Assembly (NCBI GenBank): GCA_946537975.1
Contig: CAMNGG010000226.1
Coordinates: forward strand, 1 to 48,912
Source of the DNA: an uncultured Treponema sp.
GTDB lineage: Bacteria > Spirochaetota > Spirochaetia > Treponematales > Treponemataceae
Length of the DNA stretch: 48,912 bases
Reading direction: 5' to 3'
The notes under the pieces were generated by a model that was not told the origin of the DNA, ran no database searches, and saw nothing but the letters and a program-made list of their open reading frames with translations. Made by a program: the position numbers and the translations under genes. Shown here piece by piece: positions 1 through 48,912 of this stretch. Position 1 is the first letter of the stretch. Each line of letters starts with the position of its first letter.

Positions 1-1614
1 CAGGGAATTGAATTTGATTACGCCAGCGTCCAGTGTGTACGCGCCCTCAAAAAACTGGGCTACAAGGTTGCGATTGTAAATAACAACCCGGAAACAGTCA
101 GTACCGACTTTGACACAGCAGACCGACTTTACTTTGAACCGCTCACTCCACCGGATGTTATGAATGTACTTGCCGTTGAAAAGCCTCTCGGTGTAGTTGT
201 GGCCTTCGGCGGCGGAACTGCCATAAAGCTTGCAAAATTCCTCGACAGCCAGGGAGTCCGCATTCTGGGAACCTCCGCCGACGCCATAGACCTAGCCGAA
301 GACCGCGAACGCTTTGAAGAGCTCTGCGACCACCTCAACATCAAACGTCCCCGCGGCCTTACAGTTTTTACGGAAGTAGAAGCCCTGGAAGCAGCAGAAA
401 AAATCAGCTACCCGGTTCTTATGCGTCCAAGCTACGTACTGGGCGGCCAGAACATGATTATTGCCCGCAACAGTGCCGACGTAAAGGAATACATGAAAAT
501 CATCCTGCGCCAGGGAATTGAAAATCCGGTGCTCATTGATAAATATATGGAAGGAAAGGAGCTGGAGGTTGACTGCATCTGCGACGGCGAAGACGTTTTG
601 ATTCCGGGCATTATGGAGCACGTTGAGCGAACCGGCATTCATTCCGGCGATTCTATTGCAGTCTATCCCGGCCTCTTTACTCCGGAAATCGAAGAAAAAA
701 TAATCCGCCAGTCTACAGACCTGGCCCTTGCTCTTGGCACAGAGGGGCTTGTAAACATTCAGTATCTGATTTACGACAACGGAAACGGCCCCGACCTTTA
801 CATCATCGAGGCTAATCCACGTTCCAGCCGCACCGTTCCATATCTGAGCAAGGTCAGCGGTATTCCTATGATAGACCTTGCCACCCGTGCCATGCTGGGA
901 GAAAAAGTCCGCGACATGGGCTATGGCACAGGCCTTTACAGAAAGCCAAATTATTTTGCCGTAAAAGTTCCGGTTTTCAGCTTTGAAAAACTTATGGACG
1001 TAGACACACATCTGGGGCCGGAAATGAAGTCCACAGGTGAGGTCCTCGGAATTGCCAGCACCCGCGAGGAAGCCTTGTACAAGGGCATGGTCGCCGCCGG
1101 TTGGAAGATGATTAAGCCAGAGGGAGGGGAAGGCCTTCCCCTCGGCTGCACTTCGTCGCAGCCTACCCCTTCCAGCGGGGGACACCCCCGCAACACCCCC
1201 GGAGTCCTCTTCTCTGTCCGCCAGTCAGACCTGCCGGAACTCCCAGCCCTTGCCCGCAAGTTCTACAAGCTTGGCTTTACCCTCTACGCAACAACCGGCA
1301 ACGCTGCAACAATCGAACGCAGCGGCATGGAAGTTACCCATGTGGCAAAAGTTCACGAAGATTATAACAACAACGTAATGACGCTCCTCGAAAGCGGTAA
1401 GGTTGCCTATGTAATTTCAACCTCTGCAAAGGGACGCGACCCGGTAGCCGAAAGTGTAAAGCTCCGCCGCCTTGCCGTTGAGCGCGACATAGACTGCCTC
1501 ACCGCGTTAGATACCGCTAACGTACTCGCAGATTGTCTTGCCAGCGACTACTCGCTGGACAACTTAAGTCTTGTAGATATCAATTCAGATTTTATGGGAG
1601 GAAAATATGAGTAA
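1..1614 (+). CDS. carB: carbamoyl-phosphate synthase large subunit, C-terminal part (5' truncated by window edge)
   Basis: Open frame from base 1 (QGIEFDYASVQCVRALKKLGYKVAIVNNNPETVSTDFDTADRLYFEPL...) with CarB ATP-grasp motifs (IEANPRSSRTVPYLSKVSG) and C-terminal MGS-like domain (ATTGNAATIERSGMEV). Stop TAA at 1612-1614. Confidence 0.96.
   Translation, partial: QGIEFDYASVQCVRALKKLGYKVAIVNNNPETVSTDFDTADRLYFEPLTPPDVMNVLAVEKPLGVVVAFGGGTAIKLAKFLDSQGVRILGTSADAIDLAEDRERFEELCDHLNIKRPRGLTVFTEVEALEAAEKISYPVLMRPSYVLGGQNMIIARNSADVKEYMKIILRQGIENPVLIDKYMEGKELEVDCICDGEDVLIPGIMEHVERTGIHSGDSIAVYPGLFTPEIEEKIIRQSTDLALALGTEGLVNIQYLIYDNGNGPDLYIIEANPRSSRTVPYLSKVSGIPMIDLATRAMLGEKVRDMGYGTGLYRKPNYFAVKVPVFSFEKLMDVDTHLGPEMKSTGEVLGIASTREEALYKGMVAAGWKMIKPEGGEGLPLGCTSSQPTPSSGGHPRNTPGVLFSVRQSDLPELPALARKFYKLGFTLYATTGNAATIERSGMEVTHVAKVHEDYNNNVMTLLESGKVAYVISTSAKGRDPVAESVKLRRLAVERDIDCLTALDTANVLADCLASDYSLDNLSLVDINSDFMGGKYE
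1126..1191. repeat. In-frame palindromic (RPE-like) insertion inside carB
   Basis: Three consecutive perfect dyads: GGGGAAGGCCTTCCCC (1126-1141), GGCTGC-N8-GCAGCC (1144-1163), GCGGGGG-ACA-CCCCCGC (1175-1191). Encodes low-complexity GGEGLPLGCTSSQPTPSSGGHPRNTPG between ATP-grasp and MGS domains. Confidence 0.75.
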
Positions 1615-1640
1615 ATTTATTTTAGTAACCGGAGGTGATC

Positions 1641-1683
1641 GTTCGCTTCGCGAACTTAGCGAGTTTGCGCAAGCGCAAACTCG
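1641..1683. repeat. Palindromic element at carB/pyrG junction
   Basis: GTTCGC-TTC-GCGAAC (1641-1655) followed by CGAGTTTGCGC-AA-GCGCAAACTCG (1660-1683), both perfect dyads. Confidence 0.75.
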
Positions 1684-1703
1684 AACAATTTCGGAGGTCT
1701 ATA

Positions 1704-3326
1704 ATGTCTAAATTCATATTTGTCACCGGAGGCGTTGTTTCAGGATTAGGAAAAGGAATTACCGCTGCCTCACTTGGACGTCTTTTAAAATGCCGCGGCC
1801 TCAAAATTGCGAGCCAGAAGCTTGACCCATACATGAATGTAGACCCGGGAACAATGAGCCCCTTCCAGCACGGAGAAGTTTTTGTAACAGAAGACGGTGC
1901 CGAAACCGACCTGGACCTCGGCCACTACGAGCGCTTTATCGACGAAAATCTTACAAAGTATTCCAACATGACCAGTGGCCGCGTTTACTGGAACGTCCTC
2001 AACAAGGAACGACAGGGAGAATATCTTGGTCAGACCGTTCAGATTATTCCTCACGTAACAAACGAAATCAAAGATTTTATTTTGAAAAACGCCGAGGTTA
2101 GCGGTGCTGACGTAAGCATTGTAGAAGTCGGAGGTACAATCGGTGATATCGAAAGTCAGCCCTTCCTCGAAGCAATCCGCCAGCTGGCTCTGGAAGTTGG
2201 CCGCCGCAACTGTCTTTTTATTCACGTTTGTCTGGTGCCATACATCTCCGGTTCAGACGAGTTTAAATCTAAACCAACCCAGCACTCAGTTAAGGAGCTC
2301 ATGGCCGTTGGTATTCATCCGGATATTATCGTTGCCCGCTGCGACGAAGAAATCCCTCTAGATATCCGCAGAAAAATCAGCCTTTTCTGTAACGTTGGAG
2401 AAGACTGCGTCATCAACAACACAACCTGTAAGAGCCTTTACGAAGTTCCTCTCATGCTCCATGCCCAGAATATGGATGATGTAGTTTGCCGCGACCTTGG
2501 CCTTGACTGCGCCGGCGGCGACCAGCATTATCCTGAGCTTGCGGCCTGGTCAAAAATGGTAGAAACAATTCATGCCCGCAAGGGTGAGATTCAGGTTGCT
2601 CTTGTTGGCAAATACGTAAAGCTTCACGACTCATATTTGAGCATTGTAGAATCGCTTAACCACGCAAGCTTTGTAGTTGGGAAAAATGTCAAAATCAAAT
2701 GGGTAGATTCAGACAGCGTAACAGATGAAACTGCTGCTGAAGTTTTTGCTGACTGCTCAGGAATCATTCTGCCGGGCGGCTTTGGTCACCGTGGAGTTGA
2801 AGGAATGGTTTGCGCCTGCCGCTATGCCCGCACCCACAAGCTTCCATATTTTGGAATCTGTCTTGGAATGCAGATTGCAGTAATTGAATTTGCCCGCTCC
2901 GTTCTCGGTTACGCAGATGCAAACAGCCGCGAGTTCGACGAAATGTGCGAGCACCCGGTTATCGACCTGATGAAAAATCAGGAGGGTGTAATTAAGGGCG
3001 GCACAATGAGACTCGGAAGCTACCCTTGTAAAGTAACTGCTGGAACAATTCTTGAAAAGGCTTATGCGGTCCCTGAGGCACTCGAAGGGCCGCTTACTAT
3101 CAACGAGCGCCACCGCCACCGCTACGAGTTCAACAACGATTACCGCTCTCAAATGCAGGAGGCAGGTCTTACAATCAGCGGAACAAGCCCGGACAGCACT
3201 CTTGTGGAAGCCGTAGAAGTTGAAGGACAGTTCCATGTCGGTGTTCAATTCCATCCGGAATTTAAGAGCCGCCCAAACAATGCAGGACCGCTCTTTGTGG
3301 AATTCTTGCGTGCATGTGATGCCTAA
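1704..3326 (+). CDS. pyrG: CTP synthase
   Basis: MSKFIFVTGGVVSGLGKGITAASLGRLLK..., amidotransferase FGICLGMQ and VQFHPEF motifs. Start chosen at ATG 1704 (SD GGAGG at 1693-1697), not the upstream frame extension at 1635. Confidence 0.96.
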   Translation: MSKFIFVTGGVVSGLGKGITAASLGRLLKCRGLKIASQKLDPYMNVDPGTMSPFQHGEVFVTEDGAETDLDLGHYERFIDENLTKYSNMTSGRVYWNVLNKERQGEYLGQTVQIIPHVTNEIKDFILKNAEVSGADVSIVEVGGTIGDIESQPFLEAIRQLALEVGRRNCLFIHVCLVPYISGSDEFKSKPTQHSVKELMAVGIHPDIIVARCDEEIPLDIRRKISLFCNVGEDCVINNTTCKSLYEVPLMLHAQNMDDVVCRDLGLDCAGGDQHYPELAAWSKMVETIHARKGEIQVALVGKYVKLHDSYLSIVESLNHASFVVGKNVKIKWVDSDSVTDETAAEVFADCSGIILPGGFGHRGVEGMVCACRYARTHKLPYFGICLGMQIAVIEFARSVLGYADANSREFDEMCEHPVIDLMKNQEGVIKGGTMRLGSYPCKVTAGTILEKAYAVPEALEGPLTINERHRHRYEFNNDYRSQMQEAGLTISGTSPDSTLVEAVEVEGQFHVGVQFHPEFKSRPNNAGPLFVEFLRACDA

Positions 3327-3352
3327 GCTATAATAAAATGCAGGAGATTTAA

Positions 3353-4561
3353 ATGTATACAAAAGACGAAGTTTTAGATTTTATTGAAGAAGAGGATGTA
3401 AAGTTCATTCGCCTTGCTTTTTTTGATTTAAAAGGAAAACAGAAAAATATTTCGATTATGCCAACCGAACTGGGACGTGCCTTTGAAAATGGCATTCCTT
3501 TCGATGCATCCGCAATTGAAGGCTTCGAAAATCCACAGAAGTCTGAGCTTTATCTTAAGCCGGACCCTTCTACCCTTGCAATCATTCCATGGCGTCCTGC
3601 TACCGGAAAAGTTGTCCGCATGTTCTGTAATATCCTCACCCCTGATGGAAGTCCTTATCTTAAAGACAGCAGAACAATTTTGCAGAAGGCCTGTCAGCAG
3701 CTTAAAGACGAATGTGGTGTAGAAATGATGATTGGAACCGAAGTTGAGTTTTACCTCTTTAAACTCGACGAAAAAGGAGAACCAACCAGCGAGACCTTCG
3801 ACAAGGCCGGCTACATGGACATTGCGCCGGAAGACCACGGAGAAAATATCCGCCGCGAAATCTGCTTTACTCTTGAACAGATGGGAATCACTCCGGAAGC
3901 CAGCCACCACGAAGAAGGCCCCGGCCAGAACGAAATTGATTTCCATTATTCTGATGCCCTCACTGCCGCAGACAATGTTGCTACCTTCAAGTGGATTGTA
4001 AATACAAAGGCCGCAAGCAATGGACTTTACGCAGACTTTTCTCCAAAACCTATTGCGGGCCAGGCAGGAAATGGAATGCACATAAATATTTCTTATCGTC
4101 CTGCAAACGGTAAAACAGAAAAAGATGCAGAAGATTTACTGCCATATATTCTCGGTGGAATTCTCAAGCATATAGCAGAAATTACATACTACTTAAATCC
4201 TGTGGATAATTCATACAACCGTCTGGGAGCCTGTAAAGCACCTGAATATATTTCCTGGGGTAAAGAAAACCGTTCCACCCTTATTCGAGTTCCATCAAGC
4301 AAAAACACAAAGCGTCTGGAGCTTCGTTCTCCTGACCCTCTCTGTAACATCTATCTTGTGCTTACACTTTTGATTGAAGCAGCAATCGAAGGAATCAAAA
4401 ATAAAATTGAGCCGCCTGCAGAAACTGGAGAAAATCTTTTTGATGAAAATGTTAGCAAACAAACTTCGTTAACAGCGCTTCCTAAATCTCTGGCCGAAGC
4501 AAAAGGCCTCGCAGAAAACAGCGACTTTGTAAAAAAAGTTTTAGGAGCAATTATTGCTTAA
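3353..4561 (+). CDS. glnA: glutamine synthetase (type I-like)
   Basis: GTEVEFYLF, EEGPGQNEIDF, KPIAGQAGNGMHINIS, RLELRSPDP motifs; SD AGGAG just upstream. Confidence 0.93.
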   Translation: MYTKDEVLDFIEEEDVKFIRLAFFDLKGKQKNISIMPTELGRAFENGIPFDASAIEGFENPQKSELYLKPDPSTLAIIPWRPATGKVVRMFCNILTPDGSPYLKDSRTILQKACQQLKDECGVEMMIGTEVEFYLFKLDEKGEPTSETFDKAGYMDIAPEDHGENIRREICFTLEQMGITPEASHHEEGPGQNEIDFHYSDALTAADNVATFKWIVNTKAASNGLYADFSPKPIAGQAGNGMHINISYRPANGKTEKDAEDLLPYILGGILKHIAEITYYLNPVDNSYNRLGACKAPEYISWGKENRSTLIRVPSSKNTKRLELRSPDPLCNIYLVLTLLIEAAIEGIKNKIEPPAETGENLFDENVSKQTSLTALPKSLAEAKGLAENSDFVKKVLGAIIA

Positions 4562-4592
4562 AAACGAGTTCGGAATGACAGGTGTTTTATAA

Positions 4593-5159
4593 ATGGAAGC
4601 AGAATCGCACAGCGTTCTTTTAGTATCGCGCGACAGTAAAATAGTTTCTCAAATCTCCGCCTTTCTGGTGCCGCCTCTTTTTGAACTAACTGCAACAAGT
4701 GATTTCAACGAAGCCCGCCGCCTCGCAACGGAGCGCAGCTTCAATATAATTATTGCGGACTCAGGCGACGGTTATGACACCGACTTTGCCATCAACGTTG
4801 CTGACTCTTATTCAACAATTTTGTTACTCGTGCCTAACGAACATTTTGATGAAATCTCTTACCGCGTAGAAGGCTACGGAATCCTGACAATCACAAAACC
4901 TTTCGAGCCTTTTTATCTTTACAATATGATGAAGATTGCAATTGCCGTACAGTACAAGGTACAGGTGCTTTCAAGCCAGACAACAAAGCTCAAGGTAAAG
5001 ATGGAAGAAATCAAACAGGTAAACCGCGCCAAAATGCTTTTGATGCAGAATATGAATATAAGCGAGCAGGAAGCCCACCGCTACATTGAAAAAGAAGCCA
5101 TGGACCGCGGCATGAAGAAAACTGCAATTTCCGAAGAAATAATAAAGACCTACGGCTGA
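4593..5159 (+). CDS. ANTAR-domain response regulator (putative antiterminator)
   Basis: Receiver-like N-terminus followed by C-terminal helical segment LLMQNMNISEQEAHRYIEKEAMDRGMKKTAISEEIIKTYG typical of ANTAR; directly downstream of glnA. Confidence 0.85.
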   Translation: MEAESHSVLLVSRDSKIVSQISAFLVPPLFELTATSDFNEARRLATERSFNIIIADSGDGYDTDFAINVADSYSTILLLVPNEHFDEISYRVEGYGILTITKPFEPFYLYNMMKIAIAVQYKVQVLSSQTTKLKVKMEEIKQVNRAKMLLMQNMNISEQEAHRYIEKEAMDRGMKKTAISEEIIKTYG

Positions 5160-5161
5160 TA

Positions 5162-6736
5162 CTAAACCGGATACTCTCCGGAAAAACATCCCTTACAGAA
5201 ACCTCTGTCTCCCTTGCCACAAGCTGACAAAGCAGAAATCATTCCTTCAAGACTTATAAAGGCTAGTGAGTCCGCACCTATTTCCTGACGGATTTCTTCG
5301 AGCTCGTGTGTACTGGAAATCAATTCATTTTTACTTGGGGTATCAATTCCGAGGTAGCAGGGGAACTTAACCGGAGGCGAGCTTACCCGAAAGTGAACCT
5401 CTTTTGCACCGGCTCGTCGCAGAATCTGAACCAGGCGGCGGCTTGTAGTCCCACGTACAATTGAATCATCAATTACAATTACACGCTTTCCTTCCAGATC
5501 GCTTCTTATGGCATTGAGTTTTACAAAAACCATATTCTCACGTTCCTTCTGAGTTGGAGCTATGAAGGTTCGGCCTATGTATTTATTTTTGATGATTCCC
5601 ATTCCATACGGAACTCCGCTTGCTCTTGCATACCCCTGGGCCGCACCAAGACCGGAATCAGGAACGCCGATTACAATATCAGCTTCTACTGGAGATTCCT
5701 TTGCCAGCACCTCTCCCATTTTATAGCGGGCTTCCTGAACAGCAATCCCGTCGATTACACTGTCCGGGCGGGCAAAGTAGACATATTCGAAAATACAGGT
5801 CTGCTTTGAATAGCAGCCGGCACAATGCTCTTTTGAGTTTTCCGAACTACCGTTAGTTAGTATACTCTTAAGACCGTCTTTGTTTATTACAACAATCTCG
5901 CCAGGTTTTACATCTCTAACAAAACGCCCATTCACAGAGTCTATCGCACAGGACTCGGAAGCAAAGATTATATTGCCACACGGATTCGAAAGGTCTAACG
6001 ACCTTTCCTTTTTTAAATTAGATTTTTCGTTAGAAAAATCCAATCCGTGTGGTCCATCCCCGCCCGGTAATTGTCCAATACATAGCGGACGTATTCCATT
6101 CGGATCTCTTACTCCAATCAGCATATTTTCGGTCATAATGCAGAGAGCAAAGGATCCCTTTATTTCTTTCACAGCCTGAACCACAGCTCTTACAAAAAGG
6201 TCACTGTCATGCTGCCTAGCCAAGTCCTGCTGACCAGGCAAGTCATGCTGAACTTGCTTCAGCATCTCTTCGCGGGTGTGCCCAAGCTTTCCACCGTTCT
6301 CAACAAACTTCCAGACAATCAGCTTAAGAATAACTTCGGTATCACTGGAGCTGGAAAAGGTACTGCCGCCATCCTCAAGGCTTTCACGAAGCTCCTCATA
6401 GTTTACCAGCTGGCCGTTATGAGCAAGTGCAATCGACCCCATCTTAAAGGCGTTCATAAAGGGCTGTGCATTTTCTATTGTACGGCCACCGGCAGTTGCA
6501 TAGCGAACATGACCTACGGCAATGTTTCCGTCCAGCGACTCAAAATGTCCCTGTTCAAAAACATCACTCACAAGGCCCATTCCCTTATGCAGTTTGATTT
6601 TAGCTCCATCACTTACTGCAATTCCAGCACTCTCCTGTCCGCGGTGCTGAAGACTTGTTAATGCAAAGTACGACAAAGCAGCTGCATTTTCTGCCCCGTA
6701 AATTCCAACAACACCGCACTCATCATGAAAGCCCAT
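5162..6736 (-). CDS. purF: amidophosphoribosyltransferase
   Basis: MGFHDECGVVGIYG (N-terminal nucleophile Cys context), SLQHRGQESAGIAV, PRPP motif VIVIDDSIVRGTTSRR, C-terminal Cys cluster GFCKGCFSGEYPV. Start taken at 6736 (SD GGAG), not 6820. Confidence 0.95.
   Translation of the reverse strand: MGFHDECGVVGIYGAENAAALSYFALTSLQHRGQESAGIAVSDGAKIKLHKGMGLVSDVFEQGHFESLDGNIAVGHVRYATAGGRTIENAQPFMNAFKMGSIALAHNGQLVNYEELRESLEDGGSTFSSSSDTEVILKLIVWKFVENGGKLGHTREEMLKQVQHDLPGQQDLARQHDSDLFVRAVVQAVKEIKGSFALCIMTENMLIGVRDPNGIRPLCIGQLPGGDGPHGLDFSNEKSNLKKERSLDLSNPCGNIIFASESCAIDSVNGRFVRDVKPGEIVVINKDGLKSILTNGSSENSKEHCAGCYSKQTCIFEYVYFARPDSVIDGIAVQEARYKMGEVLAKESPVEADIVIGVPDSGLGAAQGYARASGVPYGMGIIKNKYIGRTFIAPTQKERENMVFVKLNAIRSDLEGKRVIVIDDSIVRGTTSRRLVQILRRAGAKEVHFRVSSPPVKFPCYLGIDTPSKNELISSTHELEEIRQEIGADSLAFISLEGMISALSACGKGDRGFCKGCFSGEYPV
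5976..6052. repeat. In-frame palindromic element in purF (three-way-junction fold)
   Basis: Outer stem CCACACGGATT (5976-5986) / AATCCGTGTGG (6042-6052) enclosing GAAAGGTC-taac-GACCTTTC (5988-6007) and GATTTTTC-gtta-GAAAAATC (6021-6040). Confidence 0.8.
6206..6259. repeat. In-frame 18-bp imperfect tandem repeat in purF (MLKQVQHD-type)
   Basis: GTCATGCTGCCTAGCCAA / GTCCTGCTGACCAGGCAA / GTCATGCTGAACTTGCTT; on the minus strand encodes KQVQHD-LPGQQD-LARQHD. Confidence 0.7.
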
Positions 6737-6753
6737 TTTAATTCTCCAAAAAG

Positions 6754-6780
6754 ATGCCCGGGCCAAGCACGGGCATGACA
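6754..6780. repeat. Short dispersed-type dyad upstream of purF
   Basis: ATGCCCG-N9-CGGGCAT followed by GACA. Confidence 0.5.
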
Positions 6781-6788
6781 TGTTTTGA

Positions 6789-6844
6789 CAAAAAAAAACG
6801 CCGTAGACATAGTCCTGCACAAGGCAGAAATATATCTACGGCGT
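6789..6844 (-). terminator. Leader hairpin with T-tract upstream of purF (possible attenuator)
   Basis: ACGCCGTAGA (6798-6807) / TCTACGGCGT (6835-6844), 10-bp perfect stem, followed on the minus strand by about 9 T. Confidence 0.6.
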
Positions 6845-6861
6845 CTTTGCCATATATTTAC

Positions 6862-6890
6862 ATTATCGTAATATGCAGGCCGTCTGTCAA
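6862..6890 (-). promoter_or_regulatory. sigma-70-type promoter for purF
   Basis: Minus strand TTGACA (6885-6890) - 17 bp - GATAAT (6862-6867); -35 overlaps the stop of the GGDEF gene. Confidence 0.65.
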
Positions 6891-8176
6891 TTGGTGATAA
6901 TCCGGTTGCGGCCTCCGGTCTTTGCCTCATACATGGCGTGATCAACGCGGTCAAAAATAATCTGAGCGGTATCTCCTTTCTTTACCTCGGTAAGACCAAT
7001 ACTGCAGGTTATCTTAATTTCTTTTTCAAACTCGGCAGCCTCTACGGCTTTTCGCAGACCATCCGCAATCGGCTTAAGCTGATCAAGAGGCATACCATAA
7101 CAGACAGCAACAAATTCCTCGCCTCCCCAGCGGCCAATCGCAAACTTATAAGGGGCAATAAAATCTTTTACAACCTTTACAAAAGCCTTAAGAACAAAAT
7201 CGCCGACAGAATGTCCAAACTTATCGTTCACTTTTTTGAAGAAGTCGATATCCAGCATCATAAAGGAAACCGCTTTTCCGTCGCTGTTATAGCCTTCAAT
7301 TGAATTGCTGATTTCAGTTTCGATGCGGCCATGGTTGAAAATATCTGTAAGCGGATCTTTCGAAGCCATTTCTTCATAACGCTTGAGGGTATCAAAAAGC
7401 TTCATGTGATTTTCGTGAATATTCTGAACCATGAATACAAAGCGGAAGTCGTCTTCGTTTGTTGTAGCGGCCCGGCTGAAAATCAGCTTAACCCAGATAA
7501 AAACGCCTTCAAGGTTTTTCATCTGGCAGTCAAAGGAAGTGGCACGACCCGGCTCAAGATTTTTCTTAAGCCAGTCCGGATCAGTACGTTCAAGGAAGAG
7601 CTTCTGATCATCCGGCCAGATCATATTTACAATCATCATTCGCCATTCTGTATATTTCACATCATAATTCTGCGGATTATCAGAAAGTTCTGTTACGTTG
7701 ATGCTGTATGAAATATCTTTTATCAAATCAACATACATAGAGAAGAGGAATGTGTTCTGCATTGTGTCGAGCTTTCTCGCCGTCTGGAAGTCACGCAGAT
7801 ACTCACTGCTATCAAGCTCATCAAGAATAAAAATATATTTTTTGCAGGATTCATCTATCGGATAAATTGAAATCTGAACCTGATGTATTTTTTCTTCAAT
7901 ACTGAGATTTATACGGTCAACATATTTACCCTTGAACTGCCCAATCATCGGAATAAAAACATGATAATCATCGGCAATCTTCTTTGGGTTATCATTGAGA
8001 TGGAACCAGAGCTTTTCGACAAGATCCTTATAGCTTCCATTATCCTTAAGAAATTTGTCAAAAATCCCCTGCTTTTTGATAACGTTATAACTATCCTGCT
8101 CCGCATCAACAATAATTATCGAGTCAATCTTATCGAACAACAAATCTGAAATGCTTTCTTTCGTATAAACACTCAT
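6887..8176 (-). CDS. GGDEF-domain protein (putative diguanylate cyclase)
   Basis: DPLTDIFNHGRIE..., MMLDIDFFKKVNDKFGHSVGD, GRWGGEEF, CSIGLTEV; N-terminal region of unassigned sensory type. Confidence 0.9.
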   Translation of the reverse strand: MSVYTKESISDLLFDKIDSIIIVDAEQDSYNVIKKQGIFDKFLKDNGSYKDLVEKLWFHLNDNPKKIADDYHVFIPMIGQFKGKYVDRINLSIEEKIHQVQISIYPIDESCKKYIFILDELDSSEYLRDFQTARKLDTMQNTFLFSMYVDLIKDISYSINVTELSDNPQNYDVKYTEWRMMIVNMIWPDDQKLFLERTDPDWLKKNLEPGRATSFDCQMKNLEGVFIWVKLIFSRAATTNEDDFRFVFMVQNIHENHMKLFDTLKRYEEMASKDPLTDIFNHGRIETEISNSIEGYNSDGKAVSFMMLDIDFFKKVNDKFGHSVGDFVLKAFVKVVKDFIAPYKFAIGRWGGEEFVAVCYGMPLDQLKPIADGLRKAVEAAEFEKEIKITCSIGLTEVKKGDTAQIIFDRVDHAMYEAKTGGRNRIITN

Positions 8177-8247
8177 TCAAGATTCCTTCTTTTCCCGTAT
8201 CTATCTATTATTACACTAGGTGAATAAGAATGCAATGTTTTTTTTAA

Positions 8248-8282
8248 AACAAAAAACCCATTTTGCAATTGCAAAATGGGTT
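8248..8282 (-). terminator. Rho-independent terminator after tRNA
   Basis: AACCCATTTTGC-AATT-type dyad (8255-8282) followed on the minus strand by TTTTTTG. Confidence 0.75.
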
Positions 8283-8283
8283 A

Positions 8284-8356
8284 TGGGCCATCTTAGACTT
8301 GAACTAAGGACCAAAGGATTATGAGTCCTCTGCTCTAACCACTGAGCTAATGGCCC
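8284..8356 (-). tRNA. tRNA-Ile2 (anticodon CAU, lysidine type)
   Basis: Minus strand GGGCCATTAGCTCAGTGGTTAGAGCAGAGGACTCATAATCCTTTGGTCCTTAGTTCAAGTCTAAGATGGCCCA folds as a cloverleaf. D-arm and anticodon arm closely resemble E. coli ileX tRNA as remembered. CCA not encoded. Confidence 0.85.
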
Positions 8357-8400
8357 GAAATGTTTTTATAATTTATCAGAAAATCACAAAAAACACAATA

Positions 8401-10314
8401 CTATTCAACGGTAACCGATTTGGCGAGATTTCTTGGTTTATCAGGGTCGAAGCCGCGTTGAACGGCGCAGTAGTAGGCAAAAAGCTGGGCTGGAATTACG
8501 GTCAAAAGAGAGGCCAATGTGTCTGAGCACTCTGGAATCTTGAAGACCTCGTCGGTTTTGCCTTCAAAGGCCTTTTCATCCTGGGTAATGACAAGCACAG
8601 TTGCGCCGCGGCTCTTTACTTCTACCATGTTTGAACCGATTTTGTCGTACAAATCAGGCTGGCTGGCAATTGCCACAACCAGAGTCTGAGGGTCAATCAG
8701 GGCGATTGGACCATGCTTAAGCTCACCGGCCGCAAAAGCTTCAGAATGCATGTACGAAACTTCCTTGAGCTTCAGAGCACTTTCAAGCGAGGTAGCCGAA
8801 TCAAACTGACGACCAATATAGAAAATTTTATCCTTATTAAACTGGCGGGCAGCAAACTTCTGAATAACTTCTTTTCCATCGAGAATCTGCTGAATCTTTG
8901 CAGGAATACCTTCAAGCTCAGTCAAAAGCTTTGTAGCCTCAGCATCACTCAAAGTACCGCGCAGCTTACCAGCCTTAATGGCAAGCAGGTAAAGACACAA
9001 AAGCTGGGTTGTATAAGCCTTAGTAGAAGCAACCGCAATTTCAGGACCCGCAAGAGTGTAAATAACATCATCTGCCTCGCGACTCACAGTAGAACCAACA
9101 CAGTTTGTAATAGCAACAACCTTGAGCCCCTGCTCCTTAGCAAGACGCAGCGCACTCAGAGTATCGGCAGTTTCACCAGACTGAGAAATAACCATGAAGA
9201 TATCACTCTTATCAAGAATCGGATTTCGGTAGCGGAACTCAGAGGCAACATCAACATCAACCTTCATACGGGCAATTTTTTCGAAAGCATACTTTGCAAC
9301 CACACCCGCATGATAAGCAGTACCGCAGGCAGTAATTACAAGACGACTGGCCGTCTTCCAGGCCTCGTCCATCGCATTTTCTTCAAAATAAACATCAGTA
9401 GGCTTACCAGTGCCGTCCTTCACAATACGAGGACGCATAGTATCAGTAAGGCCCTTAGGCTGCTCATGAATCTCCTTAATCATAAAGTGCTCATAGCCGC
9501 CCTTAGTTGCCGCATCCATATCCCATTCAACATGACTAGGCTCTTTGATGATTTTTTCACCCTCAAAGTTGAAGAGGTCCACATGGTCGTTATACAAAAC
9601 CGCAAGCTCGCGTTCACCAAGATAGTAAACATCGCGGGTGTGCTCAAGAATAGCAGGAACATCAGAAGCAATAAAGTTCTCGCCCTGGCCAAGACCAACA
9701 ATAAGAGGACTCTCCTTGCGGGCCGCAATAATTCGGTCCGGATAATTTTTACAGATTACGCCGAGAGCATAAGAGCCTTCAAGCACATGCAGAGTTTCAA
9801 TAACAGCCTTAAAGATGTCACCTGTTGCCTTGTACTTCTGGTCCAGCAGATGAACAACAACTTCAGTATCAGTTTGAGATTTAAATACAACACCCTGAGC
9901 CTGCAGCTTAGCCTTAAGCTCAGCATAATTTTCGATAATACCGTTATGAACGATAGAAATTGTGCCGTCCATATTTGTGTGCGGATGGCTGTTAGTGTCG
10001 CTTGGCTCACCGTGAGTAGCCCAGCGTGTATGACCGATTCCAAGATTTCCTTTGATAAAATTGTCAGTCTTCAAAGCCAGCTGATTTTCAAAGTCGGAAT
10101 ACTCCTTTCCCTTGAGCCCTTCCGGAATCACTTCGCCGGTAATACGCTCAGAAAGATTTTTCAGCATACCCTTTACTTTCTGAACAACAATCTCGTCTCC
10201 AGTATAAACCGCGATACCTGCCGAATCATAACCGCGATATTCAAGTTTCTTCAACGCCCGAATCAAAACCGACGTAGCATTTTTATTTCCAACGTAGCCC
10301 ACAATGCCACACAT
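8401..10314 (-). CDS. glmS: glutamine--fructose-6-phosphate aminotransferase (isomerizing)
   Basis: MCGIVGYVGNKNATSVLIRALKKLEYRGYDSAG..., IGHTRWATHG, SIS domains (SQSGETADTLSALRLAK), C-terminal PRNLAKSVTVE. Start at 10314. Confidence 0.97.
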   Translation of the reverse strand: MCGIVGYVGNKNATSVLIRALKKLEYRGYDSAGIAVYTGDEIVVQKVKGMLKNLSERITGEVIPEGLKGKEYSDFENQLALKTDNFIKGNLGIGHTRWATHGEPSDTNSHPHTNMDGTISIVHNGIIENYAELKAKLQAQGVVFKSQTDTEVVVHLLDQKYKATGDIFKAVIETLHVLEGSYALGVICKNYPDRIIAARKESPLIVGLGQGENFIASDVPAILEHTRDVYYLGERELAVLYNDHVDLFNFEGEKIIKEPSHVEWDMDAATKGGYEHFMIKEIHEQPKGLTDTMRPRIVKDGTGKPTDVYFEENAMDEAWKTASRLVITACGTAYHAGVVAKYAFEKIARMKVDVDVASEFRYRNPILDKSDIFMVISQSGETADTLSALRLAKEQGLKVVAITNCVGSTVSREADDVIYTLAGPEIAVASTKAYTTQLLCLYLLAIKAGKLRGTLSDAEATKLLTELEGIPAKIQQILDGKEVIQKFAARQFNKDKIFYIGRQFDSATSLESALKLKEVSYMHSEAFAAGELKHGPIALIDPQTLVVAIASQPDLYDKIGSNMVEVKSRGATVLVITQDEKAFEGKTDEVFKIPECSDTLASLLTVIPAQLFAYYCAVQRGFDPDKPRNLAKSVTVE

Positions 10315-10422
10315 AGAAGTCTCCTGTATTTTTCCTGTATATTTTAATTGATATATTTTACAAGAAAACCGGGCTTTCCGCAATTACCAGTAAGAATTGA
10401 CGGGCGAGCGGGGAGATTGGGG

Positions 10423-10482
10423 AAGTTATGATGAGTTATGACAAAATTTGCAAGTTATGATGAGATATGATTAGTTATGATT
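10423..10482. repeat. About 10-bp periodic direct repeats (GTTATGATGA-like)
   Basis: gttatgatga gttatgacaa aatttgcaa gttatgatga gatatgatta gttatgatta in the divergent intergenic region. Confidence 0.65.
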
Positions 10483-10554
10483 ACTTGTAAAGACATATGG
10501 ATGATGAATAGACTATAAATTATTTAACATATATAATTATTTCTGAGGTAATTA

Positions 10555-10923
10555 ATGATAAAACTTGAATCTGACAAATGGATTGAAGGTTACGCTTTCT
10601 CTGTTCATACTTTATATAGTATTTATGTAGGTGAAAATGAATATGGTCATCCTACTTATGACACAAAGCGTACTCAAATGGGAGAATTAGTTTATCAATT
10701 AAAATATAAACAAAACATTTCAATATTACCTCAAATTCTCGATTTATTAAAAGCTGATTCGTCTTTTGTCAGTTTTATAAAAAAAGACTTTGTTATCTTA
10801 GTACCAGCAACAAGAAAAGACAGACAATTCCAACCTGTCGAAATTGTAGCAGATTTGTTACATGAAAATGGCTTTAATAATGTATATGCTTTTGCATTAA
10901 CCCGAACGAAAAATAACGACTGA
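10555..10923 (+). CDS. Truncated ComF/phosphoribosyltransferase-like protein
   Basis: WIEGYAFSVHTLYS...EYGHPTYDTKRTQMGELVYQLKYKQN...VILVPATRKDRQFQPVEIVADLL resembles the N-terminal half of ComF-like PRTases; no PRPP loop (VDDxxTTGxT) before the stop. Confidence 0.55.
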   Translation: MIKLESDKWIEGYAFSVHTLYSIYVGENEYGHPTYDTKRTQMGELVYQLKYKQNISILPQILDLLKADSSFVSFIKKDFVILVPATRKDRQFQPVEIVADLLHENGFNNVYAFALTRTKNND

Positions 10924-11387
10924 TGAAAGTATTTATATCTGGCTCAATCAGCATAAAAAAACTTCCTCAAATTGCGAAAGAAAAACTTGATAAAATAATC
11001 TCCCAGGGACTTACTGTCATAATTGGTGATGCAAATGGGGTTGATTCAATAGTTCAAAGTTATCTTGCAACACAAAAATATAGCAATGTAATCATTTATC
11101 ACATAGGAACTTGTATACGTAATAATATTGGAAACTGGCCAACACTTTCTGTTCCTTCCCAAAACCTTACAGGAAGAGCCATGTTCACATTAAAAGATAA
11201 AAAAATGGCTTTGGATTCTGACTTCGGTATGATGATTTGGGACGGCAAAAGCAAAGGCACGAAAGCAAATATCCAGGAAATGACAAAGCTAGGCAAACAT
11301 TTTTATGTTATCCAAAATGAGAGCATTTTCACAGATAAAGCGTTTATACCAGAAACAATCGAACAGCCTGAATTATTTCTGGTATGA
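10923..11387 (+). CDS. SLOG-like Rossmann-fold protein (YpsA/DprA-related type)
   Basis: MKVFISGSISIKKLP...LTVIIGDANGVDSIVQSYLATQKYSNVIIYHIG...DSDFGMMIWDGKSKGTKANIQEM; start overlaps the preceding stop (TGATG). Confidence 0.65.
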   Translation: MKVFISGSISIKKLPQIAKEKLDKIISQGLTVIIGDANGVDSIVQSYLATQKYSNVIIYHIGTCIRNNIGNWPTLSVPSQNLTGRAMFTLKDKKMALDSDFGMMIWDGKSKGTKANIQEMTKLGKHFYVIQNESIFTDKAFIPETIEQPELFLV

Positions 11388-11435
11388 AAAAAAAATTACT
11401 AAAATCTACAAAATCTCATCTATATTGAGACACTT

Positions 11436-11518
11436 TATTAAGTTTTAGCAGATTATAATACTTTTCTATGCTATAACTTGCTAAAACTTAATCATTTTCA
11501 CCTATTTTAGCAGATTAT
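11436..11518. repeat. Inverted plus direct repeats downstream of the SLOG-like gene
   Basis: ATTAAGTTTTAGCA (11436-11449) inverted to TGCTAAAACTTAAT (11478-11491); TTTTAGCAGATTATA direct repeat at 11442-11456 and 11504-11518. Confidence 0.75.
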
Positions 11519-11580
11519 AGTGGGATGTAGTTCAAAACGTAGTTACATTCGAGAATTTTCTGTAACTTGCAATAATGGAA

Positions 11581-11605
11581 AATTCCCCGGCTTGACCGGG
11601 GAATT
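11581..11605 (-). terminator. Hairpin immediately after the giant gene 1 stop
   Basis: AATTCCCCGG-CTTGA-CCGGGGAATT, 3 bp beyond the stop; T-tract is weak (TTTTCC). Confidence 0.5.
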
Positions 11606-11607
11606 GT

Positions 11608-14600
11608 TTACTGCTTCTGGGCGGTTTCCATGTAGCCTTCGGCACTTGTCGGGCGGATTTCGTAGGCAACAACAGGATAAGCAGTTCCGTTACCGTAAGT
11701 TGTTCCGTTAGCACTTGTTGTACCGCTTCCTTCATGTGAAGTGTCTGCTGTATGAACAGAGTTCTTTATTACTCCGGCGGAGTCCTTCCATACTGCCACG
11801 TTTACACGATCCTTTGGAGCATTACTTGGAGTTGGAACATTTGATACTTCCCAATAACCGGTAAAGCAGTCGCCATCTTCTTTTGCAGTACCCTTTGCAA
11901 GACTTGTAAGTGCCGCACCTTCTTCTGTAAGGTAAGCCATCTTAGGTCCGAAGCTTCCATAGTAGCTGATATATGGAATTGCCTTTGCATTGTTTCCAGT
12001 GCCATTCATAGCTACATCAATAGTGAGGTTTGTACCTACAATACCGTTTGAATCTACAACACAAGACATAGTGTCTTCTGAATATGGGTGATCTCCATCA
12101 ATAACATAACTGCCAAGTTTAGCATAACGGATATCACCGGCATCTTTGTCGTAAGCAGCAATATGAATTGAATTATCCCCTGCAACCTTTATCTGACAGT
12201 ACTGTCCGGCACCTGTGAAGATTTGTTCAGGACCATACCAGTTGTCTTTAGTTTTTGCAGAACCTTCAAAATCAGCTCCGAGGGTAGACAAATCTTTCTT
12301 ATTATAGGTATACATAAGATTTCCATCTTCTTCGTCATACCAGACCATTACAACAACATCATATTTAGTATTATCTGCATTTGTACCACCGTCTGGAATT
12401 ACGTCTATTGCAACATAAGAACCAGGGTTACCAAGTGCAGTTGTTGTTGTAGGAGATCCTTTGCCTTGAGCATCATAGGTATAGGCTGCTGATTCGGCGA
12501 TAATTGCAAACTGATAAACATTATATTTATCCATTTTTACTGTTTCGCCATGAAGATTTACTTTTTCTCCGTTATCTCCCAAATTCTTAGAGCCATAAGC
12601 ATCACTTATATAACCAATTCCATTCCAACCACGCTTATCATTATAAGATTTTGGCTGGCTTGCCCATCTGAAACGGATTTCCTGATTCATATGGTCGTAA
12701 TAAGCTAAGTATACTTTTGCATTTGCTCCACTTCCACTGACAGCAAGACTAGGACTCAAAACACGGCTCTTGTCTATGTAGTTTCCTTCTGCATCAGTTT
12801 GGTTATTTGCTCCAGCAGGTGATTTATCAGCCTTTGTTCCAATCTGACCAATCTGTTCAAAACGCTGATGTCTATCTCCTGATTTATTTCTATCATTACC
12901 AGTACCACTCTGTCCCCATAAACTGGTCATAAAGGCAAATTTTGCTACAGAAGAGGCTCCATTTATATCTCCGCCTAATGCTGTTCCAAAAGTATTACCT
13001 TCACTATCATAAGTAAAGCCTGTTGCGCTTAAATTATCAAAATCACCAAGCCATTCCTGATAAGAATTATCTTTTTTAGCCATACTGAATACACGAGGTC
13101 CACTCTGATAAGCAAAACCAATAAGGTCACTAGATGGGTTTATCTTCATAATAGGATCAGAAATTACACCTGGCTTAGAAGGCTTTGCAGCTCTGCTGTC
13201 AAAGTACCAGATATCAAGATAAGTATCATCTGTTAGACCATAGTTGCTTGTTTCATTAGGCATGCGGTTATAGAAGTTACTGAATGTTTCATAAGTATCT
13301 TCCTTACCATAATCATCGCGTTCCGGAATATCTGCGGCCGCAACACCGTAACTGCCCTGTGCATCGTTATCATTCTTGTTGTTTAAGCTTTCAATGTTAC
13401 CGACCTTTACATAAACGGCGCTGCTTGTAAAGTCAGTAAGGGCATCTGCCGCTGTTGCATAAACGAAAATCGAAGTATCATTCTTTCCGTCGCCGTCTAT
13501 ATCCTTAGTCTTTGTTGTACCGAGTACAGCAGTGTGAGAAGTTAAAGCGTTGCCCGCTGCATCTACAGGACTGTCATAAAGTGTAGCACCAGCAAGATTA
13601 AAGCCATATACACCAATGCGTTCAGTTCTTGCTACAGGATAATGACCGAGCGCAGTTCTATCATATTCAGAGGTATCTTCTTTCTTACTCTTCTTTGAAA
13701 GTGCTGTCTTAAAGCCACGGATATATGGAACCACGTCTACTGAATACTTACAGGTATGAGCAGCCTGTCCATTATCACCACCAGTCTGGGCTACAGTACC
13801 GGTAACTCCGTTATTTGCGAAAGCGTTATTATTTACATATACAGCAGCTCCGTTGCCATTTAAGGATGGTTTACCATAATCCAGAGCTCCTACAGTTATA
13901 ACAAGGCCAGCCTGTACTGCAATGCCAGCCTCTTCTGTGTCGAGAGTCCAGGTCCAGTGAACTACATGACCATATTCCTGACTTGCATAAGGAACCTTCT
14001 GGTCTGCGGTCTTGCCGCTTGGAAGGGCTGTAATATAACCGGCAGCAAGTAATTCTCCATAAGTTGCCTGAGTAATTTTTGTACTCCAGCCACTACCAGT
14101 TGTTTCTTCAGGCCAGCTTCCATTATATTCGGCAATGACCTGATTCAGTAATACTGAGCCCTCACTATTTGTGAGCTTAACAGAAAGATTCTTAAGTAAT
14201 GAATTATCCTGTGCTATACCTTCCAGTTTGATTGCACCAGAAATTTTTGGATTCAAGCCGTAAATACCTGTACCGCCGGCAGTAAAGCTTGAAGGTAAAT
14301 CCTTACTAAGCTCTATGTGTCCTTTTTCTCTGCTGTTTTCTGCAAGAGAGTTATTTTCTGCATCCTTCCAGTAGAAAGGAATAATCTTATTCAAAGCAGG
14401 AGCAGTATCATTAAGCTCTACATCCATAATTACATTCATTACAGCCTTCTGGTTTTCACCAGGAGTTGAGTCGTGAATTGTAAAGGCAAACTTCTGATTT
14501 GCTCCATCTGTTATATTGTTATCATCATCATCCTTAGCAAGCAGCTGTTTCAGAGGAAGCTTGATTTCTCCATTTAAAACAGTTTCAGTTTCTGCAGTTC

Positions 14601-17600
14601 CTGTTCCAATAGAACCTGGGGTTGTATATGAATAATATGGGTCATTCCAGCCGTCATTCGTTGTCTTTCGTTTTGCAACTGAATAGGTATAAGTCAAAGC
14701 CCCGTTACCACCTACAATTTCCGGCTTAATAACAAGAGTACGTCTAATCTTAATTGCACTTACTGGAGAGGCTGCGGTTGAAGTCTTTGGAATTGTTACA
14801 TCAATTGCCTTCTTTGCTCCGTCCATACCATCTTCGTAGCAATTTGAATAAAGGTCGTTATTATAGAACTCATCTTCATCCACTTTTCCGTTACCATCTT
14901 CGTCTATACCAATCGTTGCGCCGGCAATACGAGGAGCATTATTCTGTACCATTGCGGCAACATCCAGAGCCGCTCTGTTACCTGCTTTATCGAAGGCAAT
15001 GTAATGCAGGGTAACTGAACCATCGCTGATATTTCTTGAGTTGATTGTCGCATCCCAGTTGTATTTTGTACCAACCTTTGTCAAATGCTCAGGCATAAGG
15101 TCGCCGTCATCATAAATACCTGTAGGGTAGCCATAACCATAATCTGTAGTCAGTGTATTATATTCACCTGGAATATTTTCCGGGTTAGTATTATCAATTA
15201 CATTTGCAATTGCAAACAAAGCACTGGAAGTTTCGCCAGGTGCGCCAGAGAGTGTTACACTTGTACCTTCAATGCTTTCTATTCTGTAAATAACACCATT
15301 TACTTTTGCAAGGCCATACTTATGAGCACAAGAAGGAAGTGATGAAACTGTAATAGAAGTCTGATTTACTTCTGTAACCTCTGCACTCTGCCAGTACAAG
15401 TCATCTTCATATGGAAGACCAGAATAATCCATAATGTTGCCGCTTGTGTTTACCTTAAGCATAGGGTCAAAAATCTTTGTAGCCTGACTGGTAACATTTC
15501 TTGTAAAGTAGAATACTATGCGTTCAATTCCACTCTGGTTTTTATTATTTACAGTATTTTCATAAGCTTCAGATTCAATTGTATAAAGTCCGTTTGTATT
15601 AAAAATCTTTTTATTTGCGGCAATTGGAGTTACATCCGGAGCCTTATTATCATAATTTACAATAAACTGCTTTGTCTGAGTCTTAGCATTTGAACCAGAA
15701 CCATTATCTGTTGCTCTTAAAGTAACTTCAGATACATCAACTGCATTAGTTGTGTCAGAACCTACAGGGAAGCAGAATACATAATTTGTTTTGCCTCCTG
15801 TTACAAAGGCTTTTTTGATTGAGCCGTCTGAACCAAGACTATTGCCTATAGCAGTTGCGGTATCTTCTGTTTCACCTAAGGCAACCTGGCTGATACCACT
15901 ATCATCTGTAACCTTTCCGATTACATACCATTTGCCAGAAACATACATTCTGTCTGTGTAAGAGCGCTGAGCCTTTACTGAACCTTCTGCAAAGGAAATT
16001 GAACCAGCATTATCTCCAGAAGCTTCAACAACAAGACCGGTAGATGCATCAAAGCCAGTATTCCACTGAACAAGCTTTATATCCTGATCAATCTGAGGAA
16101 GGTCATTATCTACTCTGAAAGACTTTATTTTTGCACTACTGAGTAATGGAGGTACTGCAGAGGTATCTCTTGCATAAACACGAACCTTTATCTGGCGAGG
16201 AGTTCCTGTTTCAGCAGGATTAAACTCTCTGTTTTCATTAATCTTCTGGCTCCATACACTACCGTTTACATTTATTTTAATACCCTTCTGGAGTGTTGTT
16301 GTTCCCGGATAATAAAGGCCTGGAATATTTTCCAGTGTATAACCATAGTCGTCACTTGCCAGAATTGTCTCATCTGCTGTAGTCCAGCTTCCGTCATTAT
16401 TGCAGTCTATCTGCATGTAAACTTCTGTAATAGTATGTTTACCTTTTGCAGAACCCATAAGGTTGATCTTACCACCGAGAATAGGATTTTCTTCGTCAGC
16501 AGCAGGATAGCTGAATTCTACAGTAGGGCGGCTTCCCTGAGGGTTTACAAGAATTGGCCAGGCAACTTCTTTCTTATTGCCGGCAGAATCTACTGCCTTA
16601 AGATGCAGATAAAGAGTAATCAAATCTTCAAAAGGATTTGTTGTAGAAACTAAATCCTCCTGAATAGTAATACCCATAGCCTTAAGCCAGCCGTTCAAAT
16701 CGTAAGTATGATCTGGGGTTGAGTTTGTCGCTCCGTCAAACTGAATATTAAAGGTAGAAACTGCAGAATTGCTGTATTCCCTGTAAGCGCAGACTGTAGC
16801 CAGTGATGCAAGAGGAATTGTTTCTCCTGCTTTATTTGTAACAGGGAAAGTATTTCCTGAAGTCACTTCACCTGATTCCGGATTCTTTTTAATATAAGTC
16901 CAGCTTGTAGTTGCGTCTGGAGAAGTTTCAACAGGAGAAACCGCATACCAGAAGTTTACACTTTCTGTGAAGGTTCCTACAGCAAAAATCTGATCACTCT
17001 GTTCAGAACCACTTGCCGGTGTTGAAACAGTAATTTCAGGATCTGTATTATCTATCCTGAACTGCTTTGTTGCAGTGCCTGTACGAGAAGCATTATCCTG
17101 TGCTGTAACAGTGATATTCATTAATCCGTCGCCGATTGTACAGTCAATAGTTGCATAATAGATACCTGCTTCACCGGCAACTGTACTTGGAGTAACTGTA
17201 ACAGGCTGTCCTGCTCCGCTGCCAATTTTCTTAGTAAGTGTCACTGCATCGGCACTTGGGGAGCCATCTGCATTTGTTTTTATTCCACTTCCATTATCTG
17301 TAGCGTGTATCTTAAGCTTTATTTCTTCTGTATCTCCACCAAGAACTGTAGTAAAGGAATCTGGCGCTGTCCAGGTAGCTCCGTCATCTGTACTTACGCC
17401 CTCTATAGCAACAACAGGCAATTCTGTATCGAGAATTGTATAGATTACAGGGGCGGCGTATGATGAACCTTCTGTTTCGAGTCCATATTTATTTCCCTTG
17501 AGGTCTTCTACATAAACCTTTTTCCAGTCACCTGCGGTTGAGGTAAACTCTGTACCATTTGCATCTATAATCTTGAATTCAATTATCTGCTTTCCATCGC

Positions 17601-20600
17601 TATCCAGTTCAAAGCTTCCGTTGCCGCTGTTCAAGGTAATAGCGGTCCAGTTAGTATAGTCTGTAGCGCCAGTAGTTGCATTGAGGCGTCCTGTTCTAAA
17701 GAAGGCATAATCGCTTGCTGCAAGACCGTCATCATCTGTAACGTCTATGAAAAGCTGCTTTTCTTTTAAGAGAACACGGTTATCTGCAGACATTATATTG
17801 TTCTTAGGCTTTAATGAATATTCAGAAATTGAAATTACAGGACGGTCTGTATTGCGGTCTACGATATATTCTACAGGGCTAATTCCATTATCAATTGAAG
17901 TATTACCTGCTTCATCTGTTGCTACAACTAAAATCCATACAGGCTTAGTTATTTCGTTGGTAGTAACAAAATCATAGAAATCAACATCAAATGAATAATT
18001 ATAAAGCTGAGAAATATTTCTGTTATAAGTTGTAAGTGCATCCGGATTTGCCGGAGCACTTGCAGTTGTAAGAGTTTTTAAGCGTGTATAGCCGGAAAGT
18101 GCTGCAGGAGCAGAGGCGTCTGTTGAATAGTAAAGGTCTACCTTTGCAGGGCTGCTTCCTTCGTCACTTGAAGTTCCGCTTATTGTGTTCATGCCATTAA
18201 GGCGTGTCGGGTTATTTGTGTTTACAGCAGGGCTTGAAATTGTAACTGCCGGAGCTTCTGTATCTACACGCAGAGTGGCAATCTTTGTGGCTGTCGGGTT
18301 CTTATTTCCAAGGCCATCGTGCTCTGCCCAGTCTTCTACTTCAATAGAAATTACAGGGCGCTCACCGGCATCTGCAAACCAATCTCCTTCCGGATCAAGA
18401 ATAAGATTCCATTCAACATAAGAAGATGCATTCGTTAAAGTGCATGAAGGAGTAGCAGCTGTAATTGTAGGATTTGCAGGACTCTGTGCAACAGGGCTTT
18501 CCTTATCTGGTGCATAACCTTTATAAGAGAAGGTTCCATAACCACCAGTAACATTTGTTACTACACCGTCAGCACTTGTCTGGCTTCCGTCAGTGTGAGT
18601 TACAGTGCCACTAAGACTGTCTGCATTAAGTTCCATCTTAGCAACGCCATTTACAAGAACTCTAAGTGCCTTAATTCCAGAATCAACATCATAAGCAGAA
18701 CCGCTAAGCTCAATTTTCTTTGTACCGTTTGTAAGCTGCTCGGTATGTGTTGCATTAATAACAGGAGCAGTCTGGTCAACATGTACAGAAAGAACTGTGA
18801 CAGCTCCAGTATTACCACAATTGTCGGTCGGGCGGATTACAAGATAATTAGTATTGCTTCCAGTTGTTGGAGCAAAGCCAGGAATACTTGCTGTTGCTTT
18901 CCATGCAGTTCCTTCAGCGATAGAACCCACATTAGAATCATAGAAAGAATAGTATTCCCCTTCTTTAAGCAGGAAGGTTCCTGTCTGAGCAGCACCGCTT
19001 GTTGTAAAGTCTGGAGTGCTTGAAACACTGCCAGCAGTAAATAATTTATACTCAAGTTTTGAAAGGCCACTGCCCTCTTCATTTACAAATATTTCGAAGT
19101 CTACAGAATTAAGTCTGCCGTATGAATACTCGCAGTAGCGGCCTTCGCCAAGCTTGAGGTTATTGTATTTTACAATATCTTCTCCACGGAAGTTATAACG
19201 ATTATCCGGACCTTCTCCAGTAATTATCTGTGGAGCATCCTGGTCAAATTTAATTGTAAAGCTTACGGTCTTTTTATTCTTTGCCCTATCAGTTGCTTCA
19301 AGAGTTACTGTAGCTGGAGAATTCCAGCTGCTCAAATCGATAGTTGAATCATTAAAGGTCCAGCTGGAATTTGTTGAGGTGAAAGGTCCTATTGTTGTTT
19401 CACCTTGTCCTGTTATTGTGAGTTTTATATTTTCAAATAATCCGCCGTCATCGGTAGCAGTACCGCTGATTGTAAAGGCTCCGTCTGACTTACGGATATA
19501 ATATTCTGCTGTCTGTCCTGTTACAGTTTTTTTGTAAGCAGAAGGTGCAGAGATTTCTATATCTTCAATCTTAGGTGCTTCTGTATCTACAATGAATGTA
19601 GTAGAAGCAGTTACCTTCTTGTTTCCGGCATTATCTGTTCCAATTACAGAAAGCTTACCGCCGTCACTTCCAAAATCTTCCTTACTTATTACTGCTGAAT
19701 AAGTATGATTTGTGCTGTCATATTCAAATGAGGATAATGGTTTCAGGTCGAGAGTCTCTGTTGTCGACTCTACATCAAAATAGTGATTGCCGATTGTAAA
19801 CTGCAATGGACGAATATGTCCGTTTTCATCTGTTGCTATACCACTTTCTCCACTACCGTCATTATAAATACCGCTTATTTCAAAGCCGTTAAAGCCTTCT
19901 GCTGTATTATTTATATAAATAGTTTCTGCTAAATTATTTCCTTCGGAATCTTTTACAGTAAGAGAAGGAGCAATAGTATCTATTCTAAGTGTTTTTTCTA
20001 CAATTGTTGATTCATTACCTGCACTGTCTATTGCCTTAAGGGCTAAATGCTTTTCAGTACCAGAGCCTTCAAAAGTGATGTTTGCCTTCCAGCTGGTCTG
20101 GTCAGCTGTATTTGTTGAATCTGGCTCCATGTTATTCCAGCTTACAGAAGAAGGAACTGCCGATGCAGAATAATTCAATGAATATACAAGAGATACTACC
20201 GATGAAAGACTGTCGCTTGCCTTTACAGAGAATAAACCGTTATTTTTGTTGTACCAGCCTGCACTAATAGAGTTTCCGTCCATCTTTACTGAATCAGCAT
20301 CTATTGCTGGAGGTGTAACATCTATAGAGAATTCCAGTGTCTGCATAGAAGTATGATTTGCTGCCTGACCTGCATTGCTTGCATACTTATCTGCTGCATA
20401 ATATTCAATTTTGTAAGAACCGTTTCCAAGGCTTGTTACCGGAACTGTATCTGACCAGTCTGCACCTGTTACTACAGAGCCTGTAACTGCTAAAGTACCA
20501 AAGCCAGCCGGTAAAGAAGCAGCTGGAATTTCAGTTCCATTTTTATAAACTTTTCTGGTAATTGTAGCTACGCCGCTACCGTCTTTTACTGTACCTTCTA

Positions 20601-23379
20601 CAGAAAAGTTATCTTTATAATAGGTTTGAGCCGAAGAAGTTGGGCTTGTGATTTCAAGGACTGGTGCACCGTTATCCTTTTTAATTTCAATTGTTTCTGC
20701 TGCTTTGTATGCTGAATCTTCAGAATCACCGAAACCAAGCTTTCCTGTAGCAAGCCCCTTATTATCTTCTGCCTTAACAATAATCTTATACTCGCCTTCT
20801 CCATCAGGAAGTGTTATTGCAAGTGGACAAGATGTGCTGCCGGAAGTTAAAGTTCCAAAGCTTACAGGGGATTCTGCTCCTGGAGTTCCCGGTCTTAACT
20901 TCCGATAGAATACCTGAACCTGCGACAAACCGTCATCGTCCGTAACGTTTCCAATAATAACCGCAGGATTTGTAAAGATTACATTGTCACCAGTATTAGT
21001 AAAGGTAACTTTAGGGCGGTCAGTTTCCTGCTTTATATGTAAAAGATATGGAAGTTCAAGAACATTTCCAACCTTATCTTTTGCGTAAATGTTAAGAGTA
21101 TATTCTGAATTATCTGTTAAAACTGTTGTATCAAAATCAAAGTTCCAGGCAACTCCAGAAAGAGTGATAGGAGTTGGAGTTGTAGAACCAGTCTGATAAT
21201 AATACAAAGGACTTGTTGTAGCGAGTCCGCTGCCAGAATCTGAAACAGTTCCAAAAATTTTGACTTCGCCGTTTACATAATCAAGACCTGCTTCTGTAAC
21301 CGTTGGAGAAACAACAATTTCGCTGGCTGTGATTTCCGGCTTCTTATTATCCAGCTTAAATTCAAACTCAGTAGGGTCGCTCTTAACTGTGAGAGAGTCT
21401 TCTGCAATAAAGGCAACCTTAACCTTATATGAGCCCGGTTTTTCCGGATTAAGAGTTTTGCCGTCTGCCTTTGTAATTTCTGCAGTGAAGTTATAAACAT
21501 AGCCTTCAGAAGCTAACCCTGCATAAGTTCTGCTAAAACCAGAAATTTCGCAGCTGTAATCTGAAGCAGGAATTACACGTTCTTCTGAAGTAGTTGTATC
21601 TATTACTGTTATCTTTGAAACACAGATTTTATCTGTTGTCTGGTTAGTAAGGTCTTCATCCGTTCCAATTTCAATTTCGTTAATTAGATTTCCACCGTCA
21701 TCGGAAGTCTGTTTAGCGGCAGTAACAATCTTACCTTTAATTTTGATTCCACCTTCATTGCGTGGTAAATCAACATCGCTTCCACTGTAATATTCGTTTT
21801 CTTTATAATATCCGCCAGAGGCTGGAGACTCAAAAGAAACTCTTGGAGCCGCAAAGCTTGAATAACGCTTAAAACCAAACCTCTTGCCGTCTTCGCTTTC
21901 TATAGGATTACCAGAGGTATCCTCTCCACTTACCATTTTGAATTCATAATAATGGTTTATCTTAAGACCTGCTGTACCATCCGAGAACTGGAGTTGAGAA
22001 TCAGACTGGTTCAACATTGTCTTCAATTCAACATCCGGCTCAGAGCTATTCGATACCAGAGTTAAATGAGGTGTAGTTGCTGTAATTGGAGCTGGTGTAA
22101 CTCCAAGATGATAGAGTTCTATTGTTATAGAATTTTTATTTAAGGCAATACCGTCTCCACCAGATTTTAATACAAGAGGAACTGCAGAACCTGGTTCATA
22201 GGTTGTAAAATCCTGTTCAGTTTCATCATATTCAAAATTTGTAATTGACCAGACCGGGTTGCTCTTTGGGTCAATAGAAAACTTAGAAGAAAGAGCGGCA
22301 TCAATATTCTGACTTGAGGCCGAATTTCCTGTTGTATTAAGAGAGCTGATAATTCCAGGAATTTCTGCTTCGGAATAAGAAGACTGGCCTCTTAAAAGAA
22401 GCATCAGATTTCTTGCATTAAGAGATTTTGTATCTTCACTGAAAAGATTCTTATTAAAATCATCACTTAGAATATAATACTGGGTAGTTTTATTTCCTTC
22501 CTCTACACCAGAGTCTTTAGGGTCTTTATATACCTTTGCGCTGTCTTCAAGAAGGAAGCCGCAATAATAAATTTTCTTTGTATAGGCAGCAAGACTTGCC
22601 GCAGATGAAATGTCTACAACTTCACCATAAATCGTATTATAGTTCTGAGTTAAAACTGCGGAAGCGGCATTTTGCACACTCTGATCTACCTTTGCGATAG
22701 TAAGCGGATTATCAGAAGACATAGTTCCAAAGCCGCTTATTTCCAGGGTTCTTGGTTCTGCATCTATGAAGGTATGGGTGCTGTCGTTGTATTCACGGTA
22801 ATAAAGAGTAAGCTTTTTAGTTTCATGCTCTTCCGAAATATCACCAATAATATTGAGGGTACGGCCATAAATCGAAGGCTTTTCTGTACCAAAAGCAAGA
22901 GGCTTACTTACAAGCAGAACCGGTGCAGTATTATCTATATTGATTGGAATGCTGGATTCCTGAGAAGCATTCTTATTCTTATCGTAAGAAACTGCTGTAA
23001 GAATGTAATCGCCATCAGGGAATTCCCACTGCTTATAAGACTCAAAAGCAGAATAGTCTCCTTCGGTTTTCTGATTCAGGGTAACCGTCCATGCATTCTT
23101 ATCATCATTTAATGTTGCTTTATATGGACCATACTTTTCTTTTGACGAAGCATTTGTAAGCGTTACATCCACATAGTCCATTGCAAGATCATCATCACAC
23201 TTTCCTGCGGCAACAAAAGAATCGCGGATAACTGCATTCTTTGGCGGATAAGAAATTTCAACTGTTGGATTCGCAGTATCAACTGCGTCTCCAAGACCAA
23301 TGTTGCAGGAAAGGGCAAACAAAGCAATAAGAGAGGTAAATAAAATAATAGATGTCTTAAAAAGCTTTTTCTTCATCAT
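11608..23379 (-). CDS. Giant Ig-like-repeat lipoprotein 1 (about 3923 aa)
   Basis: Uninterrupted ORF; signal peptide with lipobox ALSC; serial V/IDNxAPxI module boundaries (about 17 by eye); C-terminus ...YGNGTAYPVVAYEIRPTSAEGYMETAQKQ; SD GGAGGTGG. Confidence 0.9.
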   Translation of the reverse strand: MMKKKLFKTSIILFTSLIALFALSCNIGLGDAVDTANPTVEISYPPKNAVIRDSFVAAGKCDDDLAMDYVDVTLTNASSKEKYGPYKATLNDDKNAWTVTLNQKTEGDYSAFESYKQWEFPDGDYILTAVSYDKNKNASQESSIPINIDNTAPVLLVSKPLAFGTEKPSIYGRTLNIIGDISEEHETKKLTLYYREYNDSTHTFIDAEPRTLEISGFGTMSSDNPLTIAKVDQSVQNAASAVLTQNYNTIYGEVVDISSAASLAAYTKKIYYCGFLLEDSAKVYKDPKDSGVEEGNKTTQYYILSDDFNKNLFSEDTKSLNARNLMLLLRGQSSYSEAEIPGIISSLNTTGNSASSQNIDAALSSKFSIDPKSNPVWSITNFEYDETEQDFTTYEPGSAVPLVLKSGGDGIALNKNSITIELYHLGVTPAPITATTPHLTLVSNSSEPDVELKTMLNQSDSQLQFSDGTAGLKINHYYEFKMVSGEDTSGNPIESEDGKRFGFKRYSSFAAPRVSFESPASGGYYKENEYYSGSDVDLPRNEGGIKIKGKIVTAAKQTSDDGGNLINEIEIGTDEDLTNQTTDKICVSKITVIDTTTSEERVIPASDYSCEISGFSRTYAGLASEGYVYNFTAEITKADGKTLNPEKPGSYKVKVAFIAEDSLTVKSDPTEFEFKLDNKKPEITASEIVVSPTVTEAGLDYVNGEVKIFGTVSDSGSGLATTSPLYYYQTGSTTPTPITLSGVAWNFDFDTTVLTDNSEYTLNIYAKDKVGNVLELPYLLHIKQETDRPKVTFTNTGDNVIFTNPAVIIGNVTDDDGLSQVQVFYRKLRPGTPGAESPVSFGTLTSGSTSCPLAITLPDGEGEYKIIVKAEDNKGLATGKLGFGDSEDSAYKAAETIEIKKDNGAPVLEITSPTSSAQTYYKDNFSVEGTVKDGSGVATITRKVYKNGTEIPAASLPAGFGTLAVTGSVVTGADWSDTVPVTSLGNGSYKIEYYAADKYASNAGQAANHTSMQTLEFSIDVTPPAIDADSVKMDGNSISAGWYNKNNGLFSVKASDSLSSVVSLVYSLNYSASAVPSSVSWNNMEPDSTNTADQTSWKANITFEGSGTEKHLALKAIDSAGNESTIVEKTLRIDTIAPSLTVKDSEGNNLAETIYINNTAEGFNGFEISGIYNDGSGESGIATDENGHIRPLQFTIGNHYFDVESTTETLDLKPLSSFEYDSTNHTYSAVISKEDFGSDGGKLSVIGTDNAGNKKVTASTTFIVDTEAPKIEDIEISAPSAYKKTVTGQTAEYYIRKSDGAFTISGTATDDGGLFENIKLTITGQGETTIGPFTSTNSSWTFNDSTIDLSSWNSPATVTLEATDRAKNKKTVSFTIKFDQDAPQIITGEGPDNRYNFRGEDIVKYNNLKLGEGRYCEYSYGRLNSVDFEIFVNEEGSGLSKLEYKLFTAGSVSSTPDFTTSGAAQTGTFLLKEGEYYSFYDSNVGSIAEGTAWKATASIPGFAPTTGSNTNYLVIRPTDNCGNTGAVTVLSVHVDQTAPVINATHTEQLTNGTKKIELSGSAYDVDSGIKALRVLVNGVAKMELNADSLSGTVTHTDGSQTSADGVVTNVTGGYGTFSYKGYAPDKESPVAQSPANPTITAATPSCTLTNASSYVEWNLILDPEGDWFADAGERPVISIEVEDWAEHDGLGNKNPTATKIATLRVDTEAPAVTISSPAVNTNNPTRLNGMNTISGTSSDEGSSPAKVDLYYSTDASAPAALSGYTRLKTLTTASAPANPDALTTYNRNISQLYNYSFDVDFYDFVTTNEITKPVWILVVATDEAGNTSIDNGISPVEYIVDRNTDRPVISISEYSLKPKNNIMSADNRVLLKEKQLFIDVTDDDGLAASDYAFFRTGRLNATTGATDYTNWTAITLNSGNGSFELDSDGKQIIEFKIIDANGTEFTSTAGDWKKVYVEDLKGNKYGLETEGSSYAAPVIYTILDTELPVVAIEGVSTDDGATWTAPDSFTTVLGGDTEEIKLKIHATDNGSGIKTNADGSPSADAVTLTKKIGSGAGQPVTVTPSTVAGEAGIYYATIDCTIGDGLMNITVTAQDNASRTGTATKQFRIDNTDPEITVSTPASGSEQSDQIFAVGTFTESVNFWYAVSPVETSPDATTSWTYIKKNPESGEVTSGNTFPVTNKAGETIPLASLATVCAYREYSNSAVSTFNIQFDGATNSTPDHTYDLNGWLKAMGITIQEDLVSTTNPFEDLITLYLHLKAVDSAGNKKEVAWPILVNPQGSRPTVEFSYPAADEENPILGGKINLMGSAKGKHTITEVYMQIDCNNDGSWTTADETILASDDYGYTLENIPGLYYPGTTTLQKGIKINVNGSVWSQKINENREFNPAETGTPRQIKVRVYARDTSAVPPLLSSAKIKSFRVDNDLPQIDQDIKLVQWNTGFDASTGLVVEASGDNAGSISFAEGSVKAQRSYTDRMYVSGKWYVIGKVTDDSGISQVALGETEDTATAIGNSLGSDGSIKKAFVTGGKTNYVFCFPVGSDTTNAVDVSEVTLRATDNGSGSNAKTQTKQFIVNYDNKAPDVTPIAANKKIFNTNGLYTIESEAYENTVNNKNQSGIERIVFYFTRNVTSQATKIFDPMLKVNTSGNIMDYSGLPYEDDLYWQSAEVTEVNQTSITVSSLPSCAHKYGLAKVNGVIYRIESIEGTSVTLSGAPGETSSALFAIANVIDNTNPENIPGEYNTLTTDYGYGYPTGIYDDGDLMPEHLTKVGTKYNWDATINSRNISDGSVTLHYIAFDKAGNRAALDVAAMVQNNAPRIAGATIGIDEDGNGKVDEDEFYNNDLYSNCYEDGMDGAKKAIDVTIPKTSTAASPVSAIKIRRTLVIKPEIVGGNGALTYTYSVAKRKTTNDGWNDPYYSYTTPGSIGTGTAETETVLNGEIKLPLKQLLAKDDDDNNITDGANQKFAFTIHDSTPGENQKAVMNVIMDVELNDTAPALNKIIPFYWKDAENNSLAENSREKGHIELSKDLPSSFTAGGTGIYGLNPKISGAIKLEGIAQDNSLLKNLSVKLTNSEGSVLLNQVIAEYNGSWPEETTGSGWSTKITQATYGELLAAGYITALPSGKTADQKVPYASQEYGHVVHWTWTLDTEEAGIAVQAGLVITVGALDYGKPSLNGNGAAVYVNNNAFANNGVTGTVAQTGGDNGQAAHTCKYSVDVVPYIRGFKTALSKKSKKEDTSEYDRTALGHYPVARTERIGVYGFNLAGATLYDSPVDAAGNALTSHTAVLGTTKTKDIDGDGKNDTSIFVYATAADALTDFTSSAVYVKVGNIESLNNKNDNDAQGSYGVAAADIPERDDYGKEDTYETFSNFYNRMPNETSNYGLTDDTYLDIWYFDSRAAKPSKPGVISDPIMKINPSSDLIGFAYQSGPRVFSMAKKDNSYQEWLGDFDNLSATGFTYDSEGNTFGTALGGDINGASSVAKFAFMTSLWGQSGTGNDRNKSGDRHQRFEQIGQIGTKADKSPAGANNQTDAEGNYIDKSRVLSPSLAVSGSGANAKVYLAYYDHMNQEIRFRWASQPKSYNDKRGWNGIGYISDAYGSKNLGDNGEKVNLHGETVKMDKYNVYQFAIIAESAAYTYDAQGKGSPTTTTALGNPGSYVAIDVIPDGGTNADNTKYDVVVMVWYDEEDGNLMYTYNKKDLSTLGADFEGSAKTKDNWYGPEQIFTGAGQYCQIKVAGDNSIHIAAYDKDAGDIRYAKLGSYVIDGDHPYSEDTMSCVVDSNGIVGTNLTIDVAMNGTGNNAKAIPYISYYGSFGPKMAYLTEEGAALTSLAKGTAKEDGDCFTGYWEVSNVPTPSNAPKDRVNVAVWKDSAGVIKNSVHTADTSHEGSGTTSANGTTYGNGTAYPVVAYEIRPTSAEGYMETAQKQ

Positions 23380-23391
23380 TTTTCCACCTCC

Positions 23392-26300
23392 TTACTGCAT
23401 CTGTGCGGTTTCTATAGTATCGTCGCCGCCATTATCTATTGAATAACCAAGAACCGGATAAGCCGTTCCATTACCCCAGATTGTACCGTTATCTTTATCT
23501 GCAGAAGAACTTCCAATTGTACCATCTGTTTTCTTGGAATCTATTTGCTTACCATTTGCATCTTTCCAAAGCGCTACGTTAATTCTGTTATCCAGATTAT
23601 TACGTCTCTTTACTTCCAGGTCGGCGATTGTGCTGGTATTTGGTACATAACCAACTTCCCAGTCACCTGTAAACATATCGTTTACAGCACCGTCTTTTAC
23701 TGTAGATGTATGCTTATATGCTATTTTCGGCATATTTCCGCAGGTGTATGATATATACGGTACTGGATTATTATCTGCATCCAGCGCAACATCCATAATC
23801 ATATGTGAACCAGTCTCGTTGAAAGAATCTACTATGCAAGACATTGAATCTTCTGAATATGCAGAATTATAGGCTGGCAGATATGCATAACGGAGATCTC
23901 CGCTCTGATTATCGTAAGCAGTAATATGTACACCACCCTTTCCATCTACCTTTATCTGACAGTATTCTCCGGCATTTTCGAAGATTGTTTTTTCTCCAGT
24001 CCAGTTTACACGGTTCAGGCCCCGGTAATTTGCATCCTTTCCGGCTGTACCGGTAGAATTCTTAGTTGCATCGTCAGACTGCCAGGTAAGATCACGAGGA
24101 TTTGTATTGTATGCATATTTCAATGCCTTTGCCGCAACGTCATACCAGACAATTACAACAACGTCGTGGTCAATTGATGTGTTCTCAACAATTGTATCTG
24201 TATTATCGACCTTCACGAGCTTATATTTTGGAACTACATCTAGGGCAACAAATTCACCAGCTCCCCCAAGAGGTGTTCCTGTATACTGATATTGAGTACC
24301 TGAAGGAAGGTTTGTAGAAGCATTTGTCGCAATTACCTGAGAAGTAGAACAAGAGTATTTTTTGTAACTTGAACTTGCAACAAACATTTCTTTTTTATTT
24401 GTATTTCCGGCCTTAAATCGAATTTCATCATTAAAGCTGTCATAATAAGCCAGATACATATTTGTTGTATTAGTTGTTGTAGAATTCTCCGCCTTTGAAG
24501 TTGCAATGCTTGGACTACGAACCTTGTATCGCAAATCTATATTTGCCCCATCAGTTTCTGAACGTTTTCCTTTCTGATTAACGTATTCGAAATTAACTGA
24601 ACCTTTATCTGTTCCAGAGGTATCTAGTATCCAGAATTTTACTGGGTCAACTTCATCACCGCCGGCATCAATTGCATAAGACCAGCCTCTGTAGTCATAA
24701 GCAAGGAAAGAAGTTGTTCGTGCATCACCGACTCCAGTTTTACCTCTATCTTTATAGGAATTGTCTTTTCCATTTGGTGTAGCAAAGTGCATAGAACTAT
24801 TAAGGAAAGAGAAACCAATAATCTTAGAAACAGGGTTTATCTTCATTACAACTTCTTCTATACGTCCAGAAGGATTTGGTTTACCTGCTTCACTGTTAAA
24901 GTTCCAGACATCAAGCACAGTATCATCTGTCAAAATATAGTTATTTGAGCTGTTAGGCTTATGGTTGTAGAAGTATTTATTATAAGTTGTCTGAGTTGCC
25001 TTCTTTCCATAATTTGCACGCTGAGGCAATGAAGCTGTTGCACTGCCCTTTGCATCGTTATCGTTATAATTGTTAAGACTAATTATTGCGTTGGCTCCAG
25101 TACCACTGCCGTATTTTACATAAACATTACCGCTGGTAAAGTAATTGAGAGCGTTAGCCGCTGTAGGATAAACGTCAATTGTAGAATCATCTGCGCCATC
25201 GCCATCCAAATCCTTAGTCTTTGTTGTTGCAAGGGCTGCAGAATGAGGAGTTGTCGGGTTACCCTCTGCATCAACAGGGCTGTCGTAAAGCGTTGTGTTC
25301 AAGAGATTAAAGCCGTAAAGACCAATGCGTTCTGTTTTAGCTACCGGATAGTGTCCGAGAGCTGTTCTGTCCATTTCTGAAGAATCATTCTGCTTCTTCT
25401 TTGCAGAAAGCTTAGTCTTAATTCCCATAATATATGGAACTACATCAATCTTGTATTTACAGGTATAAGCTGCACTTCCGTCGCTTGTACCGCCTGTCTG
25501 GCCTACAGTGCCAGTAACACCATTATATGCAAAAGGATTTGGAGTATATGATACACTACCGCCGCTGAGACTTGGCAAGCCCTGATCTGCCGCAGAAACT
25601 GTAATTACAAGATCCAGCTGAGGGTTAATGCTCATTGCGGCAACTTCGGTTTCTATTGTCATTTCCCAGTGAACTACATGACCATAAGCTTGGCTTGTAT
25701 AAGGAACATAATCACTTCCTTCAACGCCCTGTGGAAGTGCACTTATATAACCAGCAGCCATAAACTCATCGTAAGTTGCATTTCTGATTACAACGCTCCA
25801 GCCAGAGTTAGCCGCAGGAGAGGCTGGTGCCATAAAGCCTGTTTCTGCTGCTGAACTATCGTAGCTTGCAATATTATAGGTATGAGCACCTGCACCTTCA
25901 CCAATTATTACAGAAAGTGAAGAAAGGACAATATTATCCTGTGCAATTCCTTCAAGCTTAAAGGCTCCAGAAACCTTAGGGTCGCGGTCAAAGATTCCGG
26001 ATGTTGCAGTTGCACTAAAGGCAGCAGGTAAATCCTTAGTCAAATCAATATGACCATTATCCTTACTGTTTCCTTTAAGAGAATTTGATGAACTGCTATT
26101 CCAGTAAAATGGGATAATCTTGTTTGTAGCAGGAGTTACATCCTTCAAAGCTACATCAAGAATCATGTTAAGGTTAGCACTCTGACTTGCTACACCAGAG
26201 CTGCCTGGTGTTGAATCTGTAATAGTAAATACAAACTTCTGGTTTTCACCGTCTGTTATTTCGTTGTTAGAAGCATCCTTTGCAAGCAGCTGGGCTACAG

Positions 26301-29300
26301 TAAGATCTATACCGTCGTTTGCACCGAGCTCTACAACAGTATCACTTTCTGCTGTTCCAGTAATATTTGTTCCAAGAGAACCCGCTGTTGTATATGAATA
26401 GTATGGATCGTTCCAGCCATCACCTGCATCTACTGTCTGATCATTGACAACAGTCGTCTTTCGTTTTGCAACAGTATAAGTATAAGACAAAGCACCGTTA
26501 CCGCCGACTATTTCCGGCTTAATCCGGGTTCTACCCTTTATTGCAAATACTGAAGAAGCAGAAGCCTCGCTGGCATTTGCCGGGAAGGTTACAGAAACCA
26601 TTTTGTTTCTTCCGTTCATTCCCTTTTCATAAGCATTCTGATATTTTGTCTGCTCCAGTTCTGAATCGCTTACTTCGCCGTTACCATCTTCATCGGTTCC
26701 AAAAATAACTCCGGCAATACGAGGACCATTATTCTTAACAAAGCATTCTACTGTCTGCTCTGCAGAGAAGTTTCCTGCCTTATCAAATACTACGTAATGT
26801 AAAGTAACTGGACCATCACTTATATTCTTAGAATTAATGCTTGCTTCCCACTTAAAGGCATCAACCTCTTCGATGAGGCTTTCTATCATATAGTCGCCGT
26901 CATCAAATGAGCCGTTAGAGTAATAGCCGTAACCATATACATCAGTATTAATAAAGTGGTCGCTATCTCCTTCACCTTCTATAGTATGATTGTCTACAAC
27001 ATCAGCTATAGCAAACTTAACAGAACTTGCTGTTCCAGGCTCTCCTGAAAGTCCAATTGTAGAACCAGAAATATCTTCAATTCTATAAAGAACACCATTA
27101 ACCTTTGCAAGGCCACCAATATGAACAAATGATGGAACAGATGCAACTGTTATAGAATGAAGATTTACACTATTAACAGTTACACTCTCCCAGTAAAGAC
27201 CATCCTCATACAGACCGTTTTCCGCAGTCTTACCTGAATAGTCTATTGCATTGGCAGTAGTCTTTACCTTGCGCATAGGGTTAATAATCTTTGTTGCCTG
27301 AGATGGAGTCTGACCTGCTATATTTCTTGTAAAGTAGAAGGCTATGCGGTCTACACCTGTTTCTCCAGGTTCAGCTTCTGTTGCCTGTCCCTTGATTGTG
27401 TAAACACCGTTGCTGTTTTCTATTGTTACAGGTTTAGCCACTGTACCGGCATCTGCTGCCATACCAGTAAGTTTTTCTGTTACAACCGGAGCCTTATTAT
27501 CGTAAGTTACCTTAAAGGTAGCATCTGCAGGCTTTGGATTTGTGTCTTCTTTTTCTTCTGCATGGAAGTCAATTGTATATTCACCAACAGCATTTTCTGT
27601 TTCGCTTCCAATTGGTAAACAGAAGATATAGTTATTTACCGTAACAGTAGTGCCGTCTGCCGCTGTCTTTGAAGTTTCAAACTTTCGGATATAAGTTCCT
27701 GCGTGTGTACCGCTTCCTGTATATGAGTCCTGAGTAGAGGTTACAGCGTGTACCGTACTTCCATTATTAACAGTAAAATCAATAGCCTGAATTCCGCTTT
27801 CATCGGTTACCTTACCAAGCAGGAACCATTTACCTTTAATATTTTCACCCTCTGTATAGCTGCGTTCTGCTGTTACCGCGCCGCTTACGAGAGTTATATT
27901 TCCATTTGAATCTACGTTAAAGCCGTTGCTGCCGTTCTTGCCGGATGCCCACTGTACCAGCCTTAAGTTCTGGTCAATTACAGGAGAATCGCGGTCAATA
28001 ATAAGACGGCGGATCTCGCGGCTGCTTATATAACCCTGAGAATCTGTTGCATAAATCCAAAGTGTAACATTCTGAGTTGACTCTGAAGAGCTTTCTGGCG
28101 GTTCAAGTTCGCCACAAATATTTATTTTCTGACTCCAGCTGATACTCGAAAGAGGAACCTTAACAGCATACTGTGAAACTTCTGCCCCGACAGGCAAAGA
28201 GGTTACAGAATCCTTGCTGATCATATTTCCAAGAGTATAAACTCTTTTGCCTTCTTTAAGCCGAGTATTTAATGTATTAAAGTCAGTTTCATCCCAATCG
28301 CCATCTGCATCGGTATCAATCTGCATCCATACAAAGTCTACGTTGTTCACACCGGTTGCAGTACCAATGATAGAAGGAGAACCTCCAAGAGTAAGAGTTC
28401 TTTCCGGAGTGCTTCCGTCTTTATCGTTTCCAGGATAACCGATATTAACTACAGGTCGGCTGCCCTGAGGGTCCACCATAAGAGGATAATGCTTTTCGTT
28501 TTCATTGCCGGCCTTATCAATTGCCTTTACATGGAAGTAAAGCTTAACAATATCATTAAATGAGTTAACTGCGGTACTCAAATCGTGTTCGGTAGAAATA
28601 CCAATCTTCTTAATCCATTCATTTAGAGTTTCGCCATGAATAGTTACGCCAGATTCGTCTGTTTTTCCGTCGAGCCACATATAGAAGCCGCTCTTAAATT
28701 CGTCTTCGTTTCCAACAGGACGATATGCACATACAGTAGCAAGCGGACTTGTAACAGTTATAGTAGCACCAGATTTATCTGCTGTAGGAAGATTTTCTGG
28801 ATTACTGAATTCGTCTGAAGTTCCAATCTTTCGCTGGAAGGTCCACTGAGCTACAGTTGAATCAGGAGAGTTTACCATTGGAGAAATTGAGTAATAAAGC
28901 TTTGTATTTTCTGTTACATCTGCTTCTACAGTAACTGAACCGCTGAGGTTCTTTTCTGAAGATGGAGCTGTAACATTAATTACAGGCTTCTTTGTATCTG
29001 CATTAAAGGTTACAGATTCAGTAGCCTTACGACCATATCCTGCCTGACCGGTCTTATCTTCTGCTTCTACTGTTATTACATAAGTTGCATTATCTGCCTC
29101 TACAATATTTCCTGATGCTGTAATAGTACAAGGAATTACGAGGTCGCAATAAACGTCTGTATTACTGTTTTCTGAATCTGCCGCAGCTGTCCAGGTACTG
29201 CCATTAGCACCAGTAATCGGAGTAACCGCAGTGTTATTGAATTTTGCAGTAACCTTTACAGAGCGAACACCTACACCAACATCCTTTGCGCGTACACGTA

Positions 29301-32300
29301 CTCTGAGGAAGCGGGCAGCAGGGCCGCCGAGAATCATAGAATCACCAGAATAATCTGTTGTAAGATTTGCATCCACAAAACTTGCATCTGTAGCATTCAG
29401 TTTTTCTACTCCAACAATCTCAAGCTCTGGTGGCTGAGTATCTATGTTTACATAAATAACAGGGTCAGAGTCGTACAGGTTGTTAGACAAATCTGTAAGC
29501 TTAATTCTATGAAGCGTATCTGGATTACCATTGTTATCAAGAGCTTTAGATTCAAAAGTAGTATTCTCTGAATCGATTACCCTGAATTCTACTGTGTGTA
29601 TACCATCACTTGGGTTACCATTTTCATCAACAAAGTTAATTGAAGCCCCACTGGATGTCATCTGAACCTGATTCCAGCCATACAAACCGCTTTCAGTAGC
29701 AGTCTGGCCCTCTTTTACAATTCTGTATTCAACACAAGGATTACCAGAAGCATCAGTTTTTATTCCATCATCATCTGAAATTTTAAGGTTCAAAGTGCTT
29801 GTCTGCAAAAGCAGAGGATTGCTTGAAGAAATTGTATTTCCACCAGCAAGCAGAGTTGCATTAGTAACCGTAACAACAGGACGGTCTGAGTTTTTATCTA
29901 TAGTAAAGGTCTTGTAAGCCTTAGTATTATCATTCTGGTCTGCATCTACATGAGCTGGATCAACATTCGAGTTACCCGCCTCATCTTCTGCATAAAGCAG
30001 AACGTGAACTGTTCCAGTTGCTGTTCCGGCAGCAAGGTACTGTTCGGCATTAAAGTCTATCTGCTGAGTAAAGCTGTAAATATTATTTGGAGCCGCATTG
30101 TAGATTATAGTACCAGTATTTGTATTTGTTCCAGTATCTGTTGTAATTTTCTTAAGGAGTGTCCAGTCTTCCTTTGCGGCCGGAGGATTTGTGTTTGCTG
30201 CATCTGCCGGTACAGTGTAGTAAAGCATTTCTACAAATCTTGGAGTATGATCTTCGCTTACAGAACCTCTGAGTCTCTGTTTTCCGTTTAATGCAGAAGA
30301 GTTATCTGGTTCAACAATAGATGTTGTTGGTTTATCTGTATCAATATCAAGAGAAGTTATAGTAAGTGGATATGTTCTACCAACTCCAGAGGCTTCGGCC
30401 CAGTCTTCTGCCTCTACAGTAACCGCAGGGAAAGAAACTTCTGAAATACCGCTGAACCAGTTACCGTTCTGTGGAGTAAGAGTAAGAGTCCAGCTTGCAT
30501 AAGAAGCACCATCTGCAAATGAACACTTTGTAGAGCTTGAAGTAATAGGAGAAGACTCGGTTGGTATGTTGCGGTAACCGGTATAAGTAAGAGTACCATA
30601 TTGATTTGTAAAACTTACGTCTGTCTGATTTCTAACTGTAGCAGAGTCATAACCGCTTGCTGTATAAGAGTCTACAGAACTTGAGCTGGTAGGATCCATT
30701 ACAACAGTACCGTTAATCTTAACGCGTAAAGCCTTAAGACCAGCACCCTTTTCTGTTACAGTACCGCTTAAGGTCTGCATGCTTGTGCTTCCGTTAGTAA
30801 GCAGAGAAATAGGTGTATCTGCTGCAGGAGTAATTTCCGGATCCTTATCATCAACCTGAATCTTAAGAACAAACCAGCTGCCAGTATTACCACATTTATC
30901 TGTAGCACGTACAAAGACAAGATTTGGAATGCCGTCTACAGTGCTTTCAAAACCACTTATTGTTGCAGTTCCTATATGACAATTAATTTCCGCTGTCTCA
31001 CCGTAATGTGTATAAGTTCCATCTGTTATGTCGAAGCTTCCAGTTTTATAAGTTGCATTAGCAGGCGGATTTCCTTCTAACAGGCCAGTAGAAGGAATAG
31101 TTGTTAAAGAAGTTACCTGGGCTACAGGCAGCATTTTGTATTCAATTGATTTAATGCCGCTGTTTTCATTACCGCGTTCATTAACAAAGGTCATTCTTAT
31201 CTGAACAGAAGATTCACGGCCATAAGAACTTTCGCTGTAAGCACCACCAATAACTCCTGTTACAGGATTCTGCTGAGTTCCGATTCTGATTCCTTCATAT
31301 TTCCAGACATCATTATCACGGAGCTTGTAAGAATTTTCTTTGCGTGGATTTGATGTGTCTGCCGGGTCTGAACCACCTGTACCACCGGTAAGAACCTCAG
31401 GTCCTGCGGTATCAAAAATCAGAGAAATTTCCGGATAATCATAATGATTACCGGCTTTATCATAAACACGGATATTTACCTTTGCATCTGCGCTGGCAGG
31501 ATTACCGTTTTTATCCCAGTTTGCAAAGGAAGTTGCAAAGTCTGTTCCAAAGTCTGAAGCACTAAGTGTCCAGCTTGCGGCCAGGGTTTCTGCAGTAAAT
31601 ACATTTGCGCTTGTTGAAGCATCTGGTCCCTGAGAAATCTTTACAACAGTTCGGTCTACACTACTGTTATCTGTAGAAGTTCCCTTAACTGTAAAGCTTG
31701 AAAGAGCATCATTTGCTTTATTGTTTATATAATACTTTGTATTAGAGTCTTTATAAGATTTTGAATTTGATACAGAAACACCGCTTACAGACGGATTGGT
31801 TGTATCATAATCAAGAGTCATTATCTTTTTTCTTTCACCGGCAATTTTGTTTCCGGCAATATCTTCACCCTTTACATACAAGTCGCCGCTGGCAAAATCA
31901 TCATGACTTATTACCTGAACAAAAGATTTTACAGTTTTTGCAGTAGCGGCAGTCAAAGGTGTAGAAACTCTATAAGTTTCAGCATTTGCATCGGCAGTTA
32001 CAGTTTCAATATTTTCATTTGTAAGCGGAACGTTATAATATTTCTTTTCACTTGGGGTAATTGCAGTTGGACTTGTACTATTGGTTGTTTCAAGCTCAAA
32101 TTCCGGTTCCTTTACACCACTACCATTTTCTGTTACATCAGTATAATCATTATCACTATAGTTTCCAAAGATAACCAAATCTTTGTTGTTTACATAAGCA
32201 GTTCCATTTGGAGTCAGTAATGATGTTTCTTCATCTGTACTTGCATCCTTTAATTTGTAGCCGAATATATCGAGAGTTGGAGCTTTCTTATCAACCTTTA

Positions 32301-35300
32301 CGTTTATAAGAGTTGTTCTGATATTTGCAGTTTTATCTTCTGCCTTAATTGTTAAAGTCTTTATATCTCCATCACCAAAGGTTACATTTGCACTCCAGTT
32401 GCTGTTAATTGAAGCAGACTGAGTCATAACATTCCAGCTTGTGCCGTTATCAAGAGAATAATAAACCTTATCAATTCCAGAATGAGTATCTGCAACGGTT
32501 GCAGAAATATTTACATTATTCTTTTTGATATAGCCGATTGGAGCTTCAGCAGCTACTGCAGTTTCCGGCAGAGATTCAACATTATCTTCTTTATTTTTTT
32601 CATATCCATCAACTACAACCTGAGTAATAACTGGTTTATTAGCATCTACCTTGTATTCAAATTCCTTGTAATTTGACTGATCGTAAACATCTGTTGCGGT
32701 ATACCTAACCTTGTAGGTACCACTTGTAGAAGGCAAAGTGATTGTATCTGTAATTGTGCTTAAGTACTGAGTTTCAGGGGCTTTTACAAAGCTTGAAGAT
32801 AAAGATGTGGCAAGTGTTACAAAATCACTTCCACTCTTTACTAAATGTGCATTTGTAATTCCGTTGTCTGAATTGCTCTTAATTCCGCTGCCGTCTGAAA
32901 CAGTACCGGTAATAGTAAGAGTTTTTGTACACTCAGAGCTGCTTCCCGGATAATAAGAATTAACCGGATAAGTCTTTGCAGCAGTAGAATCTGAATGTAC
33001 AACTGTCAGGTCGCTGAAAGTTGGTGCACCGTCATCTACAGCAACAAAGAATTCTATGGTCTTAGAATCTTTGTCTGTCTGTCTTGTACTTTCGCTAAGG
33101 GCATACATATCCTTTACTTCAATAGTAATCTTGTATTTACCCTGTTGCAGTGCTTCTGTTGGTTGCAGTGCTTCTGTTGCAGACTTTTCAAGCTTGTATT
33201 CAATATTATATTCTTTAGGATTTCCATTTACAGTCAGTGCCTTTTCGCCATGCTTTGTAGAATCAGCCGCATTTTCCCATTTTACAATAACCGAGCCGAT
33301 TCCATCATCATCCTTTGCGAGACCATAAATTGTATTGTTGTTTATAGAACCGAATTTATTCTTTGTAGTTCCAAGCTCAGCATTGTCTGTAGAACTTATA
33401 GAAGCATCTGCATTACTTACCGAAATTGAAGGTTTATCAGTTTCCTGATTAATATTGATTTCTTTTACAGCTGAGTTTGCATTACCAGTAGAAAGAGTTG
33501 CGGTAGTTTCATTTTTGTTACCAACAATATCAGCTGCTTCAATTACAACCTTATAGCTTTCGCCATCGGTAAATTCATTTGTTGAAATAGGGAAGCTCCA
33601 GGATTCTGAAGGCGGAGTTATACTTCCCTGCTTTACAGGGGTAGCAATTGAATCATCACTTGAATTTATAACATACCAGTTAATGCTCTGCAAACCGCTT
33701 CCAGTATTTCCGCTGTCGCTTGCAGTACCCGAAACTGTAATATTTCCGTTTACATATTCCGTAGTAACTGCAGAAGCACCGGAACCTGTAGTTACGTTTA
33801 CAGTAGGAGTAACAGGACTTACAGAAACATCCGGCTTTTTATTATCTACATAGAATTTAATATTCTTTTCGCCAGTAAGATTATTTGAATCTTTTGCCCT
33901 AACCGTTACCGTGTAATAATATTTACTTTCCGATGCAGGTACAAAAGGCTCTGCATTTGGATTCTCAACTGATTTTCCGGTTATCTTTATATCAAAATAA
34001 TACTTATTCGTTTCTACCTGATCCTGCTGAAGGTTTATAACATCCCAGTCAAATCTGTCGCCTGTCACAGGAGTGCTTGTTGCAACATCAGTTACTGTAA
34101 GATTCTGAATACTGATTCCGCCATCTGCTACAGACTTTAAGGAAACACCGTCTACAATTACATGACCGCTTACAACAACGCCATCGGCACCATTTACAGC
34201 AGTTCCAAAAACAGTATCATCTGAACCAGTTTTTGAACCACAGGTTACAGCAGAAACTGTTACACGAGGAATACTGTTGCTTGTAGAAAGCTTAAACATA
34301 TAATGCTTGTTGTTTGCAGGAACAAGCTCTGTATCGTTTCGGTCTGTTCCAGTTACAACAAGCTGATAAATATGATTTGCAGTTAATTGATTGTTTTCTG
34401 TATCAAGTGTAAAAGTATAAGTCTTTATTGAGTCATCGGCACTTTCGTCCCAGAGTTCAGCAAGCTCTCCGCCAGGGCCGAGAAGGTGTTTACAGGCAAG
34501 CACATCAGAATTTCCAACTGGAAGAGTTCCGTCTGCAAATGCCTGTGGGCTGAGACTGGATTCAAAATCTGCTATTGTATAATAATTCTTTGTAGAATCT
34601 ATTTCGCCTAAATCATAAAGATTAATTTTTACAGTTCTCGGATCCGGGAAGCTTGCATCGCGGCCCGCAGTAAGAGTAAGAATAAGTGAACTGCCCGCAG
34701 AGTAAGAATGAATATTTGTTGCAACAGTACCCGCTTCAATTCCGCATTCATCCAGACTCCAGGTAGGATTATTATGAGGATTCAAGCTGAATTTAGAAGA
34801 GCCTTCTTTTGTAAGGCTGGTAGAAGAAGCGTAATTTTCAGGATTTGTAAGTACCGAAGCAATTCCTTCTATCTGTGAATGAGTATAATCATCACTCTGG
34901 CCCTTAAAAATCTGCATAAGCCGCTGAGCGGTAAGCGAATAATTTACTGCCAGATTCTCTTTAAAGTCATCTCCAAGAACATAATAACAGTCTGTCCGGT
35001 TTCCAGGTTCAGCGCCAGAATCACCCGGTTTTGTGTAAACCTTAGCATTATCTTCTACAAGGAAGCCACAGTAATAGAATTTATCCTCTGTATTATTGGT
35101 AATATCATATAATCTTTGATATTTAGCAAACTGCTCCTGATTTGAAGCGTTGTTTTTAGCAATAATAAGCGGATTACTAGAAGACATTGCGTTCAATTCT
35201 GCAGAGTCGGTTATTTCTATAGTTTCTATACTTGAATTAGCAATAAAATCACCTGTCTGGCCATCATATTCCCTGAAGGAAATTACCATTTTGGCTGTTT

Positions 35301-35862
35301 CGTGTTCTTCCGAAATATCTCCAGAAAGTTTTACCACGCTTCCGTAAATTGTCGGTTCAACACTCAAACCTTTAGCCAATGGCTTACTTACAATTAAAAC
35401 CGGCGCAGTATTATCAATTGAAATTGCGCTGGCCGCAACAGCAGACGATTTATCTGCACTATCGTATGCGACCGCATTAATTACATAGTTTCCGTCTGGA
35501 ATTTCCCATTGTTCATGACTATTAAAAGCATTTGTAGCCTTTGAAGTGTCTTTTGTATTGAGGGTAATAGACCAGGATGTTTTTTTCTCATCCAGATTCG
35601 CTAAATATGGGCCATAATTTTTATTAGTTTCTGTATTTACTAAGGTAATCTTTACAGCAGTTACAGACTGATCATCACTACAAACACCTGCTGCAACAAA
35701 AGAATCTCTTATTACCGCATTTTGAGGAGGGTAAGATATACCACTAGTAGGCACGGAAACATCGACAGCGGCACCGAGGCCTATTTCGCAGGAAAGGATA
35801 GCGAAAAAGGCTATAAAACTGAGGAAAGCAAAAAGCTGTCTTTTACGACTCTTTAATTTCAT
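23392..35862 (-). CDS. Giant Ig-like-repeat lipoprotein 2 (about 4156 aa)
   Basis: ATG at 35862 (MKLKSRKRQLFAFLSF...) preferred over TTG at 35874; lipobox ILSC then EIGLGAAVD; about 17 Ig-like boundaries by eye; C-terminus ...WGNGTAYPVLGYSIDNGGDDTIETAQMQ. Confidence 0.9.
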   Translation of the reverse strand: MKLKSRKRQLFAFLSFIAFFAILSCEIGLGAAVDVSVPTSGISYPPQNAVIRDSFVAAGVCSDDQSVTAVKITLVNTETNKNYGPYLANLDEKKTSWSITLNTKDTSKATNAFNSHEQWEIPDGNYVINAVAYDSADKSSAVAASAISIDNTAPVLIVSKPLAKGLSVEPTIYGSVVKLSGDISEEHETAKMVISFREYDGQTGDFIANSSIETIEITDSAELNAMSSSNPLIIAKNNASNQEQFAKYQRLYDITNNTEDKFYYCGFLVEDNAKVYTKPGDSGAEPGNRTDCYYVLGDDFKENLAVNYSLTAQRLMQIFKGQSDDYTHSQIEGIASVLTNPENYASSTSLTKEGSSKFSLNPHNNPTWSLDECGIEAGTVATNIHSYSAGSSLILTLTAGRDASFPDPRTVKINLYDLGEIDSTKNYYTIADFESSLSPQAFADGTLPVGNSDVLACKHLLGPGGELAELWDESADDSIKTYTFTLDTENNQLTANHIYQLVVTGTDRNDTELVPANNKHYMFKLSTSNSIPRVTVSAVTCGSKTGSDDTVFGTAVNGADGVVVSGHVIVDGVSLKSVADGGISIQNLTVTDVATSTPVTGDRFDWDVINLQQDQVETNKYYFDIKITGKSVENPNAEPFVPASESKYYYTVTVRAKDSNNLTGEKNIKFYVDNKKPDVSVSPVTPTVNVTTGSGASAVTTEYVNGNITVSGTASDSGNTGSGLQSINWYVINSSDDSIATPVKQGSITPPSESWSFPISTNEFTDGESYKVVIEAADIVGNKNETTATLSTGNANSAVKEININQETDKPSISVSNADASISSTDNAELGTTKNKFGSINNNTIYGLAKDDDGIGSVIVKWENAADSTKHGEKALTVNGNPKEYNIEYKLEKSATEALQPTEALQQGKYKITIEVKDMYALSESTRQTDKDSKTIEFFVAVDDGAPTFSDLTVVHSDSTAAKTYPVNSYYPGSSSECTKTLTITGTVSDGSGIKSNSDNGITNAHLVKSGSDFVTLATSLSSSFVKAPETQYLSTITDTITLPSTSGTYKVRYTATDVYDQSNYKEFEYKVDANKPVITQVVVDGYEKNKEDNVESLPETAVAAEAPIGYIKKNNVNISATVADTHSGIDKVYYSLDNGTSWNVMTQSASINSNWSANVTFGDGDIKTLTIKAEDKTANIRTTLINVKVDKKAPTLDIFGYKLKDASTDEETSLLTPNGTAYVNNKDLVIFGNYSDNDYTDVTENGSGVKEPEFELETTNSTSPTAITPSEKKYYNVPLTNENIETVTADANAETYRVSTPLTAATAKTVKSFVQVISHDDFASGDLYVKGEDIAGNKIAGERKKIMTLDYDTTNPSVSGVSVSNSKSYKDSNTKYYINNKANDALSSFTVKGTSTDNSSVDRTVVKISQGPDASTSANVFTAETLAASWTLSASDFGTDFATSFANWDKNGNPASADAKVNIRVYDKAGNHYDYPEISLIFDTAGPEVLTGGTGGSDPADTSNPRKENSYKLRDNDVWKYEGIRIGTQQNPVTGVIGGAYSESSYGRESSVQIRMTFVNERGNENSGIKSIEYKMLPVAQVTSLTTIPSTGLLEGNPPANATYKTGSFDITDGTYTHYGETAEINCHIGTATISGFESTVDGIPNLVFVRATDKCGNTGSWFVLKIQVDDKDPEITPAADTPISLLTNGSTSMQTLSGTVTEKGAGLKALRVKINGTVVMDPTSSSSVDSYTASGYDSATVRNQTDVSFTNQYGTLTYTGYRNIPTESSPITSSSTKCSFADGASYASWTLTLTPQNGNWFSGISEVSFPAVTVEAEDWAEASGVGRTYPLTITSLDIDTDKPTTSIVEPDNSSALNGKQRLRGSVSEDHTPRFVEMLYYTVPADAANTNPPAAKEDWTLLKKITTDTGTNTNTGTIIYNAAPNNIYSFTQQIDFNAEQYLAAGTATGTVHVLLYAEDEAGNSNVDPAHVDADQNDNTKAYKTFTIDKNSDRPVVTVTNATLLAGGNTISSSNPLLLQTSTLNLKISDDDGIKTDASGNPCVEYRIVKEGQTATESGLYGWNQVQMTSSGASINFVDENGNPSDGIHTVEFRVIDSENTTFESKALDNNGNPDTLHRIKLTDLSNNLYDSDPVIYVNIDTQPPELEIVGVEKLNATDASFVDANLTTDYSGDSMILGGPAARFLRVRVRAKDVGVGVRSVKVTAKFNNTAVTPITGANGSTWTAAADSENSNTDVYCDLVIPCTITASGNIVEADNATYVITVEAEDKTGQAGYGRKATESVTFNADTKKPVINVTAPSSEKNLSGSVTVEADVTENTKLYYSISPMVNSPDSTVAQWTFQRKIGTSDEFSNPENLPTADKSGATITVTSPLATVCAYRPVGNEDEFKSGFYMWLDGKTDESGVTIHGETLNEWIKKIGISTEHDLSTAVNSFNDIVKLYFHVKAIDKAGNENEKHYPLMVDPQGSRPVVNIGYPGNDKDGSTPERTLTLGGSPSIIGTATGVNNVDFVWMQIDTDADGDWDETDFNTLNTRLKEGKRVYTLGNMISKDSVTSLPVGAEVSQYAVKVPLSSISWSQKINICGELEPPESSSESTQNVTLWIYATDSQGYISSREIRRLIIDRDSPVIDQNLRLVQWASGKNGSNGFNVDSNGNITLVSGAVTAERSYTEGENIKGKWFLLGKVTDESGIQAIDFTVNNGSTVHAVTSTQDSYTGSGTHAGTYIRKFETSKTAADGTTVTVNNYIFCLPIGSETENAVGEYTIDFHAEEKEDTNPKPADATFKVTYDNKAPVVTEKLTGMAADAGTVAKPVTIENSNGVYTIKGQATEAEPGETGVDRIAFYFTRNIAGQTPSQATKIINPMRKVKTTANAIDYSGKTAENGLYEDGLYWESVTVNSVNLHSITVASVPSFVHIGGLAKVNGVLYRIEDISGSTIGLSGEPGTASSVKFAIADVVDNHTIEGEGDSDHFINTDVYGYGYYSNGSFDDGDYMIESLIEEVDAFKWEASINSKNISDGPVTLHYVVFDKAGNFSAEQTVECFVKNNGPRIAGVIFGTDEDGNGEVSDSELEQTKYQNAYEKGMNGRNKMVSVTFPANASEASASSVFAIKGRTRIKPEIVGGNGALSYTYTVAKRKTTVVNDQTVDAGDGWNDPYYSYTTAGSLGTNITGTAESDTVVELGANDGIDLTVAQLLAKDASNNEITDGENQKFVFTITDSTPGSSGVASQSANLNMILDVALKDVTPATNKIIPFYWNSSSSNSLKGNSKDNGHIDLTKDLPAAFSATATSGIFDRDPKVSGAFKLEGIAQDNIVLSSLSVIIGEGAGAHTYNIASYDSSAAETGFMAPASPAANSGWSVVIRNATYDEFMAAGYISALPQGVEGSDYVPYTSQAYGHVVHWEMTIETEVAAMSINPQLDLVITVSAADQGLPSLSGGSVSYTPNPFAYNGVTGTVGQTGGTSDGSAAYTCKYKIDVVPYIMGIKTKLSAKKKQNDSSEMDRTALGHYPVAKTERIGLYGFNLLNTTLYDSPVDAEGNPTTPHSAALATTKTKDLDGDGADDSTIDVYPTAANALNYFTSGNVYVKYGSGTGANAIISLNNYNDNDAKGSATASLPQRANYGKKATQTTYNKYFYNHKPNSSNNYILTDDTVLDVWNFNSEAGKPNPSGRIEEVVMKINPVSKIIGFSFLNSSMHFATPNGKDNSYKDRGKTGVGDARTTSFLAYDYRGWSYAIDAGGDEVDPVKFWILDTSGTDKGSVNFEYVNQKGKRSETDGANIDLRYKVRSPSIATSKAENSTTTNTTNMYLAYYDSFNDEIRFKAGNTNKKEMFVASSSYKKYSCSTSQVIATNASTNLPSGTQYQYTGTPLGGAGEFVALDVVPKYKLVKVDNTDTIVENTSIDHDVVVIVWYDVAAKALKYAYNTNPRDLTWQSDDATKNSTGTAGKDANYRGLNRVNWTGEKTIFENAGEYCQIKVDGKGGVHITAYDNQSGDLRYAYLPAYNSAYSEDSMSCIVDSFNETGSHMIMDVALDADNNPVPYISYTCGNMPKIAYKHTSTVKDGAVNDMFTGDWEVGYVPNTSTIADLEVKRRNNLDNRINVALWKDANGKQIDSKKTDGTIGSSSADKDNGTIWGNGTAYPVLGYSIDNGGDDTIETAQMQ

Positions 35863-35904
35863 TAAACATCCCAACTTGTAAATGTTTTAAACTCTCACAT
35901 TTTT

Positions 35905-35931
35905 TTGTCGGCGATTTTTAAAGAAACTTTT
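35905..35931 (-). promoter_or_regulatory. sigma-28 (FliA)-type promoter for giant genes 2 and 1
   Basis: Minus strand AAAAGTTT-CTTTAAAAATC(11)-GCCGACAA versus consensus TAAAGTTT-N11-GCCGATAA; about 40 bp upstream of the start codon. Confidence 0.65.
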
Positions 35932-35979
35932 TTATTTTTGATTTTTGAAAAACAATTGTTATAATAGAAGAAAAAGAGT

Positions 35980-36019
35980 AAAAAAGCTCTTTGAAGACAA
36001 ATTTATATCCTCAAAGAGC
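35980..36019 (-). terminator. Rho-independent terminator after giant gene 3
   Basis: GCTCTTTGA (35986-35994) / TCAAAGAGC (36011-36019), followed on the minus strand by TTTTTTA. Confidence 0.75.
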
Positions 36020-36075
36020 CCACCAATACGTAAATTTAACACTTTTTTATAAAAAAGGCAAATTTATTTATCAAC

Positions 36076-39000
36076 TTACTTCATCTGGGCTGTCTCCAGG
36101 CAGGTACCACTGTTGGATTCAATTGCGTAACCGAGAATCGGGTTTGCGGTTCCGTTTCCGTAAATGTTGCCGTTTGTGGTTCCACTTAAATTATCGGCAG
36201 AAGTCTTAGTTTTCGACACTGTAAAGTTTTCATCATTACCTCTTACAATTGTTCCGTTCTGCTTCCACAAACAGATATTCATCTTATCGTAATAATTTGT
36301 TGTGAGCTTCTTAGAACTTGGAACAAGAGAGATTTCCCAGTTTCCGGTAAACATATCTTCGCCATCATCAGTGCCTGTTCCCTGTGCCTTATAATTCATT
36401 GTTCCGGATTCAGGAACCACGAGTTTTGCTACACAAGGCAGGCGGGCAGTTCCATTAAAGTAACTGATGTAAGGAATAACGTTACCACTTGAATCCTTAC
36501 CAACATCCAGAGTAATTCGCTCACCGGTAATTGTGAAGGAGTCTACCTTTACAGAATCTGTTGCTTCGGTATAATTTGCCCCTGGTGAATCAAGATGTGC
36601 ATAACGCAAGCTTCCGTCTACATAGGCCGCAATATGAACTCCACCGCCTGAGTCAAGCTTAACGGTACAGTGCTCACCACCTTCTGTGAAGATAATCTGG
36701 TTGTTCTTCCAGCCGTCGGCAGCTCCATTGTCCAAGCCGCTTGTTGGATTGTCATTGTAAGCATAGCGGCAGTTTGTACCGTCGTACCAGACCGCAACTA
36801 CTGTGTCGTGCGCCGCATCGGTGCCAGCCTTTGCATCGATGGCGACGTATTTGTAAGCAGTGTAGCCGGTGTTATATCCAGATGGATATTTTTGCTTTTG
36901 ATGTACAGGTATCTTTACCGTTTCAATTGTCGGAATTAAATACTCACAAGTACCAGAATCAACAGGCTTACCATCTTCACCTTTTATTCGGACAAAAACC
37001 GGATAACCATAATTTCTGATTGCTGCAGCTTTTGTGTCTGTAGCAAGGTCGGCAACCTGATAAGTATATTGACCATACAAAGGATTATCTTCGGTAAAGT
37101 TATATTTTAGTTTTGTTTCAGTACCTTCTCCCTCTACTATATAAGCCTTATCCTTATTATTTTTATAAAGGTGTTTAACCCCATTAACATCCTTAAACTT
37201 AAAGTAATCATTTCCTTCTATAACAATAGCATCTTTATCAATCTTTGTTTTTCGATATCTGACTACTGTATCATTTAATGCCTTTCCATCATTATCAACT
37301 ATGTCAGCATCTATTAATCTATCTGGAATATCCTCTACTGTAAAATCAGCCTCATTTTTCTGACCATTACTGTTCAATTGATAATCCGTTCCCGCAATTA
37401 AGCTAAAGTGATCAGTATTGGCTTCCATATATGCCTGATAGTCTTTAGATTTGTAAAAGTACCCAAGGTTATCAACAAAATCATCCTTATCATTTAGTGC
37501 ATGATGCATATGACTTTGGAAAGTTCCTGCACCAGAAAATTTACCATTTGCATCAAGAGCAATTTCTGCTCCAGTTAAATATTCCTCATTATAGTCTCCA
37601 TCGACTGTTACATTTTTTTCTCTATCCACAGACCATTTTTCAAAGGTTGTGCTCTGTATAGTTTTACCATCTGTAGATGTAGTTTCTCCCTTAACCCAAG
37701 TCTTAGGAACTTCCTGACTATATCTGAATCTTATCTGCCCCTGTGTACTGTCATAGTATGCAAGATAAACAGCTGTAGTGGCAGAATCTCCCGATCCATG
37801 AACTGTTGCGGCAATAGAAGGAGAAAAGAATCTAGTCTCTGTAAGCGAAGAGGTTTCCGGAATAGAGCCCTTTATAGGCAGCTTGTACATTGTGGCTGTT
37901 GGAATTTGGCCGGCAAGGTTATTCAAATAACTTGCCTCAAAATCCTTTGTAGTTTTTGTCCACTCTGGTACAACCGGATACGTATTTGTTGTCATCTCCG
38001 TCTTAAAGTCCGCATCGCTTCTATACCAGCTTGGAACTGCCAGAGATTCAAGACGAACAGCTCTTTCTCCATAATAGTTTCCATTCGTATCGCTTCCACT
38101 TCGTCCCCAGCGGTTATAGAAATAAGAGAATCGGCCGGCATGTAAACTTCCAGAACCCGGGTTTGTATCAAGTCCGGTTCCTGTTGCATGAGCAAAACCT
38201 AAGTCATCATAAGCAAAGGCAATATTGTTATAAGTTGCGTAGTTGTTCTGCCAAAGACTGTAGGAATAAATATCTTTTGACGGATCCTTATTTGAATCAG
38301 CATCATATTTATCACCTAATCCACCGGCCATAGCAAAATCACCAGGCCCACTTACAAAGGCTAAACCTATCTTACCAGTTTTTGGGTTAATACTCATAAT
38401 AGGCTCACGAAGCTCACCACTTCTAGGTACAGCCGCATCACTGTCGAACTGCCAGATATCGATTTCAAGGTCGTCGGTGAGCAGGTTGTTGCTGGTGCGG
38501 TTTGGCATGCGGTTGTAAGCATAAGCGTTCTTTTCGGCATATAAGCTGTCTTCTGTAATGTTAGTTGTAGCAGTTTTGTATGCACCGCAGGCATTATTGT
38601 CGTTTTTGTTGTTTAAGGTTTCTACACCGTTTACTACAATACTTATTACTCCAGATTTTGCATCGTCTGGTATTGTTATGCCTGATGATGCATAAACTGC
38701 GCTGCAAGTTCCATTTTCCTTTTCAAAAGTTACGGTTCCGCCAAGATTATAGCCATTTATACGAATCGATTCTCCCTTTCTGGCAATGTAATGTCCAAGA
38801 GCGGTTCGGCTATATGCTCCCTTTATACTGCTCTTAAGATTCTTTGAGAAACTAGTCTCTATTCCTGTAATATAAGGCACAACATCAACTTTGTAGCTGG
38901 CAGTATGGCTGAGATTTGCTGTTTGACCGACATTTTGTGCATCATCATATGCCTGAATCTGGAGTTTTACATCTGTCTGAGCTGCATTTGTGATTTTTGC

Positions 39001-42000
39001 AGTATCCCAGATAAGGCTCCAGTTGACAGTATGTCCGTTATCAACATCAAAACTGTTTGTGTTCTGTAGAATTGTGAATTCATAGCCCTCATCTGCAAGA
39101 CTTCCGATTGTTGTAAAGTCTGCAGTGCCATCAGCATTTTTCCACTTACCTTGGGTCTTGTTGTAAGTTGCAACTTTTGTTGCTGTAGAAAGGCCTGTCA
39201 TTCCCGGCAGAGTAGCATAAACTTCTGTAAGCAGTTTATTATCTGTAAGGCTACCTGTTAGTTTCACCTTACCAGAAAGCTTAGGGTCATTATCGAACTC
39301 GCCGCTCGTTTCTGTATTTTCAACATTAAAGTTTGTAGAAGGCAAATCTGAAGGTAACTCTATATGACCTTCCTGATTGTATACAGAATTATCTGTTCGG
39401 CTGTTCCAGTAAACCGGATTTATCGTAACTACAGGAGCCACCTCATCACGAACAAGAAGATTTATATTTGTGATATTGATACTGAGTTTATTCGAAGCCT
39501 GCGAGGCAGTTTCTGCAAATCTTGTTTTACCTTCTGTACTGTCGGCAATTTCATAATTGATGAAGAAGTCATCGCTGTTTGCTGTTGAATTATGGATAAG
39601 CCATTCTATATCATGAGTAATTGTACCTGTCTGAGTTGAAAGGACTCCGTCAGAAATATAATCATCTGTATCTGAGAAGTTGCCGTCATCATAATTATTA
39701 TTTCCATCCATCAGCTTTGTAGCCACAGACTGCCATTCGGTAGTTTTTTTTGTCTTCCAGCGATAGTATAAATCACCGTTACCGCCTACAACTTCCGGAA
39801 CTACCTGCATAAGGCCTTTGACAGTAATATTTGAAATATTGATTGTTTCCACACCCAGTGAATAGGCTGCTGGTTTTGCGGCCATTCCTTCAGGGTAGTA
39901 ATAGCTTACTTCACCCGCACCCGCCGCTTCAGAAATTGTTTCATCCTGATTTACATCAAGACCAATTTTTACGCTTACAAGGCGAGGCTTATTATTTTCT
40001 ATTGTGGCTCCTGTTACACTGTCGTGAGAAGAGTTTCCGGCTTTATCGAAGGCAACATAATGAATATCTATATCGCCGTCTGGAATGTTCTTTGAATTTA
40101 CCCAGAGCTCCCAGGTCCAGCTTGTTGAATCATCCTTGTGAAGATTCTCCATTATCATATCGTCATCATCATAGGTAAAGTTACTGCAATAACCATAACC
40201 GTAATCTGAATCGGTAATATAGGCTGGAGAAGCGGGTTTACTTTCCTGAGAAGTATTATCTACAACATTCGCTACCGCAAAATAAACGTCTGTTGCTGAC
40301 GAAGTGTCTCCCGGCTCTCCGGAAAGGACAACTGAGCTTCCGGAAATTGAATTGATTCTATAAACTACGCCCTTAACCTTTGCAAGTCCGCCTGCGTGAA
40401 CAAAGCTTGCAGGAGCCGCAGAAAGGCTAAGAGTATCTGAAGTAATTGAGCTTGCAGAATATTTTCCCCAATAGAGATTGTCTTCTATATCTTTTTTAAT
40501 CTGACCGGCGGTCCAGCTGGCAGAATCGTCGGCTATTGGTGTGAGTCGGCTTGCACTTGCACTTCTCTTATACATAGGGTCGTAAACATAAGTTACCCCG
40601 TCAAGAGTTCTTGTAAAGTAAACCGCAACACGCTCAACACCGGTATCTCCAGAATTTCTTTCATAAGCGGCAGAACCAAGCTGATAGTAACCAAGAGAAT
40701 TCTTTACCGAAGTATTGATATTGAATACATCGGCATTTGCGGGAGCAAGCGTTGGAGCCTGATTATCATATCTGACCATAAAGGACTTGCTTGTTGAAAG
40801 AGCTCCCTGCAATTTATTTTCTTCCACGCGGATAGAAAATTCCTTACCGCCAACTCCAGTTTCTGCACCGACTTTTATTTTGAGATTATAATTATAGATT
40901 GTTTCTCCACTAGAGTTTGTTTCGGAAACTCGTCTGAACTGATAATCACCACTTGTAATTTCTGTTGTTGCGCTATCAACCGAAGCCAGCTGGGCACCTG
41001 TTCCTTCTGTACCTTCTGTTACAGTAATTGTACTGATACCGGAGCTTTCGTCTTTTATCTGACCTTCAAGCCACCATTCTCCCTTTACGCTCATTCCTTC
41101 TTTATAAGCCTGTTCTGCGGTTACACTTCCCGCAGCATTATAGCGCACAAGTTTAAGAGAAGACTGAACAAAGTACGGTGCATCCTTATCTACAGTAAAG
41201 CTTCGGCTTGCGACATTACTTTTAAGAATTGTGCTTCCGTCATCATTATCTGTTGCATAAACATTTATTTTTATAGTATTAGAGGTGCTTCCTTCTGGTA
41301 TGAGTTCATTTCTTGTATTAAGATTCTGATACCATGAACCGCCTGAAACTGGAACCATAATTCCGATGTCAGAAATGTTTGTTGCATCTGGTGCAGTAAT
41401 GCCGGCATCTGCAAGAGTCTGGTTTGTACTTATTTTTCCAAATGTATAATATGGACTGTCATCACTCTTTGTTACGGCACTTAGAATGTTGTAATCTTCA
41501 AGATCCCAGTCGCCTGAGCCATGTTCATTAATATCAATCTGAAGCCATGCAAATCTTGCTTCAATATTATCGTTGGCGGTTCCCATTACACGGATGGTTC
41601 CACCAAGAGTTGTATTATTATCCGGATAGGTGATTGTAACTGTAGGTCTGTTACCCTGAGGGTCGACTACTACCGGAGCACTCTTATAAGATATATTTCC
41701 ACAATTATCAACGGCTTTAATCCAGACGTAAAGAGTTGTAAAGTCTGTATATGTTCCCGCAATAACATCAGCTTCGCTTGTAATTCCTAAATCCCAGAGA
41801 TAATTCTTAAACAAAGGAGCATGGGTTGTTGTTGCTGAAGTGCTTCCGTCAAAGTAAACGTTATAGGTAAGGGAAGCATGTGTTTCTTCTGCCCAGGATG
41901 AATCATCTACAGCAGGCTGAGTATTTGTCGCTTTAATAGTATAGTAGATTGCGGGATTTGTAAGTTCACCTTCAATAGAACCGGTAACAACTGCTGTACT

Positions 42001-45000
42001 TGTTATAGTTGATTCCGGCGCATTGATTTTAATAACTGGAGCAGTGTTATCTACTGTGCGGCTGAAGTTCTTTTGTGTTTCAAGGCCGGACTTATCTTTA
42101 GCAGTTACGGTAAAGGTAAGGGTGTCTGAGAATGGCACTGAGGCTGGATCCGCAGAAGCATTTACCGCTGTTGCAAAATTTGTAAGAGTAATTATAAACT
42201 CGTTTTCTGTGCTTACGGAGCTTTCTACTGTACAGTCACCTTCTCCGGCCGTGATTGTATAATCTACACCGTCTTTTGTCATACTTCCGCTGAAGGAAGC
42301 TGTAACTCCAGAGGTTGCTGTATCCCCAAAAAGACCGCTTGTATCAGACGCTTCTGCCCTGATATATAAGGTGTCATAATTTCCACCAAGATGAATTGCT
42401 GGACTATTTACATCTGTATAGAAGGTTGAATTATCAACACTAATTCCGGTTATTGTGAGAAGCGGAGGATTTGTATCTAGACAAACCGGTAGCAGAGTGT
42501 TTCCTGCTGCTTTAGTAGCACCAAGCTGATTTGCAGTGTCACTCTCTGTTTCCGGTGAATCCTGAATTATTGGAGTTGCAAGAATTTCTGCATCTGAACT
42601 TGCTTCTGTGATTGCGGCTGACCTAAAGATTGTTCCTGTTGCCGCGCCGGAAGCATCAATTCCTTTATCTTTTACTTCAAACTTAAGCACATAAGAACCA
42701 TCACCTGGAAGTCTTACATTCCATGAACCGCCGGAATAGGTTGCTGAGGCTTCTGTATAGCTTGCCTCCGCTTCTGTGGCTGATGCGGCTCTTCTATAAA
42801 TCTTAAAGCCACCGGCCGCAATGCCGTCATCATCAATTACAGAACCATAAACTGTTGAAGAACCCTTTACCCAGATTTCATCACCATTTTTCTGAGTAAA
42901 GTTTACTCCTGAACCGATTGTAATAATCGGGCGGTCGCTGTTCTGGTTGATTATGAGCCTTCTTGTAACTACATCATCATCTTCTGTTTCATTTTCTGCG
43001 GCATCTTTTGCCTTAAGGGAAAGGGTTAATTCTTTACCGGCAGAGAAGGAATTATCGAGTGCTATAGTATCTATTGTAACAGACCACTGGCCGTTTGCAT
43101 AAGTAATTGTTCCCTTTCCGGAATCTGCTGCCGGTGCAGGATATTCAAATTCTTTTGTTACCGCACTATCACCGCTGCCACAAACTGCCTTCAAAGTTAT
43201 TGCTGTAACTTCGTTCGGTTCTGTTGCTTTTCCGGTAACCTTAATAATTTTGTTAACCTCAGCATCTTCCTCCGGAGTGAGGAAGCTTACTTCTGGAGGA
43301 GTATCATCTTTGTTGATTACTCCAATTGACTGAGGTGCAGAAGTATTATTTGCGGCATCTGTTGCTGTTACAAGAATTGTCTGATAACCGCTTATAGAAG
43401 CCAGAGCTGTAGCCGGAATTTCTGCATTTACAAGACGATAACCAGAAGAATCCGGCTCTCCAAGAGTAATTACAGGACTAATTTCAGTTCCGCCAAGCTT
43501 CATGGTAAAGGAATTTTCATCTTCTATTCCACTTTCTGTATCTCTAACCTTAAAGCTAACCGTCTTACTCTGTTTTCCATTTGTAAGATGTACGCTTGAA
43601 AAATCATCCGCATTTACTTCGACAAAATCTGGAGCGGTAATATCTACATTTATTGAGTAACAGTAATAAGTACTTGTATTTCCGTCTCCATCCTGTACTT
43701 CAGCATAATCTATACTTGTGTTTCCAACATTATCTTCTGCTACAATGACAAGGTAATTCTTTCCTTCTTCAAAGCCGCCGATTGTTGTTTTATAGTTTGT
43801 TGCTATACTCTTTCTGAACTTTACATAGCCCTTGTCCAGAGTATAATTATTTACAAGCTCTCCGCCACCGATTCTGTCTGTTGTATTTGTTTCATTTGCT
43901 GGAGTGCCTGTTGGAAGAATATTGTATTCTACATTGTTATTTTCTACAGAAGTCAAAGGATAAAAGACATCTGTTTTATTTGCGATTACATAATTTTTAA
44001 GAGTTTCCGGAGAGATAAAATAAAGCTTATCTGCGTTTTCACCACTTCCTTCTTGCGGCTCATTTTCTGCTGTTAGATTTTCATCAAAACAGATTTCACG
44101 CCTGAAGGTTTTGTAATAATACTTACTGATTCCAGAACCACCGGCGTTATCCGGATAGTTTCCGTGTACTACCATTGTAAAGGCATTTCCATAAGTTCCC
44201 TTTGAATACTTTCCGCCGACACCTTCTCCAATGCGGGATACAAGATCCTTCTGTGCATCATCTATTGCATGATCTGCCTTTGGAGCTGTCCGGTCAAAAA
44301 TGATATCGAGGCTTTCTGTTGCGACATTTCCGGCCTTATCTTTTATAGTAAGAGTTGCGGTAGCTCCGCTGCATGGTGCAGTTTCCACCCCGCTAAAGCT
44401 GCTCAAATCAATAGCGCTGAAATTCCACTGTCCAAGAAGGCCGTCAAAGGTTCCTGTCGCTGTTTGACTTGAATTATCCTTATTTGTTACTACAAGCTCA
44501 ACCAAATTTATTCCAACGTTGTCTGTGGAAATTCCCGAAATCTTAAAGGTCTTGTTCCGGTTGTCTACATAGTAATGCCCGTCGGCTGAATATGCATCTT
44601 TATCTTCAGCCCCTTCTCTAACTTCTATAAGTCGTAAATTGCTTACGGTTGGAGCATCATCATCAACGACAATATCAAAAATCTTAACATCGCTTGTATG
44701 CTTGCCTGTCTTATTTACTCCAGATACAACAAACCTTCCGGTTGCTGCAGGAGTAAATTCTGCCTTCCAGGATTTTATTTCTGCCTTGTTTGGAAGATTA
44801 TCAGAATCATAAGCATGATAGCTTGTATCAGCTGGAATAGATGAAGCCGCAGTGCCTGTTTCACTTGTAGAATAAGTTACTGTAACATCGGAGGTAACAT
44901 CACTATTACCAAGCTTAAAGGTCAGCCCGTCTACACCACTTTGAGAATCTTCATATTTTCCGTAAACTGTAAACTGAGCTCCACTCTTAATATAGAGCGT

Positions 45001-47337
45001 ATTTTCAAGCGTGCTTGCATTTGTACCAAACTTAAAGAATCTTGCATCAAGCTCTGGTTCGGAAGTATCTATATTAAATGTAAAGGCTTGTGGAGCAGAA
45101 AGATTTCCTGATTTATCTTTCACCTGAATATAAAGTGTATTGCCCCCAGCCGAAGTATTTTCGTCAAATTCAACACCCTTAAGGTCAAAAGTGTAGAGGT
45201 TAGGATTTTCAGGATCCGAAGTGTCTCTTGTAAATTTTGAAGTTTCTGCACAGTCCGCAAGCTCATGAAGATATGCCGGTATGCTTTCTGTGCTTCCAGG
45301 TGTCTTTACATAATAGTACAGAGTCTCCGGATTTTTTTCGGTACAGCTTCCTTTTACATTCAGATATTGTTTTCCGTAATAGGCTGTATTAATGTGTGTT
45401 ACAATATTAGTATCTGAATAAACTACAGAAAGTCCATCGTTTACAGAAGGACGTGTATCATCAATTTCAAGTGCTACTTCTTTTTCTGATGATGCCGCGC
45501 CGCCTTCAACAAACTGGTCTGTTTCTGTATTTATAGAGGCACCTTTTACCTTGTATTTAATAGAACTCTTATTTTTCGTTTTATAATTTTCAAGGGCGGC
45601 TCTGTTTTTGATTATGGATGTCGTGAATACTCCATTTACCACTGTGGATGTAAGGGTATCGCCGTTTTTTGTTGTAATTGGATTTGTTATTGGTCCAGAA
45701 ATTATGATTGGGGTATCTGTACTGTCTTTCAACAATTCATTATCTTCCCAGACGGCATAGCTTGAGGCCCCACCCTGATATAAGAGATTGATTGTAATCG
45801 AATTCTTTTCTGTAGGATTTGTAACTCCGGCTGTATTTTCATTTGAAGTTACAAAATCCTGCCGTGGATTCACTTCGAGCTCAATAAAGCTTCCGCTGGT
45901 AATAAGCTTAAAGCCGTAGATTGCATTAGAGTCTGTAACAATATTATCTTCGGTCTTAGTATTGTCGTGCCCCGCAACATAAACTCTGTAAAAGTGGTCA
46001 ACCTGCAGTCCGGAATAATTAATATTACTGATTAGAGATGCTGTCTTAAACTTATAGGAATCTCCGGAAACCGTAATTGTTACTTTATCAGAATCATGAG
46101 CATGAACTCCTGTTTCGCTGTCTGTTTTAGGCTGGACGAGCCAGATTTTACTTTCCTCTGTCAGGCTTTTAGGGCTTCCATCTGCTTCACATTCGCGTAA
46201 ATAAATTCCGATTGAATCTTCATCTATTGGATTGTTATCCAGACCCGGATTTATCTGTACTTCAAGATAGTTATTTCCGGCCGTAAGCTGATAGGCAGTT
46301 TCATCCAGAGAGCCACCAGCGGCCAGTGGTGAGCGGGCACTAACAACGAAGGTCGGGCTGTTATCCGGATTCAGCTTAAATTTTCCTATTGCCTTGCTTG
46401 CATTGGAAAGAGTTTCTTTTACATTGCTTACAGAAACCGTTCTGCCCTCGGCTCCGGAATAAGTTCCGCTTTGAATTTTATATAAGCCGGTCGCCTTATA
46501 ATCACTAATAAGGGTAGAAATTTCCTTGTAGAGATAATAAGAGGTCTGCTTGTTTCCGTTTTCGTCTATGGTTCCATCAGCAAAATATTTTTTTGCATTA
46601 TCATAGGCTTCGAGCTTGAAATATCGGGGAATCGCACCGTTGCCCTTTGTCGTGTAGCCGTAAATTGCCGAATAATCATTATCTACATTTTCTTCGAAGA
46701 CAGCGACATTTAGGTCTATTGTTGGAGGAACATTGGTCAGAGTTACCTTCTTTATAAAGGAAGCATCCGAACAATCTGGCGAAGAATAAACGCTTACATC
46801 AATTTTTTCCACAGAATTATCATCTGCTGCCTGTCCAACAATTGAAAAAATCTGTCCAAAGGTATCAAAACGGTCGTCCGCATCTGCTATTGTTGTACTC
46901 GGCTTCTGCAAAATCATTACCGGCGGAGTATTATCTATAGTAAAAGAACGGGCCATTGTGGTGGTGTGTCCGCCATTATCTTTGATGGCAACAACGGCTT
47001 CGTAGGTTCCATCGAGCAGACCGGCTTCCCGCGGATTAATCGGGATATTCCAGCTTCCCCTGGCGTTTTTATCTGATGGTGACGTAAAGGTTCCGTCAAA
47101 ATGTTTTTTATCGTTATTTTCAAGACGGGTCAAATCAACTGTAACAGAAGAAATTGAACCATCATCTGTCCAGGTACCCTGAATGGCAAAATCATCCCTA
47201 ATAACAGAGTCTGACGGCGGGTTCGTAATCTCAAGAGACGGAGCCTCTGTATCTACTGACGAACCAAGTCCTATCTCACAGGATGCAAAAAAGAAAATAG
47301 CTAGTGCTGATAAAATTAAACTTCTCTGTTTCTTCAC
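36076..47337 (-). CDS. Giant Ig-like-repeat lipoprotein 3 (about 3753 aa)
   Basis: GTG start with SD GAGGT; lipobox FASC then EIGLGSSVD; about 14 Ig-like boundaries by eye; C-terminus ...YGNGTANPILGYAIESNSGTCLETAQMK. Confidence 0.9.
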   Translation of the reverse strand: MKKQRSLILSALAIFFFASCEIGLGSSVDTEAPSLEITNPPSDSVIRDDFAIQGTWTDDGSISSVTVDLTRLENNDKKHFDGTFTSPSDKNARGSWNIPINPREAGLLDGTYEAVVAIKDNGGHTTTMARSFTIDNTPPVMILQKPSTTIADADDRFDTFGQIFSIVGQAADDNSVEKIDVSVYSSPDCSDASFIKKVTLTNVPPTIDLNVAVFEENVDNDYSAIYGYTTKGNGAIPRYFKLEAYDNAKKYFADGTIDENGNKQTSYYLYKEISTLISDYKATGLYKIQSGTYSGAEGRTVSVSNVKETLSNASKAIGKFKLNPDNSPTFVVSARSPLAAGGSLDETAYQLTAGNNYLEVQINPGLDNNPIDEDSIGIYLRECEADGSPKSLTEESKIWLVQPKTDSETGVHAHDSDKVTITVSGDSYKFKTASLISNINYSGLQVDHFYRVYVAGHDNTKTEDNIVTDSNAIYGFKLITSGSFIELEVNPRQDFVTSNENTAGVTNPTEKNSITINLLYQGGASSYAVWEDNELLKDSTDTPIIISGPITNPITTKNGDTLTSTVVNGVFTTSIIKNRAALENYKTKNKSSIKYKVKGASINTETDQFVEGGAASSEKEVALEIDDTRPSVNDGLSVVYSDTNIVTHINTAYYGKQYLNVKGSCTEKNPETLYYYVKTPGSTESIPAYLHELADCAETSKFTRDTSDPENPNLYTFDLKGVEFDENTSAGGNTLYIQVKDKSGNLSAPQAFTFNIDTSEPELDARFFKFGTNASTLENTLYIKSGAQFTVYGKYEDSQSGVDGLTFKLGNSDVTSDVTVTYSTSETGTAASSIPADTSYHAYDSDNLPNKAEIKSWKAEFTPAATGRFVVSGVNKTGKHTSDVKIFDIVVDDDAPTVSNLRLIEVREGAEDKDAYSADGHYYVDNRNKTFKISGISTDNVGINLVELVVTNKDNSSQTATGTFDGLLGQWNFSAIDLSSFSGVETAPCSGATATLTIKDKAGNVATESLDIIFDRTAPKADHAIDDAQKDLVSRIGEGVGGKYSKGTYGNAFTMVVHGNYPDNAGGSGISKYYYKTFRREICFDENLTAENEPQEGSGENADKLYFISPETLKNYVIANKTDVFYPLTSVENNNVEYNILPTGTPANETNTTDRIGGGELVNNYTLDKGYVKFRKSIATNYKTTIGGFEEGKNYLVIVAEDNVGNTSIDYAEVQDGDGNTSTYYCYSINVDITAPDFVEVNADDFSSVHLTNGKQSKTVSFKVRDTESGIEDENSFTMKLGGTEISPVITLGEPDSSGYRLVNAEIPATALASISGYQTILVTATDAANNTSAPQSIGVINKDDTPPEVSFLTPEEDAEVNKIIKVTGKATEPNEVTAITLKAVCGSGDSAVTKEFEYPAPAADSGKGTITYANGQWSVTIDTIALDNSFSAGKELTLSLKAKDAAENETEDDDVVTRRLIINQNSDRPIITIGSGVNFTQKNGDEIWVKGSSTVYGSVIDDDGIAAGGFKIYRRAASATEAEASYTEASATYSGGSWNVRLPGDGSYVLKFEVKDKGIDASGAATGTIFRSAAITEASSDAEILATPIIQDSPETESDTANQLGATKAAGNTLLPVCLDTNPPLLTITGISVDNSTFYTDVNSPAIHLGGNYDTLYIRAEASDTSGLFGDTATSGVTASFSGSMTKDGVDYTITAGEGDCTVESSVSTENEFIITLTNFATAVNASADPASVPFSDTLTFTVTAKDKSGLETQKNFSRTVDNTAPVIKINAPESTITSTAVVTGSIEGELTNPAIYYTIKATNTQPAVDDSSWAEETHASLTYNVYFDGSTSATTTHAPLFKNYLWDLGITSEADVIAGTYTDFTTLYVWIKAVDNCGNISYKSAPVVVDPQGNRPTVTITYPDNNTTLGGTIRVMGTANDNIEARFAWLQIDINEHGSGDWDLEDYNILSAVTKSDDSPYYTFGKISTNQTLADAGITAPDATNISDIGIMVPVSGGSWYQNLNTRNELIPEGSTSNTIKINVYATDNDDGSTILKSNVASRSFTVDKDAPYFVQSSLKLVRYNAAGSVTAEQAYKEGMSVKGEWWLEGQIKDESSGISTITVTEGTEGTGAQLASVDSATTEITSGDYQFRRVSETNSSGETIYNYNLKIKVGAETGVGGKEFSIRVEENKLQGALSTSKSFMVRYDNQAPTLAPANADVFNINTSVKNSLGYYQLGSAAYERNSGDTGVERVAVYFTRTLDGVTYVYDPMYKRSASASRLTPIADDSASWTAGQIKKDIEDNLYWGKYSASSITSDTLSLSAAPASFVHAGGLAKVKGVVYRINSISGSSVVLSGEPGDTSSATDVYFAVANVVDNTSQESKPASPAYITDSDYGYGYCSNFTYDDDDMIMENLHKDDSTSWTWELWVNSKNIPDGDIDIHYVAFDKAGNSSHDSVTGATIENNKPRLVSVKIGLDVNQDETISEAAGAGEVSYYYPEGMAAKPAAYSLGVETINISNITVKGLMQVVPEVVGGNGDLYYRWKTKKTTEWQSVATKLMDGNNNYDDGNFSDTDDYISDGVLSTQTGTITHDIEWLIHNSTANSDDFFINYEIADSTEGKTRFAETASQASNKLSINITNINLLVRDEVAPVVTINPVYWNSRTDNSVYNQEGHIELPSDLPSTNFNVENTETSGEFDNDPKLSGKVKLTGSLTDNKLLTEVYATLPGMTGLSTATKVATYNKTQGKWKNADGTADFTTIGSLADEGYEFTILQNTNSFDVDNGHTVNWSLIWDTAKITNAAQTDVKLQIQAYDDAQNVGQTANLSHTASYKVDVVPYITGIETSFSKNLKSSIKGAYSRTALGHYIARKGESIRINGYNLGGTVTFEKENGTCSAVYASSGITIPDDAKSGVISIVVNGVETLNNKNDNNACGAYKTATTNITEDSLYAEKNAYAYNRMPNRTSNNLLTDDLEIDIWQFDSDAAVPRSGELREPIMSINPKTGKIGLAFVSGPGDFAMAGGLGDKYDADSNKDPSKDIYSYSLWQNNYATYNNIAFAYDDLGFAHATGTGLDTNPGSGSLHAGRFSYFYNRWGRSGSDTNGNYYGERAVRLESLAVPSWYRSDADFKTEMTTNTYPVVPEWTKTTKDFEASYLNNLAGQIPTATMYKLPIKGSIPETSSLTETRFFSPSIAATVHGSGDSATTAVYLAYYDSTQGQIRFRYSQEVPKTWVKGETTSTDGKTIQSTTFEKWSVDREKNVTVDGDYNEEYLTGAEIALDANGKFSGAGTFQSHMHHALNDKDDFVDNLGYFYKSKDYQAYMEANTDHFSLIAGTDYQLNSNGQKNEADFTVEDIPDRLIDADIVDNDGKALNDTVVRYRKTKIDKDAIVIEGNDYFKFKDVNGVKHLYKNNKDKAYIVEGEGTETKLKYNFTEDNPLYGQYTYQVADLATDTKAAAIRNYGYPVFVRIKGEDGKPVDSGTCEYLIPTIETVKIPVHQKQKYPSGYNTGYTAYKYVAIDAKAGTDAAHDTVVAVWYDGTNCRYAYNDNPTSGLDNGAADGWKNNQIIFTEGGEHCTVKLDSGGGVHIAAYVDGSLRYAHLDSPGANYTEATDSVKVDSFTITGERITLDVGKDSSGNVIPYISYFNGTARLPCVAKLVVPESGTMNYKAQGTGTDDGEDMFTGNWEISLVPSSKKLTTNYYDKMNICLWKQNGTIVRGNDENFTVSKTKTSADNLSGTTNGNIYGNGTANPILGYAIESNSGTCLETAQMK

Positions 47338-47422
47338 TTATTTACCTCACATAAATGCGCATTATTAAAAAAGAAACGTTTTTAAATGGATATTCAAAAT
47401 GAATATAATTCCACAAATTCTT

Positions 47423-47450
47423 TTATCGGCAGATTTATAACAATTCTTTA
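47423..47450 (-). promoter_or_regulatory. sigma-28 (FliA)-type promoter for giant gene 3
   Basis: Minus strand TAAA-N16-GCCGATAA (perfect -10 octamer); about 85 bp upstream of the GTG start. Confidence 0.7.
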
Positions 47451-47511
47451 ATCAGGCAAAATTTGTGAGGTCGGGAAAATTATGGAAGGAAAATTAATCA
47501 ATTTAATTATA

Positions 47512-47549
47512 GATAAAAAAAGACCTGGATTTTTGAAGTCTAGGTCTTT
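47512..47549 (-). terminator. Rho-independent terminator after the 238-aa lipoprotein gene
   Basis: AAGACCTGGA...TCTAGGTCTT near-perfect stem; minus strand continues TTTTTTT. Confidence 0.7.
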
Positions 47550-47586
47550 GTTCTGCTTTTGCTGATAAAAGCTTTGGTTTAGTATT

Positions 47587-48303
47587 TTAGTATGTATAAG
47601 CCTTTTTCTTTTTATCCTGAATAGAAGCTTCGAGCTTTTCCTGATTCATTGCTTCTACAAAATCACGGATTTGTGAAGGTGACATGTAAAGCGAAACCTT
47701 AGGTGTGTAAGCATTTGAATCAGCCGAAGTTGTTTCTGTAGGAACAAAACGGATAAGAAGATATGGTTTTTTGTCTATGAATTCTGGAATTACATAGTAG
47801 GTATTTTTTTCACAGCCAATAGCAGGACTCAACAAACCAAACCAGAGAGAACAGGTTGAAGTAAAGTAAGCATTTTTTCTGCTTACCTTTACATGTGGTA
47901 CGCTTTTTTCTTCATACTGCTGAAGGAAGGTATTACATGCATCAAGTATTTTATCTCTTTCTGCCTTACGCCAGATAACCGCAATATCATTTGAACCATC
48001 ACGGAAATGGAATTCAACAGCGTTTGTTCGCGGAATAAGGCCAACCTTTGTTACTTCACGAGGCTTTACTTTTTTTCCTGATTTCTTGAGAAAAAAGAGA
48101 GAATCAAGTTCAATTGGTTCTATATTTGCGAGAAAGTTCTCTGTAGCCACAGGCTCAGAATCATTTATATAACTCGATTCATCTTCTGTGTAGTCGTAAG
48201 TGTAATCATAATCTGAGTCATCTTTCGATGCGCACGAGATAACCAAAAAAGAAATAAGTGCTGCACTAATTATAGCAGTTGATTTTTTTATTATGCGTTT
48301 CAT
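47587..48303 (-). CDS. Putative lipoprotein of unknown function
   Basis: MKRIIKKSTAIISAALISFLVISCASKDD: signal peptide with lipobox VISC; Asp/Tyr-rich linker. Confidence 0.75.
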   Translation of the reverse strand: MKRIIKKSTAIISAALISFLVISCASKDDSDYDYTYDYTEDESSYINDSEPVATENFLANIEPIELDSLFFLKKSGKKVKPREVTKVGLIPRTNAVEFHFRDGSNDIAVIWRKAERDKILDACNTFLQQYEEKSVPHVKVSRKNAYFTSTCSLWFGLLSPAIGCEKNTYYVIPEFIDKKPYLLIRFVPTETTSADSNAYTPKVSLYMSPSQIRDFVEAMNQEKLEASIQDKKKKAYTY

Positions 48304-48382
48304 ATTATGAATAACAATCTACCATAAAAAAGGTTTCATGGAAAGATAGGCCAGATTTGAAGACACAGACCTAAAATTAACC

Positions 48383-48420
48383 TTAAAAAAAAGGCACTTG
48401 CCGTGAAAAGCAAGTGCCTT
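48383..48420 (-). terminator. Rho-independent terminator after the transporter gene
   Basis: AAGGCACTTGC (48391-48401) / GCAAGTGCCTT (48410-48420), followed on the minus strand by 8 T. Confidence 0.8.
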
Positions 48421-48436
48421 GCTGATTATTACTGGC

Positions 48437-48480
48437 CCCCGAAACACTTTCGGGGTGACAGTTTACGTCGATGTGACAGT
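48437..48480. repeat. Dispersed-type hairpin with GTGACAGT tail
   Basis: CCCCGAAA-CAC-TTTCGGGG then TGACAGTTTACGTCGATGTGACAGTCTAC. Confidence 0.5.
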
Positions 48481-48912
48481 CTACTTCTTACCAAAAATAT
48501 CAAAATATCCGGCAATGAATACTACTAGAATGATAAGTGGAGCGATGTAGCGCAGGTAGAACTGAACAACCTTGTTCTTAGGGAACTTAATTCCGTCTCC
48601 GGCATCAGCTTCGGCAATAAAGCCGTCCCAGCCCCAGCCCTTCTTAAGAGTACAGAAGAGGAGGAAGAGCATAGATCCCAATGGGAGGAGGTTCTGGCTT
48701 ACAATAAAGTCTTCCAAAGCGTCGATTGAGCCGATGTGAGCACCAAAGTGAACTCCAGACCAAACGTTCATACCAAGAGCGGCAGGTGTAGCGAGCACGA
48801 GCATAGCAATAAAGTTGATGAGAACTGACTTGCGGCGGCTCCAGCCAAACTTATCCATTGGGAAGGCAACGATATTCTCGAATACGGCAATTACTGTAGA
48901 CAAAGCAGCAAA
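48481..48912 (-). CDS. Sodium-dependent transporter (NSS/SNF family), C-terminal part (5' truncated by window edge)
   Basis: FAALSTVIAVFENIVAFPMDKFGWSRRKSVLINFIAMLVLATPAALG...WDGFIAEADAGDGIKFP, typical of bacterial NSS C-termini; frame remains open to the window edge. Confidence 0.85.
   Translation of the reverse strand, partial: FAALSTVIAVFENIVAFPMDKFGWSRRKSVLINFIAMLVLATPAALGMNVWSGVHFGAHIGSIDALEDFIVSQNLLPLGSMLFLLFCTLKKGWGWDGFIAEADAGDGIKFPKNKVVQFYLRYIAPLIILVVFIAGYFDIFGKK

Follow-up and report, generated by a model that had tools for sequence, protein, structure and literature searches.

A predicted sigma-28 (FliA) promoter upstream of a giant Ig-domain lipoprotein gene in an uncultured Treponema

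Giant lipoprotein 3, a 3,753-aa protein of an uncultured Treponema sp., is probably produced along with the late flagellar genes, from a FliA promoter with a predicted start near position 47416 of the window (the whole 48,912-nt stretch of contig CAMNGG010000226.1, assembly GCA_946537975.1, that was analyzed). The site is very probably a sigma-28 (FliA) promoter, as judged from its sequence, spacing and conservation, the presence of FliA and FlgM, and the occurrence of the motif at flagellar genes; giant lipoprotein 3 probably belongs to the late flagellar regulon. The promoter class itself is known, and what is new is the apparent recurrence of giant Ig-type lipoproteins as FliA targets in this Treponema genus. 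The genome, here termed G000, is a 3.6-Mb draft (81% complete, 430 contigs). The features of the promoter region are as follows:

47512..47549, minus strand: terminator-like hairpin and T run at the end of the upstream gene, which encodes a 238-aa lipoprotein (from sequence and fold)
47445..47451, minus strand: -35 element TTAAAGA (TAAA = 47450-47447); flaB of G000 has TTAAAGT, the homolog L226 TTAAAGA
47431..47446, minus strand: 16-nt spacer, matching the spacing peak at 16 upstream of giant genes and of relatives' flagellin genes
47423..47430, minus strand: -10 element GCCGATAA of the predicted sigma-28 promoter, the exact E. coli-type octamer
47416, minus strand: predicted transcription start, about 7 nt past the -10 element, from sigma-28 promoter geometry
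36076..47337, minus strand: giant lipoprotein 3, 3,753 aa, GTG start, Ig-like domains, C-terminal YGNGTANPILGYAI...ETAQMK (from the open reading frame list and Pfam)

On re-reading, the minus strand at 47450-47423 is TAAA-GAATTGTTATAAATCT-GCCGATAA, with 16 nt between TAAA and GCCGATAA, so that both the coordinates and the spacing given in the first-pass annotation are correct; the GTG lies 86 nt downstream. A start at 47416 would give the mRNA a leader of about 79 nt, whose RNA fold is unremarkable; GAGG occupies the Shine-Dalgarno position before the GTG at 47337, and the lipoprotein signal ends in FFASC. On the other side, the hairpin-T run (47549-47512; fold -10.1 kcal/mol, z -2.7) is terminator-like and would separate the promoter from the upstream lipoprotein gene; the consensus scan reports its inverted repeat on the plus strand only. 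The annotation had measured the site against TAAA-N15-GCCGATAA, which is indeed the E. coli FliA consensus and is identical to the window site in both elements, with a spacer of 15 rather than 16. In this Treponema genus, by contrast, N16 is the usual spacing of flagellin promoters, so the extra base is no defect.

The octamer taken in isolation is not improbable, contrary to what the annotation had argued: the window should contain about one copy of GCCGATAA by chance (1.07 expected, 2 found), and genome-wide counts are near those of the controls, so the exact 8-mer was dropped as proof. The second copy, at 36191, lies inside giant lipoprotein 3 and is not positioned as a promoter. The two-element pattern TAAA-N13-17-GCCGATAA occurs once in the window versus 0.04 expected (it was seen in 4 of 100 shuffles); across the genome it has 9 matches versus 6 for the reversed control, and the degenerate TAAA-N15/16-NCCGAWAW is rarer than its control (60 versus 90). 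With the bare motif so close to control counts, the string by itself carries little weight, and the informative points are where the site lies, that it fully matches the local flagellin promoter, and that it turns up again before homologous genes. That short matches such as the bare 8-mer arise by chance also lends support to a different reading, in which an ordinary sigma-70 promoter in the 175-nt gap drives the gene and the sigma-28-like site is a coincidence; AT-rich gaps always hold weak -10-like hexamers, and in T. denticola sigma-70 drives the flagellar genes flaA and flaB1 (PMC9481697). However, a simple scan of the gap finds no TTGACA/TATAAT-like sigma-70 pair on the minus strand, and chance would leave unexplained both the peak at 16-nt spacing on one strand and the conservation of the two elements alone in L226, as described below. 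We consider a sigma-70 promoter with a chance match improbable.

The genome does encode a FliA-type factor, which disposes of one outcome that the annotation had named as counting against a sigma-28 promoter: FliA is matched by TIGR02479 at 293 bits (cut-off 189.6) and is the sole factor above the FliA cut-off. FlgM (PF04316) is above cut-off as well, and a search of 21 other members of the genus found it in every one. Of 59 genomes searched for FliA itself, 57 have it above the cut-off, and the other two (G025 and G026) are incomplete drafts. Five relatives of one family (G043, G046, G049, G051 and G057) have a FliA-type factor above cut-off and no detectable flagellin; FlgM was absent from the three of them that were searched. 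Retention of the factor in flagellin-less relatives means that it can have other targets, and this, together with several more sigma-70-family matches in G000 (the FliA profile also matches, at 95 bits, a frame of 264 aa, as well as some shorter frames), would fit a reading in which the conserved motif is recognized not by FliA but by a different alternative sigma factor from its superfamily. We regard this as slightly less probable still than a sigma-70 promoter: the motif and its spacing equal those of the flagellin genes in the same genomes, just one factor of G000 passes the FliA family cut-off, and preliminary data indicate that T. denticola FliA binds such a promoter, that of flaB2 (PMC9481697).

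The match to flagellin promoters was scored with a weight matrix trained on the flagellin promoters of 12 relatives only, a small set with none from G000. The window site scores 23.6 and the genome's own flaB site 24.8, and the window site is the top scorer among 70 upstream regions of homologous giant genes. Upstream of relatives' flagellin genes (n = 47), the spacing is 16 in ten cases and 15 in three, with none on the reverse strand; counts at a spacing of 17 with a degenerate -35 element are largely identical sites read as TTAA.

The annotation had also allowed that the motif might be common and randomly placed, which holds for the bare string and does not hold for the high-scoring intergenic sites, found at flaB, flgN, fliS, flgM, an HD-GYP gene and others. 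At flaB (flagellin, G000:C366) the sequence is TTAAAG-N14-GCCGATAT, equivalent to TAAA-N16 to the -10 element; it shares TTAAAG, the 16-nt spacing from TAAA and GCCGATAW with the window site, and differs in that its -10 element ends in T rather than A and that its target is a flagellar structural gene. TAAA-N15-TCCGATAT stands before a flgN-type gene that lies upstream of flgL, flgM is preceded by TTAA-N16-ACCGATAA, and high-scoring sites also stand before fliS and the HD-GYP gene, the latter scoring 23.6 (in Pfam, the FliS and HD-GYP identities are above cut-off and FlgN is just below). The sigma-28-like motif thus occurs at the class III flagellar genes flaB, flgN, fliS and flgM of G000. Further high-scoring intergenic sites precede genes without a known flagellar role, so the set extends beyond flagellar genes; conversely, the matrix scan gives no high-scoring site at most MCP gene loci in G000, so the regulon is no simple copy of the enteric one.

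Homologs of the N-terminus of giant lipoprotein 3 were found in 46 of 59 genomes. In the 70 upstream regions of giant genes, NCCGAWAW is present in 32 regions on the coding strand, against 7 on the other strand and 5.3 in shuffles, and GCCGATAA in 9 regions, against 1 and 0.25. For the pattern TNAA-Nx-NYCGAWAW, x equals 16 in 18 of the 70 regions; other spacings are seen 0-4 times, and the reverse strand has none. Sites of at least 10 bits precede 29/70 giants versus 24/232 background genes drawn from sampled stretches (Fisher p 2.6e-8), and versus 5/70 on the reverse strand (Fisher p 1.4e-6), both p-values being somewhat optimistic because some upstream regions come from related genes; among giants not close behind another reading frame, 22 of 49 have such a site. 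A single-sequence scan gave one homolog, L226, from an uncultured Treponema, which is nearest to giant lipoprotein 3 (62% identity). Alignment of its upstream region is poor outside two blocks, ATTAAAGA and CCGATAA, which are again 16 apart, and the spacer between them has diverged; at the place aligned with the -10 element it carries ACCGATAA, and its matrix score is 19.1.

Since only about 40% of the giants (29/70) exceed 10 bits, such control is either not universal or has disappeared or been superseded in some species. A good site is missing from many homologous giants, and the family must therefore use other promoters as well. This raises a refinement of the main reading, namely that the FliA promoter is genuine and contributes little, most mRNA coming from a second, condition-specific promoter; we think it rather unlikely, though appreciably less so than the two readings above, and against it the window site is among the strongest matches in the sampled genome. 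Taken together, the presence of FliA and FlgM, the flaB-like site, the matrix score, the spacing peak and the conservation in L226 support the sigma-28 promoter proposed in the annotation.

From these data we infer FliA binding, the start site, the coupling to FlgM and the role of the protein. FliA-bound RNA polymerase would recognize TTAAAG-N14-GCCGATAA and begin transcription near 47416, and the resulting mRNA, with its leader of about 79 nt, would encode the giant Ig-domain lipoprotein. Because FliA has an anti-sigma factor, FlgM, itself behind a similar site, giant lipoprotein 3 would be produced late, after completion of the hook-basal body and alongside flagellin, FlgN/FlgK/FlgL and FliS. 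The protein may serve as an extended, adhesin-like fiber of the envelope or surface, present only in cells that are building flagella.

Two further giant genes lie downstream in the window:

35905..35932, minus strand: weaker sigma-28-like site AAAA-N16-GCCGACAA before giant lipoprotein 2, score 11.5
23392..35862, minus strand: giant lipoprotein 2, ATG at 35862, homologous N-terminus (open reading frame list)
11608..23379, minus strand: giant lipoprotein 1, 12-nt gap after giant lipoprotein 2 (open reading frame list)

The weaker site sits behind a hairpin-T run of its own. Upstream of giant lipoprotein 1 there is no strong sigma-28-like site (best score 5.5), and this gene is probably co-transcribed with giant lipoprotein 2. 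Pfam gives weak Ig-like matches in giant lipoprotein 3 and no Ig matches in giant lipoprotein 2. A structure model of the first 400 residues of giant lipoprotein 3 is for the most part of good confidence (mean pLDDT 83.7) and beta-rich, and its structural matches are partial and mostly to Ig-like proteins, large adhesins among them. A model of the C-terminal 674 aa was discarded (mean pLDDT 45.9), and a propeller-like look of this region is a guess. Many giants carry YGNGTxNPVLGYxI...ETAQMK right before the stop codon (window 36076-36180 and the ends of L229-L240). In two genomes, G003 and G004 (L241 and L242), a giant lipoprotein gene lies near rsmI-flgM, in divergent orientation.

Non-flagellar genes under the late flagellar sigma factor FliA are known in other bacteria (an E. 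coli FliA map is given in PMC4183435), and giant lipoprotein 3 would resemble them in being such a gene. In our literature search, no paper placed a giant Ig-domain lipoprotein of this family under FliA, nothing relevant came up on Treponema giant Ig-like lipoproteins or on a Treponema FliA regulon containing them, and there was no account of when giant Ig-domain lipoproteins are made. Such lipoproteins occur widely among these Treponema genomes, and spirochete flagella are located inside the periplasm; assigning the lipoproteins to the late regulon connects spirochete motility with the envelope or with adhesion in a way that can be tested. We see an even chance that, genus-wide, giant Ig-repeat lipoproteins (3,000-5,000 aa) are a recurrent output of FliA/FlgM, such that cells with periplasmic flagella become coated or tethered only once the flagella are complete. 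Among the closest known systems is flaB2 of T. denticola, which has a mapped transcription start, a -35 element TTAA and a -10 element CCGATAA, and is assigned to sigma-28 (PMC9481697). The window site is like it in both elements, in the group of organisms and in the presence of FliA and FlgM; it differs in preceding a giant lipoprotein gene, whereas the T. denticola promoter drives a core flagellin gene. As a local promoter model, TTAAAG-N14-GCCGATAW should be usable across the genus.

Several other sites were noted in passing. A TetR-type regulator in three genomes (L124:5659 on the minus strand, L207 and L209) has a conserved palindrome, AACTAATTAACGTTAGTT or a variant of it, directly preceding a CCGATA -10-like sequence; the palindrome is probably an operator, and the regulator's high-scoring site, probably confounded by it, was set aside. 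In the gap that separates a STAS-domain gene from a divergently oriented membrane-protein gene, GCCGATAA occurs on both strands (L112:15748 and about 15800), possibly as a pair of promoters. The best sigma-28-like score in the genome, 25.0, belongs to a site (L005:1501-1528) that lies 19 nt before the ATG of a 283-aa lipoprotein with no Pfam match.
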